The notes under the pieces are model-generated. The model worked only from the letters and a program-made list of their open reading frames with translations. It ran no database searches and had not been told where the DNA came from. The position numbers and the translations under genes were made by a program. A stretch of 64,000 nucleotides of DNA from Fulvivirga sp. M361. Lineage in GTDB: Bacteria > Bacteroidota > Bacteroidia > Cytophagales > Cyclobacteriaceae. The stretch lies in NCBI RefSeq assembly GCF_007097395.1, contig NZ_VKDC01000006.1, positions 458,073 to 522,072 on the forward strand. Direction: 5' to 3'. Shown here in pieces: positions 1 through 64,000 of this stretch (position 1 is the first letter of the stretch; each line of letters opens with the position of its first letter).

Positions 1-2522
1 GTTGCATAATAGCGGTCTTCTCCTGTACAAATCAAAACCCTCATGCTTTGAAACATACTATTCATGATAACTGGCAATTTCAGCAGACGGGAAAAGAAGA
101 ATGGATGAAGGCCCGGGTTCCTGGTACAGTTCATACCGATTTACTGACCAATACTAAAATCGAAGATCCATTCTATCGTACCAATGAGCACAACCTGCAA
201 TGGATAGAAGATGAGAACTGGACCTATAGAACTACCTTTGGATCCGACGACCTTTCGAATTACGACGAAATAGAGCTTGTCTTAGAAGGGCTGGACACTT
301 ATGCTGATGTTTACCTTAACGATACCCTGGTATTAAAAACGTATAACATGTTCAGGGAATGGCGCCGGTCGGTCAAAGAACTGCTGCGCAAAGGTGAAAA
401 TCAGTTGGTCATTCAATTCCGCTCACCCATGAAAGAGGTCGGAGCAAGATATGATACCATGCAAATAAAGTATTTTGCCGGAAACGATCGGCATGAAAAA
501 AAACTAAGTGTATTTACACGTAAAGCTCCTTACCACTATGGGTGGGACTGGGGTCCCAGGTTTGTTACTTCCGGGATCTGGAAGCCTGTATACCTGGAAG
601 CATGGAGTACAGCAAAGCTTTCAGGCTTGGCGGTTGTACAAAAATCATTGACGGATGAATCAGCGGTTTTAGAGATCTCACATGAAGTTCAATCTACTAG
701 AGAAACGGCTGCTACACTGCAAGTTGAGGTGGACCGCAAGATCTTTACACAGGAAGTCATATTAAAAAAAGGTGAAAATACCACTATAGTACAAGCCGAA
801 GTGCTGGCCCCCAAACGCTGGTGGCCGAATGGTTTAGGAGCTCCGAATTTATATGAAATAAAAACAGAACTGATCATAGACAATGCAGTGACAGACACCC
901 GGAGGTTAAAAACGGGCCTTCGTACGGTGGAAATAAAACAACTGCCCGATAGCGCCGGAAGAAGCTTCGAGGTTTGGGTGAACGACCAACCGGTATTTAT
1001 GAAAGGGGGAAATTATATCCCTATGGATAATTTCACTCCCCGGGTGAGTGAAAATGACTATCGCGAATTGATTGAAAATTGTAAAAACACAAATATGAAT
1101 ATGCTCCGTGTTTGGGGAGGTGGTATTTATGAAAGAGACGTATTCTATGAATTATGTGATGAAAATGGCATACTGGTTTGGCAGGATTTTATGTTTGCCT
1201 GTAGCATGTATCCCGGAGATACTGCGTTCCTTGAAAATGTAAGACAAGAAGCCATTGATAACATCAAACGGTTGAGAAACCATCCAAGTATAGCCTTATG
1301 GTGTGGAAATAATGAGATAGAAGAAGCGTGGCATCATTGGGGCCTGAAGGAACGTTCTCCAAATTACTTCTGGGAGGATTATAAAAAATTGTTTCATGAA
1401 TTGCTTTCTGAAATGGTAGCAACATACGACCCACAAAGATACTACCACAGAAGCTCACCTACGTCCAATGACACGGTCCATATGCCACGGGATAGCCGTT
1501 ACGGAGATATCCATTATTGGGGCGTCTGGCATGGAGAAGAGCCTTTTTCTTCCTTCCTGGAGCATAAGAATACCGGTAGGTTTGTAAGTGAATACGGGTT
1601 TCAGTCTTTTCCTTCCCTGGCCACCATAAAAACTTTTGCCGAACCGCATGATTTTGATATAGCATCGGAAGTGATGAAATCTCATCAAAAGAATAACGGA
1701 GGCAACAGAAGGATCAAAAACTATATGGAAAAATACTATGGCGTCCCGGATGATTTTAGCTCTTTCCTGTATGTAAGTCAGCTTTTACAGGCTGAAGCAA
1801 TGAAAGTAGCTGTAGAACATCATCGAAGAATGATGCCCTACACGATGGGTAGCTTGTATTGGCAGATCAACGACTGCTGGCCCGGAGCCAGCTGGGCAGG
1901 ACTGGATTACTATGGTAATTGGAAAGCCTTGCAGTATTACACCCGTGACTTTTTCAGTCCTGTTTTGGTCAGTCCAAAACAGGAAAATGACAGGATTGAT
2001 ATCTATGCCGTTTCAGACCATAGGAAGGTCCAAAAAGTAGCGCTGGACTGGTATTTTCTTACTTTTCAGGGAGACACACTGAAACACTCATCACAACACT
2101 ACGAATTACAGGCAAATCATAGTGATGTTATTGAGCGTATTCCATTGGGCAGTCTGTCTATTCAAGGTAATGAAACAAGTAGTTTTATTTATGTGAAGCT
2201 AAGTGATGAAAAAGGCAATAAAGTAAGTGATAACAGGCTCTTTTTTACAGAATACAAGAAGCTTCGGCTGACAGATGCACGGGTTAAATTAGAGGTAATG
2301 GAGAAAGAAGGCAAACATACCGTCAAAGCTTCGTCTGCTGTATTAGCAAAAAATGTTTACCTCACAGTCGTGGAAGGTAACGGAAGGTTTGAAGCTAATT
2401 TCTTTGACCTGAACCCTGGAGAAATCAGAGAGATAGCCTATGTTACTGATGATGAAATATCGTTGGAAAATTTACAAAATAGAATAAAGGTAATGACATT
2501 GAATGGGACAAGGCATAAATAG
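1..2522 (+). CDS. GH2 exo-beta-mannosidase lipoprotein (5' end outside window)
   Basis: Releases beta-linked mannose from the non-reducing end of manno-oligosaccharides. The reading frame (codons from base 3) is open to the window edge and encodes a lipoprotein signal end, ..IIAVFSC-TNQN, with the lipid cysteine at 24-26, so the TTG at 48 is not the true start. Counting from that TTG, an N-terminal jelly roll and an Ig-like domain precede a TIM barrel with acid/base Glu423 in WCGNNE and nucleophile Glu515 in VSEYGFQ, the beta-mannosidase versions of the GH2 motifs. PYHYGWDWGP near residue 165 is also typical of GH2 beta-mannosidases. No acidic run follows the cysteine, so a periplasm-facing lipoprotein is likely (inference). 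It converges on the SusC/D operon and belongs to the same mannose-glycan locus. Confidence 0.93.
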   Translation, partial: CIIAVFSCTNQNPHALKHTIHDNWQFQQTGKEEWMKARVPGTVHTDLLTNTKIEDPFYRTNEHNLQWIEDENWTYRTTFGSDDLSNYDEIELVLEGLDTYADVYLNDTLVLKTYNMFREWRRSVKELLRKGENQLVIQFRSPMKEVGARYDTMQIKYFAGNDRHEKKLSVFTRKAPYHYGWDWGPRFVTSGIWKPVYLEAWSTAKLSGLAVVQKSLTDESAVLEISHEVQSTRETAATLQVEVDRKIFTQEVILKKGENTTIVQAEVLAPKRWWPNGLGAPNLYEIKTELIIDNAVTDTRRLKTGLRTVEIKQLPDSAGRSFEVWVNDQPVFMKGGNYIPMDNFTPRVSENDYRELIENCKNTNMNMLRVWGGGIYERDVFYELCDENGILVWQDFMFACSMYPGDTAFLENVRQEAIDNIKRLRNHPSIALWCGNNEIEEAWHHWGLKERSPNYFWEDYKKLFHELLSEMVATYDPQRYYHRSSPTSNDTVHMPRDSRYGDIHYWGVWHGEEPFSSFLEHKNTGRFVSEYGFQSFPSLATIKTFAEPHDFDIASEVMKSHQKNNGGNRRIKNYMEKYYGVPDDFSSFLYVSQLLQAEAMKVAVEHHRRMMPYTMGSLYWQINDCWPGASWAGLDYYGNWKALQYYTRDFFSPVLVSPKQENDRIDIYAVSDHRKVQKVALDWYFLTFQGDTLKHSSQHYELQANHSDVIERIPLGSLSIQGNETSSFIYVKLSDEKGNKVSDNRLFFTEYKKLRLTDARVKLEVMEKEGKHTVKASSAVLAKNVYLTVVEGNGRFEANFFDLNPGEIREIAYVTDDEISLENLQNRIKVMTLNGTRHK

Positions 2523-2948
2523 GAGTTGACCGAAATGAACATCTAAACCTTTTAGTCTTCCTACTTATATGTAACCCTTTGCAACTCAAAGGAAGGGCGA
2601 CAAAACCGTTTTTAACAACCCGGTATATTTGTAGAGAGTATAGCGCTATGAAGGTAGTTAATTAACTATAATCGCAGATTATGTAGAAGAAGTAATGTCA
2701 AAACCAAATTTCTCTATTTTTAGTTGTGCCCGATAGGAGAGAGATCAGACTATAGCTAACAAAGTTTATGAAAGACATTCCTCCTCTCTCGTTCTTATGC
2801 TGTCGAACAAAAAATGAAGGAATGCTTTAAGTATATGGTTTGGGACATACAACACCCAATTGTAGCAACAAGCGGTTATGCTTCACACTGTTTTTTTCAA
2901 GGATGAAAGTCCCAATTTGTAAACCTATTGTAATACCTGGCGTGAAGA
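2523..2948. other. Convergent intergenic region
   Basis: Non-coding stretch between the convergent beta-mannosidase and SusC/D/PKD genes. The only structure I can see is a perfect 14-bp palindrome, TAGTTAATTAACTA, at 2655-2668. No clear poly-T terminator or small gene was found. Confidence 0.5.
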
Positions 2949-3308
2949 TTAGCCCGGTTCTACCACAATGGTCAGAGTATCTGTAAACACTACTTCTTCT
3001 ACTCCATTGGAAACCTTTAGTGAAACCCCATATTTACCCTCTTCAGTAAAGGTATGGATAGGTTCTTTTTCCGTACTTGTCGATGTTCCGTCGTTGAAAT
3101 CCCACAAATAACCGGTGGCATGGAGAGAGTAATTATAAAATTGTACGGGTTCATTTTGGAAGTAAATATTATCTTCATTTCCCTCATGTACCTTGAAAAA
3201 GCTTCTCATCTTAAGCTCTCTTTCAAATTCATCACGACAGGAATATTGAATAGAAACAACTGATCCCATTAATACGGCCAGGAGGTATCTAACTATTTTA
3301 TTTTTCAT
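2949..3308 (-). CDS. Small PKD-domain lipoprotein, last gene of SusC/D operon
   Basis: A 119-residue lipoprotein starting at the ATG at 3308. A longer start at 3335 would abut the SusD stop and put nine residues before the signal peptide. The signal peptide ends in SIQYSC (Cys24), followed by the acidic RDEFERE, which suggests surface exposure. Residues about 50-115 form one PKD fold: YLWDFNDGTS, then EPIHTFTEEGKYGVSLKVSNG. It lies 27 bp after SusD, where a SusE/F-like or other surface glycan-binding protein normally sits. A role in binding glycan at the SusC/D complex is inferred from position only; it is far shorter than usual binding proteins and has no recognisable carbohydrate-binding module. 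Confidence 0.8.
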   Translation of the reverse strand: MKNKIVRYLLAVLMGSVVSIQYSCRDEFERELKMRSFFKVHEGNEDNIYFQNEPVQFYNYSLHATGYLWDFNDGTSTSTEKEPIHTFTEEGKYGVSLKVSNGVEEVVFTDTLTIVVEPG

Positions 3309-3335
3309 TTTCTTGATATTAAAGTTTATAAACAC

Positions 3336-4928
3336 TTAGAATCCATATCCCGGATTTTGTTTCAAACTGGTGCCTGATAGATCAACTTCAGTTTGTGGAA
3401 TAGGTCGTAACAGGTGATATTCTTTCAAAGTATTATGAAACAGGACATCTTCGTTAAAAGCCATGGCTCGTTCAATCAACTTTCCGGTTCTTTTCAGATC
3501 ATTCCAGCGCGCTGTTTCACCGGCTAGTTCTCTTGCACTTTCTTCCAGGATAAAATCAATGCTTAACTGGTCTAAGGAAATCTCCATAGCCGATTTATCA
3601 CTATCAGAAATAGCAGCCCTGCGGCGGATGGTATTGATATATTCCAGCGCTTTCGCCGTATTGTTAGCTTTTAAATGCGCTTCGGCTCCTAATAAATAGG
3701 TTTCAGCCAACCGAAATACATAGGTGTCCCGTGTGCCTTCATTATCCCCATATGGTGTGAAATCATCAAATTTCTTAAAAAGAGGATAGGCATTATCATT
3801 GTATTGGTCGGGGTTCACTACCAGATAGGAAACTGCCGCCTTCTGTTCATCAGTCCATGGAACCCTGGGATAATGGGTGATGGTATCTCCTACAGAAACA
3901 TTTGTTCCATCTACTATGGCAAACAGGGTATAGTGAAAAGAAGCTTCATTGCGCGTATCTTCTGCGTCAAACTCGTCAAAGAGTGAAAATAGATAAGGTG
4001 CAATGTTGGTAAATCCGCCAGGACGGGAATAAACAGAATTAATTCTGGCGTACCCGTCCTGGCCGTCCAGTGAATACTTGCCAATTTGATGTTTGTTATT
4101 ACCATCTCCGTTGGCGCTCACATCTGTTGTGTACTGAACGGAGAAAATCACTTCATCATTCATCTGATTGTTGTCGTTGAATACTTCTTGGTAAGTACTA
4201 AGCAGGCGATACTGATTCGATTCGATAACGGAGTCGGCCAACCCGGCAGATTTCGTAAAATCGGCAGTACTGCCATAAGGAAGATACCCCCTGGTCAAAT
4301 ATATTTTAGACAACAGGTGTTGCGCCATTCCCTTGGTGGCTCTTCCAAATAACTCCTGGCTGACCGGCAACACCTGAATAGAAGCTTCCAGGTCAGAAAT
4401 GATCTGCTGATAAACGATTGCTTCACTTTCACGTACATAATCGATCTTATCGGTCCTTACTTCTTCCAATACCAATGGGACATCCCCAAACTGTTGTACT
4501 AATTTAAAGTACATCAGCGCCCGAATGGTTTTTGCCTCAGCCACGCCTTTCTTTCTCACTTCTTCTAAAAGATCAATGCCAGTGGCCCTTGAAATAATGG
4601 TATTACAGTTTTGGATCACCTTGTAATATTCTTCCCAGGCCTTTTTTACCTGGTCTTCACGTACGGATAGATCATCATACTTATTCAAAGGGAAGCCTGT
4701 AAAAGTAAAGATATCGGTCCCTAGCAGATCTGTGGGATACGTTTTGTAAGCATCTCGTAATTCAAGATAAATTGAAGCAATTGCCCTGTCAAAGCTTTCT
4801 TCATTTATAAAAAAGTTATTGCTATCGACACCAGATAAGTTTTCTTCCTCCAAAAAATTTTCACAGGCAGTGGCAAGAAACAGCATGGCCAATCCCAGGC
4901 ATAGTTTATAAATATATTTTGCTTTCAT
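3336..4928 (-). CDS. SusD-family outer-membrane glycan-binding lipoprotein
   Basis: Surface lid of the SusC/D glycan importer. The start is placed at the ATG at 4928 (530 residues), because MKAKYIYKLC.. begins a lipoprotein signal ending FLATAC (Cys22) and the ORF extension to 5033 overlaps SusC. Family marks: N-terminal SusD-like region, NCNTIISRA, and the helical TPR-like scaffold containing AKTIRALMYFKLVQQFGDVPL and RLAETYLLGAEA. The C terminus, RPIPQTEVDLSGTSLKQNPGYGF, is the standard RagB/SusD ending. It starts 17 bp after SusC, so the two are translated from one transcript. The substrate is likely the mannose-containing glycan attacked by the neighbouring enzymes (inference). Confidence 0.95.
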   Translation of the reverse strand: MKAKYIYKLCLGLAMLFLATACENFLEEENLSGVDSNNFFINEESFDRAIASIYLELRDAYKTYPTDLLGTDIFTFTGFPLNKYDDLSVREDQVKKAWEEYYKVIQNCNTIISRATGIDLLEEVRKKGVAEAKTIRALMYFKLVQQFGDVPLVLEEVRTDKIDYVRESEAIVYQQIISDLEASIQVLPVSQELFGRATKGMAQHLLSKIYLTRGYLPYGSTADFTKSAGLADSVIESNQYRLLSTYQEVFNDNNQMNDEVIFSVQYTTDVSANGDGNNKHQIGKYSLDGQDGYARINSVYSRPGGFTNIAPYLFSLFDEFDAEDTRNEASFHYTLFAIVDGTNVSVGDTITHYPRVPWTDEQKAAVSYLVVNPDQYNDNAYPLFKKFDDFTPYGDNEGTRDTYVFRLAETYLLGAEAHLKANNTAKALEYINTIRRRAAISDSDKSAMEISLDQLSIDFILEESARELAGETARWNDLKRTGKLIERAMAFNEDVLFHNTLKEYHLLRPIPQTEVDLSGTSLKQNPGYGF

Positions 4929-4945
4929 TGTAAAATCTTTAAAAT

Positions 4946-7900
4946 CTAAAATGTTACTTCCAAACCCAACTGATAGGATCTTCTCATAAAACCGTACCCC
5001 CAGGTGTTCCTGTGGGCATTTTCCGGATCCCAACCCTCATATTCAGTAAATATGAAAGGGTTCTCTACCGTAGTATAAATTCTTAGCCTGCTCATTTTTA
5101 ACTTTTCCAGCAATTGCTTTGGCAAACGATATCCCAATGTGATATACCCTACCTTAATAAAGTTAACATCTGTCCTGTAGTGGGTCAGGTTATTAAAATC
5201 ACCGAATCCTGGCATAGCGTATTCCCCGTTGGGGTTTTCCGGTGTCCAGTAATCAGCATTTAAACCATTAAAACGGGCGGGAAAAGGTCCGTGAATCGCC
5301 TGGTCGAATACAAACTTGCTGTGAAATTCGCTACGAAGCATCTGCGTTTTACGGGTATAAGCAAAAACGGACAGGTCAAAATTCTTGTATTTAAACCGAT
5401 TGGTAATTCCACCATGCCAGTCAGGATCCGGAGACCCCAAAACCACGCGATCATTGTCGGCATCAATCGTACCGTCATCATTCTGATCCACCACTTTTAC
5501 CTGCCCTGGCCTTTGACCATACTCCTCGGCTTCGATAGCTTCAGACTCTTGCCATATGCCTGCCACCTCGTAGTCATAGTAGACCGATACCGGTTTTCCT
5601 ATAAACCATCGGTTGCCGATATCATCTTTTCCGTCACCAAATAATTCAAGTAGTTCATTTCTATTTCGGGAATAGGTAATGGTAGCGGTCCAGGTAAAAG
5701 CAGGGGTTTGTATCGGTGACAGGTTTAAACCTAGTTCAACCCCTTTGTTTTCTATTTTCCCGATATTTGACCTGGTAAATTCGAACCCTGAAATTCTGGG
5801 TATCTGGCGGTTTAAAATAATACCATCTACCTTTTTGTTATAAAGTTCCAGGCTACCGGAAATTCTGTTCTCAAATATTCCGAAATCAACACCAAAGTTC
5901 ACTTCCTTTCCAATTTCCCATGTCAATTCATCATTGCTAATGGAACCGATCTGGGAGCTACCTACCACCTCTTGACCAAAAGCAAATGATGCGTTATCAA
6001 TTCTGGCTCCTGAACTATAGGGTGAAACATTATTGTTTCCTGTTTCTCCGTAACTAATTCTGAATTTAAGATTGGATAAAAAAGAGAGATTATCCTTGAT
6101 CACTTCTTCTTCGCTGGCCTTCCAGGCGAATGCCGCCGAAGGGAAGAAATGCCATTTGTTATCTTTAGCCAGTTTTGATGAGCCGTCATAACGGCCTGAG
6201 GCAGTCAGCAGGTATTTGCCCTTGTAGTTGTATTGTATTCGGGCTGCATAGGAGGCTAAGGTCTCCTGTATAAAGTCGGATCTGATCTCACGAAGTTCAA
6301 GCCCGTTGCCTGTATTGTAGAATTGAGCTCTGTCATCCTCAAAGTTTCTGACCTGACTTATTCCTTCATCTTGCCTCTTGTACCATATGGAGGAGATCAG
6401 GGTGGCCGATACATGATGTTCGTTTGTAATATTCCTTTGATAATCAATGATATTGTCAAAGGAGTACTGTAAACGGTTAAAGGAATTATAATAAGCCCTT
6501 GTTCTTTGCGACTGCCCCCTGGAGCTCTTCGAATAACGCCCTCTGTACTCCCCGTATCTATTAAATTCGGTTTCGGGGGAGAAGCTCATCTTATAACTCA
6601 AACCCTCCAACGGGCTTACTTTTAAATATAGGTTGCCGAATGTCCGGTTGGTGCGTCTTTCGCGGGTAATATTATCAGCTTCAAAAAGCGGATTGGAAAT
6701 TTGCTGTTCTCGTTCAGTAGGCCAGAATTGCAATTCTCCGTTTTCATCGTAGGGATCTGCTGTGGGTCTCAGGCGGTAAGCATTTCTCATCGCTTCGAAA
6801 CTATCCTCATCCCGTACAGAATAGGATGCATAGATCTTAAATCCGATGTCAAACAGGTCATTGATCTTTTTATCTACACTGGCACGAAGGTTATATCGTT
6901 CGTATTTTTCATCTCCGACGATACCCTCATCTGAGGTGTAAGCGCCTCCAAAACTATAATTCATACCATTATCACCCCCGGAAAAAGACAAGGAGTGATT
7001 GGTCTTGACACCAAAATCATCCACCAACAGATCTACCCAATCCGTATAATTGCCGGTACGGATGTTTTCCAGCTCGTCGGCCCCAAAAATCCTATCCAGG
7101 GTCCAGTCTGCTCTATCTGACCCCACAGCTGCATCAAAAGCATACTCTATAAATTCCTCTCCGGTCATCATATCCGGTAGATTCATAGCCTCGCTTATAC
7201 TGGTAAATCCTTTATACTCAACCTTTGCCCTTCCGGGTGTACCTTTTTTAGTAGAAACAATCACCACTCCGTTGGCACCTCTGGAGCCGTAAATGGCTGT
7301 AGCTGATGCATCTTTTAATACGTCGATCTTTTCAATGTCAGCCGGATTGAGATCATCTATGTTATCCACAAAAATGCCGTCAACCACAAATAAAGGCTGA
7401 GGTGCGGTCTGATTATCGTCATCAAAATTGAATACAGCGTTTACCCCTCGGATCTGAATTTCCAGGCCTCCTCCCGGTTTATTATTAGCGCGTATAATAT
7501 CCACACCGGCCATTTTCCCCTGCATGGCTCCCATAGCGGTTACATTAGGTGTTTCAGCAATATTCTCCGCATTCATAGACTGAACGGCACCTGTTAAATC
7601 AGATTTTTTCGAGGTGCCATACCCAATTACTACTACCTCTTCCAGCGAAGTAATATCCGGTGTCATCACCACGTCAAAAACGGACTGATTTCCCACCACA
7701 ATTTCTTCTGCATGATATCCCAGGTAGCTGAATACTAAAACAGTCCGGGCGCCGGATACATCCATGACAAACGCACCATTGACATCAGTAATCGTGCCCT
7801 GGGTGGTTTCTTTGATCAAGACGGCCACTCCTGGTAACCCCGAACCGGTTTCATCTTTCACAGTACCGGTTATTCGTCTGGTAGTAGTATCCTGAGCCTT

Positions 7901-8002
7901 CAGTGCAGTGGAGAAAAAACCAAATAAAAACACACAACCTAACAAGAGCCATTTCATTCCACTGATGAGATCTCCTTTTTTTAAACTGTAGTTGTTTTTC
8001 AT
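4946..8002 (-). CDS. SusC-family TonB-dependent glycan transporter
   Basis: Outer-membrane 22-strand barrel that imports oligosaccharides captured by SusD, energised by TonB. A 1018-residue protein with a signal peptide ending ALKAQ (residue 37), a carboxypeptidase-regulatory-like domain (about 42-115), the SusC signature LEEVVVIGYGT (120-130), then plug and barrel, ending ..LGLEVTF. There is no STN signalling domain. It is first in the operon SusC-SusD-PKD. A promoter and paired operator repeats at 8192-8259 give it its own transcription start with a leader of roughly 185 nt (inferred), and the same layout precedes the GH92 operon. Confidence 0.95.
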   Translation of the reverse strand: MKNNYSLKKGDLISGMKWLLLGCVFLFGFFSTALKAQDTTTRRITGTVKDETGSGLPGVAVLIKETTQGTITDVNGAFVMDVSGARTVLVFSYLGYHAEEIVVGNQSVFDVVMTPDITSLEEVVVIGYGTSKKSDLTGAVQSMNAENIAETPNVTAMGAMQGKMAGVDIIRANNKPGGGLEIQIRGVNAVFNFDDDNQTAPQPLFVVDGIFVDNIDDLNPADIEKIDVLKDASATAIYGSRGANGVVIVSTKKGTPGRAKVEYKGFTSISEAMNLPDMMTGEEFIEYAFDAAVGSDRADWTLDRIFGADELENIRTGNYTDWVDLLVDDFGVKTNHSLSFSGGDNGMNYSFGGAYTSDEGIVGDEKYERYNLRASVDKKINDLFDIGFKIYASYSVRDEDSFEAMRNAYRLRPTADPYDENGELQFWPTEREQQISNPLFEADNITRERRTNRTFGNLYLKVSPLEGLSYKMSFSPETEFNRYGEYRGRYSKSSRGQSQRTRAYYNSFNRLQYSFDNIIDYQRNITNEHHVSATLISSIWYKRQDEGISQVRNFEDDRAQFYNTGNGLELREIRSDFIQETLASYAARIQYNYKGKYLLTASGRYDGSSKLAKDNKWHFFPSAAFAWKASEEEVIKDNLSFLSNLKFRISYGETGNNNVSPYSSGARIDNASFAFGQEVVGSSQIGSISNDELTWEIGKEVNFGVDFGIFENRISGSLELYNKKVDGIILNRQIPRISGFEFTRSNIGKIENKGVELGLNLSPIQTPAFTWTATITYSRNRNELLELFGDGKDDIGNRWFIGKPVSVYYDYEVAGIWQESEAIEAEEYGQRPGQVKVVDQNDDGTIDADNDRVVLGSPDPDWHGGITNRFKYKNFDLSVFAYTRKTQMLRSEFHSKFVFDQAIHGPFPARFNGLNADYWTPENPNGEYAMPGFGDFNNLTHYRTDVNFIKVGYITLGYRLPKQLLEKLKMSRLRIYTTVENPFIFTEYEGWDPENAHRNTWGYGFMRRSYQLGLEVTF

Positions 8003-8147
8003 AGTGTAGCATTTAAAAAGTTAAAATGAAGTATTGAAAAGGAGTTGAAATACGTTGCTCCTTCACTGAAATGATGTTCCATAAGCCATAGGGTTTATTA
8101 GTGATAAATAGTGTTACCTTTTTATGTTGTCTGGACGGGCATTGTTG

Positions 8148-8161
8148 GGCTAAGGAGGTCG
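8148..8161. promoter_or_regulatory. 14-base leader motif shared with GH16 gene
   Basis: GGCTAAGGAGGTCG on the plus strand (CGACCTCCTTAGCC in the SusC leader RNA) recurs with one mismatch at 23333-23346 in the GH16 leader, at nearly the same distance from the start codon (about 159 versus 147 bp). It contains a Shine-Dalgarno/anti-Shine-Dalgarno core. Function unknown. Confidence 0.35.
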
Positions 8162-8191
8162 AAAAGCCGCCACATGTCTATCAGGTGCTGA

Positions 8192-8199
8192 CAAACTTA
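8192..8199 (-). promoter_or_regulatory. Promoter -7 element for SusC operon
   Basis: On the minus strand this reads TAAGTTTG, an exact match to the Bacteroidota -7 consensus TAnnTTTG. A T-run, TCTTTTTTAAT, lies just upstream and the direct repeats lie 27 bp upstream. The equivalent element of the GH92 operon (18433-18440) has the same surroundings, which makes chance unlikely. Confidence 0.7.
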
Positions 8200-8225
8200 T
8201 TTTTGGAGCATTAAAAAAGACTTAA

Positions 8226-8259
8226 TTTTCGCTTAACATAGACGTATATTTCGCCTAAT
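8226..8259 (-). promoter_or_regulatory. Tandem operator repeats upstream of SusC operon
   Basis: Two direct repeats, TTTTCGCTTAAC (8226-8237) and ATTTCGCCTAAT (8248-8259), lie 22 bp apart on the plus strand, on one face of the helix. The surrounding block 8210-8264 aligns without gaps to 18450-18507 upstream of the GH92 operon. It is probably the binding site of a shared activator, most simply the regulator at 18842-21406 (inference). The rest of 8003-8497, including 8281-8497, shows nothing else I can name. Confidence 0.7.
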
Positions 8260-8497
8260 TTTCATTTTAGTGGCTTTTTTATTTCTTTTTTTCATAAAAT
8301 CCCTGAAAGCGCTGTTCTGTTTGAGTATTTCAGACTGTAGTTTGGAATGTGGCAAGAGATCTCAAGTTGGAAGAACCGTAGTAATCCGAAAAGTATGGAG
8401 AATAAATGCGTAAAGAGAAATGCAACGTATTGAAGCATTGAAATACAGAACCTGTTCTTCAACATGCTCATCCAAGAATGGCTGGTTTAACGGACGA

Positions 8498-11362
8498 CTA
8501 AAACCTATGAGATATGTATTTGTATTTTGAGGTAGCCGCCACCTGATTCAAATTTGTGTTGGGTAACTCAAATTGAATGATTTTTTCCTGTTTCGGTTGA
8601 AGCTCAAAATGCTGAGTTCCTTTTTGAATTCCATCAGCATACATCTTTATTTTACCTACATCGGTCAGAGTTCCCTCATTCTTTACCTTTACAAAAACCG
8701 ACATGCCTTCACCGTTTTGTTTGGTCACAAAGCGTTGAAATGTAAGGGTGAAATCTGCCATGAAAGACGAGTCATAGTTCAAGACACCGATAACACCATC
8801 CCGGGGCGTTCTAAACCCCACGCTATCTTTTATTCTGTCATGGGCGATAAAAGAAGGGCTGCGTCCGCCCACCATGATCTTAAATGTACCAGGTTCTACC
8901 ACCCGGTCCATTTGGTCATTCAACAGCGACAGCTGATAAGGTGTAAGTCGAAAAGTAACTTCTTTTGATTCACCGGCAGATAGTGTAATTCTCGTAAAAT
9001 CCTTTAACTCCATAATACGTGTCTTCACACTGGCATACATATCCGTTACATAAAGCTGTACCACTTCATCACCTGCCACTGTACCGGTATTGGTTATTTT
9101 TGCAATTACCGTGATCACGCCGTTCTTGTCTACCATTGTTTTCAAGTCCGAATAATTAAATTTGGTATAGCTCAAACCATACCCAAAAGAGTAAAGAGGA
9201 TAAAAATCCATATCGACATAGTGATATCCTCTTCCGGAGGTTTTAAAGTTATAATAAAGCGGTAATTGCCCTACATGACGAGGGAAAGTCATTGGCAAAC
9301 GACCGGCAGGGTTATAATCTCCAAATAAAACATCAGCCGTAGCCGGGCCTCCTTCCTGGCCGGGCAACCAGTTTACAAGAATAGCCTGGCAATGCTTTGA
9401 GGCATAGGTCAAATTATACGGGCGACCGGCCTGTAACACCAAAATAACAGGCTTTCCTGTTTTACAAATTGCCTGCAATAGTTTTTGCTGATCTCCCGAC
9501 AGTATGAGTGTAGCATGATCATTGCCTTCACCGGAAGTTTTCCTGGCTTCTTTGATAGATTCACTGGTGGAGCGATCTCCCAATACCAGTACTGTCACCT
9601 CTGATGCAAGGGCTGTCTTAACGGCACTTTCGATATCGGTTTCCCCAGATGAAACAAATGCACAACCTTTTGCATAGTTCACCTTTGTGCCTTTGCCTAC
9701 ACTTGATTTTATACCGGAAAGCACCGATTTCAATTGTCCCGGTTGCAGCTTAGCTGTATAGTCACCGGGCTGCAGGTCATCAGCTCCCGGACCGATAACA
9801 GCAATGGTATTGGCAGTTTTTGATAACGGAAGGATATCTTGCTTGTTTTCCAATAAAACCATTGATTCCAACGCAGCACGATGCGCTACCTTTTTATGTG
9901 CGGGACTATTCCATCCCGGGTAAATTTTGTTCCAGTCCAATGGCTCTGCACGGTTATAATCAAAAAAACCGTTTCTAAACATCATACGTAACATCCCCTG
10001 ACAAACACGATCAAGAGCCACTTGGTCCAGTTGTCCGTTTTTTGCCGCTTCAATAACTTTTTTATGGTTATAAGTATCACCGCAATTGGTAGCTACACCA
10101 GCTGCCAGTGATTGATTTGCGGCTTCCACATAGTCAATAGCTGTATAATGCTTTCGAGACATGAGGTTTCCTAAAGCACCACAATCACTGACGACGAATC
10201 CGTCAAATCCCCATTCTTCACGTAAAATACCCTGTAGCAATTCCTTACTTTTGGCTACTGGCACGCCTAAATAATCAGAATAAGATTCCATCACCGACTG
10301 GCACTTATATTTTTGTATTACGTGGCGGAAAGGAACCAGGTGTATTTCCCGCATTTCCCGCTCCGACAAGCCGATATCGTGTGAGTCCCTTCCTCCAAGT
10401 GGCGCCCCATGCGCGGCAAAGTGCTTTGGTGTTGCAAATAAATCCCGCGATTGAAAGCCTTTGATCCAGGCGCCTCCTATTTCCGACACCAGAGTAGGGT
10501 CTTCTCCATAGGTTTCTTCACAGCGCCCCCAACGGGCATCCTGCGCTACATCCAATACGGGCGACCAGGCTTGTACTGTTTTGGCGCTCACCGTTTCATC
10601 AGCAATGACACCGGCTACTTCTTCGATTAGTTTTTTGTTCCAGGTGGCCCCCAGTCCAATGGATTGAGGAAAAATAGTGGCGCCGCTGCCATAGGAAAAA
10701 CCATGGATGGCTTCCACTTTATTCAAGAAGGGGACACCTAAGTGTGGAATACCCGGAATTCCCCACCCTTCCCGAAGCAGCTCCATTTTATCCTCAGGAG
10801 TCATGACATCCATCAGATTTTTCACCCTTTCTTCCAGCGGCATTTGAGGATTTAGCCACGGTCTTTCATGACCAGTTACATCGACTGGCTGACTGATTTC
10901 TTTCGTATATTCTAAGGCAATTTCATTGATGGAGATCGCTTTTTTGATTCTTCCTCCTAATAGCTGCACTTTTAAGTGTGCGCCGTATTTTGCCGGAAAG
11001 TTTAAAATAAAATCGGTATTGCCGCTCACATCGTAGGTTATTGACTCTCCCAGGTTCATCGGGTCATAGGTCACGAACAATCGTATCGAATTTTTTAATG
11101 TCGCCTTTGAGATTCCGATGATACGCAAAAGAACCTTATTTACATCTCCCGGTGTACTCAATGTAAATAGGAGGTGCTGATCTGTATCCAATTCTTTACC
11201 TCCCAGTTTCCATCCGGTACTCCTGTCTCCGTCAAATACCTTTCCTGCCTCCCGGGGATGAAGTGAAGCCGAAACAGAGGTGAAGTCATGGTTTTGTGCT
11301 AAAGAGGTAAAACTATTAAAAACCAGTAAGGTTGCGATTAATTTTAGTCTGAATGCTGTCAT
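8498..11362 (-). CDS. GH3 exo-acting beta-glycosidase, periplasmic
   Basis: Retaining exo-beta-glycosidase of family GH3 (beta-glucosidase, xylosidase and related activities); exact specificity is not decided by sequence. 954 residues: signal peptide ending SLAQ (about 22), an F5/8-type C jelly-roll-like region (about 25-155), the GH3 barrel beginning RPWLNPQMPLEERVKNLM with KHFAAHG and nucleophile Asp393 in VVSDCGAL, the alpha/beta sandwich with likely acid/base Glu612 in SGEGNDH, an Fn3-like domain, and an extra C-terminal beta domain of about 110 residues resembling CARDB. It lies 23 bp after the upstream GH2 gene and is last in the GH92-led operon. In this context it probably trims beta-linked glucose, xylose or another decorating sugar (inference). 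Confidence 0.92.
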   Translation of the reverse strand: MTAFRLKLIATLLVFNSFTSLAQNHDFTSVSASLHPREAGKVFDGDRSTGWKLGGKELDTDQHLLFTLSTPGDVNKVLLRIIGISKATLKNSIRLFVTYDPMNLGESITYDVSGNTDFILNFPAKYGAHLKVQLLGGRIKKAISINEIALEYTKEISQPVDVTGHERPWLNPQMPLEERVKNLMDVMTPEDKMELLREGWGIPGIPHLGVPFLNKVEAIHGFSYGSGATIFPQSIGLGATWNKKLIEEVAGVIADETVSAKTVQAWSPVLDVAQDARWGRCEETYGEDPTLVSEIGGAWIKGFQSRDLFATPKHFAAHGAPLGGRDSHDIGLSEREMREIHLVPFRHVIQKYKCQSVMESYSDYLGVPVAKSKELLQGILREEWGFDGFVVSDCGALGNLMSRKHYTAIDYVEAANQSLAAGVATNCGDTYNHKKVIEAAKNGQLDQVALDRVCQGMLRMMFRNGFFDYNRAEPLDWNKIYPGWNSPAHKKVAHRAALESMVLLENKQDILPLSKTANTIAVIGPGADDLQPGDYTAKLQPGQLKSVLSGIKSSVGKGTKVNYAKGCAFVSSGETDIESAVKTALASEVTVLVLGDRSTSESIKEARKTSGEGNDHATLILSGDQQKLLQAICKTGKPVILVLQAGRPYNLTYASKHCQAILVNWLPGQEGGPATADVLFGDYNPAGRLPMTFPRHVGQLPLYYNFKTSGRGYHYVDMDFYPLYSFGYGLSYTKFNYSDLKTMVDKNGVITVIAKITNTGTVAGDEVVQLYVTDMYASVKTRIMELKDFTRITLSAGESKEVTFRLTPYQLSLLNDQMDRVVEPGTFKIMVGGRSPSFIAHDRIKDSVGFRTPRDGVIGVLNYDSSFMADFTLTFQRFVTKQNGEGMSVFVKVKNEGTLTDVGKIKMYADGIQKGTQHFELQPKQEKIIQFELPNTNLNQVAATSKYKYISHRF

Positions 11363-11385
11363 TTGTTTTGCTGGAGTATATACTT

Positions 11386-14300
11386 TTATTGACCGACGGA
11401 TGAATTCAACTTGCTCATAAAATCCTGGTCATTAGAAGTTAATTGAATCTTTGTTTTCCAATGGCGGACATCCTTTTCACAGGAAAGTTTTATAAGTACA
11501 TGATTCCATCCTTTTTCTAAAGGGAGGTTTTCAAACTTTTCATGTTCCACAGGTCTTTCGGAAGAACACAATACCCCGTTGACAGATACCTTTACTTGTT
11601 GGCTGCCTTCTACCAGCAGATCTAACTTCGGCATGTCTGGCTCAACCAATAGATTTACCAACGAACGTGGACTATGCAACCAGAAACTGAGGTATACCGT
11701 GTCCTTCTCACGCCTCAGACCTTTTAACTTTCCAATATCCAAAAAGCCCCTTGCATTCGTCTTGATCATTTCAGGTTTACGCTTTGATTCATATAGCTGA
11801 CTGAACTGTTCGTTTGTCATTTTTTCTATGGCTGTGGCTGAAATGTCGGATTCCCGCAAAACCAAAGCACGCTCCAGTTCAGCTTCGGCAGACAATGCCT
11901 GCTGGTTTCTTACGGGTACATTCCTTAACGAGATGCCCAGGTTTTTCAATAAGGTTTTCTGTAACTCTTCCCCTTCTCCCTTAAGGGCCAACAGATCAAG
12001 CGTGCTTAAATATATTTGTCCATTTCCACTGTTTATCCTGATCATGGCGGCGCCATCCGTTTTGGATTCCAGCTCACTTCGATACACCGCAGCAGTTTTT
12101 AAATACTCAGGCCTGGAGTTCCATGTGCTCCAATCCGTATTACAGGCTTCCAGTAGAACATTGCCTTTTTCGACCATTTCACCACTAAGCCCATACTTCA
12201 TTACCGGTTTCTGTATCCATTCCGTAAAATAGAAATCTTTGTTATTCAGCATGCCCAACATAGTATCATCAGTTTTTACAATAAAAGAAGTTGCCTTTCT
12301 GTCAGTTAACTTCAATGGGTATGGCAATATGTGGTTCAGTTTTTCTATACTCTGTGGGGTAACATTCCAGACCAGTACTTTACCCCCATGAGCCAGGCAA
12401 TTATCAATGATCTTAAAGTCAGTCTGGTCGAGAGTAGGTGCCGTTCCATCGATAACGATCATTTTCAATTCCTTTCCGGAAACAGCTTTTACGAATGGAA
12501 CACCCAGGTTTGCCCACTGATCTTTCAACAGAGGGCTGTTACCTGGTAGGATGCCTACGGTATGGACAGAAGCCTCCGGTATTGGGGTTTTCTCTAAGGG
12601 AGCATCGCTATGAATATTAAATGCTTTCATTGGGCTGGAATTGGCTGCCTGCACCGCATCAAACAGTGGCCAGGGTTTATACAGAGGCAAGTCAACATCA
12701 TAACCGGGGTTAATGGTGCTTGTATAAGGGCCAATGCGTTCGGGCTGGACGCCAGGGATACCTTCTTTGAATTCGGGGAAGAAAATACCATCTTCAGGTA
12801 GGGGAGGGCGAGTAGTATCGGGTAGTCCGAATGCCAGAGGTTTAAGTCCGTACCAGATTATATTGAACACACTACTATAGGTGGCACCGTATTTTTGCTG
12901 TAGTTGAATGAGATTGTAGGCTTCAATAGCCAGGCCTTCCATGCGTCCCAGCTGTGATTCGTAAGCCCGGTTGCCATTGATCTTGGATACCTGTCTCGGT
13001 GTCCCGTAATATCCCATACCGGTCTCACCGACCCCCCATGGTTTGCCTTGAGACGACCAGTTTTTCATAGAATTTTCATCACCATAATGGCCGATCACCG
13101 TAGGAAGAGTGGTAGGGCGTGATGTCTCACCATCCCCGGATATCCAGGCACGTGTAGGATCCAATGCTCTGACAATATTCACCCAATTGTTGATCTCGTC
13201 GATCTGACGTTGAACAATATTTTCAGGCGCATGAAAAACATGCAGAGCTACCGGAAGAGTTTCATTGCACACACTCCATCCAAATATTGAAGGATGGTTC
13301 CGGTCACGCATTACCAGGCTTTTTACATGTTCCCGGCAGTAATCCCAATAATCGTCCGAATCCATTTTCGGACCACCATCGCTGGACCAAATGCCGGTTT
13401 CATCGAGCACACAGATCCCCATTTCATCAGCTACGTCCAGGTAAAAAGACGGAAAGGGCTGGGCGTGCAAACGCACGGCATTGGCATGAGCATCTTTCAA
13501 CATTCTGAACCACCCCCAGGCATAACGACGTGTCATTTGAGGGATCCCCATAAAATGCCAGGAATCTCCCTTCAGCACAATAGGTGCTCCATTCAAAAGC
13601 AGTTGTGTACCCTCCATGGTAAACTGGCGCCAGCCAAAACGAGTATAACAGACATCTATTGCTTTCGTTTTAGAGGTCTGTAAACGAACGACAGCCCCAT
13701 AAAGGTTGGGTGCGTCAGGAGTCCAGTTTTTCAACTTACCGGCTACTTTCGTATGAAGCTTCACCGTAATACTTTCGCCGGCCTGCAGCTTTACTTTACC
13801 TGAACCTTCCATTTGCAAAACTTCTTCCCTCAAAATACCGTTGTCTGCTGGGGCTATGTTTACATGCTGTGATGCAGGTTTTTCCCAGCCTCTTACAGCA
13901 GCTTGTATGGTAAATGTCCGGAGCTTCTTTGTATTGTTTTCAATACTAACCGCCAATGTTAATTGATCCTTTTGTACATCCGGCTGTACGAAGACATCAG
14001 AAATAGAGAGCTTAGGCAGTGCAATCAGGGAAACATCCTGCCAGATCCCGGCAATGTGTTGCCCCCAAAATGAGCCGGCCACGTAGTTACGCCGTCCGTA
14101 TTTGCCTTGTTCATCTGTAAGGCTGGCCTTTGCGATACCCACAAGCAGTTCATTTTTTCCATTTTTCAGAAAAGGGGTAGCATCTATTTCTGTAGGAAAA
14201 AATATATCAAGGTTTTCCCCCGCCAGTTGGCCATTTATATAGATCTTGGCAAAACCGGCAATGGCTTCAAAGTGTAGTTTGATCTGTTTGTTATCCCAGC

Positions 14301-14685
14301 TTTTGGGTAGCATAAATTCTTTTTTCATCCAACCCATAGCTGCTTTTTCCCAGGCTTTCGGATAAGAAGGGTAAGTCAGAAAATCACCACCGTTACCTTC
14401 GGCAAAGGAATTTACATTCCACGGAGAAGGTACTTTTAACGGAATGGCATCCCAATCAAAAGATCCGGGTTTTTGGAAGAGGCTGATATCTTTCGTATAG
14501 ACCGGCATAAACTGCCACCTGCCATTTAAACTTAGTTCTTCACGAAATGGCTTCTCCACTTCACTCACCATGCCTTTCATAGGGTTAAAGACATGATCAT
14601 AAATCTGTTGTGCGGACGTTTTTCCATATATAAGAAAAAACACTAAAAGGGAAACACAACGGAAAAATTGCGCGCTTTTCAACAT
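11386..14685 (-). CDS. Large GH2-family glycosidase with GATase-like C-terminal domain
   Basis: 1099-residue exported protein (signal peptide ending TSAQ). It has the GH2 order: sugar-binding jelly roll (about 50-225, LNGRWQF, GIWQDVSL), Ig-like domain, and TIM barrel with acid/base Glu475 in GWSVCNE and nucleophile Glu554 in GVGETGMGYYG. Residues about 750-930 look like a glutamine-amidotransferase/trimerisation fold (LKMIVIDGTAP, GGKVLVWNV), and a C-terminal beta domain follows. The motifs differ from those of the beta-mannosidase at the window start, so the two GH2 enzymes probably cut different linkages; beta-galactosidase, beta-glucuronidase or another activity are all possible. It is third in the operon, 73 bp after the GH71/99-like gene and 23 bp before GH3. 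Confidence 0.88.
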   Translation of the reverse strand: MLKSAQFFRCVSLLVFFLIYGKTSAQQIYDHVFNPMKGMVSEVEKPFREELSLNGRWQFMPVYTKDISLFQKPGSFDWDAIPLKVPSPWNVNSFAEGNGGDFLTYPSYPKAWEKAAMGWMKKEFMLPKSWDNKQIKLHFEAIAGFAKIYINGQLAGENLDIFFPTEIDATPFLKNGKNELLVGIAKASLTDEQGKYGRRNYVAGSFWGQHIAGIWQDVSLIALPKLSISDVFVQPDVQKDQLTLAVSIENNTKKLRTFTIQAAVRGWEKPASQHVNIAPADNGILREEVLQMEGSGKVKLQAGESITVKLHTKVAGKLKNWTPDAPNLYGAVVRLQTSKTKAIDVCYTRFGWRQFTMEGTQLLLNGAPIVLKGDSWHFMGIPQMTRRYAWGWFRMLKDAHANAVRLHAQPFPSFYLDVADEMGICVLDETGIWSSDGGPKMDSDDYWDYCREHVKSLVMRDRNHPSIFGWSVCNETLPVALHVFHAPENIVQRQIDEINNWVNIVRALDPTRAWISGDGETSRPTTLPTVIGHYGDENSMKNWSSQGKPWGVGETGMGYYGTPRQVSKINGNRAYESQLGRMEGLAIEAYNLIQLQQKYGATYSSVFNIIWYGLKPLAFGLPDTTRPPLPEDGIFFPEFKEGIPGVQPERIGPYTSTINPGYDVDLPLYKPWPLFDAVQAANSSPMKAFNIHSDAPLEKTPIPEASVHTVGILPGNSPLLKDQWANLGVPFVKAVSGKELKMIVIDGTAPTLDQTDFKIIDNCLAHGGKVLVWNVTPQSIEKLNHILPYPLKLTDRKATSFIVKTDDTMLGMLNNKDFYFTEWIQKPVMKYGLSGEMVEKGNVLLEACNTDWSTWNSRPEYLKTAAVYRSELESKTDGAAMIRINSGNGQIYLSTLDLLALKGEGEELQKTLLKNLGISLRNVPVRNQQALSAEAELERALVLRESDISATAIEKMTNEQFSQLYESKRKPEMIKTNARGFLDIGKLKGLRREKDTVYLSFWLHSPRSLVNLLVEPDMPKLDLLVEGSQQVKVSVNGVLCSSERPVEHEKFENLPLEKGWNHVLIKLSCEKDVRHWKTKIQLTSNDQDFMSKLNSSVGQ

Positions 14686-14752
14686 CTCTAATTGGTTTTA
14701 CCGGATAATTATTAAATAATTCTGAACATAAACGACTGAAAATATCTTGCTC

Positions 14753-14767
14753 AAACGATTATCGTTT
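14753..14767. repeat. 15-bp palindrome over a stop codon
   Basis: AAACGATTATCGTTT is a perfect 7-1-7 palindrome covering the stop codon of the GH71/99-like gene, 67 bp before the next operon gene. It could be an operator or a short mRNA structure. The match is certain; the function is unknown. Confidence 0.4.
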
Positions 14768-16042
14768 GGGTTTGACAGTACTAAAAGAATCGTCTCCGTG
14801 AAACCACCGCGTACCTTGCCCGGTAAGCCACAGATAATAGTCTGTCTGCAAGTCATCTTCTATGCCTATAAATTTGCGATTCCCATGGTCCGGCGTATCA
14901 CGTTGATTCACTGATTTGAAAATCGCAGTTCCCTCATCCACCTCATCAAACATGGCCACATACAATGATTTAGCTCCCGAAAGTTTTGCCCCGGCAATTT
15001 GTTTCCACAGAAAATCCCCATGGTTACGTGGGGCTATAGTATACTTACCAGGATCATTTTTTAGGTTACCCCAGCTGAAGCCAGGAAACACCAGAGGGAC
15101 ATAATCAACATTATTGGTTTTACACCACTGAATATCGCCGGCCAGGACTTCTTTTGCGATGTTATAACTCTCTGAATTGTAGCGACCTACTGCCCAGGGC
15201 ATCACAATATCACAACGCTTGATCAGGGAATGTAACGAAGGGTCATGCCGGGTGTCCTTATCCAGGGTTCTCCAGTAATAGGGCACACCTAACATCACCG
15301 ACACTCTATTTTCAGGGCCTTTAAGATCAGATACCAATTGTTGTATATCCGGAATAGCGTATTTGCGATTATCATTGAACCCTGCACCCCATACAGCCAA
15401 CAACGGGCGTCCATTGTGTCTCAGGTAGGTAGGATTTTCCTGATGATTGAAAAGGTCAAATTGCTTTTGTAATTCATCCCAATCTTGCAGCAAAAAGACC
15501 ATATCTTTACCTGATGTGCCACTCAGATCGTACATGATGCAAAGGGCTCTTTCATATTTCTTAGCAGCTTTGAGAGCATTTTTAAGCACTTTGTTAAAAT
15601 GCCGTTTCCCTTTGGGGTCTTTTATTTCCCCTACAAACCGTTGCATAAAAACCCCGTCAATTCCGTAGGTTTTCATCCATTTAAAGTGCAGGTCAACACT
15701 CTCTTCATCGTAAGGGCTGTATAAATAGGCATTGGATCCATCCGCATGTTTGAATGGTGTCACATACTTTTTAGTATATTCAGAAACGTCAGGCCAAAAA
15801 TCGATGGTTGAACAGCCAGAGTCAAACCCACAGGCCCCTCCATAGTGATACCAGCCTCTTCCGGAATCATCGCCTTCTGCGGCAAACCAACCCTGGTAGC
15901 CTGCCATGATCAGGTTTTCATAGGCAGTATATAGCAACCCCGTTTCGTCGTACGTAGAGCCCTGGCTGTTTTCTTCACCAGCAGAACAGCTTAAAAGCAG
16001 TAGGGGCAGGGATAATAGAAAATATGGATTTACTTTGTACAT
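14759..16042 (-). CDS. GH71/99-like glycoside hydrolase lipoprotein
   Basis: 427-residue lipoprotein (signal ending LLLLSC, Cys19). After a short linker the protein forms one TIM-barrel-like domain of the kind annotated GH71/99-like: MAGYQGWFAAEGDDSGRGWYHYG, the HFKWMKTYGIDGVFMQRFVGE strand, and near the end VAMFDEVDEGTAIFK. The last motif occupies the place of FNEWHEGTQI in GH99 endo-alpha-mannosidases, whose catalytic carboxylates lie there, so the Asp/Glu residues of DEVDE are the likely catalytic groups. GH99 enzymes cut internally in alpha-mannans and N-glycan arms, which would fit the neighbouring GH92 enzyme, but the subfamily here is distinct and its substrate is inferred. It lies 41 bp after GH92 in the same operon. 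Confidence 0.82.
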   Translation of the reverse strand: MYKVNPYFLLSLPLLLLSCSAGEENSQGSTYDETGLLYTAYENLIMAGYQGWFAAEGDDSGRGWYHYGGACGFDSGCSTIDFWPDVSEYTKKYVTPFKHADGSNAYLYSPYDEESVDLHFKWMKTYGIDGVFMQRFVGEIKDPKGKRHFNKVLKNALKAAKKYERALCIMYDLSGTSGKDMVFLLQDWDELQKQFDLFNHQENPTYLRHNGRPLLAVWGAGFNDNRKYAIPDIQQLVSDLKGPENRVSVMLGVPYYWRTLDKDTRHDPSLHSLIKRCDIVMPWAVGRYNSESYNIAKEVLAGDIQWCKTNNVDYVPLVFPGFSWGNLKNDPGKYTIAPRNHGDFLWKQIAGAKLSGAKSLYVAMFDEVDEGTAIFKSVNQRDTPDHGNRKFIGIEDDLQTDYYLWLTGQGTRWFHGDDSFSTVKPKR

Positions 16043-16083
16043 TCGATTTTGAAGCCTTACATCAAAAAATTATTGTTTGATCT

Positions 16084-18405
16084 TTATCTCGGGTGTACAT
16101 CATGTAGCAGGGGAGACTTGGTACCCCATTGTTTATTGGGAGTATCCCCCATAATGAAAGACAACTCACCACCGGACACGATCTCCTCATGGCTAAAGAA
16201 TGGTTGCTCTAAATCTCTCCCGTTCAATGTTACAGACTGAATGTATTTATTCTCCTTCGAATTGTTTGCTGCTTTAATTTTAAATGTTTTTCCCTCTTTA
16301 AGATGAAGGGTGACCTCATCAAAAAGCGGACGTCCGATGGAATATTGATCCGAACCAGGCAGAAAAGAATAAAAACCCATGGCATTGAGGATGTACCAGG
16401 CAGACATTTGTCCGCAGTCTTCATTACCCGGTAACCCATTAGGGTCATTGAAATAAAGTGATTGTAAGATTTGATCTACACGTTCCTGAACTTTCCAGGG
16501 CTGACCTACCTGGTTATAAATATGTGTTGTGTGATGTCCCGGTTCATTCCCATGTGCATATTGCCCGATCAGGCCTGAGATATCTGCAGAGACATTTCTT
16601 CCTTCCAGAGAAGAATCCATAGAAAATAGTGAATCTAATTTAGTGATAAGCTTTTCCCTGCCTCCCATCAAACCAGCCAGGCCCTGGATGTCTTGAGGGA
16701 CAAACCAAAGCCATTGCCATGCATTGCCTTCACAATAATCATCACTCCGGTGATTGGAAGCTTTAGGGTTAAAAGGAGTGCGCCAGGAACCATTCAGTAA
16801 TTTACCCCGCATAAACCCGCTTTCAGGATCATAATAGTTTTCATAATGCTTACTTAGGGTGAAAAATTTTTCAGAGTCTTCTTTTTTACCAAGCATCCCG
16901 GCAAACCGGGCAATACACCAGTCATTATAGGCATATTCAAGTCCTCTGGCCACTGACTCATTTTCCTTATCGGAAGGAATGTAACCCAAGCTGTTTTTAT
17001 AATGTTTGGCTGCAGGCATTAGCTTATGGTGTAAAATACTGCTGTGCATAACCTTCGTGATACCGGAAGTATCATATGAAGAAGCATGCACGCAAGCTTC
17101 ATACGCTTTTTCAACATCAAAATCCCGGATACCTTTTGCATATGCGTCAACGATCACCGGAACGGCATGATAACCAATCATGGTGCCGGTATAGTTAGAG
17201 GATAGTTCCCACTTGGGTAAAACGCCACCCTTGTCATACTTATCGATTAAAGACCTGACCATGTCCTTGGCCCGTTCCGGATCAATGATCGTCAGTAAGG
17301 GATGAAGGGCCCTGAAAGTATCCCACAATGAAAATACCGTATAATTGGTATGTTGTTCAGAGGTATAGATCTGATGATCCATCGCCCGATACCTGTTATC
17401 TACATCTTCAAAGAGATTAGGAGAAATGGAAGCATGATATAAAGAGGTATAGAAAATCGTCTTTTGTTGCTTATTATCTGTTTTTACGTCAATTTTTCCC
17501 AACTGGTGGTTCCAGGTAGATTTTGCTTTCTGCCTGATCCGGTTAAAATCCCAATCGGGTATTTCACTTTTCAAATTCTTTTCAGCACCGGCATAGTCAA
17601 CGCTCGATATCCCCACCTTTGCCAGGACCGTTGGCTGATTTTTAGTGTCAAAATGCAAAAGGACCTGGACATTTTTACCCGTAAGCTTTTTTTGATTCGG
17701 AGAAGGCGGGGTGTTGGTAGTAAAAGTATGACGGAAAGGTTGAGAAAACTCAGCGTAAAAATATACAAACTGATCTTTCGCCCAACCGGAAGTACGTTTT
17801 AACCCTCTGATGGTGTTGTTTCCTATAACTTCTATTAGCAGATCTTCATTTTTTTGGTGGTGCAGGTGATGTGTAAGGTCTATCAAAAGCGCGGCTTCTT
17901 TATCTTCGGGATATATATATTTGTGAAATCCGGCTCTTTTCGTGGCCGTAAGTGCTACATCGATATTATAATCATCCAGGTGCACCTGGTAATAACCCGG
18001 GCTTGCCGTCTCATTTTTATGGGAGAATTTTGAACCAAAACTGACCGGCTGGGTACCTGGGGCTGCATGCTTGTCATCAGTAGGGAAAGTGAAGGGCATA
18101 AACAAGATATCCCCATAATCACCTATACCAGTCCCACTTAAATGGGTATGGCTAAAACCAAGAATTGTATCATCGCTATAATGATAACCCGCACAGGCGT
18201 CCCACCCGGTGAGACGCGTATCAGGACTCAACTGAACCATACCATAAGGCAATGTAGCACCCGGAAAAGTATGACCGTGGCCTCCTGTTCCTATAAATGT
18301 ATTGACAAATGGAGTATAATCAACAACGCTTTCCTCCGAATTTTTAGTTGTACAACTCAACCCTAAGACCAGACTCATCCAGACTAAATTCCGGCAAATT
18401 TTCAT
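16084..18405 (-). CDS. GH92 exo-alpha-mannosidase lipoprotein
   Basis: Calcium-dependent inverting alpha-mannosidase that trims alpha-linked mannose. The start is placed at the ATG at 18405 (773 residues): MKICRNL.. opens a lipoprotein signal ending VLGLSC (Cys18), while the longer start at 18435 would reach into the promoter. The N-terminal beta-sandwich begins DYTPFVNTFIGTGGHGHTFPGA; the helical barrel carries YCEGNAWQW with the probable acid Glu559, GNEPGHH, and GNEDCGQMSAWY with the base-activating carboxylate near Asp663. All are family hallmarks. First gene of the operon GH92 - GH71/99-like - GH2 - GH3, with a predicted leader of only about 20 nt. Confidence 0.95.
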   Translation of the reverse strand: MKICRNLVWMSLVLGLSCTTKNSEESVVDYTPFVNTFIGTGGHGHTFPGATLPYGMVQLSPDTRLTGWDACAGYHYSDDTILGFSHTHLSGTGIGDYGDILFMPFTFPTDDKHAAPGTQPVSFGSKFSHKNETASPGYYQVHLDDYNIDVALTATKRAGFHKYIYPEDKEAALLIDLTHHLHHQKNEDLLIEVIGNNTIRGLKRTSGWAKDQFVYFYAEFSQPFRHTFTTNTPPSPNQKKLTGKNVQVLLHFDTKNQPTVLAKVGISSVDYAGAEKNLKSEIPDWDFNRIRQKAKSTWNHQLGKIDVKTDNKQQKTIFYTSLYHASISPNLFEDVDNRYRAMDHQIYTSEQHTNYTVFSLWDTFRALHPLLTIIDPERAKDMVRSLIDKYDKGGVLPKWELSSNYTGTMIGYHAVPVIVDAYAKGIRDFDVEKAYEACVHASSYDTSGITKVMHSSILHHKLMPAAKHYKNSLGYIPSDKENESVARGLEYAYNDWCIARFAGMLGKKEDSEKFFTLSKHYENYYDPESGFMRGKLLNGSWRTPFNPKASNHRSDDYCEGNAWQWLWFVPQDIQGLAGLMGGREKLITKLDSLFSMDSSLEGRNVSADISGLIGQYAHGNEPGHHTTHIYNQVGQPWKVQERVDQILQSLYFNDPNGLPGNEDCGQMSAWYILNAMGFYSFLPGSDQYSIGRPLFDEVTLHLKEGKTFKIKAANNSKENKYIQSVTLNGRDLEQPFFSHEEIVSGGELSFIMGDTPNKQWGTKSPLLHDVHPR

Positions 18406-18432
18406 AATGTGATTTTTAGTTTGAAATGTGAT

Positions 18433-18440
18433 CAAACATA
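18433..18440 (-). promoter_or_regulatory. Promoter -7 element for GH92 operon
   Basis: The minus strand reads TATGTTTG, an exact TAnnTTTG match, with the start codon 28 bp downstream. A run of T on the minus strand (18453-18460) and the operator repeats precede it, as at the SusC promoter. Confidence 0.75.
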
Positions 18441-18467
18441 GGCCGGACCCTATTAAAAAAGAGTTAA

Positions 18468-18501
18468 TATTTGATTAACGAAAGCCTGTTTTTCGCTTAA
18501 C
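18468..18501 (-). promoter_or_regulatory. Tandem operator repeats upstream of GH92 operon
   Basis: Direct repeats TATTTGATTAAC (18468-18479) and TTTTCGCTTAAC (18490-18501), 22 bp apart. The second copy is identical to the promoter-proximal repeat at the SusC operon (8226-8237). The repeats start 28 bp from the -7 element (27 at SusC) and replace a recognisable -33 box, as expected for an activator-dependent promoter. They sit in the divergent region facing the regulator gene at 18842. The remaining bases 18510-18841 hold no other clear signal, although the regulator's own promoter must be there. Confidence 0.75.
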
Positions 18502-18841
18502 TTTTATCTAATGATCGTTTTTGGGCCTTTTCTAAATAAAATGTCCTGGAAAGTTTCACTATATTTTTGGTTGGGCTTGAATCTGTATTCAGGAACCAGG
18601 GAGGTGTATCAAGCTGTGAATAAATCGATTGTTGCATAAAATAGGATAAAAAAAAGATGACAATTGGGGGTAATATTCCTTTTCAAGAAGTCAAAAAGAC
18701 AAGAATCCATTACATATTGCATTTCATGGATATAAATTTTATATTCATTCTCTAACAACGGAAACAGGGTTTTTTAACAGCACAATCTATACATCTGAAG
18801 AATTTTTTTAACCACTTTCAGAGAACAAGACCCGATCTGTC

Positions 18842-21406
18842 ATGAAAATGAAGGTACCTTTCCTGCTTATCTTATTTTTTATCTCTGATGCTGTCAGGGC
18901 CCAGGACGCACTTTGGTCAGGACTTTACTTTTCTTCGTACGAAGTTATTAAAGACAAACGCACTTCACTTAACCTTACAGCAGATGAGGCTTTTGATCTT
19001 TCCAATGGGTTTACCTTAACATTTGATGCAAACTTTAGGTCGGGTGATGGCTATTACGGCTATGTATTCCGCATGATCGATACAAAAAATAATATTGACC
19101 TGGTTTCCAATCTGGGTGCGGATTCCGTTAATTTTTGGTTGATATTAAAAGACACCACACTTATTTCATATCAGTGGAAAGATATTCCTAATGGTGGATT
19201 TGATCAATGGATGAAAGTTGAATTTCATGTTGACCCTCACAATGCGCAAATTTCTCTTTCGCTCAATAATCATAAACAAGTAAAGACATTCGATGGTCAG
19301 TTGGACCTGTCTCATCTCAATATCGTTTTTGGAGCTTGTAATTATACCTCATTTCTCAACTCAGATGTGGCCCCTATGACGTTGAAAGACGTCCGCTTAT
19401 ACGATGACAAACAAAAACTCTACAGACATTGGAAATTGTACAGGCATGGAGAGCAGAATGTTTATGATGAGGTGGCTCATGCTCCGGCAGAGGTGTTGAA
19501 CCCTTCTTGGTTGATTGACAGGCACACCCAATGGCGTCATCGGAAAAGAATAATGTTCAATAACTTAATTGGTGTAGCACAAAATAAGGCCACTGGAGAG
19601 ATCTTTTTTGCAGATGATGAGGTTTTATACAGCTATTCCACCGATTCCGATAAGTTAGATACGCTCAAATACCTGGGTGGAACACCCTTCCATTGTCTAA
19701 ACAATCATATTTTTTATTATGCCTATTCCAACGAACTCTGGTCCTATGACTTTAATAAGAACTATGTAAACAGGTTTGATTTTGCCTCTCGAAAATGGTC
19801 TGAATCGGATACCAGTTGTGCTGAGCCTGATTTATGGCATCATAACAGGTTTATTTCACCATACGACTCCTCTTTGATCACTTTTGGTGGATACGGCCAT
19901 TACACTTATAAAAGTATATTTAACCGTTTTCATCCTCAAAAAGAACTATGGGAAAAGCTTGATGTCAGTAAAAAAATCTCTCCCAGATACTTAAGCGGCA
20001 TAGGATTTCTTGATAAAAGTAATGTTTTGATTTTCGGTGGGTATGGAAGTAAATCGGGGAGGCAGGAACTTTCACCTGAATTCTACTACGACTTGTATAC
20101 TGTTGATATTGAAAAACTGTCTGTTGATAAACGCTGGTCTGCTAAAAACACTTCAGGTTTTGTGCCTTGTAACGATCTGCTCTTTGATTCGACCTCGGGA
20201 AAATTTCTAACATTATTGTACAACAGTAATTATTTTGATACTTCCCTCAAGCTTGTCAGCTTTGGGCTTGATGCTCCTGAAAAACAGGTATTTGGAGATT
20301 CCATACCCTATAAATTTCTCGATACAAAATCCTGGTGTAATCTCTATATGAATAAAACAAAATCAGAACTGATCGCTGTTACGGTCTACAACTCCGAGAT
20401 GAACCTTTATTCGTTAGCCTGCCCGCCTTTATTAGCCAGGGAGGTTTACCAGGAGGGAAATTTGCTTAATTCCAGGTCAAAGCTTTGGATCCTGATCTCC
20501 CTGTCATCAATAACTATACTTATGTTATCCATATTTTGGAACAGGAGGAAAAAGAAGAGAACAGCGCTTTCATCACCCTCTCAAACAACTCCTGTAGCCA
20601 GTTATGACGTAGCTTTTAATTCACAAAAACCAGCAGAAGATCAAAAACGGTCAGCTTTCTATTTGTTTGCAGGATTCCAGGTCTTTGATAAATCAGGGCA
20701 GGTTATTACCAGTCATTTTACTCCTACACTGAAAGAATTATTTCTGCTGATATTCCTGAATTCTTTTAAAAACGGGAAAGGAGTATCCTCTCAAATACTC
20801 AATGAAACACTATGGTTTGATAAATCAGGAGATAGTGCCCGGAACAATCGAAATGTGAATATGAGTAAACTCAGGCCACTACTGGAAGGCGTTGGTTGTA
20901 TTGAATTGTCAAAGGAGGGTACATTCTGGAAAATCAACCTCCAACAGGAGTTGTACTGCGATTACATTGAGGTCATGTATTTACTCAAAAAAATACAACA
21001 ATCAACAGAATTACCGGTTAATGAAATTCATAGAGTCATTGCAATCGCTTCCGTAGGAAAATTGCTCCCTGATGTTCAAAATGAATGGATAGATGTATTC
21101 AAGGAAGACTTTTCAAACCTGCTCATTGAAGTATTTCTTTTGCTGGCCGAGCGTATCTATGAAAAGGAACCTGACTATGATCTGCTTTATTCTATGGCTA
21201 AATGTCTGCTAAAACATGACAGCATAAACGATGAAGCTATAGCCATCAAATGTTCGGCCCTTTACAATTCCGGGAAAAAAGGACAAGCTAAGCATGCGTA
21301 CGATTCGTTTTGCCTGGAATATAGAAATTTAATGGGAACAGATTTTGATATTTCTTTTCAGGAATTACTTAAAAGGTTAGATGCCAGGTGGTCTCTACTC
21401 TCTTAG
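18842..21406 (+). CDS. Transmembrane LamG/Kelch sensor fused to SARP-type regulator
   Basis: Predicted one-component membrane-bound transcription factor of 854 residues. Signal peptide ends VRAQ (about 21). Residues about 45-205 resemble a LamG/concanavalin fold, and about 235-530 a Kelch-type propeller with LITFGGYG and VLIFGGYG blades. One membrane helix, LWILISLSSITILMLSIFW (about 547-565), is followed by basic RRKKKR, so the N-terminal part faces the periplasm. The cytoplasmic part has a SARP-like winged helix (about 602-695: LFAGFQVFDKSG, ARNNRNVNMSKLRPLLE) and a BTAD/TPR region (about 700-850: CLLKHDSINDEA, GKKGQAKHAYDSF). It is divergent from the GH92 operon, so it probably senses a glycan and activates both mannose-locus operons (inference). 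It has no histidine kinase or phospho-receiver domain, unlike a hybrid two-component sensor. Confidence 0.82.
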   Translation: MKMKVPFLLILFFISDAVRAQDALWSGLYFSSYEVIKDKRTSLNLTADEAFDLSNGFTLTFDANFRSGDGYYGYVFRMIDTKNNIDLVSNLGADSVNFWLILKDTTLISYQWKDIPNGGFDQWMKVEFHVDPHNAQISLSLNNHKQVKTFDGQLDLSHLNIVFGACNYTSFLNSDVAPMTLKDVRLYDDKQKLYRHWKLYRHGEQNVYDEVAHAPAEVLNPSWLIDRHTQWRHRKRIMFNNLIGVAQNKATGEIFFADDEVLYSYSTDSDKLDTLKYLGGTPFHCLNNHIFYYAYSNELWSYDFNKNYVNRFDFASRKWSESDTSCAEPDLWHHNRFISPYDSSLITFGGYGHYTYKSIFNRFHPQKELWEKLDVSKKISPRYLSGIGFLDKSNVLIFGGYGSKSGRQELSPEFYYDLYTVDIEKLSVDKRWSAKNTSGFVPCNDLLFDSTSGKFLTLLYNSNYFDTSLKLVSFGLDAPEKQVFGDSIPYKFLDTKSWCNLYMNKTKSELIAVTVYNSEMNLYSLACPPLLAREVYQEGNLLNSRSKLWILISLSSITILMLSIFWNRRKKKRTALSSPSQTTPVASYDVAFNSQKPAEDQKRSAFYLFAGFQVFDKSGQVITSHFTPTLKELFLLIFLNSFKNGKGVSSQILNETLWFDKSGDSARNNRNVNMSKLRPLLEGVGCIELSKEGTFWKINLQQELYCDYIEVMYLLKKIQQSTELPVNEIHRVIAIASVGKLLPDVQNEWIDVFKEDFSNLLIEVFLLLAERIYEKEPDYDLLYSMAKCLLKHDSINDEAIAIKCSALYNSGKKGQAKHAYDSFCLEYRNLMGTDFDISFQELLKRLDARWSLLS

Positions 21407-21443
21407 CAGGAAATTCGAGACCTTGCCACAGCTGTGGAATGCC

Positions 21444-21497
21444 AAACCACCCTGGTCATAGGTTTTCGATGAAGCTTTCCAAAAACCAGAGTGGTTT
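21444..21497. terminator. Possible bidirectional terminator hairpin
   Basis: AAACCACCCTGGT (21444-21456) and ACCAGAGTGGTTT (21485-21497) pair over 13 bp with one mismatch (a G-U pair in the minus transcript), enclosing 28 nt, between the convergent regulator and GH16 genes. A perfect palindrome, CCACAGCTGTGG, lies at 21426-21437. No long U-tract follows, so this is tentative. Confidence 0.4.
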
Positions 21498-21525
21498 CTC
21501 ACATTAAGATAACGGTACTTTTACC

Positions 21526-23199
21526 TTATTCGATGACGAATCTTATTTCCTTTTCTGCTGCCAGCAGGTAATAAACACCGGACCGTAAGGTTTCCACCTC
21601 TAGTTGTGCCTGCCCTTTGTATACATCGATAGTTACGCTCAATACTTTTTTGCCTGAAGGATCAAGGATAGATAATGACTGATGGCCCTCTTGCAACCCC
21701 TGAATATGCAATACGCCTTCTGTAGGGTTTGGATATATGGACACCCCGCTCATATCAAAAGGGTCAGAAGAAGTTTTGTAATCAGCGATTCGGATGTTCA
21801 TAGCTCCTTTCCTTGTCAGTATCACTTTATCAAGGTTCCACTGCCAGTCTGCGCTTCCTCCGGTCAATCGAATGATGTGGTTACCTGCTGTAAAATTAGC
21901 GGTTTGACCGGCGGTTTGGTTTTGATAGGTACTCCAACTTCCGGTGTTGGGTAGTGTGGTGGTGAAAAACGGGGTCCCTGAAACTGAAAACTGAACGGTA
22001 CGATTGTCAGCAGGAGTAGCATATTGATAAACTACCTCATAAGCCCCATCTTCGGGGATGACCACATTGTAATCCATCCAATCACCCCCATTCACATAAT
22101 TGATGATGTTACCCGCTTTGTTCGCTCCTAAAGGTACTACTCCATCGTGGTAGGTGCCTCCTGTGGCACCAAAACTTTCTGCTTCAATGATTAAGGAGGA
22201 ACCAGGACCGCCTGGAGAGTCTACAGGTTTGTATACACGGATCCAATCTACGGTGAAATTATGGTTGTCGAAGTTTGTGATCTCATCGTTGGTAGGTGTG
22301 CGACCCTGACAGGCGTTCCAATTCTGGTCTTCCATGTTGATAATAATGTCCATCTCTTTGTTAAGACCCGTTCTGTTATAGGCCTGGCGTGTTGGGGAGG
22401 TGATATTTAAAGGGTCAATTCCGTCCTTGCCATTTACGTTGTCCAGATTGTCCATGACCTTGACCAACTGACCGTCTACATAGTACTCCAGGTGAGTGGG
22501 ACTTTTCCAGTATACCCCGATACGATGCCATGCATCTGTCCAATAAGTTACGTCGCTTCTTGTGTACCACGTGCTGGCATCCCTGGGTTGGTAATCCAGG
22601 AAAGGGTTACGAATAAATACATGATGGCTTAAGTGCAATCGTCTTGACAGCCAGTCATTGCGCTGTGCTTTACCACCGTAAGCTTCCAAAATGTCAATTT
22701 CCTGGGTATCATCAGGGCTGAGTAGCCAGACATCCGAAGCCATAACAGCATTGGCAATTTTGACACGGGCTTCTACAAAGACAGGATATTTCACCCTTCT
22801 TGTAGAGGTAATACACCCGGCTCGGGTAGCGGGAAGGTTCCAGGTCTCTGAAGTTCCATCTCCATTACAATCCGCGTCAAATGATTTCATTTCTCCATTT
22901 GCCCGGGATGCCCAAATGTTTAGAACACCTCCGGATACCGCAGTGTGATCTCTTCTCCATATCGTAGGGCCGGGGCCTTCCCAAGAATTGTGATAGAAGT
23001 TGGTCCACTTATTACCAAATGTGGCAACATTTGAGGTAGGATTAAATGTGTAGTTAAAATTATCTGAAATGTCTGATTGGAGTTGCCATACTTTGCCGGC
23101 TCCGGCATTTGCGGGAACAGGTATTCCGTTCCAGTCTTGTGCTTTAACACCATTACTGAAATAAACGAGCACAAACGTTATATATATTATTTGTTTCAT
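21526..23199 (-). CDS. GH16 agarase-like enzyme with CBM6 and T9SS tail
   Basis: Secreted endo-acting beta-galactanase. 557 residues: signal peptide ending VKAQ (about 21); GH16 jelly roll (about 25-325) with catalytic EIDILE (Glu167 nucleophile, Asp169, Glu172 acid/base); DDTQ before it and RRLHLSHHVF after it are typical of beta-agarases and porphyranases. Next comes a CBM6-like domain (about 335-460: IEAESF, GGDWMDYNVVIPEDGAY, WQWNLDKVIL), then a T9SS type A sorting domain (about 485-557: VSIYPNPTEGVLHIQG). Agarase is the best guess; porphyran or carrageenan-like substrates are possible. It is a single gene with its own upstream operator and structured leader, so it is probably controlled separately from the mannose locus. 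Confidence 0.88.
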   Translation of the reverse strand: MKQIIYITFVLVYFSNGVKAQDWNGIPVPANAGAGKVWQLQSDISDNFNYTFNPTSNVATFGNKWTNFYHNSWEGPGPTIWRRDHTAVSGGVLNIWASRANGEMKSFDADCNGDGTSETWNLPATRAGCITSTRRVKYPVFVEARVKIANAVMASDVWLLSPDDTQEIDILEAYGGKAQRNDWLSRRLHLSHHVFIRNPFLDYQPRDASTWYTRSDVTYWTDAWHRIGVYWKSPTHLEYYVDGQLVKVMDNLDNVNGKDGIDPLNITSPTRQAYNRTGLNKEMDIIINMEDQNWNACQGRTPTNDEITNFDNHNFTVDWIRVYKPVDSPGGPGSSLIIEAESFGATGGTYHDGVVPLGANKAGNIINYVNGGDWMDYNVVIPEDGAYEVVYQYATPADNRTVQFSVSGTPFFTTTLPNTGSWSTYQNQTAGQTANFTAGNHIIRLTGGSADWQWNLDKVILTRKGAMNIRIADYKTSSDPFDMSGVSIYPNPTEGVLHIQGLQEGHQSLSILDPSGKKVLSVTIDVYKGQAQLEVETLRSGVYYLLAAEKEIRFVIE

Positions 23200-23296
23200 T
23201 GTTCTTTAAATTTTCGTTGTTCTTAAAACCGGGTCAACTAACTTCTGAGGTTAGAAAATCCCGATGAATAAGGTTCAGGTTAAGTAGTATGAAAGC

Positions 23297-23346
23297 GTCA
23301 AAGAGGCCAGTTACAAGAGATTCTTTTTGACTGGCTTAGGAGGTCG
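23297..23346 (-). promoter_or_regulatory. Structured GH16 leader with mutually exclusive stems
   Basis: In the minus-strand leader, GCCAGT (23335-23330) can pair with ACTGGC (23311-23306), or GTCAAA (23331-23326) with TTTGAC (23302-23297). The two stems share bases and cannot form together. The element is preceded by the 14-base motif at 23333-23346 that is also in the SusC leader. It may be an attenuator; this is inference from sequence only. Confidence 0.3.
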
Positions 23347-23438
23347 TTTTTTGTAATGTTTACTTGAGTAAATTTTTTTATTGACATAGTTTTAATGTTT
23401 GGATTTGAAAATAATTAACCCATAAGTGACTATCCATC

Positions 23439-23470
23439 GGCCGTTGGTTATTCACTTTGGTCATCGGTTA
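23439..23470 (-). promoter_or_regulatory. Direct-repeat operator candidate upstream of GH16
   Basis: GGCCGTTGGTTA (23439-23450) and GGTCATCGGTTA (23459-23470) are direct repeats 20 bp apart, reading TAACCRAYGRCC toward GH16, about 240 bp upstream of its start. The spacing resembles the mannose-locus operators but the sequence differs. I found no clean TAnnTTTG element downstream. Confidence 0.4.
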
Positions 23471-23644
23471 CGCTGTCAATATTTTAATAAAAACTTAAAA
23501 CTCGAAGAAAGTCAACTGGACAAAAACTGAACACGTGCAAAACAATCAACATACGATCATTTAGGATATCTGCATTTTGAAAAACTGGACTCATTTGAAT
23601 GAGACCGTGTTGATGATGGCAGCAGTGAGATGGCAGTGTTTAAT

Positions 23645-23803
23645 ATGAGGTATTACCGGGACATCCCTTTTTCGTTAACGTTGTATCTTCTGCTCACGTT
23701 TTCTGATTGTGGGATCGCTTCACACCGTGCTTTGGCCAGCGCAACTGTGTCCGCGACGACGAGAAAAATAAAAGACAGAGAGGATACTTTCTTTTACTCT
23801 TGA
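23645..23803 (+). CDS. Possible 52-residue exported small protein
   Basis: An ATG-started frame (another ATG in frame at 23630) encoding MRYYRDIPFSLTLYLLLTFS then DCGIASHR.., which looks like a hydrophobic signal ending near a cysteine, followed by a short basic/acidic tail. It is antisense to its neighbours and has no recognisable family. It may be chance or a remnant. The rest of 23471-23828 holds nothing I can name. Confidence 0.2.
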   Translation: MRYYRDIPFSLTLYLLLTFSDCGIASHRALASATVSATTRKIKDREDTFFYS

Positions 23804-23828
23804 CGCCATCGCGACGATAAATTAACAT

Positions 23829-24004
23829 TTAATCCAAAACACTTAACCTTCTGGAAAATGAATTGTCATCTAATATCAACCTTAAAACATAAATGCCTTT
23901 TGGTAAATGTGGCAGTTTTATTTTGATGGAATTTGACGGCTGACTTGTTGTAAACTGGTAGGAGAGGTCAATATTGTATCCGTTGGCACTGACGAGATGA
24001 ACTT
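23829..24004 (-). pseudogene. Orphan duplicate of a T9SS sorting tail
   Basis: About 175 bp nearly identical to the 3' end of the haloperoxidase-like gene (24814-24989). It encodes VHLVSANGYNIDLSYQFTTS and ends FSRRLSVLD, against FSRRLSILD in the intact gene. Similarity begins at the stop codon and breaks off abruptly after GAGATGAACTT. No catalytic domain precedes it, so it is the surviving tail of a deleted paralogue or a partial duplication. A 63-residue frame reaching to 24020 exists but is unlikely to be a functional protein. Confidence 0.8.
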
Positions 24005-24066
24005 CTTTCCTGACTTCCACACTGGGACACCCATTACTTTAAACCGATATGTCTGCGTTATGATTT

Positions 24067-24100
24067 TCCCCAGCTGGCGGGGGCCAGTGGGTGGAGCTTT
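24067..24100 (+). repeat. Left inverted repeat bracketing DUF559 gene
   Basis: GC-rich repeat with core GCTGGCGGGGGCCAG. Its reverse complement matches 24505-24538 with about three mismatches, and the inner 25 bases (24067-24091) match at 23 positions. It lies 15 bp past the DUF559 stop codon. The core can fold on itself, as REP elements do. Confidence 0.7.
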
Positions 24101-24115
24101 GGCATGTTTTTCAAT

Positions 24116-24475
24116 TCAACTCGCAATGCTACTGAAAACTCGATCTATTTGCTGTAGCACTTCTTCATCAGTATACTTCAAAACCGTGAAACCATGTTTT
24201 TCGAGGTCTGAGGTTCTCTTCTTGTCGTTTAGAGCTATACCCTGGTAGGTATGTGTAATTCCATCAACTTCTATAATGAGATTTAACTCCTTACACATAA
24301 AATCGTCGATATAGTTTAGAACAGGCCTTTGTCTGCGGAATTGGTATCTCTTCATCATTCTTGCTTTCAACACATACTTCCATAAGCACGCTTCAGCCTT
24401 AGTCATATCTGATCTTAGCGCTTTGGCGAATGGCTGAAGCTTCTTGTTGCAATGACTATTGTTTTGGTTGGTCAT
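24116..24475 (-). CDS. DUF559 Vsr-like endonuclease-fold protein
   Basis: 119 residues from the ATG at 24475. The longer frame to 24580 would translate through the GC-rich repeat and is rejected. It matches the DUF559 family (very-short-patch-repair-like PD-(D/E)XK fold): FAKALRSDMTKAEACLWKYV, the helix-strand KARMMKRYQFRRQRPV, and the catalytic region LNLIIEVDGITH with EVDG supplying metal ligands, then DLEKHGFTVLKYTDEEV. The role is unproven; family members are suspected nucleases and are common in Bacteroidota genomes. It is bracketed by inverted repeats at 24067-24100 and 24505-24538 and by a duplicated T9SS tail, which suggests a mobile or recombination-prone unit. Confidence 0.85.
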   Translation of the reverse strand: MTNQNNSHCNKKLQPFAKALRSDMTKAEACLWKYVLKARMMKRYQFRRQRPVLNYIDDFMCKELNLIIEVDGITHTYQGIALNDKKRTSDLEKHGFTVLKYTDEEVLQQIDRVFSSIAS

Positions 24476-24504
24476 ATTATTTGGGTTTATGTTTAGAGTT
24501 ATGT

Positions 24505-24538
24505 GAAGATCCACCCCCTGGCCCCCGCCAGCGGGGGA
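24505..24538 (-). repeat. Right inverted repeat bracketing DUF559 gene
   Basis: Inverted partner of 24067-24100, in the 5' leader of the DUF559 gene, 30 bp upstream of its ATG. Core CTGGCCCCCGCCAGCGGGGG folds back on itself (CCCCC/GGGGG and TGGC/GCCA). The following 24539-24814 shows no gene or named signal. Confidence 0.7.
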
Positions 24539-24814
24539 AACATTTCGATAGAAATCAATCCAGTTTTTCAATATTTCCATTAGCTGAAATTAAATCATCC
24601 AATGCAAAAATCTCACTTTTATCTAAGACAGCCTTTGTTAGCTTTTTCACAAACAAACGCCCAAAAACTTACACAAATAACCGTTGGAACACCCTATTAA
24701 GACAGAATGAAAACTTAAAAGTATAATAATTAGTAAGTTATGAAATCATTGAATTTAGGTTGCGGAAGTCAGGAGAGATCATACTTGCTTTTGATCTTCT
24801 ATAATGAATTACGT

Positions 24815-27022
24815 TTAATCCAAAATACTTAACCTTCTGGAAAATGAATTGTCCTCAGATAATAATCTCAAAACATAAATACCTTTTGGTAAATGTGGCA
24901 GTTTTATTTTGATGGAATTTGACGGCTGACTTGTTGTAAACTGGTAGGAGAGGTCAATATTTTGTCCGTTGGCACTGACGAGATGAACTTTTTTCAACGG
25001 TAACGGATCCATATCAGTCAAATGTATAAATGACCCTCCGGATACAGGATTGGGATACAGACTAAATGCTCCTTCCAGATCTCTTTCTATGCTTACAATG
25101 GTGCCATCGAAGAATTTTTCACCATATTCAAAAGCATTTTTTCCAACCTTTTCGCCTATCAACCTGCCGGGAATATCATCAACCGGAGGATGTATACCTC
25201 CCCATATGCGGGACAAGCTACACTGATCGGAGGCATCATAGTACTTCGCCCATTGAAGTATTATATCTTCACTGGGCCCCTCTTCAAAAACAAGAAACTC
25301 ATTTTTAGCAGCGATAAACTCACCTACTCCTCCGGGGAAATATTCATCTCCGGTAAATAAGGACAGTACCTCAGCGGCAGCTCTCGAATAAGTGGAGTGA
25401 CCTGAAACATATCCGGCAAAAGGAGGGGTAACAAAAGTAGGTCGCTGGTAAGGCCACCAATTCTCGGCCAGTATCCATCCGACTCCGGCTTCATCTACTT
25501 TAGGGTCGACGATAAAATCAGGTCCCTTCCATGCCAGCAACTTTATTTTCCCAACATTTTCATTCATCGATCCGGCAAGAGGGTCACCTTCTTCCACTAA
25601 TTCAATATATCCTTCTACCAATGGTACACCCGCTTCATTATAATTCATTTTAGCAGGGTCTGAAGCCTGCCCTTTATCCGCCATGTATCGGATGGCTGAA
25701 ATGGGCCTGATATAGTCGTAATACCCTTTGATTCCCCATGCACTAATAGCGGCATCATGCATAGCGCCACCAAGCATAAAGTAACTCTTGACGTCCCATT
25801 CCAAATCGTCCATCACATCGCCTTGTCCCTTAAACTTCTTGACGAGCTCAGGGTGATCATTTACGTAGTTCAGAATAGTGAACCAATGGCCCGGAGGTGT
25901 TTCTGAGTCTGGCCCATCGGCCCAAAACTCTGCTAATACACGGCCATAATCGCCACGCGAAACAAGTTGCTCCGGGTAAGGTTGTCCTGTTTTGGGGTTT
26001 ATCGTATACCCGCTACCAGGATCTCCTCCTTCTATTTGATTATAAAACGCTTTGAGTCCGGCTATAGTAGTTGGAAAGTCTGAAATATTAAGGTTTCCGA
26101 TACCACCGGGAGAAATATCCCACATTATCCCATCCGATGGGTCCAGGTGGGAAGACCAGATTGAAACCAGGTTAAATCCCCATTTATAATCGTCTGAAGC
26201 AGCATTGTTGGCAGGGTTGATATAAGCTGGTGCACCCGGATCATGATAGACCTTATATTCTACTCCATCTTTATCATAGGTGATAGCATCTTCTTCTGTC
26301 AATGAAAATGGAACGGTATTTCCCCATTCAGGGCTTAAAAACTCCGGGATTTCCCCTGGGATCTCATTTCCTGCCTGGTCTATAAACACGTCAAAAGCCA
26401 ATGGTTGCCACCGATTAGGGTCCGTTATATTCTGGCTGCCTGGTTTGGCGACAACCATGGGGACGTTGGCAGGTTCATAAAACAGGTTTTCATATTCATC
26501 TACTTCATTTGAGCCGTCCTGAAGTCCAAATTCGATTATTTTTGCTGCCAAATAATTTCCCAAAGCTGCAGGCGAACCGGAAGTGTAATCCTGCGATTCC
26601 TCGTTGATATTATAGCCTAACGTAATCATTAAATCGTTTGCCAGGGTATTCGTTTCTACTGAACCGGGAGAATTTTTGAATCGGTGGGTAATAAGTCTGT
26701 AAGAGGCATAGCTTAAAGCTTCTTTTTGTGCTTCAGCAATGTTTGAAGGCAAAGAAACTCCATCAAAATCAATCTTAAACCCTCCTATACTTCTTCCCAG
26801 AAAAAAATTGACTGACCCGGGGTCATATACCGACCAGCAGTCATACATGGCCGCAGAAATATGGAACAAGTTACGGGCATGAACCGTAGGTCTGGCGAAA
26901 TCATTTCGAATACCCTCCAAAAGCACTTCATTCCACATTCTGGCCACAGTATGCTGGGCACTGGAAGAATAACCAACAGTTAGCAAGTAGATTAAAAGAG
27001 AAAAAAGTAATGTTTTTTTCAT
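24815..27022 (-). CDS. Vanadium haloperoxidase/PAP2-like secreted protein with T9SS tail
   Basis: 735 residues from the ATG at 27022; a start at 27043 adds seven residues before the signal peptide. The signal ends SSSAQ. The helical domain carries the vanadate/phosphate-binding set of vanadium haloperoxidases in order: KGYYDYIRPISAIR (Lys/Arg), FAGYVSGHSTYSRAA (His542), and SRIWGGIHPPVDDIPG (Arg and His611, the apical ligand position in chloroperoxidase). The last about 80 residues (SLYPNPVSGGSFIHL to the end) are a T9SS sorting domain. Haloperoxidase or acid phosphatase activity both fit; halide specificity cannot be read from sequence. Its 3' end is duplicated at 23829-24004. Confidence 0.85.
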   Translation of the reverse strand: MKKTLLFSLLIYLLTVGYSSSAQHTVARMWNEVLLEGIRNDFARPTVHARNLFHISAAMYDCWSVYDPGSVNFFLGRSIGGFKIDFDGVSLPSNIAEAQKEALSYASYRLITHRFKNSPGSVETNTLANDLMITLGYNINEESQDYTSGSPAALGNYLAAKIIEFGLQDGSNEVDEYENLFYEPANVPMVVAKPGSQNITDPNRWQPLAFDVFIDQAGNEIPGEIPEFLSPEWGNTVPFSLTEEDAITYDKDGVEYKVYHDPGAPAYINPANNAASDDYKWGFNLVSIWSSHLDPSDGIMWDISPGGIGNLNISDFPTTIAGLKAFYNQIEGGDPGSGYTINPKTGQPYPEQLVSRGDYGRVLAEFWADGPDSETPPGHWFTILNYVNDHPELVKKFKGQGDVMDDLEWDVKSYFMLGGAMHDAAISAWGIKGYYDYIRPISAIRYMADKGQASDPAKMNYNEAGVPLVEGYIELVEEGDPLAGSMNENVGKIKLLAWKGPDFIVDPKVDEAGVGWILAENWWPYQRPTFVTPPFAGYVSGHSTYSRAAAEVLSLFTGDEYFPGGVGEFIAAKNEFLVFEEGPSEDIILQWAKYYDASDQCSLSRIWGGIHPPVDDIPGRLIGEKVGKNAFEYGEKFFDGTIVSIERDLEGAFSLYPNPVSGGSFIHLTDMDPLPLKKVHLVSANGQNIDLSYQFTTSQPSNSIKIKLPHLPKGIYVLRLLSEDNSFSRRLSILD

Positions 27023-27098
27023 GTCTTTCAGTTTAATATCCATGAGATAGTGAACTTAATATTAATGTAAATCCGAATATAAAACATTTCTTGTCACC

Positions 27099-27284
27099 AT
27101 GCTTTTTGCGGGCATAAGAGTAGGTAAAGAGGTGGCATCCTCCCTGTTTGAGGAGATTGCTCCAGCTTTTCAACACGAAACCCTACCCAAAAGCTTCCTA
27201 AAGACGTTTGCTAATACGGTTAATAGGTTTAAATCCAAAAAACTCGCGATAATATTATTCAAAAAAAATGACACAACAAGTTAA
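27099..27284 (+). CDS. Hypothetical 61-residue ORF, possible remnant
   Basis: Starts MLFAGIRVGKEV and contains LPKSFLKTFANTVNRFKSKK, basic at its end. I recognise no family. It sits alone on the plus strand in a region otherwise without genes, directly before another short ORF at 27288. It could be a degenerate mobile-element fragment or chance. Confidence 0.2.
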   Translation: MLFAGIRVGKEVASSLFEEIAPAFQHETLPKSFLKTFANTVNRFKSKKLAIILFKKNDTTS

Positions 27285-27287
27285 TCA

Positions 27288-27464
27288 ATGCCAAGAAAAT
27301 CAACATCAGAGTATGAGTTCGGGATGACCATTTCAGAAAAGACCATTACCACTTATCGTCACTGCCGAATCAAGGTAAGAGTGAAGAAGAAGTTTCCTTA
27401 TAGGGTAGAAGTTACTCCATCTGCTGACACAAGGTCTGCACCGAGACCTATACTGACGAGCTGA
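27288..27464 (+). CDS. Hypothetical 58-residue basic ORF
   Basis: ATG-started frame, MPRKSTSEYEFGMTISEKT.., rich in Lys/Arg (CRIKVRVKKKF), four bases after the stop at 27284 and ending just before the M16 stop. No recognisable domain. The tandem layout with 27099-27284 is suggestive but not convincing. Confidence 0.2.
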   Translation: MPRKSTSEYEFGMTISEKTITTYRHCRIKVRVKKKFPYRVEVTPSADTRSAPRPILTS

Positions 27465-27468
27465 TATT

Positions 27469-30270
27469 TTACTCAGGTTTCATAATAACACTTACAGTAT
27501 TGCTGGTATTCATGATATCCCTCAATTTCTTTGTGAATTTCTCAATGGTCATTTTGTTTAAAATAGTTTCATAATTTTCTGATAGCGCTGTATTATATCC
27601 AATTTGATATTGATTAATGATTCCGGAAAGGAATGTATTATTTTGCTCTAACGACTGCTCCCGGCTTTTGATCATTTCTTCTACAGCTTTTTTGTAATCT
27701 TCTTCTTTCGGGCCGTTGTCCAGAAGGTTCTTCATTTCTGCATGAATAATTCCAACGAGTTTATCCGCTTTATCAGGATTACAGTCAAAATACATGGTGA
27801 GACTATAACTATCATAAGGAATGCTGGAGAATGAATTGTAGACGCTCACCCCGTAGCTTCCTCCTTCCTGTTCTCTTATGGTTTCAAAGTATCGTTGTGA
27901 AAGTATTCCTTTAGCTATGGCTAATACCATGGCGGATTCTCTTGAATATTTTGCTTCCCCCTGGTATTTTATAAAATTCGTCTGCTTCGAAACTTCCATG
28001 GGCTGCGAAAACATTTTTATGTATCCATTACCATGCGGACGAACCCCGTCATCTTTCCAATGTTCTCTTCTCCCGTTATCGGAAATAGCTCCGATGTATT
28101 TTTCTACTAACGGAATGAAGGAGGCTTCATCAATGGCCCCAACAAAAGCAAAGACAAAGTCTCCCGCGTTACTGATCCTGTCACGGTAAATTCCTTCTAC
28201 TTTCTCAAAAGCAATATTATCTACAAATTCAAGGCTCTGAATGGGTCTTCTCGATAGGTTATCTCCGGACATGGTTACTAAAATCGAATCTCTCATAATC
28301 TTTTGAGGGTTTGTAGCAGCATTTTTAAGGCGTAGCTTCATGTTGGCCACTACGGTTTCATAGCTTTCCCTATCAAAACGAGGTGCTTCAAAAGTCAGGT
28401 AAATTAACTTCATCAGGGTTTCAATATCCTTTGGTGTAGACGACCCGTTTAATCCTTCTGAAAATTGACTGATCCGCGCCCAAATGCTAACTTGTTTGCC
28501 TACCAGCAGTTTTTTTAAATTTTCTAAATTATGTTCACCAATGCCGCTTTCATCAGCGATCTGAGCTGTTGCACTGGCGGTTGGCAAGGCGTCATCTGCA
28601 AGTAAAGACATACCTCCTCGACTGTAAGCATTAAACAGGATCTGGTTTTCATTTTTATCGGTAGGGTAGACCACCACTTTTGCTCCGTTACTCAATGTAT
28701 ATTCTTTGGCTTCCAACCCATTTAGAGTGGCTGTAGCTACAGTTTTCCCGGGAGTGAGTTCATTGGCAACCAAAGGACTACTTACTACATGGTCCACAAA
28801 TACTTCAACAGGCTCTTTTTTCACTTCTTTGAATATTCCTTCAATTTGCTCTTTGGATGGATATTCAAAATCCACATTTTTAGGACCGGTGATTTTAACA
28901 GTCACATTATCCTCTGTGCTCCATTTTTTGGCTAAAATGCCAACTTCTCCCACAGTGATTTTTGGTAATTCATTCTTCACAAAGTCCAGCTCAAAGGCTA
29001 CTCCCGGCTTTGGCTCACCTACTAAATAATGATTTTGGATACTTCTTGCTAACCTGTCATTACTCACTTCCTTTCGGTTTTTGAATGCCTCTTCGTAAGC
29101 AGTTAACATTTTTATTTTAGCTCTTTCCAATTCAGTAGGAGTGAAGCCATGTCTTTTTACCCGCTCATTTTCGATAAGCAATGCCTTCATAGCCCCCAAT
29201 ACATCCTTATGATCAGGTTTAGCTCCACCCATATAAAAGACATCCGAGGTCCTTACAAAATTGTAGTATCCTATTTGCGCGCCCTTAAAGGGTGTATGGG
29301 GTTTTTGCTGGATATTGTTCAATCTCTCGGCCATGATAGATCTGTGCAACGACGTCAAAAGGTCATCGCGCAAGTAGTCAATATCTCTATTCTCCCTCTT
29401 AGTAGTGGGGTGCTTGATCATGATGGTGAATTGCACGTACTGTGCTTCTTCATCGGTAGCAAAATCATAGATAATACCTTCATTATCACCAACAGGGTAT
29501 TCTAACCTTTTAGCAGGATCATTTGGAGCACCAATTCCGGAGAGTATTCTCTTAACACGTTCCTCCATTTTGTCCGAATCAAAATCGCCAACGATCACAA
29601 CTGCCTGCAAGTCCGGGCGATACCACTTTTTATAAAAAGAACGGATCGCACTATAAGGGCTGTTTTCTACAACATCCATATCACCGATCACATCTCTGAT
29701 GGCATACTTGGACTCATAATAAGTGATTGGCGCTAATTTTTTTGACATACGCCTTCCTGCGTTGTTTCTTGTTCTCCATTCCTCTTTGATCACGCCCCGT
29801 TCTGCATCGATTTCTTCACCTGCCAATGTCAGCGAACCGGACCAGTCGTGCAAAATCAACACACAGGAATCCATCACGTCGGGGTTTCCTGTGGGTACAT
29901 TACTGAAGTTGTACACGGTTTCATCTGTATTGGTATAAGCATTGATATTTTTCCCAAATTGCACACCCTGTCTTTCGAGGAAATCTTTAACCCCTTTACC
30001 TTTGAAGTTATCAGACCCGTTGAAAGCAAGATGCTCAAGCATATGTGCCAGCCCATTCTGGTGATCTTCTTCCAGTATAGCACCTACATTCTGAACCAGG
30101 TAGAAACTAGCTCTGTCTTTTGGCTCTTCATTATGAAGGATATAATAAGTCATGCCATTCTCCAGTACCCCATATCGAATATCAGGATCAAGCAATTGAG
30201 GTCTTTCCTGGGCGGTTAGGGTAAGCGTACCAAACACACATAGCACCCATGTCAGTTTTAGTTTTTTCAT
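27469..30270 (-). CDS. Secreted M16 zinc metallopeptidase (two-module)
   Basis: Pitrilysin/insulinase-family protease, 933 residues from the ATG at 30270. This start follows AAGAGGAATA, a rare clear Shine-Dalgarno-like site for this phylum, and begins the signal peptide (..TLTLTAQ, about 21); the frame extending to 30417 is not a real N terminus. The N-terminal catalytic module has the inverted zinc motif HMLEH (His76, Glu79, His80) in GLAHMLEHLAFNGS, with the downstream Glu in AGEEIDAERGVIKEEW. A second, inactive M16 module (about 470-930) contains the R/Y region SYGVSVYNSFS. It probably degrades peptides in the periplasm. It stands alone. Confidence 0.93.
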   Translation of the reverse strand: MKKLKLTWVLCVFGTLTLTAQERPQLLDPDIRYGVLENGMTYYILHNEEPKDRASFYLVQNVGAILEEDHQNGLAHMLEHLAFNGSDNFKGKGVKDFLERQGVQFGKNINAYTNTDETVYNFSNVPTGNPDVMDSCVLILHDWSGSLTLAGEEIDAERGVIKEEWRTRNNAGRRMSKKLAPITYYESKYAIRDVIGDMDVVENSPYSAIRSFYKKWYRPDLQAVVIVGDFDSDKMEERVKRILSGIGAPNDPAKRLEYPVGDNEGIIYDFATDEEAQYVQFTIMIKHPTTKRENRDIDYLRDDLLTSLHRSIMAERLNNIQQKPHTPFKGAQIGYYNFVRTSDVFYMGGAKPDHKDVLGAMKALLIENERVKRHGFTPTELERAKIKMLTAYEEAFKNRKEVSNDRLARSIQNHYLVGEPKPGVAFELDFVKNELPKITVGEVGILAKKWSTEDNVTVKITGPKNVDFEYPSKEQIEGIFKEVKKEPVEVFVDHVVSSPLVANELTPGKTVATATLNGLEAKEYTLSNGAKVVVYPTDKNENQILFNAYSRGGMSLLADDALPTASATAQIADESGIGEHNLENLKKLLVGKQVSIWARISQFSEGLNGSSTPKDIETLMKLIYLTFEAPRFDRESYETVVANMKLRLKNAATNPQKIMRDSILVTMSGDNLSRRPIQSLEFVDNIAFEKVEGIYRDRISNAGDFVFAFVGAIDEASFIPLVEKYIGAISDNGRREHWKDDGVRPHGNGYIKMFSQPMEVSKQTNFIKYQGEAKYSRESAMVLAIAKGILSQRYFETIREQEGGSYGVSVYNSFSSIPYDSYSLTMYFDCNPDKADKLVGIIHAEMKNLLDNGPKEEDYKKAVEEMIKSREQSLEQNNTFLSGIINQYQIGYNTALSENYETILNKMTIEKFTKKLRDIMNTSNTVSVIMKPE

Positions 30271-30610
30271 TATTCCTCTTTTGTTCTTTAGCTTTTTATT
30301 AAGTTCAATATGCGATCTGTAAAATGTAAATAACATGGCCTTTGGTTGTTGTAATCTTATTTTTGAGTTTCTTGTAAAGCTCAAATCTATAGCTTTTTGA
30401 ATGACTTTGATCCACATTCCAAAAATTCAGCGTACTCATCACTATCTGACGTATAGCCGGCAGGCGGATTGAGCATCGGTTTGCCATCCCGGTACAGCAA
30501 AATTGTTAATAACTTTTTTGTATTTGATTGATAATCAATTATTTATTTGTATTTTGTATAGTAGAAATTTGAACCAAACTCGCGCTGTTTCCATTAGCTT
30601 TCATAACCAA
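30271..30610. other. Intergenic region upstream of M16 gene
   Basis: AT-rich, between two minus-strand genes. It holds ATTGATAATCAAT (30527-30539), a 6-1-6 palindrome that could be an operator. No exact TAnnTTTG element was found for the M16 gene. Confidence 0.35.
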
Positions 30611-31792
30611 CTATTGCATAGAGATTAGAGAGATTAATTTCTTTGTTTCAGAGGTATTCTCAGAAGGTTCAGCGATTGAAATGGCTTTAGTAGCCGCCTT
30701 TAACGCTCCTTTGTTATCTCCCATTTTATGAAGTAGTGCAGCTTTGGTGTCGTTATTGGCATAGCAAGTTTTAAGTTTGATAGAGCGATTAACCCATGAT
30801 AAGGCCAACTTCAGGGATGATTTATCTGTTATATTTTTGTTTTTATATACCTGCCAAGCATATGCATTAAGTGATTGCCAATTGCCGGTATCATATGTCG
30901 TCACATAATGGTCCACTACTTTTACATAAGATGTCCAATCCTTCTTTCTCGAGAAGTAATAGATATCAGCATAAGCCAAAAGCTTGTCCGGATCATCAAT
31001 CGATGAAGCCTTAACTTCTGATTTTTTCATTTCCCATTGTAAGGAATCATTGGAGTATAGTGCATTAAAAAGACTGGAACGATATACATTATAGATTTTA
31101 TCATTTACTTCTTTTTCTGAGGTGATGTTTTCATATGCCTCCCTGTTTTCCAGAAGGAATACGAACTGGGGATGACCGGAGCGGTTGACATGCTTATTGA
31201 TGACTTCAAAATTCTCTTTGGTCAGTAGTTCACTATCCGGTAATTGATAAAAGTACCAGTCTAAAACCTCTTGCACTGACTTTCCGGCTTCTTTTTGACT
31301 TGACATATACTCCCTGATAAATGGTCTTGAGCGATCACCGTTTTTATAGCGTTTCACCATTCCGGCAAAGTTCTTTTCAGGGTCTGCAGCAATTTTTCCC
31401 AGGGCAAGGAATTTTTCTGCATCGAGAGCACCAGTTGTTCTGTGTACTATCTCGCCATCACTGTTTAAGAAAAGTAATGTTGGATAAGCTTTGATCTCAA
31501 ATTCTTTGGCTAGTTCTATGCCTTCTCCTTTTTCCATATCCAGTTCATAGGATATGAAATTCTCTTTGTAAAACTTCCCTACTTTTTCGTCGGTAAATGT
31601 GTTTTTGACCATCCATTTGCAGGGCCCGCACCAACTTGTATTAGCATCAAAAAAGATCAGTTTGTCAGATGCTTTTGCCAGCTTCTTTATTTCATTCCAC
31701 GTCCCTTCTTCAAATTCTAGTCCCTGCCCTGAGACTAAATAGGGTATCATTATAGAACAAAATAAAACGCCGATCGACTTTAGTATCTTCAT
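30611..31792 (-). CDS. Exported thioredoxin-fold protein with helical C-terminal domain
   Basis: 393 residues: signal peptide ending LVSGQ (about 23), a thioredoxin domain (about 25-140) with active-site WCGPCKW (Cys55, Cys58) and the cis-proline in IKAYPTLLF, then about 250 residues of TPR-like helices (WVNRSIKLK, ALLHKMGDNKGALKAATKAI). Likely a periplasmic thiol-disulfide reductase or chaperone-like protein. It is paralogous to its upstream neighbour, 36 bp away in the same operon, and to the triple-thioredoxin protein at 43450-45432. Confidence 0.88.
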   Translation of the reverse strand: MKILKSIGVLFCSIMIPYLVSGQGLEFEEGTWNEIKKLAKASDKLIFFDANTSWCGPCKWMVKNTFTDEKVGKFYKENFISYELDMEKGEGIELAKEFEIKAYPTLLFLNSDGEIVHRTTGALDAEKFLALGKIAADPEKNFAGMVKRYKNGDRSRPFIREYMSSQKEAGKSVQEVLDWYFYQLPDSELLTKENFEVINKHVNRSGHPQFVFLLENREAYENITSEKEVNDKIYNVYRSSLFNALYSNDSLQWEMKKSEVKASSIDDPDKLLAYADIYYFSRKKDWTSYVKVVDHYVTTYDTGNWQSLNAYAWQVYKNKNITDKSSLKLALSWVNRSIKLKTCYANNDTKAALLHKMGDNKGALKAATKAISIAEPSENTSETKKLISLISMQ

Positions 31793-31828
31793 GGTTCAAT
31801 TATTTGAGTTGATAAAAATATCGTTGCA

Positions 31829-33025
31829 TCAGACTGATCCTTTTATCTTTGTAATCAGTTCTATGGTGGGTGAAGTATATGATTTTTCTTTCTCTTCCTC
31901 AGTTGCGAGTGACAGTGCAGTCTTTGCTGATTTAAGTGCTTTTTTAGGCTTGTTCATTTTTAAAAGGAGGGCGGCTTTTGCGTGATTGTTGCGGTATTTA
32001 TTTTCCATTTTTATAGAAAGGTTGATCCACTCTAAAGCCAGTGTCCAGTGATCTTTACGTGTAATGGCATCATTCTTAGCCACCTGTAACGTATAGTACC
32101 CTATATCTCCCGCACTTATATCATAATTATTAATGTAGTCGTTAATGGTGGTCACATAGTTATCCCAGTTTTTGTTTCGCGCATGGTAGTAAATGCTGAC
32201 CCTTGTAACGAGTTTACCGGCATCTTCGAATCCTGATTTGTGTGTACGCATCTTAGCCTTTTCCCAGCGATCAACATCGTCTGAGTACATAGCCATGACC
32301 AGTAAGGTATTGTAAGCATCATACAGTGTTTTTTCTACTTCTTCTGCACCTACAAGTTTTTCATAATTGACCCGGTTCTTTTCCAGGAAAACAAACTTTG
32401 GGTGAAGAGGATTACCGGCCATCTTTTTTATTAGCTCGAAATTTTCTGCTGTTAGTAACTCTTCGTCAGTAGTATAGTTAAAATACCAATCTATTATTTC
32501 TTTCCTGGGTTCACTTGCATCTCGTAAGGCAAATAAATACCTCCGTATAAACTCAGGGGTGCGATTTCCCTCTTTGTACTGTACCTTCAACCCTTCGAGA
32601 CGCATTGTAGGATCAATGGCTTGTTTTGCAAATGCTATAAAGGCCTTTGGCCCTTTGGCACCACTTCCTTTATGCACCACCTTTTCATTTTTATCTATGA
32701 ACAAATAAGTGGGATATTGAGTGATCCTGAATTTCTTTGAAAGCATAGGACCTTCCCCTTTTTCCATATCCTGTTTGAAGGGAATGACATTTTTATTATA
32801 AAATTCACCTGTTTCCTTGTCCAAAAAGGTGTTTTTGTCCATCCATTTGCATGGACCACACCAACTCGTATAGGCATCGAAAAAAATTAGCTTATTTTCT
32901 TTCTTAGCCAGGGCTTTGATTTCTTCCCAGCTTCCACCACAGAATTCTATTCCTTGTGTAAAACCAAAAGTTGAGATCAATATGAAAACCAATATGATAC
33001 CTTTGAATTTGTTTGTTTTATTCAA
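31829..33025 (-). CDS. Exported thioredoxin-fold protein with helical C-terminal domain
   Basis: 398 residues, first of a two-gene operon. Signal peptide ending FGFTQ (about 24), thioredoxin domain with WCGPCKW (Cys56, Cys59), DMEKGEGPMLSKKF and cis-proline QYPTYLF, then a helical region of about 260 residues (ELLTAENFELIKKMAG, ALLLKMNKPKKALKSAKTAL). Same architecture as the downstream gene, so the pair arose by tandem duplication. Substrates unknown. Confidence 0.88.
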   Translation of the reverse strand: MNKTNKFKGIILVFILISTFGFTQGIEFCGGSWEEIKALAKKENKLIFFDAYTSWCGPCKWMDKNTFLDKETGEFYNKNVIPFKQDMEKGEGPMLSKKFRITQYPTYLFIDKNEKVVHKGSGAKGPKAFIAFAKQAIDPTMRLEGLKVQYKEGNRTPEFIRRYLFALRDASEPRKEIIDWYFNYTTDEELLTAENFELIKKMAGNPLHPKFVFLEKNRVNYEKLVGAEEVEKTLYDAYNTLLVMAMYSDDVDRWEKAKMRTHKSGFEDAGKLVTRVSIYYHARNKNWDNYVTTINDYINNYDISAGDIGYYTLQVAKNDAITRKDHWTLALEWINLSIKMENKYRNNHAKAALLLKMNKPKKALKSAKTALSLATEEEKEKSYTSPTIELITKIKGSV

Positions 33026-33357
33026 TTGTTCCGAGAATTTATTTTATAATATACTTTAACATCTATGAAGATTTGTTGATGGGCTGTTATCTGAAATGGA
33101 CAGTTGTCATAAACATCCTACATGTTAAGTTTGGTTATGAAGTATATACACTTAATCCGGGTGTCACACCTATTTTGAAAAGGCCATTAGGTAGGAAATA
33201 TTGAATAAATTAAAAGAACGGCTCCTGATGTTGTTTAACGGTAATTAACCAGGTACTGCGTGTCAACATTTCAAGATGTTATATCCAGGTTAAACTTATT
33301 TCTCACCTGGTAATACGCCTGAATTGTGTTTTACACCTATCCGGGAACTTGTAATTG
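33026..33357. other. Intergenic region with repeated motif
   Basis: Between the thioredoxin pair and the ASPIC gene. It carries the 15-base motif at 33329-33343 and a partial copy, ACACCTAT, at 33166-33173. No convincing gene: a 63-codon plus-strand frame at 33013-33204 lacks any family feature. Confidence 0.4.
33329..33343. repeat. Motif TTTTACACCTATCCG, copy 1
   Basis: Identical to 35418-35432. The similarity extends upstream to an ACGC at 33315-33318 (35406-35409 in copy 2). It lies just past the stop of the ASPIC gene and about 300 bp upstream of the thioredoxin operon. Either a regulatory site or a footprint of gene movement. Confidence 0.5.
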
Positions 33358-35313
33358 TTAATCCTGGATCATTAATCGGCCAATACCCAGAATTCTTAGA
33401 GCACTATAGGCTTTATAAAAATAACTACCTGAACTTAATCCGTCTTTTTTAATGATAGTAGCATCAGGTAAATCGAGATGTTGATATACAACTCTGCCAT
33501 GTGCATCAAAAATGATAAGCGATATATTCCGTTCTCCCGCAATTCTATTGAAGCGTACTGTTCCCTGAGTTAATATTGGATTGGGAAATATAGTGAAATC
33601 AGGATCTTCCCATTGTTCATCGATGATTGATGTTATCGTTGATACTTTACAGCCATTGTTATAAGAAGCTTTTGGATTGTAGTAGTCATTACCGGTTTGC
33701 ATACATCCGATGATGCGGACCTTATCACTTCCTTCCAGAATATGGTAGGATTCGTTCGCCTCAAAATTTTTAAATACCTGAGTATGGATACCGGGCCATA
33801 TCACCTTTATTGAATCTATGAGCTGGCTACTCCCCAAACCAAAGTGTAAGATGCTTGAGTTATGAGAGGCATGACCTGAGCCACCCGATAGTTCTCTTAT
33901 CTGAAGATTATCCTGTTGATAAACAACCACCTTTGATCCAATGGCACTTCTATTACTTGTCGTACCTTCCAACTTGATTTTCAGCCAGTGATTTGATGTA
34001 GACAGGTTGTTATTATAAAGCAATGTGTTATTAATGGCACCTGAACTTCTGGATAGACTGGTTATAATAAGATCCATGTCACCATCATTGTCGTAGTCAA
34101 ATGTGGCACTTCCTCTTGCAATACCATAGTCAGCAACACCTTCATTTTCAGAGACATCTTCAAATGTATTGTCTCCTGAATTTTTGAATAATTTGTTAGG
34201 GTCTTTTTCTGCGTTTTTAATGAACGAAGCGGCTGGTGTATGACCGTTGGCCACAAACAGATCCTGGTACCCGTCTAAGTCGTAGTCGAAAAAGTTGGCT
34301 CCCCAGCTGGTTGAGAAAAGATCACCCTCAAATTCATTGCCCACGCCTGCAATGTCTGTGATGTCTTTAAAGGTGTTGTCATTTTGATTTTCGTAAAGGA
34401 CGTTTTTACCCAGGTTTGTAGAGTAGTAATCAAATTTTCCATCATTGTTGATGTCTCCTACAGCAATGCCCATACCATAAATACGGGCATTCAGACCTGA
34501 TGATTTACTCTTATCGTGAAAAGTGGTTTGAGGATATTGATTTTCATATAGCGTGTTAGGGGTGAGCCACCCGCCAAAATCGTTCGCAATGTAAATGTCA
34601 GGTTTCGTATCATGGTTATAATCGGTAAAAGCCACAGCCAGCCCACAGCCTTCATTATCAATCCCAAAAGAAGCGGCTGATTCAGTAAAGGTTCCATCAC
34701 CATTATTAATATAAAATTGATCCGCGTAACAACCATGATCAAAGCCAATCACCTCGCCATTTATATTTCGGATCAGCTTTGTCTCCTTAATATAATTAAC
34801 AACATAAATATCGAGCAGGCCATCCCGGTTAACGTCTGAAAACGCTGCTCCCGTACTCCATACATTGCCTGTTATTCCTGCCTCATTTGATCGTTCCAGG
34901 AAAGTCCCGTTTCCCTGGTTAATGTAGAGTAAATTGGGGCGTAAACTTTCAGTAGTCACGAAAAGATCTACCAGTCCATTATTATTGATATCTCCTGCAA
35001 TTACTCCTGAAGTTTTTATCGTTTCTTTGAGCACAATACCGGCCATTCCACTCACATCTTCAAATGTACCGTCCCCTATATTTCGATAGAGCTTATTTTG
35101 CCTTGTGCCACCGGTCAAATAGATATCTTCAAAGCCATCATTGTTATAGTCAAAAATGGCAACACCACCACCGAAAAGATTGGAAGATATGTGGCTGTGA
35201 CTGATGCCTGAAGATCCACTTACATTAGTAAATGTTTGAGAATTTCCTTGATTGAAAAAAAATATGCACGTTATGAATAGTATTATTTCAGATGCATATA
35301 ACAGATTTTTCAT
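33358..35313 (-). CDS. FG-GAP/ASPIC-UnbV repeat protein with T9SS tail
   Basis: 651 residues from the ATG at 35313 (MKNLLYASEI.. begins the signal peptide; the frame to 35391 is not needed). An FG-GAP/VCBS beta-propeller with many calcium-binding turns (DYNNDGFEDIYL, DVNRDGLLDIYV, DINNDGKFDYYS, DYDNDGDMDLII), then an ASPIC/UnbV domain (about 460-530: IGSKVVVYQQD, LSGGSGHASHNSSILHFGLG), then a T9SS sorting domain (FTIFPNPILTQGTVRF to the end). Cell-surface or secreted; function unknown, with an adhesive or binding role usual for such propellers. Divergent from the ECF sigma locus. Confidence 0.87.
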   Translation of the reverse strand: MKNLLYASEIILFITCIFFFNQGNSQTFTNVSGSSGISHSHISSNLFGGGVAIFDYNNDGFEDIYLTGGTRQNKLYRNIGDGTFEDVSGMAGIVLKETIKTSGVIAGDINNNGLVDLFVTTESLRPNLLYINQGNGTFLERSNEAGITGNVWSTGAAFSDVNRDGLLDIYVVNYIKETKLIRNINGEVIGFDHGCYADQFYINNGDGTFTESAASFGIDNEGCGLAVAFTDYNHDTKPDIYIANDFGGWLTPNTLYENQYPQTTFHDKSKSSGLNARIYGMGIAVGDINNDGKFDYYSTNLGKNVLYENQNDNTFKDITDIAGVGNEFEGDLFSTSWGANFFDYDLDGYQDLFVANGHTPAASFIKNAEKDPNKLFKNSGDNTFEDVSENEGVADYGIARGSATFDYDNDGDMDLIITSLSRSSGAINNTLLYNNNLSTSNHWLKIKLEGTTSNRSAIGSKVVVYQQDNLQIRELSGGSGHASHNSSILHFGLGSSQLIDSIKVIWPGIHTQVFKNFEANESYHILEGSDKVRIIGCMQTGNDYYNPKASYNNGCKVSTITSIIDEQWEDPDFTIFPNPILTQGTVRFNRIAGERNISLIIFDAHGRVVYQHLDLPDATIIKKDGLSSGSYFYKAYSALRILGIGRLMIQD

Positions 35314-35417
35314 ATTTATTAAAAGTGTGTTGTTGTATTTCGATTTTGGTTGCCTAAGACACTGAAATGGAATTAAAATGATTTGATTCACCTACTTAGT
35401 AGTACACGCGTAATGTA

Positions 35418-35432
35418 TTTTACACCTATCCG
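35418..35432. repeat. Motif TTTTACACCTATCCG, copy 2
   Basis: Second exact copy, in the divergent region between the ASPIC gene (start 105 bp away) and the ECF sigma gene (start 122 bp away). See 33329-33343. Confidence 0.5.
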
Positions 35433-35554
35433 CCACCTTCAAATAATTATATTTAGTTAAGAATAGTAATAACCTCTGATTTTTATTTTAAAGAAAAAAT
35501 CAACTTACTTTATAATATGGCACGAAGTATAACTTTTTCAAAAAGTCATCCTGT

Positions 35555-36130
35555 TTGAACAAATTTGATCCAAATATTACACAAGAATTAGTGAGGAAAT
35601 TAAGTTCCGGAGATCAGCGAGCATTCAAAACTTTATATGATTATTATGGAAGAAAACTATACTATCTGGGCCGGAAATATCAACTATCCGAAGACGAAAG
35701 TTCAGAGATTGTTCAGGATGTTTTTTTTAAAGTATGGCAGAAAAGAAAGGAGTTAAATCCTGCCTATTCTTTTAACTCCTACTTAATAACGATAGCCAAA
35801 AATTTGATCTTTAATGGGATTAGAAAAAGTGCATATAAAAGGGCCTATCTTTCTGACTTAGACAGCTCCGATTTTTCTCACAATGATACTGAAAAGTCAG
35901 TTATCTATTTAGATCTAGAAAAGATAGCCTCCGAAGCCATAGAGCAATTACCTCCCAAGAGGAAAAACATTTTTAAGCTAAGTCGGGAATCAGGAATGAG
36001 CAATCAGGAAATCGCTGAATCGCTTAACATATCCAAGAGTACAGTTGAAAACCAAATGAATAAGTGTCTGAAGTTTTTAAAACATTACCTCAGACATACC
36101 GCCGAAATAATCTACAAAGGCAATCAATAA
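35555..36130 (+). CDS. ECF-type RNA polymerase sigma factor
   Basis: 191 residues. The TTG at 35555 is the only usable start after an in-frame stop at 35513 and gives a full region 2: ALTYDYYGRKLYY-like helix and EIVQDVFFKVWQKR (about 20-90). Region 4 (about 130-185) has the helix-turn-helix MSNQEIAESLNISKSTVENQM. It directs RNA polymerase to promoters of its regulon, most likely the downstream SusC/D locus, and is held inactive by the FecR-type protein encoded 107 bp downstream. Confidence 0.93.
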   Translation: MNKFDPNITQELVRKLSSGDQRAFKTLYDYYGRKLYYLGRKYQLSEDESSEIVQDVFFKVWQKRKELNPAYSFNSYLITIAKNLIFNGIRKSAYKRAYLSDLDSSDFSHNDTEKSVIYLDLEKIASEAIEQLPPKRKNIFKLSRESGMSNQEIAESLNISKSTVENQMNKCLKFLKHYLRHTAEIIYKGNQ

Positions 36131-36237
36131 GGTACTTTTATTAGGCAAAAGCACTCCACATAATTTTCTTCATAAAAAATATTCAGGCACAAAGTAGGTG
36201 CATGGTTCTCACTGTGTGTAACTATAATCAACGACCA

Positions 36238-37257
36238 ATGAAAACGAAGGTGACGAAGGAATTATTAGAAAAATTTTTTAAAGGAAAATGTACTGCTGAA
36301 GAAGAGGGCAAGGTTTTGCAATGGATGAAAGACAGGTCTGATAAAAACATGCTTCATAAGATAGAGCAGGACTGGATGAGCATTAATGAAGATGATTTTC
36401 CTGTGGAGGATACGTTCGAACGTAGCTTCGGAGAATTGCAAAAGAAAATTAACAGTCAACCTAAAGTTATCCGACTTAAACCCTGGATGAAGGTAGCTGC
36501 CTCTTTGTTACTGGTTGCTTCTTTATCACTAGTCCTCTTTTTCTATGATCAGACGAAAGAGGATGCCTATATCACAAAACACATTCAAAAAGGAAATCCG
36601 TCTGTATTCACTTTTAACGATGGTTCGAAAGTAACCTTAAGTGCCGGAAGTACTATTAGCTATCCTGTAAAGTTTGCCAGTAATAAACCTGTTTACCTTG
36701 AAGGCCAAGCTCATTTTGATATTTCATCAGACAGTGAGGTAACCATTTTTGCGGGAAATGTTAAGGCCAGGGCCTCACAATCTTCCTTTAATATTTCTGC
36801 TTTTCCGGAAGATGAAGAAGTAGTTGTGTCTGTTTTGGAAGGCCAAGCCGAAGTTACGGGTGATAAACGTCTACTCAAACTATATAAACCCAAAACCATT
36901 CCTCTAACAAAATTAAGGCCTGCAATTACCGTCAGAGACAACGAATATTTAGCCTTCAATAAAGATGAAGATACTCTGAGCAAAGGGGAAGATTTTGACC
37001 AGAAAGAAGTGTCTGCCTGGAAGGAGGGTGTGATCTATTTTAACAATGCTGATTCGGTTGAAATGATCAAGAAGCTGGAGAGATGGTATGGTGTTGATAT
37101 CACAGTGAGCGGATGCCTCGGACAGCAAACTTTTAACGGTGAATACGCCGGTAAAAGTCTTGATGAAATCCTGATGACAATTAAGACAAATGAAAGCCCC
37201 CCACTGGAATTTATAAGAAAGGAAGATCATATACTGATAAATGGAATCTGTATATGA
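36238..37257 (+). CDS. FecR-type transmembrane anti-sigma factor
   Basis: 339 residues from the ATG at 36238, chosen over 36202 because the cytosolic anti-sigma helix (MKTKVTKELLEKFFKG, CTAEEEGKVLQWM) begins there. One membrane helix, VAASLLLVASLSLVLFFY (about 85-102), then the periplasmic FecR domain (FNDGSKVTLSAGSTISYP, VYLEGQAHFDIS, VSVLEGQAEV) and the C-terminal DUF4974 secretin/STN-like domain (FNNADSVEMIKKLERWYGVDI to the end). It binds the sigma factor and releases it on a signal from the outer membrane. It ends 31 bp before the Kelch lipoprotein. Confidence 0.93.
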   Translation: MKTKVTKELLEKFFKGKCTAEEEGKVLQWMKDRSDKNMLHKIEQDWMSINEDDFPVEDTFERSFGELQKKINSQPKVIRLKPWMKVAASLLLVASLSLVLFFYDQTKEDAYITKHIQKGNPSVFTFNDGSKVTLSAGSTISYPVKFASNKPVYLEGQAHFDISSDSEVTIFAGNVKARASQSSFNISAFPEDEEVVVSVLEGQAEVTGDKRLLKLYKPKTIPLTKLRPAITVRDNEYLAFNKDEDTLSKGEDFDQKEVSAWKEGVIYFNNADSVEMIKKLERWYGVDITVSGCLGQQTFNGEYAGKSLDEILMTIKTNESPPLEFIRKEDHILINGICI

Positions 37258-37288
37258 TGGAAATCATAGTGAAACTAAACTAATTGAT

Positions 37289-38707
37289 ATGAAGAAACTT
37301 TTAACAATCGCTTGTAATTTTGTTGCACTACTTTTACTCACTACCCTCATTTCCTGTTCAGATGATGAAGCACCTCTAAGTAATCTTACCGGTATACTTT
37401 CTTATGGTCTCGAAGAATATACGGTGAACTTTGATGTGGATGAATCGTCACTTACCATCGCCAATGTAGGCGCTGATAGCTTACCTTTTGGAACAGATAT
37501 AACCGCTCTGACCGCAAAATTTGAGGCCATAGATCTTACCACAATAATCGTAAATGGCACAGAACAAATAAGTGGGACCACTGTGAATGACTTTAGCAAC
37601 CCGGTAACGTATAAGGTGCTGGCAGAAGATGGAGTCACAGAAAAAAATTATGTAGTTACTGTTAATGTTTCCAAAATTGATCCTGAAACTGTATCCTGGA
37701 ATCAAATCGCAAATGAACAATGGTCGGCCTTTGAAATTACCAGGGCAACTTCGTTCGGAGGTAAACTTTGGGTGTACCTTTTTACCAAAGGCAGTGGTTT
37801 TGGCGCAGATCAAATGGAAGCCTACAGTTCTATTGATGGTGGAGAAACCTGGGTGTTAGAAAATGCAGTAGATGACCAGTTTAACTATGCCGATGAAGAG
37901 GAAGGCTACCCATTTCCTTATGGTAGAAGCATTGCGCTTACGACTTTTGATAATAAATTATGGTCAATAGCCGGGTTTCTGAAAGGAAGACAAAATGAAG
38001 ATGGAAGCCTTCCATTTGATGATCCGACAAAAGATGTTTGGAGCTCGGAAGATGGCTTAAACTGGATACGTCACTTTATTGAAGATGGCTTTTCACAACG
38101 AGAAGCTGTTTCAGCTCTGACGTTTGATGATAAGTTGTGGGTGATTGGAGGGAATAGTCCGGGATCATTCGGCGCTCTTGGTAGTCCTGTGAATGATGTC
38201 TGGAGTTCGTCAAATGGCACAACCTGGACCCAGGTAACAGCAGATGCGGGTTTTGATGCAAGAACAGCTCCGTCAGCAATCGTATTTAATGGTAAAATGT
38301 ACATCATTGGCGGAGTTGATGCCGGAGGTATATTGCTCAATGATGTATGGAGCTCATCAGACGGAGCATCATGGACCCAGGAAACCGCGGCTGCAGCATT
38401 TACCGCCCGAAAATCAGCTGGCGTATTTGCATTTAATGACAAACTGTTTCTAATAGGAGGAGAGGGATCTGACGGGACCGATCCTGTACAATATGCTGAT
38501 ATGTGGGTTTCTGAAGATGGAGCTACGTGGACGGAAGTAGATGTGAATGATCCGTTTGTGTTACCAAGTAACTTTACTGCCAGAAGTAATCATGCCGTAT
38601 TTGTAGAAGGCAATGAGATCTTTATGATTGGAGGTACCGGGCCTCTCGATGCGGACATGCTTCCCACATACTACACTTCGGTATGGCGCGGTGTTGGGAT
38701 TGAATAA
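37289..38707 (+). CDS. Surface Kelch-propeller lipoprotein in SusC/D locus
   Basis: 472 residues from the ATG at 37289; the longer frame from 37241 overlaps fecR. The signal ends TLISC (Cys23), and the SDDE after the cysteine resembles the surface-export signal of Bacteroidota lipoproteins. An N-terminal DUF5018-like beta domain (about 30-130) with TYKVLAEDGVTEKNYVVTV is followed by a propeller of about five Kelch blades (LWSIAG, LWVIGG, MYIIGG, LFLIGG, IFMIGG), each followed by DVWSS.DG. Its place between FecR and SusC suggests a surface glycan-binding or signal-sensing part of the uptake complex (inference). Confidence 0.82.
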   Translation: MKKLLTIACNFVALLLLTTLISCSDDEAPLSNLTGILSYGLEEYTVNFDVDESSLTIANVGADSLPFGTDITALTAKFEAIDLTTIIVNGTEQISGTTVNDFSNPVTYKVLAEDGVTEKNYVVTVNVSKIDPETVSWNQIANEQWSAFEITRATSFGGKLWVYLFTKGSGFGADQMEAYSSIDGGETWVLENAVDDQFNYADEEEGYPFPYGRSIALTTFDNKLWSIAGFLKGRQNEDGSLPFDDPTKDVWSSEDGLNWIRHFIEDGFSQREAVSALTFDDKLWVIGGNSPGSFGALGSPVNDVWSSSNGTTWTQVTADAGFDARTAPSAIVFNGKMYIIGGVDAGGILLNDVWSSSDGASWTQETAAAAFTARKSAGVFAFNDKLFLIGGEGSDGTDPVQYADMWVSEDGATWTEVDVNDPFVLPSNFTARSNHAVFVEGNEIFMIGGTGPLDADMLPTYYTSVWRGVGIE

Positions 38708-38728
38708 CCCTTCAATTGCTTGAATAAC

Positions 38729-38757
38729 AAGGGGGGCATATGATAGCCCTTCTTTCT
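38729..38757 (+). terminator. Weak terminator-like hairpin before SusC
   Basis: AAGGGGGGC-ATATGATA-GCCCTT followed by CTTTCTTT, between the Kelch lipoprotein and SusC genes. The stem is imperfect. It might attenuate readthrough so that SusC/D expression differs from the upstream genes. Confidence 0.3.
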
Positions 38758-38799
38758 TTACCACTTTCCAGGCTGAGATCATTAACTAAACTATAATTA

Positions 38800-41700
38800 A
38801 TGAGATATCGGAGCATCATAAGATTTCAAATAATACTAATTGTCTTTTTGGGAGTTCAGGCTGTGCCTTGTTTTTCACAGACTGCTACGAAGAGGTTAAC
38901 ACAAAACCCGATCGAACTTAGGGGCAGGGTAGTGGACGCCGAGGATAAACAACCTGTTCCCGGAGCTACTGTTATGTTAAAAAGCACCAAACAAGGAACG
39001 GCATGTGATAGAGATGGTCATTTCTCATTATTGGTCAGCAGCGAAGATTCGGTAATCATCTCCGCGATAGGTTTCACCCCTCTTCAACAACCTGCCAGAT
39101 TAATTGAAGGGGCTCCTTTGATAGAATTGACGCCTGATATTATGAGTTTGCAGGAGGTGGTGGTAACAGGTTACGGAAGTCAAAAAAAGAAAGAAGTTAT
39201 AGGCTCCATAAGCTCTGTCAGTGCACGGGAGATAGAAAGTACAACGTCACTTTCCGTTGACAATGCTATTGCGGGTAAAGCAGCAGGAGTCTTGGTTAAT
39301 TCAAGTTCAGGTGTGCCGGGTTCCGCAACTTCTATTACCATTCGGGGGCTTACATCACTTAGCGGTGACGCCAACAATCCATTGATTGTAATAGATGGCG
39401 TGCCGGTATATGGTACCGGTCAGGACCTGAATACAACAAATTTTAGCGAATCAGTTACAGGGGTTATTTCTGTATCGGGAGGAACACGGGTAGCTTCCAG
39501 TTTTGACCTCCAGCCTGAATTTGAAAGGAATCCGCTTGCTAATATTAACCCGGCAGACATCGAATCGATAGAAATCCTGAAAGATGCGTATGCAACAGCC
39601 ATTTATGGTTCACGCGGTGCTGCAGGAGTGGTTTTGATCACGACCAAGAAAGGTAGCCGAGGCCATACGAAATTGGATTTTAGCTACGTAACCGGGGTAT
39701 TGCAACCTGTTGATACACATGATTTACTCAATAGCGAACAGTATAATGATATTTACAACAAATACTTCAGGCGCGATATAAACACTACACCAAATACGAA
39801 CTGGCAAGATGAGGTGATCAGGGAACCTGTCGTCAGTGACGTTGGACTTTCTATCTCCGGTGGAGATAAAAGGGGCTCCTATTTTGTCAGTGGAGCTTAC
39901 ACAAGCCAACCCTCCTATATTATTAACCAGGGCTTTGAACGCTATTCCGGAAGAATAAATCTGACCTATAATTCCAGTGAAAAGATCTCCTTTGGAACCA
40001 ATACGGTAATTACATATACAGATAATCAGGCCCTTAATGCACAGCAGGTTTATTATGATGCTATTTTGAAATCACCAAGTTTACCCGTCCTGGATGAGGA
40101 AGGGGAATACTATTTCGACCTGGACGAAACCAATGGTTTGGGGCTTCCTAACGTTAACCCGGTAGCAGTAGCCAACAAAAACATCAACTCACTGGAAGAT
40201 ACCAGGACAGTAAGTACAATATATGCTACAGTGGATTTCTTCGATTGGCTATCCGCGAAATCTGAAGTTGGTATAGATTTATACAACTCCCGGGCGTATA
40301 GCCGAAGAGCCGCTGCTCCGGGATTTCTGCCCAATGGCGAAGCGATAGAAACTACTTCACAAAATCGCAAACTGGTGATAAACAATACCGTTACAATTGA
40401 TCGCCTGTTTAAGGAGTTTCACTATCTCAGCGCCGTGCTTGGACAAAGTTTTGAAACGTCTAATGAACAGGTCACAAGTATTTCGAGTGATAACTTTCCC
40501 AATGACAACATTTTAAGCATTGGCGCTACAAATTCCGCCGACAGGCTTGTGCGAGGAGCCATTTCCAGAGAGTGGGCACTGACTTCTTATTTTGCCAGAG
40601 TCAATTATCACTATAAAAACAAATATTTAGGTGGCATTACCTATCGCCTCGACGGATCTTCAAGGTTTGCAAAAAACAATCGCTACGTAGGCTTTCCGGC
40701 ATTTTCTTTAGGATGGAGAATATCCGAAGAAAAATTTATGAAAAACAGAAGCCTTATAAACGACCTGAAACTAAGAAGCAGTCTTGGGTTTTCCGGTATC
40801 CAGGGTAGTGGTTTCTCCTCGTATTACGGTTTCCAGGGTCAATATGTATTTTCAAATACGCAATACGGTAATCTTGGAGTATTGGAGGCACAACAACCTC
40901 CTAACCCTGATGTGGAATGGCAAAGAACCCAATCAATAGATGTTGGCCTTGATGTATCGCTTTGGGATAGTAAGCTCAATTTTATATTGGATTATTATCA
41001 CAAAAGGGTAAATAACCTGCTTTTTAGTTCTTCAGTTCCTAACTACCTGGGTTACAGTTCACAGGAGCAAAATCTAGGAGACATGAAAAACGAAGGAATA
41101 GAAGTTACAATAAATGCGGAGGTCAGTATTGGGCCAGTTCAATGGGTCTCCAATTTTAATTTGGCCGCCAATAGAAACAAAATTTTAAAATTAAATCAAC
41201 AAGGACAATTCGTAGGACGGACACCTACCGGAGGGAAATACCTAAAAGAGGGAGAGGCAGCAGGATTGTTTTTTCTCTATCAATGGGAAGGGGTAGACCC
41301 ATTGACGGGAAATCCCCTTTGGTTAGACGGAGATGGCAACCTTTCAGACAGCCCGCCGGAAAACCGCTGGAGAGTCGATGATAGCCTGGACAGGCATAGG
41401 AAAGTGTATGGCTCGAATCAGCCTGATTTCTTTGGTGGATTTAACAATTCATTCATTTATAAGGCGCTTCAACTGGACATGTCCTTTACGTATTCGTATG
41501 GAAATAAAATGTTTAATGGCTCCAGGGCTACCTTGCTGACCTATTCTACCGGAGATGGCAGTAATCTTTCTACGGATATTCTTGATTATTGGAAGATTGC
41601 CGGACATCAAACCGAAATACCTGCATTAAGAAATAATTCAATCAGATTACCGGAATCTGCAACATCTAATGATGCGACCTATGATTACACAGTGAGTCGG

Positions 41701-41976
41701 GAATCATCCAGGTTCCTTGAAGACGGATCATTCGTGCGGCTCAAGACAGTACAGTTGTCCTATAATTTTCCACCGGCACTGTTGTCTAAAATGAAAAATG
41801 CCGTAAGAAACCTGAAAATATATGTGCGAGGCACTAACCTGTTGACTTTTACCAAATATACGGGGCTGGATCCCGAAGTTAGTGCATTTGGTTCTAATGC
41901 GTTAAGTGGGGGAATAGATGAATTAACAATGCCTCAAAGCAGGATTATGCAGGTAGGTATAAACCTGGGTTTATAA
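38800..41976 (+). CDS. SusC-family TonB-dependent transporter
   Basis: 1058 residues: signal peptide ending FSQ (about 27), carboxypeptidase-regulatory-like domain (about 38-112: IELRGRVVDAEDKQPVPGATV), SusC signature LQEVVVTGYGSQKKK (117-131), plug with ADIESIEILKDAYATAIYGSRGAAGVVLITTKKG, then barrel, ending MQVGINLGL. No STN domain precedes the plug although an ECF sigma/FecR pair is encoded just upstream. Substrate unknown; no glycoside hydrolase is encoded in this operon, so peptides or another nutrient are possible. Confidence 0.95.
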   Translation: MRYRSIIRFQIILIVFLGVQAVPCFSQTATKRLTQNPIELRGRVVDAEDKQPVPGATVMLKSTKQGTACDRDGHFSLLVSSEDSVIISAIGFTPLQQPARLIEGAPLIELTPDIMSLQEVVVTGYGSQKKKEVIGSISSVSAREIESTTSLSVDNAIAGKAAGVLVNSSSGVPGSATSITIRGLTSLSGDANNPLIVIDGVPVYGTGQDLNTTNFSESVTGVISVSGGTRVASSFDLQPEFERNPLANINPADIESIEILKDAYATAIYGSRGAAGVVLITTKKGSRGHTKLDFSYVTGVLQPVDTHDLLNSEQYNDIYNKYFRRDINTTPNTNWQDEVIREPVVSDVGLSISGGDKRGSYFVSGAYTSQPSYIINQGFERYSGRINLTYNSSEKISFGTNTVITYTDNQALNAQQVYYDAILKSPSLPVLDEEGEYYFDLDETNGLGLPNVNPVAVANKNINSLEDTRTVSTIYATVDFFDWLSAKSEVGIDLYNSRAYSRRAAAPGFLPNGEAIETTSQNRKLVINNTVTIDRLFKEFHYLSAVLGQSFETSNEQVTSISSDNFPNDNILSIGATNSADRLVRGAISREWALTSYFARVNYHYKNKYLGGITYRLDGSSRFAKNNRYVGFPAFSLGWRISEEKFMKNRSLINDLKLRSSLGFSGIQGSGFSSYYGFQGQYVFSNTQYGNLGVLEAQQPPNPDVEWQRTQSIDVGLDVSLWDSKLNFILDYYHKRVNNLLFSSSVPNYLGYSSQEQNLGDMKNEGIEVTINAEVSIGPVQWVSNFNLAANRNKILKLNQQGQFVGRTPTGGKYLKEGEAAGLFFLYQWEGVDPLTGNPLWLDGDGNLSDSPPENRWRVDDSLDRHRKVYGSNQPDFFGGFNNSFIYKALQLDMSFTYSYGNKMFNGSRATLLTYSTGDGSNLSTDILDYWKIAGHQTEIPALRNNSIRLPESATSNDATYDYTVSRESSRFLEDGSFVRLKTVQLSYNFPPALLSKMKNAVRNLKIYVRGTNLLTFTKYTGLDPEVSAFGSNALSGGIDELTMPQSRIMQVGINLGL

Positions 41977-41979
41977 GCT

Positions 41980-43410
41980 ATGATTAAGGCATTCAAATTT
42001 TTAATATTTACGAGTTGGGTTGTGATGTTGGGTTGTGATAATAAGCTTGATATCAAACCGGAAGACACATTGGTGGAAACAGATGTTTTTGCTGAAGAAG
42101 CACTTGCCGAGCGGGCGCTGGGGGAGGCCTATTTACAATTGGCCCGGGCATCGGTCAACACAACATTTACCCTGGCTGATTTCACTACTGATATTACTGA
42201 ATCTAATGACAATGAGTTTTTCAACAAGTTTATAGACGGGAACCTCAGGCCCCAGGATGAGACGATAGCAGACTTTTGGCTTTCCTATTACTCAGCAATT
42301 AATTCAGCAAATGGTCTTATTACAAATATCCCACGTTTTGGCACCTATGATCAGGAGATACAAAGTCAGCATGTAGGTGAAGCTAAATTTGTTCGTGCGT
42401 TTGCCTATTTAAAATTACTTTGTTTGTACGGAGAAGGTGCACTAACAAAAAACATGGCTGGGATGGGGCTTCCTTTACAGCTCACACCATTTGCAGGATA
42501 TAATGAAGACGACGAGCTATTGCCACGATCTACCGTACAGCAGGTGTATGACCAGATTATAAAAGATCTGAAAGAAGCCGCTGAAGCTGTTCCGCAATCG
42601 TATGGTACCTCTTCCTCGGCTAACCTCGATAACAGGACAAGAGTCACCAAAGGTGGAGCTCATGCACTTTTATCCAGAACCTACCTTTACATGGGCGATT
42701 TTGAAGAGGCCGCTGACTATGCTCAACTGGTGATCGATCAAGTCGATACCTATGAGCTTACACAGGACATAACTGAACTATTTCCGGATAATACAGAAGT
42801 GATAGAAACAAATATGACAAAGGAATACATTTTGGGTTATCCCTTTAGCTTCAATCAAATGGGTAGCAATAACGTCTCTTTTTCCTATTACTTCAAGCTT
42901 TCGCTTTGGGTGGATGAAAACTTTGTAAACGCTTACCCTCCCGAAGATTTAAGAATAGCCACATTGATCTTTGAAGGCGATACTGAGAATAACCAGCACA
43001 TTGTGGAGGGCCGCAGAACAACAGCAAAATATTCCCATCCGTTTGGAAGAGACAATGTGCCGATGATACGGCTGGCGGAAGTAATGCTGACACGTGCCGA
43101 AGCGCTTGCTCGAACAGGTGGTGTTAATCAGGAATCCATACATCTGTTAAATACTGTACATCAACGATCTAACCCAACGGCTGATGACCTTGTAATGGGA
43201 GATTTTGCAGATAGTCAACAGCTCATTGACGAAATATTGAGAGAAAGAAAACTGGAACTGGCCTTCGAAGGTCATGCGCGCTATGATTTGATGAGAACCG
43301 ATCAACCCTTGAGAAACCCTAATGTATCTCAGGATCATAAAATTTTACCAATACCACAACTGGACATTGATATTAGTAAAGGAGTGATTAAGCAAAACCC
43401 TGGCTATTAA
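41980..43410 (+). CDS. SusD-family nutrient-binding lipoprotein
   Basis: 476 residues starting three bases after the SusC stop, so translationally coupled. Lipoprotein signal ends VVMLGC (Cys19). SusD marks: LDIKPEDTLVETDVFA, YYSAINSANGLI, AKFVRAFAYLKLLCLYGEG, IRLAEVMLTRAEALAR, ERKLELAFEGHARYDLMRT, and the ending LPIPQLDIDISKGVIKQNPGY. It is shorter than the SusD of the mannose locus and forms the lid of the transporter encoded before it. Confidence 0.95.
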   Translation: MIKAFKFLIFTSWVVMLGCDNKLDIKPEDTLVETDVFAEEALAERALGEAYLQLARASVNTTFTLADFTTDITESNDNEFFNKFIDGNLRPQDETIADFWLSYYSAINSANGLITNIPRFGTYDQEIQSQHVGEAKFVRAFAYLKLLCLYGEGALTKNMAGMGLPLQLTPFAGYNEDDELLPRSTVQQVYDQIIKDLKEAAEAVPQSYGTSSSANLDNRTRVTKGGAHALLSRTYLYMGDFEEAADYAQLVIDQVDTYELTQDITELFPDNTEVIETNMTKEYILGYPFSFNQMGSNNVSFSYYFKLSLWVDENFVNAYPPEDLRIATLIFEGDTENNQHIVEGRRTTAKYSHPFGRDNVPMIRLAEVMLTRAEALARTGGVNQESIHLLNTVHQRSNPTADDLVMGDFADSQQLIDEILRERKLELAFEGHARYDLMRTDQPLRNPNVSQDHKILPIPQLDIDISKGVIKQNPGY

Positions 43411-43449
43411 AGTGAAACAACAAACCAACTCGTAAATAAAGAAATAATC

Positions 43450-45432
43450 ATGAATAAAATAATGAACGGCAAACTGGTAATAGTATTGATTTTGTGTTTG
43501 GCATATGCCGTAAACCTCGAAGCTCAAAAAACGAAGATCAAATTCCAGAAACTCACCTGGGAAGAGGCGATGAAAAAGGCTGAGAAAGAAAAGAAATTCA
43601 TATTTGTGGATGCTTACAGGCCGTCTTGTGAGTCCTGCGACAAGGCGATCACTGAGGTGTTTACTGTTGATAGCATTGCAACGCTATACAACAAACACTT
43701 TGTCAGCATCAGAATAAACATGCACACAGAAGCAGGCAAAGCATTTGCACCAAAACTTCAGATGCTGATGTACCCTGCTTACATATTTTTCTCTGCCGAT
43801 GGTGAGCAACTGGGGTCTTCCAATTCACATAATTTCGTACAAGACCATGGACAGGCAATGTATCAAGCCCATTTAGCAATAACTCAAGGGAATAACAGAC
43901 TCAATAATTCCAGGTCTATTCTCTTTGAAGAGATCTCCTGGGAAGCGGTATTGGCCAAATCCAAAAAAGAGAATAAACCCATTTTCATAGATGCTTATAC
44001 TACATGGTGTCGTCCCTGTATCCAAATGGATCGGAATGTTTTTACCCTTGATAATGTTGCCGATTTTTACAACGAGAACTTTATTAACGTAAAGCTTAAT
44101 GCTGAAAAGGGTGAAGGCATTGATATCCGGAAAAAGTTTGAAATTAAGGCATATCCGACCTATCTATACTTGGATACGAATGGTGAGTTGGTCAGTAGAA
44201 CCTCAGGCTATACTGAGGCCAAAGAATTTATTGACTATGGAAAAAATGCACTTAAAGCTTTTACCAATAAGAATGCCGAGGGTAAAGGCATCCAATTCCA
44301 ACAGGGAACCTGGAAAGATATATTGAAGAAGTCCCGTGTAGAAAATAAACTCATTTTTTTTGATGGCTACACTACCTGGTGTGGCCCATGTAAAACCATG
44401 GCCAAAGACGTTTTTACCAATGATACTATCGCTGACTTTTTCAATGAAAATTTCATTAATGTGAAATTTGATATGGAAAAAGGAGAGGGTATCGACCTTA
44501 AAAAGCACTATAAGGTCGCTGCATATCCTACTTATATATATATTGATGGCAATGGTAACGAAATACATCGTACGGTAGGATCTACGAGTGTTGAGCAGTT
44601 TGCAAAATACGGAGAGGATGCCTTAAGTGAGGACCGAACACTTTCTTACCTGAAAAAACAATATGAAAGTGGGAATCGTGAAGCGGCACTTGTCACGGCT
44701 TACCTCAGTGCTTTGAAAGTAGCTTATAATAGAAAAGAGGTGAGTAATGTTGCGGTAGAGTTTTTAGATGGCTTAAAAGGCAAACAACTTCTAACAGAGG
44801 GAAATTGGTTAATCATAAAAGATTATCTCAGTGATGCTGAATCCAAATCGTTCGCTTATCTGGTAAATAACAGAAAGAAATTTTACCAGCTATATGACAA
44901 AAAGGAAGTAGATGATAAGATATACAATACATATCTAAATACAGTACATAAATATGTGACTTATAACGATGATAAAACCGTCAATTTTGATGAAGATGGC
45001 TTCAATAAGTACCTCAAGTCCGTCAACAAGTCAGGAGTCGATAGAAAAGAAAGGATTATTGCTTATTCAACCGTTAATAATTTAGCAAGCAGGCGAGAAT
45101 GGGCGAGATATGCAGAAGAAATTGATAAAGGACTGGCTAACGGGAACATTGAAAAATCACCGCTGATCTTATACAATTATGCATTAACAATTAAAAGGGT
45201 AGAAGAGAGCCCGGAGATCCTGTCAAAAGCAGCTCATTGGGCTAAGCTTGGTGGAGATGTAGAACCCAACAAAGATTACGTTGCCAGGTACTATAACTTA
45301 CAGGCAGACTTACTTGTCAAAGCAGGTAAGACCGATGAAGCCGCCGCTGCGCGTAGTACCTTTAAGCCGGAAGAACTAGAAAAAGCCAATAAGATGAACC
45401 CGATGAAGGCACTAATTATTAAGAAAAAGTAA
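43450..45432 (+). CDS. Exported protein with three tandem thioredoxin folds
   Basis: 660 residues, last gene of the sigma/SusC/D run. Signal peptide ending LEAQ (about 26). Three thioredoxin modules follow, with different active sites: CESC (Cys60/63), CRPC (Cys187/190) and canonical WCGPC (Cys311/314). Each keeps the cis-proline motif (MYPAY, AYPTY, AYPTY), and modules 2 and 3 share EKGEGID. The last about 250 residues are TPR-like helices equivalent to the tail of the proteins at 30611-33025, so this is that family with two extra N-terminal modules. Periplasmic redox or chaperone role; the intermodule electron flow suggested by the CxxC series is speculation. Confidence 0.87.
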   Translation: MNKIMNGKLVIVLILCLAYAVNLEAQKTKIKFQKLTWEEAMKKAEKEKKFIFVDAYRPSCESCDKAITEVFTVDSIATLYNKHFVSIRINMHTEAGKAFAPKLQMLMYPAYIFFSADGEQLGSSNSHNFVQDHGQAMYQAHLAITQGNNRLNNSRSILFEEISWEAVLAKSKKENKPIFIDAYTTWCRPCIQMDRNVFTLDNVADFYNENFINVKLNAEKGEGIDIRKKFEIKAYPTYLYLDTNGELVSRTSGYTEAKEFIDYGKNALKAFTNKNAEGKGIQFQQGTWKDILKKSRVENKLIFFDGYTTWCGPCKTMAKDVFTNDTIADFFNENFINVKFDMEKGEGIDLKKHYKVAAYPTYIYIDGNGNEIHRTVGSTSVEQFAKYGEDALSEDRTLSYLKKQYESGNREAALVTAYLSALKVAYNRKEVSNVAVEFLDGLKGKQLLTEGNWLIIKDYLSDAESKSFAYLVNNRKKFYQLYDKKEVDDKIYNTYLNTVHKYVTYNDDKTVNFDEDGFNKYLKSVNKSGVDRKERIIAYSTVNNLASRREWARYAEEIDKGLANGNIEKSPLILYNYALTIKRVEESPEILSKAAHWAKLGGDVEPNKDYVARYYNLQADLLVKAGKTDEAAAARSTFKPEELEKANKMNPMKALIIKKK

Positions 45433-45557
45433 TAGGATAATAACTGCTTAAAACGTGTAAGGATTATTATCTAAATGCATTGGTAAGGGAGATTTAAATC
45501 GACCTGAAAATGTACAACATGGCGTGATTAGAGGTTTCCTTACATTGTTTTGTTCAA

Positions 45558-46463
45558 TTACCTGAATCGGTAACCGAGCATTACTTCAAATGAAGCACTG
45601 CTTTTTACGCTACTATTTTGGGTTATTAAGTCAGCTGCCAGTCCCAGTCTCAGTGATTGGTCGTTCAATAACCAGGCCCCTGTAATAAAAGAGAGAGCTT
45701 CTTCATGCCTATACGATAGTCCGACTTCAACAAGTTTTCGATAATTACCCATGGTATGAAAGGCAAATACATTTTCTGAAGCCTCATTCAGCCATAAGAA
45801 CCCGGGCGTAAGTGTCCAATCACTGGCCAGAACAATATGATATCCGCCGGTGATCATTGTTACGGGTTTGTCGTGTACATTCACTTCCTCAAAGTCCTGA
45901 TCCAAAAAGTTAGCATAACTACCTCCCAAATAATACTGCTCGTGGTTGATCCAAAACCCAATGGACAAATTCGGTTGTATTTCGGTGACTCTACCTTCAG
46001 ATAGTTGCACATCATCAGGATGTTTCACTATAAAATCATTAAAATCCATTTGTTTAGAACGCATTCCGGCTCCTATACCCAATCCAAAGGACCCTTTTTT
46101 ACTAAAGTAAATGTGATAAGCATAATTGATCCTTACATCGATGGTCCGAAGTGAAGCAGTCTTATCGGCAGAGGCTACCAGACCCAGCCCACCTGCACTG
46201 TCTTTAAGTTGTAGCGCAGCTGTAATCAATTGCAACTGGCTTGCCGGTCGATTGTTTGTCTCATTGAAGTTGTCATATCCCGCCCACTGAGAACGATGCA
46301 TGGCCTGTACATAGGTTTCTGATCCATAACCAGTTGCCGCTCCAGGGCTTATCAATAAGGGTTGTTGCATGTAAGAGCTGATCACCGGGTACTGTTGGGA
46401 ATAGCAACTAGAAATACCCGCAAAAAAAAGTAACCAGACTATAAATAAAGCATAAAATTTCAT
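45558..46463 (-). CDS. PorP/SprF family T9SS-associated membrane protein
   Basis: 301 residues, signal peptide ending CYSQ (about 23), then a predicted outer-membrane beta-barrel. PorP/SprF marks: PVISSYMQQPLLISPGAATG, HRSQWAGYDN, LGLVASADKTASLRTIDVRINYAYHIYF, and a final barrel strand FEVMLGYRFR. Such proteins anchor or help export gliding-type T9SS cargo. It is divergent from the PKD-like T9SS protein at 46832 and close to a gliding-type C-terminal protein at 49525, its plausible partners. Confidence 0.9.
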   Translation of the reverse strand: MKFYALFIVWLLFFAGISSCYSQQYPVISSYMQQPLLISPGAATGYGSETYVQAMHRSQWAGYDNFNETNNRPASQLQLITAALQLKDSAGGLGLVASADKTASLRTIDVRINYAYHIYFSKKGSFGLGIGAGMRSKQMDFNDFIVKHPDDVQLSEGRVTEIQPNLSIGFWINHEQYYLGGSYANFLDQDFEEVNVHDKPVTMITGGYHIVLASDWTLTPGFLWLNEASENVFAFHTMGNYRKLVEVGLSYRHEEALSFITGAWLLNDQSLRLGLAADLITQNSSVKSSASFEVMLGYRFR

Positions 46464-46831
46464 GGCTTTACGAATAATTTTGGACTGAAAGATAAAGGAT
46501 TTATTTATAAAAAAATCAATCCTTTTTTGAGTCTACTTGAAAAGATTTTAAAAAAGTAAGAGAACTTACATTTGGAAATGTTAATAATAAAACAGCTTTT
46601 TTACCTACTGAAAATAGTAAGAATCAGGTAATAAGGTTTTTAAGTATTTTAATAGATCTAAGAATCCATGTTTTTATAGTGAAAAGTAAATTCTATATCT
46701 GGTAATATTTAGCAAGAAAAAAAAGTTTTTTTAAAAACATTACCCTTGTAATGTTTAATTATCATAATTTTAATATAAAATATTAATTTTATTATGTAAA
46801 TAATTGATTATCAACCGAATAACTAATTGTC
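46464..46831. promoter_or_regulatory. Divergent AT-rich promoter region with hairpin
   Basis: Very AT-rich region between PorP/SprF and the PKD-like gene. It contains a 9-bp hairpin, AAACATTAC-CCTT-GTAATGTTT, at 46735-46756, about 75 bp upstream of the plus-strand start. No exact TAnnTTTG site was seen. Confidence 0.4.
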
Positions 46832-49456
46832 ATGAAAACACGGCTACCCCTATTCCTTTTGCTGCCAGTATTCTTATTGGTAGTGGCTCCTCTTAACGCA
46901 CAAATTAGTGCATCCATACAAGGGATGAAACAAACAACCCTTGATTGTAAAAGTACAGCAACAGTTGATGTGACCTACACGGGTAATTACGTGGCCTCGG
47001 CCTTTGGAGGAACGTTAATCATTGATCCATCTACCGGGGATGAAGTCCCTATTCTCGTTACCAACGCCGCTTCTCTGGATGTAAAAACGTCCTTTGGCTC
47101 AGGGAAAATATTTGTTTCAGACCCGGGAAATAGCATGATCATCGATTCAGTACAGGTGAATGTGGTAGATCTCAACACACTGGTTGGAAGCATTACACTT
47201 GCAGGCGGTGGTAATTGTGTGTCCTCTACTGGTGAATTTAGCCTGACTGTTCCAGTGGATCCAAGAGCAATTGGAGATGTAGAATATAGCTGGGCGGTAG
47301 TGCGTGGAAGGGAACATACCAGCATCGATGCCACAACCCGCAACAGCCAAACGGTCACACTCAATTCTTTGAACGCCGGTACCTCATTGATTCGTGTTAC
47401 AGTGACGAATGATTGTTCGGGTGAGTTTTGCGCATCTCCTGCTCGCTTTTTTACAGTGCGCAAGACCCTTTCAGTTGATGAGCGTAATGCGATCGCCATA
47501 ACAGGCGCAGAATGTACCAGCGATGATGTTCTCGGCGAAGATAATTTAATTGTGCTATCGGTTCCCCCTGTATTAGGACGTTGGGATCCCGGACAATATC
47601 AGTGGATCTTCCCGCAAGACAAATTACAACAGGAGTTCCGCAGTGGTGATGGTAGTGCCATCGCTTTTAAAGTATTGGATAATTCGGCAAATATCACGGT
47701 ATCTTTGAACCTGGGCTCTGCCTGCAATCCGGGTCTTACCTATACTAAAGTACTTAGAGCGCCTGCACCAGTGCCTCAATTTGCCTCCAGTACCTTTTGT
47801 GTCAGTGAGGCACCAGGAACACAAGAGGTATTTACAGTGGCTAATAGCGCTCCCGGGTTTGCTTATAACTGGATATTACCCCAAAATTGGGTGATCATTT
47901 CTTCTCCCAGCGTAGATTCTACACAGGTGACTGTCCAATTCAATAACAGCAGTACAGGAAATATCACTGTAGTGTCATCTAACCAGGGGTGTGGCTCTGA
48001 ATTCAAACCTATACAGGTGAATAGGTTCCCTATTGCTGCACCCAATATTGTTGGACCAACCTGTGTGACATTTGAAGATACCCAGGAACTTACCTATAAT
48101 GTACAGGGGGGCGATAATACCTATACCTGGGAAATACTCCCGGCAAGTGCAGGATGGGTTCTTTCTGACAATCAGCTCACTCAAAATGGACCTACGATCA
48201 AAATTGTTCCATCGTTTGCGAGCATCCCAGCTGACGGACACGTGACTATTCGCGCTACCATAGATGGGAATTGCGGAGGTAGCAGTATATTAAGTGAGCT
48301 AGTTGTGAGCATTGGCCCTGATGCACCCCCGATGATTATAGGGGATGAATGTGTTGTAGACCCAATGCCAAATGTTATATTTTCTATAAACCCTGTAGAT
48401 AGGGCTACAGGTTATACCTGGGAAACTCCAGCTTCTTGGTCCAGGGTCAATGTGAGTGGAACACAGGCCGAAATAAATACGAATGGACATTCCGGAATCA
48501 TCAAAGTGAATGCTTTAGGTTGTGCACCTGATATAGTCAGTGATACCACATCTTTGACCGTTAATGTCGCGCCAGCTGCGCCGGGAGCGATAGATTTTTA
48601 TGTGAATGGAGATCCTGCCAATGACTGTATTGTAAAAGGTTCTCCACAAAACGTTACATTTACCATCCCTTCAGCGGTGTCAGGAGCTACAAGTTACATC
48701 TGGTCCTTTCCATCCGGTTGGAATCCTCAATCACTTACTACAGTTGATGGTACAATACTTGAGGCAAATGTAACCTCAGATAATTCTTCCGCGGGTTCGG
48801 TTTCTGTTGTAGCCAATGGAGTAGCCTCTTGTTCAAGCATGCCTGCTACTTTGGACGTCATCCGATCCGGATTGGATTTTTGTGTAACCTCGAGTTTACT
48901 TTTTGGTACTTTTTATGCATATGAAGTGAAAAACCTTTCTGAGGACGCTACCTTTTATTACTGGGAAAATGAAAATGGTGAATATATTGCAGACGGAGTT
49001 ACCACAAACATGGTGGCCACTAATACTCAGGGGATTTCATCTATAAAAGTCAGTATTACGGATTTAGCGGGTTGCATTACTTCACTGGATATACCGGTAA
49101 CCGCACCATCTACCGAAACTGCTCCTGGGGTGTGTTCACTACCACCAGTACCAGCACCAATTAATGCCAGGGGAACTTCCTTTGAAAATAATTTATCAGG
49201 TTCTTCATCCGATCAAAACAGTTTAATGATATTTCCAAACCCTGTTGAAGATGGAATACTCAACATTACCATGCCTTTTGATTGGGAAAATGTGTCTTTT
49301 CAAATATATAGCCCCCAGGGTAAGTTGCTAACTGTGATTAATGATTTTAAAGCGAGTCAGGCGACTTTAGATATGTCAGGATATACAAGTGGTACTTATC
49401 ATGCAATCATAAACTCTTCCAAAGGAATGATGCATAAAAGGATATTCGTTAAATGA
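46832..49456 (+). CDS. Large PKD-like repeat protein with T9SS type A tail
   Basis: 874 residues: signal peptide ending LNAQ (about 24), then about 700 residues of beta-sandwich repeats of the PKD-like type. Recurrent units are built around GY.W..P..W or YTWEILPASAGW, each with cysteine-containing linkers (PTCVTFEDTQ, DECVVDPMPN). The end is a T9SS sorting domain (about 795-874: LMIFPNPVEDGILNITMP, YTSGTYHAIINSSKGMMHKRIFVK). Surface-exposed or secreted, probably adhesive. No enzyme domain visible. Confidence 0.85.
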   Translation: MKTRLPLFLLLPVFLLVVAPLNAQISASIQGMKQTTLDCKSTATVDVTYTGNYVASAFGGTLIIDPSTGDEVPILVTNAASLDVKTSFGSGKIFVSDPGNSMIIDSVQVNVVDLNTLVGSITLAGGGNCVSSTGEFSLTVPVDPRAIGDVEYSWAVVRGREHTSIDATTRNSQTVTLNSLNAGTSLIRVTVTNDCSGEFCASPARFFTVRKTLSVDERNAIAITGAECTSDDVLGEDNLIVLSVPPVLGRWDPGQYQWIFPQDKLQQEFRSGDGSAIAFKVLDNSANITVSLNLGSACNPGLTYTKVLRAPAPVPQFASSTFCVSEAPGTQEVFTVANSAPGFAYNWILPQNWVIISSPSVDSTQVTVQFNNSSTGNITVVSSNQGCGSEFKPIQVNRFPIAAPNIVGPTCVTFEDTQELTYNVQGGDNTYTWEILPASAGWVLSDNQLTQNGPTIKIVPSFASIPADGHVTIRATIDGNCGGSSILSELVVSIGPDAPPMIIGDECVVDPMPNVIFSINPVDRATGYTWETPASWSRVNVSGTQAEINTNGHSGIIKVNALGCAPDIVSDTTSLTVNVAPAAPGAIDFYVNGDPANDCIVKGSPQNVTFTIPSAVSGATSYIWSFPSGWNPQSLTTVDGTILEANVTSDNSSAGSVSVVANGVASCSSMPATLDVIRSGLDFCVTSSLLFGTFYAYEVKNLSEDATFYYWENENGEYIADGVTTNMVATNTQGISSIKVSITDLAGCITSLDIPVTAPSTETAPGVCSLPPVPAPINARGTSFENNLSGSSSDQNSLMIFPNPVEDGILNITMPFDWENVSFQIYSPQGKLLTVINDFKASQATLDMSGYTSGTYHAIINSSKGMMHKRIFVK

Positions 49457-49467
49457 TATAAATAATT

Positions 49468-49503
49468 CCATTAATTCCTGTTAAAATTGACAGGAATTAA
49501 TGG
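49468..49503 (+). terminator. Strong hairpin between two T9SS cargo genes
   Basis: CCATTAATTCCTGT (49468-49481) and ACAGGAATTAATGG (49490-49503) are perfectly complementary over 14 bp with an 8-nt loop. The stem extends with AATAAT/ATTATT and one bulge. No U-tract follows, so it may be a terminator or an mRNA-stabilising structure. It lies 21 bp before the next start. Confidence 0.5.
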
Positions 49504-49524
49504 ATTATTCAACCCCCAATAAAC

Positions 49525-51162
49525 ATGAATCTTAATATCAAACTTTTTTTTCTTGTTTTATCTATAACCATAATCAATTGTCCTAATAACTACGGGCAAG
49601 TTCTGGAAAAAGACTCATTGGCTCTCGTAGCTCTGTATGATTCAACTGGAGGGGAAAGTTGGGTGGCTAATACCAATTGGAAACAAGGTCCGGTGAATAC
49701 ATGGAATGGAATCACCACAGTGAATGACCGGGTTACAGAAATCTCGTTGCCATCTAACAATTTACAGGGAAGAATACCTTCCAGATTGGGTGAACTTGAT
49801 TCTCTTAAAGATTTGGAGCTAAATATCAATGCATTAAGTGGTGAAATCCCTATTGAGCTAGCTGATTTATCGGTATTGGAAGTCTTGAACTTTTTCAACA
49901 ATGAATTACAAGGCGAGGTACCCAAAGCATTAGAGAGCCTCTCAAAGTTAACCTTACTAGCTTTAGGTCAAAACAAACTGAAAGGGGAACTACCGTCCAA
50001 CCTGTTATCGGAACCTCCATTTATTGGCGGAGACCGTATATTATCACTTTCTGATAATTCATTAACCAGTCTGCCGAATTTATCAATGATAGAAAGTTTA
50101 AATGTTTTTGCTGAAAATAATTTTCTCACATTTGAACATATAGAGCCTAATCTTATCATAAGGGATCGGGGCCAGGTCTTCACTTATACTCCGCAAAAGC
50201 CCGTTCATGATTCTATTGATGTTTCGGTAGGGACAAACGCTCGTTTAGTGCTGAATGCCCTGGTAGGAGGCAGTGCAAACCGTTATCAATGGTATAAAGA
50301 CGGTGAAATGATTTTAGGAGCGACAAGCTCAACATTAACGTTAAATAACATATCCTCCGCGGATGCAGGTAGGTATACCACAGTCATTACCAGTGATATT
50401 GTAACTGATCTCACCCTCGAGCGGTATCCAATAAAGGTCAATGTTTTGGATCGTCCAGTGACTGCTTTTTGCGAACGAACAACGCTTGATGCAACCGTAG
50501 AGGATCCCAATGCCACCTACACATGGAGCACAGGTGCAACAATACCGTTGATCGAAATAACGGAACCTGGAACATACAGTGTCACTATTGAAACAGCCAG
50601 TTCTGTCGTTGAAGAGCAATATGTTGCCGAATTAGCACTTGCCGATATAGTCCCGGGAGTAGATGTAATCTTTCAGGTACGTGTCAATGAGCAGGACCTG
50701 GCTCCAGAACAGGCATTATTGGTGGGAGGGCCTGTGCAATTTAGAAACACCTCACAAGCAGGTAACGACTTTCGTTGGGATTTTGGTGATGGAGGAAGCT
50801 CCGAGCAAGCAAACCCAATACACAGTTTTCAACTTCCGGGAAGATACGTCGTTGGTCTTAGTGCACAGGATGACAAGGGATGCGACGTTGTGTATCAACA
50901 GGAAGTACAGATCCAGGAGTTATTTGTCACTAATGCCATTACACCTAACGGTGATGGAGATAACGACCGACTGTATGTTGAGCCTTTTTTGTATCCGGCT
51001 AGTTTGCGAGTGATAAACCGTTGGGGACAAGAGGTTTATTACGCTGAGAATTATAAGGATGATTTCGATGGCACTAGCCTTCAAGCCGGAGTGTATTTCT
51101 ACGAGCTGGTGATAGAAGGAACCCGCCAAAAGCTAACAGGCAATGTTAGCATTGTTAAATAA
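49525..51162 (+). CDS. LRR/Ig/PKD surface protein with gliding-type C terminus
   Basis: 545 residues: signal peptide ending NYGQ (about 25), leucine-rich repeats (about 60-200: ISLPSNNLQGRIPSRLGELDSLKDLEL, NFFNNELQGEVPKAL), an Ig-like domain (about 235-300: RYQWYKDGEMILGATSSTLTLNN, DAGRYT), a PKD domain (about 410-465: FRWDFGDGGSSEQANPIHSF), and the gliding-motility-associated C-terminal domain (ITPNGDGDNDRLYVE, INRWGQEVYYAENYKDDFDGT, GVYFYELVIEG), which is a T9SS type B signal. This signal type is usually paired with PorP/SprF proteins such as 45558-46463. An adhesin or surface scaffold is likely. Confidence 0.87.
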   Translation: MNLNIKLFFLVLSITIINCPNNYGQVLEKDSLALVALYDSTGGESWVANTNWKQGPVNTWNGITTVNDRVTEISLPSNNLQGRIPSRLGELDSLKDLELNINALSGEIPIELADLSVLEVLNFFNNELQGEVPKALESLSKLTLLALGQNKLKGELPSNLLSEPPFIGGDRILSLSDNSLTSLPNLSMIESLNVFAENNFLTFEHIEPNLIIRDRGQVFTYTPQKPVHDSIDVSVGTNARLVLNALVGGSANRYQWYKDGEMILGATSSTLTLNNISSADAGRYTTVITSDIVTDLTLERYPIKVNVLDRPVTAFCERTTLDATVEDPNATYTWSTGATIPLIEITEPGTYSVTIETASSVVEEQYVAELALADIVPGVDVIFQVRVNEQDLAPEQALLVGGPVQFRNTSQAGNDFRWDFGDGGSSEQANPIHSFQLPGRYVVGLSAQDDKGCDVVYQQEVQIQELFVTNAITPNGDGDNDRLYVEPFLYPASLRVINRWGQEVYYAENYKDDFDGTSLQAGVYFYELVIEGTRQKLTGNVSIVK

Positions 51163-51254
51163 AATTTTATACAAGGAAAGCCGCTGATCACAGAATAGGA
51201 CATCGATATTTTAATTGTTCTAGCTCTTCTTAAATAAAAGCCCTGCTGTTGTAT

Positions 51255-51275
51255 TTATAACTTTAAAAGTTATAA
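51255..51275. promoter_or_regulatory. Palindrome upstream of TcA gene
   Basis: TTATAACTT-TAA-AAGTTATAA, two 9-bp arms around 3 bp, centred about 45 bp upstream of the TcA start. Its position and symmetry fit a dimeric regulator site or a leader hairpin. No -7 consensus is visible nearby. Confidence 0.4.
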
Positions 51276-51311
51276 AGTGAAATCAATTATTTATATAAAT
51301 ACATTATAAAT

Positions 51312-54300
51312 ATGCCTAATTATATTTTTGTTGGTAATCTGAAAAACAGTGTCACGCAAGAACCACTTGCGAGTTATCAGGTTGAGTTATGGGATAGAGA
51401 ACCGGATATTGACTTATACCTGGGAATTGATGATACCGATGCAACCGGAACTTTCGAAATTGAGGTTACAGGAGCTACATATGATAAGATAATAAGTTCT
51501 TTTTCACCTTATTTTAAGATTTTTTCTGGAGGAGTCCTGGTCGAGAATACGAAAGACAGTTCCACGCAAATCCCTGGTGCCAATATCAACGTTACGCCAG
51601 TAAGCTTTGATCCAATTGACCCTGTAGATCCTCCTCTCACGGATTACACCGTCTCCGGCGCCATTGTAGAGGTAGACGGTAGTCCGGCCACAGGCAACCT
51701 GGAGGTTAGAGCCTATGACCGTAGTCTGGGACAGGAGAAGCTTTTAGGACAGGTAACACCGGCTGTAGATGGGAGCTACACCATCGAATATACTATCAAT
51801 GATCTTAGTGACCCAACCAAAGATGCCCCGGACCTCCTGATCAATGTCGTAGACCTGGACGCCACCGATCCCACTGAACCTCTAGCGGAATCACCTGTGA
51901 TATCCAATGCATTAAACGAAGAAAGCATAAATCTGGTGGTGGGAGAGGGTGAGTATAAAGGTCCGAGCGAATACCAGTCACTCGATAATACACTGGCAAC
52001 ACAGACGGCCAGCCTTGACCTCGCCAATATTCCGGAAAAAGAAGTCACTTTAATGGCAGGGAAAAATGATATCACGGTAGAATGGGTCGATTTTTACCTG
52101 AAGGCACGTTACTTTTCAAGCCTCACTAGTATTGATGCCGAGGTATTTTACGGGTTAATGCGACGGGAACAACCGGACAACCTCCAGGGGCTACTTTCAC
52201 AGGAACGGGAGACACTGAGGGTAGAGCTGGAAGCTGCTGCAGAGGATAATGTGATCAACGCTAACAGTATCAATGGTATAGAAATACTACTGGATGAATT
52301 AGAAGCCCAGGTAGTAGAGCAGGCGCTTAACGAAACCCAGTTGCCAGCGGGAGAGGGGTCGCTGGCTAAAGTGGCAAATGCAGCAGGGCTAAATGCCACC
52401 GTCACCAGGGCCTTTCTGGACGCCGCTGCGGCGAATAGCAATCTACCCTCCAGTGAATTCTGGCAGCATGTGAGGGATAACGCGCTGCTGGCTGAGACTG
52501 ATATCGAAAAAATACAGCTAAACCTGAAGTTGAGCGCTGTAAGCCTGAACAATATGGCTTTGACTAGCGCCCTGCAATCTCGTCCTGATGTTAATGATGC
52601 TGGTGACCTGGCGGAACTTTCCGACAGTGACTGGGATGATTTGACAACCAATAACCAAACAGAAATACCCGAGAGTATTGCCGGTGATACTCCAGAAGAA
52701 CGACGCTTTAATTATGCTACGCTGGTTAAAAGGGTAGTGGAAAATGCCTTTCCTACACGGGTACTGGCCCGTAAAATAAGAGTGGGTACTGACATTAATG
52801 ACACCGATACAGATACGTTTTTTACAAACAACCCTGAGTTTGAATTTCGTAAAAACACGGTAACTGATTTCCTGAAGAAAAAGCCCACTGCCTTAGACGG
52901 AATTACAGAACCTGTTGCTTTCCGTAAAAAGCTGGAAGGCTACCAGCGCACCTTTAGGATATCACCACCAACAGCTCGATACGACAGTTTCAAAACATTA
53001 TACAACAATAATGTTCGTAGTGCCTGGGATGTCAAGAGATTAGGAAAGAATCGATTTATCAAACAGTTTTCAGGCCCTTTGGGAGGTGAAGATGTAGCTA
53101 AACAAACCTATCGCAGGGCAGCTGGTGTATCTTCAAAATCAATTGTCCTGTATAGCCGTTTTGCCTCACGGTTCAATCGTCTTCCAACAGCGGTTTTTAA
53201 TGCTGATATCACAAGTGAAACGGGGTCTGAGAATGATGAATTATTACAGATCCCTAACTTAACCACACTCTTTGATTCACAGGATTTCTGTGCCTGTAAG
53301 CACTGCCGTTCCGTACTAAGTCCGGCGGCATTTCTGGTAGACTTATTCCAATACCTTAAAGAAGGTGATCATACCGATGGTAGTACGGCGTTAGATAAGC
53401 TTAAGATACGTCGCCCGGATCTAACAGGAATTTTACTGGGTTGTGAAAATACAAACACTGAGCTTCCATATATTGACTTAGTGAATGAGTTACTGGAGGA
53501 ATTAGTGAGTCCAACAGGAGTAGCCAGGCAGACTACCTGGGACACCTCTACCTTGAGGGCGCAACCTGAACATCTTAATGTTGCTGCATATGATGCCACT
53601 GCCAATGTGGTGTTCCCCATTTCCTTACCCTTTAACCTTTGGAATGCAGAAGGGGCTACTTATCTAAAACATCTTAGCGTTGAACGCTTCCTGTTAACAG
53701 AAGTATTCACCCCCCTACAGACAGCCAACCGTGCCAGGGATATTGCTTTAGTGCATTTAGGCATGAGCGGTCTGGATTTTCAGGTGTTCGAAACTCCTGC
53801 TGCGAACGCTTTTCAATTGTACGGATTGAGCGTTGTTGGCGACTTGCCTCAATTGCAGTCGGTGGAAAACCTTCTGGATAAGTTACAGATAACCTATCCG
53901 GAATTGGTGGAATGGATGAAGACCCGCCTGGTCAACCCTGATCAAAAAACCATAAGTTTTAGTGGTGATAATTGCGCCTTGCAGGAAGCTACCTTAACGC
54001 TGGATAATGACGAGTACGGTGCTTTGAATCGTTATGAGAGGGTAGCACGTAAGAGTGGCTGGTCTTCTGCAGAGCTTGATATGGCAGTAGCGTTGTTTGG
54101 AGAGCAGGACCGTGCCGACCTGTTGATACATCTGTCCGGATTAATACGGCTACAAAAGGCTTTCAAGCTTAAGGCTGCTGAACTGTTGGTATGGCACGGT
54201 ACTATCGATACTTACCGTTATGGTGATAAGGACAGTTTCTATGCCACTCTGTTCCTGAATCCAGCCCTGCATAATGGCGATGTTGATACTTTGGAGGCAT

Positions 54301-57300
54301 TTGCACTTAACCCAACCGGTACCGAAGTACAGGGGACGACGCGTTCATTTTTTGAAGAATCCATCGCGGCAGTAACTTCAGCTGCAACATCACTTAAAAG
54401 TGATGAATTGACTGTATTAGTCAATCAGGTACTCCCGAATAATCAATTGAGTTTAGCTCATCTTTCATACCTGTACCGAATAGCCAGATTTTGCCGCGCC
54501 AATAGACTTACAGTACAGGATTACCTTGTTGTTACTGCGGTATTAGGAGAGACAGGGCTGGCGGTTCCAGGCTCAGATAGCACTCCCGCTCTGATATTGT
54601 CTTTTATAAACCAGGTACAGGCATTACGGGATGCTAAGCTAAGCTGGGGAGAACAAGCATATCTTCATTTGCATCAAAACCAGGCCAATATTGCCGGTAC
54701 TTCTGAGACGGCTATTGCTGAAACGTTACATACGTTGCAAAACGAACTCCGGAAATACAGCCTGCCTGCAGACACCAACGGAAGTGATGTATTGCTCCAA
54801 TTGAGGATAGGTATCACCAAACTTTATGATGAAGCAACAGGCCTGGAAGCACAGGCCATTGTAGAAGGTGCCTCTGGTCTGTCTGAAGTTGATCAGCAAG
54901 CGTTTATCGATACCTATTTTGCCGACTTTGCCGATACGACTAGTGTGAAAGGGCAATTAGTAGGTACGGGTGCATTGACGGATCAGGACCAGCGGGCCAG
55001 GTTGGTTACTGCTCCATTGCTGGCTTACCTGTCCAGAACAACACTTTATCAACGTTTAACCAATGTACTAGATATCTCGGAAGCCATGGTTATCTCCCTT
55101 TTGGAGAACTATACTACTGATCCTTTGGATAGCAGTCGAAAAGCCGTTGCAGTATTCCTGGACGATGCCTTTGTATTGGGAGCGGGAGAGACGTCTATTG
55201 TAACCCAGGCAGCAGCATTTAAAACCTATGAGCGACTGATCAAAGCTGGTTTTATAGTAAAAAGATTACGACTGGGTGAAGATGAAGCCGCTTACTTATT
55301 GGCTAATAGTGGTACTGCCGGGTGGACCGATTTTGCCAATTTATCTGTAGAAACAGCACAAAAGTTAACTCCTGTGCAGGCACAGGCATGGTTGTCATTG
55401 CTGGAAGTCGTTCGGTTACAGCGAACGGTAATTAAGCCAGGCTTTCAGTTAACTGACTTACTGGCCTTTGCTCAAAAAACAGGTACAACTCTTCCTGAAC
55501 TTGCTCGTGAAGTATCCAAAGCTACGGAATGGGAAGTAGAAGACGTAACGTTTCTGCTGGACAGTGGTGGATACGGGTATAATCTCCCCTCAGATTTTGC
55601 CAATACGGTGTGGATGGCTCAGTTGGAAAAAGCTTTTGCCTTACTACGTAAAACAGGAGCTTCTGCCGCACAGGCCTGGGGGTTGACCGGTATTGACCTG
55701 GCCCAGGGACAGGCCAACGTTATTCGCAATCTGGCCAAGGCACGTTATGATACCAATGAGCGGTGGTTGCAAGTGGCGCCGGGAGTACGCGACCCACTCA
55801 GAATACAGCAAAGGGATGCTTTGCGTGATTATATCCTGGCAGCAGATGATAGATTTAAGGATACCAATGACCTTTTTGCTTATTACCTGATGGATACGGA
55901 GATGGCTCCTTGTATGATCACTTCCAGGGTCAAACTGGCCATTAGCAGCGTACAATTATGGGTGCAACGTATCCAAATGAACCTGGAGCCGGGGCTATCC
56001 TATGATGCAGAGACTTCCAGGCAATGGAAGTGGCGTAAAAACTATCGTGTATGGGAAGCCAATCGTAAAGTATTCCTATTTCCTGAAAACTGGATAGAAC
56101 CTGAGTTACGCGATGATAAGTCGGTTTTCTTTACAGAACTGGAAAATTTTCTTCAACAATCCGAGGTCACATCAGAATTAATAGAGGGAGCCTACCTGGA
56201 ATACCTGGATAAACTGCATGAAGTGGCGCACCTGGAAGTAGTCTCTACCTTCCAGGATGAAGAGAATCAGGAATTTCACGTGATGGCCCGTACCTATGCA
56301 GTACCTCATGTTTACTATTATCGAAAGCAGATCCAAGCCGGCGAATGGACAGCCTGGGAAAGGGTAGGGCTGGAAATAGAAAGTGACCATTTTGTGCTGG
56401 TACGTCACAATCGACGGCTTTACTTCTTTTGGGCAACGATGGATCTGTCAGCTGAGGAACCGGACAGTGCTGATTTAAAAGTAACCACTTCTACAGATCA
56501 AAAGACCAGTAGAAACCCTGACTTCCGTTACAATATTCGCTTGGGATGGAGTGAGCAACGTAATGGACAGTGGTTAAGTCCTCAATCTACCAAAGAGTCT
56601 ATGGAGAGTGCTTACCCTGATATCGAAAAGCACTTCTTAATGTCTGATAACTCCGGAGGTACATTGCGGGTGGATGTAGTATATGCCAGACAGGTCAATT
56701 CCCGTAACACCTTCAGCACCCGGTACGGAACAGGGTCTTCAGTAAATAGTCGTTCTTCTGCTAATTCTTCCATCGATTTTTATGATCTGCAGGGGTGGGT
56801 GCTCAACGACAGTACGAATTCATTGGAATATGATGGAGTGAGAAGCCCGCAGCGCATAGGGTTAGAATTACCAATCCCGCGAAATGGAGAAATTGCATTC
56901 ACCAAATTCCGTGAAGCCGGTAATACGGATCGCCTGGAGTTACCTCGTTCCGGGAATTCATCCAACCTGGAAAAATATGCACAGACGATATTGCGCAAAA
57001 CACCAGGCACCTTCCAGGTAACGTTGAGCCATCAATATGATTCACGCTTGGTAGAATCTCCATTCTTTTATTCGGACGGTTCAAGAACATTCTTTGTTAA
57101 TCCTACCGAAGATACAGAGGATTTTGTATCGGAACCACAGCCTTCTATTACGAAGATCGAATATGTTCCCGTACCAAAGATCAAACTTGTGCCTATCTAT
57201 AAGTATCGACCTACCCCCCAAATTATCCAGCCTCGCAGGTCGTATATCCCGCCTTCTCCTATCCGACCCAGAGGGATCAATAATTTTTACCAGGGCAGGA

Positions 57301-60300
57301 ATGGCAGCAGCACCATCAGACGTTTGAATTTTCAGCTGGCTCAACCATCAAATGAACTGTTTGCCAGTAATGCTGCTGCCGGCCTGATATCAAGCACTGC
57401 TGCTCTCACTAGCTTTAGCAGTCGTTCACTTCGGGTGTTGCCTAATTACGATGACTTCCTCTTTGACGATGTAAGGCGAATTAACCCTCCAAGAACGCGC
57501 TATGTTGATCGATATATCCAGGAAAAGATATGGAGACGGGAGAGAAGAACAGTCACCATTAAAGTTCCTCCAAAACGCATCACATTAAAGGGGCAAAAAT
57601 TCAGGTTTTATTCTTTCTATCATCCTTATACTCTTAGCTTCCTGAAGCAGGTGAATAAATTTGGAGCTGCAGGCTTGTTAGACCCGGTACCGGATGGAGA
57701 TGCCGCTGATCTGCGTGTTCAACAGCGGCAAAAAAATGACTTTTCGTCCACTTATCTCCCGGATAGAAAAGTGGTAGACAGCAACTATCCAAAGGAAAAT
57801 ATAGATTTTGCTTACGACGGACCTTATGGCCTGTACAATTGGGAGTTGTTTTTCCATGCGCCGTTAATGCTGGCCACTGAACTTAGCAAAAACCAGCAAT
57901 TTGAAGAAGCGCAAACCTGGTTTCACTACATCTTTGACCCCACTCAGACGGAAGGACCTGCTCCACAGAGGTATTGGCGTGTCAAACCGTTCCATGAGTT
58001 TGCCGGTGCCAAACAATCGGCTGAGTTACTCAAGCTGCTGAATGAGGGTGACATCCTATTGGAAAAGCAAGTGGAACAATGGGAAAAATTTCCTTTCAAA
58101 CCACATTTAATTGCACGAATGAGAGTGGTAGCATACATGAAGACCACGGTGATGAAATACCTGGACAACCTGATTGCATGGGGTGATAACCTCTTCCGTC
58201 GCGATACGATAGAGTCAATTAATGAAGCATCCCAAGTTTACTTACTGGCGGCGCAAATATTGGGTAGGCGACCTGTGGAAGTGGAAAAAGGAGATGCTAC
58301 CATCCGCTCTTACGATGAGCTTGAAAATAACCTTGATGACTTCTCTAATGGCTTGGTTGATCTGGAGAGTGAACTTCGATTGGAGGATGAAGGTAATGAG
58401 AACGAAGAAGATGAACAAGTCAATGTACTGAACTCTATGTTGTTTTTCTGTGTCCCTAACAATGACAAGATGCTGCACTATTGGGACACAGTGGGGGATC
58501 GGCTTTTTAAGATACGTAACTGCCAGAACATAGAAGGAGTTACCCGACAACTAAGCCTGTTTGCCCCTCCGATTGATCCGGCATTATTGGTTCGTGCAGC
58601 AGCAGCAGGGGTCGATTTGGGTACGGCACTACAGGACCTGAATGCACCTTTACCGCTCTATCGCTTTGACTATATGCTGCAACGAGCGTATGATTTCTGT
58701 AACGAGGTAAAATCATTAGGGACGTCCCTTTTGTCCTCTTTGGAGAAAAAAGATGCGGAAGAACTCTCTTTATTGCGAGCCGGACATCAGGTACAATTAT
58801 TGAAAGCCATACGTAATGTACGTGAAAAGGCAATTGATGAAGCCAAAGAGTCATTAGATAGCTTGAAGAAAGCAAAAGAGTTGGCTCAGATTCGGGAAGC
58901 GTACTATGCAGGTAGGGAGTATATGAACAACAAAGAGCAGCAGCAATTGAAAAAGATGGAAGCCGCAGTTGTATTGCAAACTATAGGTTCGGGAATAGAA
59001 GCTTTGGCTGGAGGTTTGGCGTTAATTCCTGATGCAGAAGTAGGAGTAGCCGGTGCTTTTGGCAGCCCTTTTATCACAGCTAAATTCGGTGGTGAAAAGG
59101 CAAGTACTGCAGTCGGTTTTGCTGCACGTGTACTTCATGCGCTTTCAGCCATTGAATCTTTCGGTGCTTCCAAAGCGGGAATCCTTGGAGGCTATGACCG
59201 CCGTCGTGACGATTGGGAGTTGCAAACTGACCTGGCGGAAACAGAAATAGAACAGATCGATAAGCAAATACTGGCGGCAGAGATACGCCTTGCCATGGCT
59301 GAGCGCGAACTGGAAAATCATGAATTACAGACCCGGCAGGCCCAGGAAGAAGCAGATTTTATGGAAGATAAATATACCAACTGGCAATTGTACAGCTGGA
59401 TGGTGACTCAATTGGGTAGTGTTTATTTCCAGACCTTCCAGATGGCCTATGACATGGCTAAGAAGGCTGAGCGAAATTTGCAATTTGAATTGGCTGTTGA
59501 AAACACGAACTATATCCGTTTCGGCTACTGGGACAGTCTGAAAAAAGGTCTGCTGGCAGGAGAGCAGCTTCAAAAAGATTTACGTCGCCTGGAAATGGCC
59601 TACCTGGAGCAGAATCGTCGGGAATACGAACTCACTAAGCATGTAGCGATCAGCATGGTAAATGCCCAGGCTCTGGCTAACCTGAGGGAGACTGGCACAT
59701 GTGAGGTAATGTTGCCCGAGGTGCTGTTTGATATGGATTATCCAGGTCAATATATGCGTCGCTTGAAAGGAGTAAGTATATCAATTCCCTGTGTGACAGC
59801 TCCCTATACGAATGTGAGTTGTCAGTTGACCTTGCTCAGCAGCCGTGTGCGGAAGAGCCAGCAGACTAGTGAAGGATATGCTTATACCGGTGTGGAAGAT
59901 GATCGTTTTATCCACTACCTTAGTAGTACCCAGGGCATTGCCACTAGTAGTGCGCAACGTGATTCAGGGCTATTCGAATTCAATTTCCGCGATGAACGGT
60001 ACCTGCCCTTCGAACGAATGGGGGCAGTCAGCCGATGGCGCATTACACTTCCGGATGATTACCGTCAATTTGATTATGACACAATTTCCGATGTCATTTT
60101 GCACCTGAACTACACCGCACGTGATGGTGGAGAGCCGTTGAAAACGGCAGCTTCTCAAAACTTGCAGCAAGGGCTCAATCTGATCCTGGATGAACTCTCA
60201 AACACTGATACAGGCCTACAGCGTCTCTTCAGCTTTGAAAGAGAGTTTCCAAATCAATTGCATGGCCTCCTGACCGGTGATACGTATGCAACAAATTTCG

Positions 60301-60686
60301 AAATCATGGACAGGCATTTGCCACGATATTTGTATCAAAAAGCGTTAATGGCAAATGAAGCAGTGGTCATGTTGCGATTAAAAGCGGCGTATCAGGATCA
60401 GGATGTAAGCAGCCTACAGGCGAGGTTGTATAGAGAAGGTGATACTGCCGTGGCTTACACTCCTTTATTAACGACAGGAAATGAGGATTACGGTAAGCTA
60501 CCTTATGCTACATTTTCCTTAAACGGTGTACCGCAAGGCAAATGGATCATAGAACTGGACCCAACGTCAGTAGCCAGTTTGCCTGAGGCTTTACGAAAAA
60601 AGGATGTAGAAGGTGTCGCTACCAATGCGCTCGACCCTGATGTAGTAGACGATTGGTACGTATTACTGGGCTTTACATTGGTTTGA
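51312..60686 (+). CDS. Tc toxin complex subunit TcA (pore/translocation subunit)
   Basis: 3124-residue homologue of the TcA subunits of insecticidal-type Tc complexes, which bind a target cell and form a pentameric syringe that injects the TcB-TcC cargo. No signal peptide. Residues 1-215 hold two transthyretin/carboxypeptidase-regulatory-like domains (YTVSGAIVEVDGSPATGNLEV). The family marker DFCACKHCRSVLSPAAFLVDL is at about 657-677. A neuraminidase-like/ABC-toxin region runs from about 1500; WELFFHAPLMLATELSKNQQFEEAQTWFHYIFDP follows near 2175. Coiled coils around a glycine/alanine-rich segment (about 2550-2635) form the pore, and the C terminus is the TcB-binding part (LPEVLFDMDYPGQYMRRLKGVSISIP). 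Residues about 1940-2095 are an unusual Pro/Arg-rich stretch (VPKIKLVPIYKYRPTP). A TcB gene follows. Confidence 0.94.
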   Translation: MPNYIFVGNLKNSVTQEPLASYQVELWDREPDIDLYLGIDDTDATGTFEIEVTGATYDKIISSFSPYFKIFSGGVLVENTKDSSTQIPGANINVTPVSFDPIDPVDPPLTDYTVSGAIVEVDGSPATGNLEVRAYDRSLGQEKLLGQVTPAVDGSYTIEYTINDLSDPTKDAPDLLINVVDLDATDPTEPLAESPVISNALNEESINLVVGEGEYKGPSEYQSLDNTLATQTASLDLANIPEKEVTLMAGKNDITVEWVDFYLKARYFSSLTSIDAEVFYGLMRREQPDNLQGLLSQERETLRVELEAAAEDNVINANSINGIEILLDELEAQVVEQALNETQLPAGEGSLAKVANAAGLNATVTRAFLDAAAANSNLPSSEFWQHVRDNALLAETDIEKIQLNLKLSAVSLNNMALTSALQSRPDVNDAGDLAELSDSDWDDLTTNNQTEIPESIAGDTPEERRFNYATLVKRVVENAFPTRVLARKIRVGTDINDTDTDTFFTNNPEFEFRKNTVTDFLKKKPTALDGITEPVAFRKKLEGYQRTFRISPPTARYDSFKTLYNNNVRSAWDVKRLGKNRFIKQFSGPLGGEDVAKQTYRRAAGVSSKSIVLYSRFASRFNRLPTAVFNADITSETGSENDELLQIPNLTTLFDSQDFCACKHCRSVLSPAAFLVDLFQYLKEGDHTDGSTALDKLKIRRPDLTGILLGCENTNTELPYIDLVNELLEELVSPTGVARQTTWDTSTLRAQPEHLNVAAYDATANVVFPISLPFNLWNAEGATYLKHLSVERFLLTEVFTPLQTANRARDIALVHLGMSGLDFQVFETPAANAFQLYGLSVVGDLPQLQSVENLLDKLQITYPELVEWMKTRLVNPDQKTISFSGDNCALQEATLTLDNDEYGALNRYERVARKSGWSSAELDMAVALFGEQDRADLLIHLSGLIRLQKAFKLKAAELLVWHGTIDTYRYGDKDSFYATLFLNPALHNGDVDTLEAFALNPTGTEVQGTTRSFFEESIAAVTSAATSLKSDELTVLVNQVLPNNQLSLAHLSYLYRIARFCRANRLTVQDYLVVTAVLGETGLAVPGSDSTPALILSFINQVQALRDAKLSWGEQAYLHLHQNQANIAGTSETAIAETLHTLQNELRKYSLPADTNGSDVLLQLRIGITKLYDEATGLEAQAIVEGASGLSEVDQQAFIDTYFADFADTTSVKGQLVGTGALTDQDQRARLVTAPLLAYLSRTTLYQRLTNVLDISEAMVISLLENYTTDPLDSSRKAVAVFLDDAFVLGAGETSIVTQAAAFKTYERLIKAGFIVKRLRLGEDEAAYLLANSGTAGWTDFANLSVETAQKLTPVQAQAWLSLLEVVRLQRTVIKPGFQLTDLLAFAQKTGTTLPELAREVSKATEWEVEDVTFLLDSGGYGYNLPSDFANTVWMAQLEKAFALLRKTGASAAQAWGLTGIDLAQGQANVIRNLAKARYDTNERWLQVAPGVRDPLRIQQRDALRDYILAADDRFKDTNDLFAYYLMDTEMAPCMITSRVKLAISSVQLWVQRIQMNLEPGLSYDAETSRQWKWRKNYRVWEANRKVFLFPENWIEPELRDDKSVFFTELENFLQQSEVTSELIEGAYLEYLDKLHEVAHLEVVSTFQDEENQEFHVMARTYAVPHVYYYRKQIQAGEWTAWERVGLEIESDHFVLVRHNRRLYFFWATMDLSAEEPDSADLKVTTSTDQKTSRNPDFRYNIRLGWSEQRNGQWLSPQSTKESMESAYPDIEKHFLMSDNSGGTLRVDVVYARQVNSRNTFSTRYGTGSSVNSRSSANSSIDFYDLQGWVLNDSTNSLEYDGVRSPQRIGLELPIPRNGEIAFTKFREAGNTDRLELPRSGNSSNLEKYAQTILRKTPGTFQVTLSHQYDSRLVESPFFYSDGSRTFFVNPTEDTEDFVSEPQPSITKIEYVPVPKIKLVPIYKYRPTPQIIQPRRSYIPPSPIRPRGINNFYQGRNGSSTIRRLNFQLAQPSNELFASNAAAGLISSTAALTSFSSRSLRVLPNYDDFLFDDVRRINPPRTRYVDRYIQEKIWRRERRTVTIKVPPKRITLKGQKFRFYSFYHPYTLSFLKQVNKFGAAGLLDPVPDGDAADLRVQQRQKNDFSSTYLPDRKVVDSNYPKENIDFAYDGPYGLYNWELFFHAPLMLATELSKNQQFEEAQTWFHYIFDPTQTEGPAPQRYWRVKPFHEFAGAKQSAELLKLLNEGDILLEKQVEQWEKFPFKPHLIARMRVVAYMKTTVMKYLDNLIAWGDNLFRRDTIESINEASQVYLLAAQILGRRPVEVEKGDATIRSYDELENNLDDFSNGLVDLESELRLEDEGNENEEDEQVNVLNSMLFFCVPNNDKMLHYWDTVGDRLFKIRNCQNIEGVTRQLSLFAPPIDPALLVRAAAAGVDLGTALQDLNAPLPLYRFDYMLQRAYDFCNEVKSLGTSLLSSLEKKDAEELSLLRAGHQVQLLKAIRNVREKAIDEAKESLDSLKKAKELAQIREAYYAGREYMNNKEQQQLKKMEAAVVLQTIGSGIEALAGGLALIPDAEVGVAGAFGSPFITAKFGGEKASTAVGFAARVLHALSAIESFGASKAGILGGYDRRRDDWELQTDLAETEIEQIDKQILAAEIRLAMAERELENHELQTRQAQEEADFMEDKYTNWQLYSWMVTQLGSVYFQTFQMAYDMAKKAERNLQFELAVENTNYIRFGYWDSLKKGLLAGEQLQKDLRRLEMAYLEQNRREYELTKHVAISMVNAQALANLRETGTCEVMLPEVLFDMDYPGQYMRRLKGVSISIPCVTAPYTNVSCQLTLLSSRVRKSQQTSEGYAYTGVEDDRFIHYLSSTQGIATSSAQRDSGLFEFNFRDERYLPFERMGAVSRWRITLPDDYRQFDYDTISDVILHLNYTARDGGEPLKTAASQNLQQGLNLILDELSNTDTGLQRLFSFEREFPNQLHGLLTGDTYATNFEIMDRHLPRYLYQKALMANEAVVMLRLKAAYQDQDVSSLQARLYREGDTAVAYTPLLTTGNEDYGKLPYATFSLNGVPQGKWIIELDPTSVASLPEALRKKDVEGVATNALDPDVVDDWYVLLGFTLV

Positions 60687-60713
60687 TCTAATAGCTTAGA
60701 CACACGAACCGAA

Positions 60714-60765
60714 CCTGGTATTGATTTCTTCCACATCTATTTTTATGGAAGGGCTTACTACCAGG
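60714..60765. other. Two-tier hairpin between TcA and TcB
   Basis: Nested stems CCTGGTA/TACCAGG (60714-60720 and 60759-60765) and CTTCCA/TGGAAG (60728-60733 and 60746-60751), with symmetric 7-nt internal loops. It could limit readthrough and set the TcA:TcB ratio (5:1 in known complexes). No U-tract. The rest of 60687-60955 shows nothing else. Confidence 0.4.
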
Positions 60766-60955
60766 TGGTTTGGTGTGGATATAGTTTCAATGATCAGGAA
60801 ACGCTAACGGAATGCCTGTAAAGAATTCAACTTTAGGTCATTAAGATGGATAGATAAAAGACATATCTGACATATTACAGATCACTATCCGGATCAAAAA
60901 ACATATTAATTACATTAAGACTTAATACTTCCAAACCAGAAAATACAGATTTATC

Positions 60956-63900
60956 ATGAACGGAGCCCCCAAACCTAACGATAAACAATCTTCAGATAAT
61001 GCCCAGGTACAAGATAGTCAGAGCTCACCCGTCTCTGAGGTATCGCAACAAGCTCCCATCAGCCTTCCGAGTGGAGGAGGTGCTATCCGCAGTATGGGGG
61101 AAACCTTTCAGTCTAATCCCGTGACCGGTACAGCTTCATTCTCTGTGCCAGTAAAAGTAAGCCCCGGAAGGTCGGGATTTACACCGCAACTGGCATTAAG
61201 CTATGATTCGGGCAATGGTAATGATGTTTTTGGGTTAGGGTGGAACGTGGGAATACCTTCTATTTCCAGAAGAACTTCCAGGGGATTACCCCAGTACAAT
61301 GATCAGGCAGAAAGTGATACGTTCCTGTTAAGTGGCGCTGAAGACCTGGTTCCGTTTATGGATGAAAGCAACGGCAACTGGCAGAAAGTGCAGTTTCAGA
61401 AGAATGGATATACCATTACCCGTTACCGCCCTCGGACGGAAGGGCTTTTTGCCCGTATCGAACGTTGGTTAGATGCTACCGGTCTCATCTCTCATTGGCG
61501 TGTGACCACTAAAGACAACACGACTTCTATCTACGGAGAATCCGCCCTGGGCCGTGTAGCAGACCCTGAGGATCCTAAAAGAGTATTCCAGTGGCTGCTG
61601 GAAAAGACCTACGACGATAAAGGAAACATAATTATCTACGAATACAAGGCCGAAGATCAGGTCAATGTTCCAAATGCCTTATATGAAGAACATCGGCAAA
61701 GTATGCCCATGGCTAACCGCTATCCCAAACGTATTAAATACGGTAATACAGTTCCTTTTAGCCCTGAGGATGCTACATTCTTTGACACGACCAAATGGCA
61801 TTTTGAAGTAATCTTGGATTACGGGGAGCATGATGAAGGAAACCTTCCCGGTTATACTGAAACTCAACTATGGAATGGGCGCCCCGATGCCTTTTCCACT
61901 TACACTGCAGGTTTTGAAGTACGCACCTACCGGCTGTGCCAGCGCATACTGATGTACCATCATTTTGCTGAGTTGAGCACAGGTCCTACACCTGAGCCTT
62001 ACCTGGTTTGTGCTACAGAACTTAATTATGATCTGAAAGCCACTTATACGTTACTACAATCGGTGCAATACCGTTACTTTGAAGCTGGAAAAAGCCCTGA
62101 GACTATGCCCCCCGTTGCGTTTTCCTATACACAGGCAACTATTGACCCAGACATCTATGAAGTAGATGAACAAATTACACGGTCATTACCTGCGGGGGTT
62201 GATAGCGTGAACCCGCAATGGGTGGATTTGTACGGTGAAGGTGTACAAGGAATACTGTATGAGGACTCAGGCGCCTGGTGGTATCGGCGTAACAAAGGAG
62301 ACAAAGGCTATTACCAGTATGATCCAACGGCAACGAGCGATACTCCTGAATTGATGATGGATACCTACACCCAGGTTGCTCCTAAACCTGCTGCTGTAGG
62401 CACAAATCTGCGTACCCTACTGACTGATCTTAACAGTGATGGACTGCCTGAACTTCAAGTGCAGGATCAGGATATGGCGGGCTATTATGAACAGGATACC
62501 CGGGACGGCTGGAAGCATTTCAAGACTTTTAAGTCCTATCCAACCATCGACTGGAACGATCCTAATCTTCGACTGATTGACCTTACAGGAGATGGTTATG
62601 CTGATATTCTGTTCACGGAAGAATATTGCCTGACCTGGTATGCTTCGTTAGTGAAAGAAGGAGTAAAGGAAGGGTATACCAAGGCAAAGCAAGTAGCTAA
62701 AGCCCTGGATGAAAACAATGGCCCGGCTGTAGTCTTTGAAGACCGGGAGCAGGTGATTTACCTGGCGGATATGTCGGGTGATGGATTGACGGATATTGTC
62801 AGGGTACGCAACGGCTCCATAGGCTACTGGCCTAACCTGGGCTACGGACACTTTGGCAAACTGGTACGAATGGATAATGCACCTTATGTTGACCATCCGG
62901 ACCTATTTGATCGCCGAAGAGTACGTTTGGCAGATATTGACGGCACAGGGACGGTTGATTTTGTCTATTTCTATGATGATAAGGTCGAATACTGGCCCAA
63001 TGAGAGTGGTAATAGCTGGGGGAATGGGATTAGCATCAATCACCATTTTCCGGTGGATGACCTGAGCACTTTGAGCGTTACCGATCTTTTTGGAAATGGT
63101 ACTGCCTGCCTGGTGAGCTCGTCACCACTTCCCGGCGATGCCGCACAACGATTGCGTTACATTGATCTGATGAGTAGTAAAAAACCATTTCTGCTACAAG
63201 AGGTGGATAACAATATGGGGGCATTAACCCGGTTGCAATATGCTCCTTCTACACAGTTTTACCTGCGAGACGAACGTGCCGGCACCCCCTGGGCGACAAA
63301 ACTTCCTTTCCCTGTACAGGTGCTGGAACGTGTCGAAGTGTACGATCAGGTTACAGGCCAGCGCCTTACCACACGTTATGCTTATCATCACGGCTATTAC
63401 GATGGAGTAGAGCGCGAGTTCCGTGGCTTTGGACGGGTAGATCAATGGGATACGGAGGAATTCGACGTCTTAATAGCAGATACCCTGTTTGGAGGTGCTA
63501 ATCTAAATGAGAATGCCAGCGATTATGTGGCACCCACCTTGACCAAAACCTGGTTTCATGTGGGGCATTATACCCAAAGAGAGCCTGTTTTAGATGCCTA
63601 TAGCAAAGAGTATTATCAAGGTGATGCGCTATCCCCCGAGGTAAAGAAAGTACAGTTTTCAGGAAATCTTATGCATGCAGAATTGTCTGTGAATGAAGAA
63701 CGGGAAGCCCTGCGGGCATTGAGGGGTACCATGCTACGTCAGGAATTGTATGCCAATGATCAGGAGGAACCCTCGGTACATCCTTACCAGGTGGTAGAGG
63801 CTGGTTATACGATAAAATGCCTGCAACCCCGGGTAGACAACCGCTATGCCGTTTTTTTTACCTATGAGCGGGAAACGCTAACAATGGACTATGAACGTAA

Positions 63901-64000
63901 TCCTGCCGATCCACGAATGGCACATAGTCTCACGCTGAAAGTAGACGATTATGGTAATGTGGAAGAGGCTGCTGCGATTGGCTACCCCCGGCGTAACCCA
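60956..64000 (+). CDS. Tc toxin complex subunit TcB (3' end outside window)
   Basis: Frame open from the ATG at 60956 through the window end, 1015 codons without a stop. The low-complexity N terminus is followed by an SpvB domain (about 37-330: GGAIRSMGETFQSNPVTGTA, PQLALSYDSGNGND-FGLGW, ISRRTSRGLPQY). FG-GAP-type turns follow: DLNSDGLPELQV, DLTGDGYADILF, DMSGDGLTDIVR, DIDGTGTVDFVY (TcdB middle/N part, about 480-700). Next is the TcdB middle/C part (about 745-890: ALTRLQYAPSTQFYL, VLERVEVYDQVTGQRLTTRYAY, REFRGFGRVDQWDTE). TcB is half of the cocoon that encloses the toxic TcC C terminus. No signal peptide. A TcC part, fused or separate, is expected beyond the window. Confidence 0.93.
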   Translation, partial: MNGAPKPNDKQSSDNAQVQDSQSSPVSEVSQQAPISLPSGGGAIRSMGETFQSNPVTGTASFSVPVKVSPGRSGFTPQLALSYDSGNGNDVFGLGWNVGIPSISRRTSRGLPQYNDQAESDTFLLSGAEDLVPFMDESNGNWQKVQFQKNGYTITRYRPRTEGLFARIERWLDATGLISHWRVTTKDNTTSIYGESALGRVADPEDPKRVFQWLLEKTYDDKGNIIIYEYKAEDQVNVPNALYEEHRQSMPMANRYPKRIKYGNTVPFSPEDATFFDTTKWHFEVILDYGEHDEGNLPGYTETQLWNGRPDAFSTYTAGFEVRTYRLCQRILMYHHFAELSTGPTPEPYLVCATELNYDLKATYTLLQSVQYRYFEAGKSPETMPPVAFSYTQATIDPDIYEVDEQITRSLPAGVDSVNPQWVDLYGEGVQGILYEDSGAWWYRRNKGDKGYYQYDPTATSDTPELMMDTYTQVAPKPAAVGTNLRTLLTDLNSDGLPELQVQDQDMAGYYEQDTRDGWKHFKTFKSYPTIDWNDPNLRLIDLTGDGYADILFTEEYCLTWYASLVKEGVKEGYTKAKQVAKALDENNGPAVVFEDREQVIYLADMSGDGLTDIVRVRNGSIGYWPNLGYGHFGKLVRMDNAPYVDHPDLFDRRRVRLADIDGTGTVDFVYFYDDKVEYWPNESGNSWGNGISINHHFPVDDLSTLSVTDLFGNGTACLVSSSPLPGDAAQRLRYIDLMSSKKPFLLQEVDNNMGALTRLQYAPSTQFYLRDERAGTPWATKLPFPVQVLERVEVYDQVTGQRLTTRYAYHHGYYDGVEREFRGFGRVDQWDTEEFDVLIADTLFGGANLNENASDYVAPTLTKTWFHVGHYTQREPVLDAYSKEYYQGDALSPEVKKVQFSGNLMHAELSVNEEREALRALRGTMLRQELYANDQEEPSVHPYQVVEAGYTIKCLQPRVDNRYAVFFTYERETLTMDYERNPADPRMAHSLTLKVDDYGNVEEAAAIGYPRRNP

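Follow-up and report, generated by a model that had tools for sequence, protein, structure and literature searches.

Results

The stretch of DNA analysed here, called the window in the following, comprises 64,000 nucleotides of Fulvivirga sp. M361 (contig NZ_VKDC01000006.1, positions 458,073 to 522,072). Its plus strand carries, at 18842..21406, a gene with an ATG start that encodes a regulator of 854 aa, and this open reading frame is present as given in a preliminary description made from the letters alone. In order and all on the plus strand, the protein comprises a signal peptide called by eye (residues 1-20, 18842..18901), a weakly assigned LamG-like or concanavalin-type region (residues 22-225, 18905..19516), a Kelch-repeat (beta-propeller) region recognised by Pfam and profile (residues 226-535, 19517..20446), a lone transmembrane (TM) helix placed by hydropathy (from residue 548, 20483..20539) and a SARP part, in which profiles locate an OmpR/SARP-type winged helix with the recognition-helix stretch SARNNRNVNMSKLR (20651..20941) and an all-helical activation (BTAD) region (20960..21328).

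The divergent neighbour of the regulator is a GH92 gene (16084..18405, minus strand), whose start is more likely the ATG at 18405 than the listed TTG at 18435; the latter falls within a predicted promoter box. Also on the minus strand are genes for a GH99-like protein below the Pfam cut-off (14759..16042), for GH2 (11386..14685), GH3 (8498..11362) and a SusC-like TonB-dependent transporter (4946..8002), and for a SusD-like protein (3336..5033), whose listed start overlaps SusC and whose true start is probably lower. A beta-mannosidase-like GH2 with an Ig_mannosidase domain is encoded at 48..2522 on the plus strand, and a GH16-like protein with CBM6 and a T9SS sorting tail is encoded convergently with the regulator (21526..23199, minus strand). 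GH92, GH99-like and beta-mannosidase-like GH2 proteins are enzymes of mannan and N-glycan degradation, and their combination suggests alpha-mannan or N-glycan as the substrate of the locus. A DUF559 gene (24116-24580) lies between the GH16 gene and a weak haloperoxidase-type match, and a single open frame of 3124 aa occupies 51312-60686. A second SusC/SusD pair (36202-43410) is located behind a FecR-type anti-sigma gene, so that PUL control of two different kinds may be present in the window.

Only one segment of the regulator, at residue 548, passed the hydropathy cut, and RRKKKR follows right behind it, which bears out the lone membrane helix of the preliminary description. Positively charged residues next to a membrane helix mark its cytoplasmic side (positive-inside rule). 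Given one helix with this basic stretch behind it, we expect the first ~530 residues in the periplasm and the last ~280 in the cytoplasm, as judged from hydropathy and charge. Neither Pfam nor NCBIfam matched a kinase or receiver domain in the regulator, in agreement with the proposed one-component layout free of both; the domains that would make it an HTCS were not found. For the ectodomain, the single sequence matched the Kelch family PF24681 (E 4e-10, residues 306-443) under the curated Pfam cut-off, and a profile of 29 proteins (A3) matched Kelch structures in the PDB with a best E of 3.8e-15, while the single sequence yielded chance-level matches only against NCBIfam and the PDB. Pfam gave no LamG match for the regulator alone. 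The N-terminal regions of 29 members weakly touched 15 Pfam families, with the lowest E for MAM (0.0019), Laminin_G_3 (0.017) and 3keto-disac_hyd (0.019), and with L-type lectin touched in 3 members; these four have concanavalin-like folds, most of the other touched families do not. Against the PDB, the N-terminal profile A5 gave a single chance-level match (E 1). A LamG-like N-terminal region is thus probable from sequence, and of the LamG/Kelch ectodomain proposed earlier the Kelch half stands, whereas LamG is weak for the regulator itself.

The cytoplasmic half required profiles, since single-sequence searches neither showed nor excluded a SARP: the regulator reached just BTAD at E 0.064, with winged-helix and BTAD scores both below cut-off, and the members of A4, the C-terminal part of A3 with 30 rows, touched Trans_reg_C in 8 and BTAD in 5 of 30 cases when scanned singly at E up to 1. 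As a profile, A4 matched 31 of 395 Bacteroidota genomes at E 0.001 or better, our own genome included. Beyond the regulator's own kind (to which L045 belongs, a protein in which Pfam matched nothing), 17 of the 19 next-best loci passed the BTAD cut-off. Among these 17 are TPR proteins resembling AfsR and two proteins that have a receiver domain; the two failing loci are L059, a beta-helix protein whose match is limited to the winged-helix part, and L064, a TPR-bearing sulfatase. Aligned by hhalign with nine BTAD proteins, which came from the same A4 profile and hence are no blind draw, A4 scored 99.7% over 234 columns, collinear across winged helix and BTAD. In the PDB it found three matches at E up to 10, the best at E 0.068; all were to the OmpR-type winged helix of SaeR, and all were confined to the winged-helix part of A4. 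The DNA-contact residues Q48, W74, P79, T88, R94 and K95 of AfsR are rated as highly conserved (PMC10936776). W658 is invariant in A4 and R678 common, at the same spacing as AfsR W74 and R94. Counting without gaps from W658 by the published residue numbers, which leaves Q48 unplaced, W74, R94 and S91 (as S675) are kept, while P79 corresponds to G663, R87 to N671, T88 to V672, R92 to K676 and K95 to P679. By this profile evidence, the assignment of the C-terminal half as winged helix plus BTAD, as first read from the sequence, is solid.

Relatives were found in 38 of 196 same-family genomes at E 1e-5 or better (own genome counted), mostly at full length. Our main set comprised 40 near-full-length same-family loci, with short-contig and some further matches left out, and was compared with 38 random 20-kb regions from 18 relative-bearing contigs (40 drawn, two dropped for overlap with true loci). 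Both ectodomain profiles matched 41 of 41 family proteins; the profiles were built on 29 relatives including most of the 41, so that this demonstrates a shared length and order and is not an independent find. Hydropathy placed a TM helix before the SARP part in 39 of 41, the exceptions being L068, which fell under the cut, and L086, in which a stray profile segment misplaced the SARP start. Within the 20-kb stretch, SusC/SusD genes occurred near 35/40 relatives vs 12/38 random regions (11/34 without four overlapping ones) and GH92 near 19/40 vs 1/38 (1/34); locus counts are not fully independent owing to shared genomes and close kin, e.g. L073-L075 and L087-L088. The closest clade, consisting of the window and L066-L080, had SusC (8) or GH92 (8) as divergent upstream neighbour in 16/16 cases, skipping one ORF under 150 aa where present. 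The gene context is conserved, the polysaccharide-locus setting of the preliminary description holds, and its order of ectodomain, TM helix and SARP recurs near SusC/SusD or GH92 in same-family relatives.

The 20 loci of a second set held C-terminal-only matches or came from other families or classes, although L146 turned out to be full-length. Here, SusC/SusD genes were near 3/20 loci (2/8 with both ectodomain profiles, 1/9 kelch-less) and GH92 near 1/20. The PUL link holds for the same-family Kelch relatives and not for every TM-SARP protein. Nine of the 20 proteins lacked both ectodomain profiles, and all nine carried Laminin_G_3 above cut-off before the TM helix; L162, scanned beside them, gave no Pfam match. 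These Laminin_G_3 kin lack the Kelch ectodomain, so that the TM-SARP output bears more than one ectodomain. One of the nine is a paralogue encoded in the window's own genome, of 833 aa, with the order Laminin_G_3-TM-SARP and no Kelch ectodomain (G000:C2:137428-138111; L147:7653-10151). A scan of viral contigs for relatives found none, and a scan of genome contigs found one, in Agaribacillus aureus.

With the DNA upstream of SusC and GH92 placed side by side, we spotted by eye, and then tested, three TTAA units at an exact period of 11 bp, with 15-16 bp from the start of the last unit to TAnnTTTG, the consensus of the Bacteroidota -7 box. The predicted GH92 operator-promoter (18433..18500, minus strand) has TTAAGCGAAA at 18500, TTAA units at 18478, 18467 and 18456 and the box TATGTTTG at 18440-18433. 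Its predicted SusC counterpart (8192..8258, minus strand) has TTAGGCGAAA at 8258, TTAA units at 8236, 8225 and 8214 and the box TAAGTTTG at 8199-8192. Both promoters carry TTARGCGAAA 22 bp upstream of the array, and at SusC this sequence also occurs at the first array unit. The array went unlisted by our repeat search because its units share few fixed bases. No TTG was found 15-28 bp ahead of the box at either promoter, and no triple repeat upstream of the window's other SusC at 38800. Repeat and box together occurred twice in the window and in none of 100 shuffles; with a slightly wider gap, the pattern had two matches in the 8.1-Mb genome, both in the mannan PUL, and none in the read-backwards control. 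As the pattern was written from the two window sites, the relatives are the real test.

Among these, the triple repeat was present in the regulator's upstream intergenic DNA at 11/16 clade loci, window included, and at 2/25 others (shuffle means 0.025 and 0.045), whereas 0/256 random intergenic gaps (60-1000 bp, both strands) had it, which upholds the direct-repeat operators of the preliminary description. It was likewise absent from 540 random 400-bp upstreams, many of them partly coding, and from 15 SusC upstreams in random loci, and other periods from 6 to 17 bp gave at most 1 match. The five clade loci without an exact triple repeat are L069, L070, L071, L072 and L079; relaxed matching, as a raw count, found arrays 1-2 bases off in three of them and none in L070 and L079. 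SusC promoters distant from the regulator also carry the triple repeat in the window, L073, L075 and L076, and it is absent before the L078 SusC and the second SusC of L070.

A genome scan with a TAnnTTTS box returned 12 sites in 9/15 regulator genomes (10 sites in 8/14 without our own genome) and none in the read-backwards control; 6/15 regulator genomes lack the full pattern. Regulator loci account for eight of the 12 sites, of which seven are no more than 5 kb away from the regulator and one, that of the window's SusC, is 10.6 kb away; the site in G127, also among the eight, is followed by a GH95 gene. Two further sites (G177 and G156) lie ~65 bp ahead of SusC-SusD operons; their contigs have no regulator match and extend over 70 kb to the nearer end, and the SusC encoded there is 79-83% identical to SusC in the regulator's locus of L076. 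Unlinked operons with such a SusC speak for action in trans. The remaining two sites are ahead of unrelated genes. Fifteen genomes without a regulator match gave one site, and 16 genomes whose regulators have other recognition helices gave one site, 2.8 kb from the regulator, vs three read-backwards matches. The helix class NNR[NS]VN and the repeat go together (13/17 vs 0/24, the class being chosen after viewing the data and the comparison ignoring kinship), and the operator is in this way linked to the regulator. No operator was found upstream of SusC in 12 second-clade loci, several of whose upstreams are incomplete; where the DNA sufficed, the stretch before SusC resembles, by eye, the end of another gene. 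Second-clade regulators with the helix KVKNSRGVT (L093, L100, L101, L103, L104) are convergent with a gene run holding GH92, and the L101 run, where scanned, includes glutaminase-A-like and DUF3823 genes.

Discussion

How does this regulator compare with known systems? Like SARPs of the AfsR, DnrI and EmbR type, it has an OmpR-type winged helix directly followed by BTAD. Unlike in that family, the module follows an ectodomain in the periplasm and a TM helix, and it occurs in Bacteroidota at carbohydrate loci; at E 0.01, Pfam matched neither Kelch nor LamG in the 17 other BTAD proteins from Bacteroidota. SARP operators are defined as direct repeats at 11 or 22 bp next to the promoter, and 11-bp repeats of this family lie over the -35/-33 zone close to the start box (PMC10936776); our candidate operators fit this definition by sequence pattern, being of 11 bp and promoter-adjacent. 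SusR of Bacteroides thetaiotaomicron is likewise a membrane protein with a periplasmic sensor and cytoplasmic C-terminal DNA binding that controls a PUL via direct-repeat operators (PMC3878776). However, 67 or 77 bp separate its predicted repeats, and its DNA-binding domain is described as having no significant similarity to other known transcription factors (PMC3878776), whereas we find a spacing of 11 bp and a SARP domain; the two domains are set apart here by SusR's published description. HTCS, too, are single proteins encoded in PULs that join a membrane sensor to cytoplasmic DNA binding (PMC3878776), but differ from the regulator, which has no kinase or receiver match and carries a SARP in place of AraC-type DNA binding.

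ToxR and CadC use an OmpR-like winged helix, with the DNA-binding domain at the N-terminus and the sensor at the C-terminus. They resemble the regulator as one-component membrane activators (PMC5430869), yet its domain order is reversed and it has a BTAD. A DNA-binding domain tethered to the membrane has precedents in both CadC/ToxR (PMC5430869) and SusR (PMC3878776).

We consider it likely that the protein crosses the inner membrane once and, as a one-component system, activates a mannan/N-glycan-type PUL by way of 11-bp repeats on which its SARP part acts. Judging by the gene context, the periplasmic LamG-like and Kelch ectodomain would respond to something that the locus generates, probably an oligosaccharide with mannose in it that SusC/SusD import. 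The bound ligand may then make the cytoplasmic SARP modules more prone to pair, and these would bind the 11-bp TTAA direct repeats over the -33 region just upstream of the TAnnTTTG box; in this way they would assist RNA polymerase at the promoters of SusC and GH92, as SARPs do around -35. If the box starts near -12, TTAA repeats two and three span about -39 to -17. In AfsR, the pair of 11-bp repeats covers positions -40 to -19, where the SARP dimer contacts sigma region 4 (PMC10936776); a comparable sigma contact may be made here. Given this AfsR-like geometry and the missing TTG before the box, we prefer an activator that stands in for a weak -33 element.

The repeats overlap the promoter and would suit a blocker as well as an activator, and a SARP-type membrane repressor might occupy the -33 region until glycan arrives. 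We regard this as unlikely, since promoters without a TTG 15-28 bp before the box suit dependence on an activator, and AfsR and the SARPs described alongside it are activators (PMC10936776). Another reading assigns the operator to a different regulator, with our protein controlling something else or hitch-hiking in the PUL as a decayed sensor. Binding of the protein to this DNA is itself an inference, and the repeat is missing from 5/16 clade loci. However, the operator lies in the shared divergent region at 11/16 loci and tracks both the presence of the regulator across genomes and its recognition-helix class, so that this reading, too, appears improbable to us. The C-terminus might even be a TPR-like scaffold without DNA binding on a glycan-binding membrane protein: no DNA-binding domain emerged at Pfam cut-offs, and the sulfatase with TPRs among the second-tier matches indicates that the profile signal is partly TPR-like. 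Against such a scaffold, which we deem highly implausible, stand the collinearity with SARPs over winged helix and BTAD, the three OmpR-type PDB matches on the winged-helix part alone and the invariant W658.

The SARP-type activator remains the preferred reading. As PUL regulators, PMC3878776 gives SusR-like proteins, HTCS and ECF, with no occurrence of SARP, and PUL control in PMC10766802 comprises HTCS, ECF and catabolite repression. The preliminary description knew of no functional account of this architecture, and we found none in the open-access literature, among the matches listed, for the order of ectodomain, TM and SARP, its PUL association or its operator; the parts are known, and it is their combination for which no account was found. 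Somewhat more speculatively, though we still lean towards it, membrane SARPs may form a separate class of Bacteroidota carbohydrate-locus regulators beside SusR, HTCS and ECF/anti-sigma systems. Such a class would have at least two ectodomain types (LamG-like plus Kelch, and an N-terminal part plus juxtamembrane Laminin_G_3) and one TM-SARP output, which would activate promoters via 11-bp repeats as actinobacterial SARPs do, but together with the -33/-7 sigma factor of Bacteroidota. If this is true, a single protein combines transmembrane sugar sensing with an output module so far met chiefly in antibiotic regulation, and Bacteroidota have an added class of polysaccharide-locus regulators that single-sequence Pfam scans miss and that arrives with a predicted operator and regulon, both directly testable.

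Other arrangements of membrane SARPs also occur. L162 and L163 are tandem TM-SARP genes with an overlap of a few bases; their products have 853 and 646 aa, and Kelch was not matched in the shorter one. In the Bacteroidota locus L050 (1-2190), the encoded protein has an N-terminal BTAD-type SARP, a strong hydrophobic segment (residue 326) and TPRs, and is, by its predicted domain order, a membrane SARP in the opposite, CadC-like arrangement.
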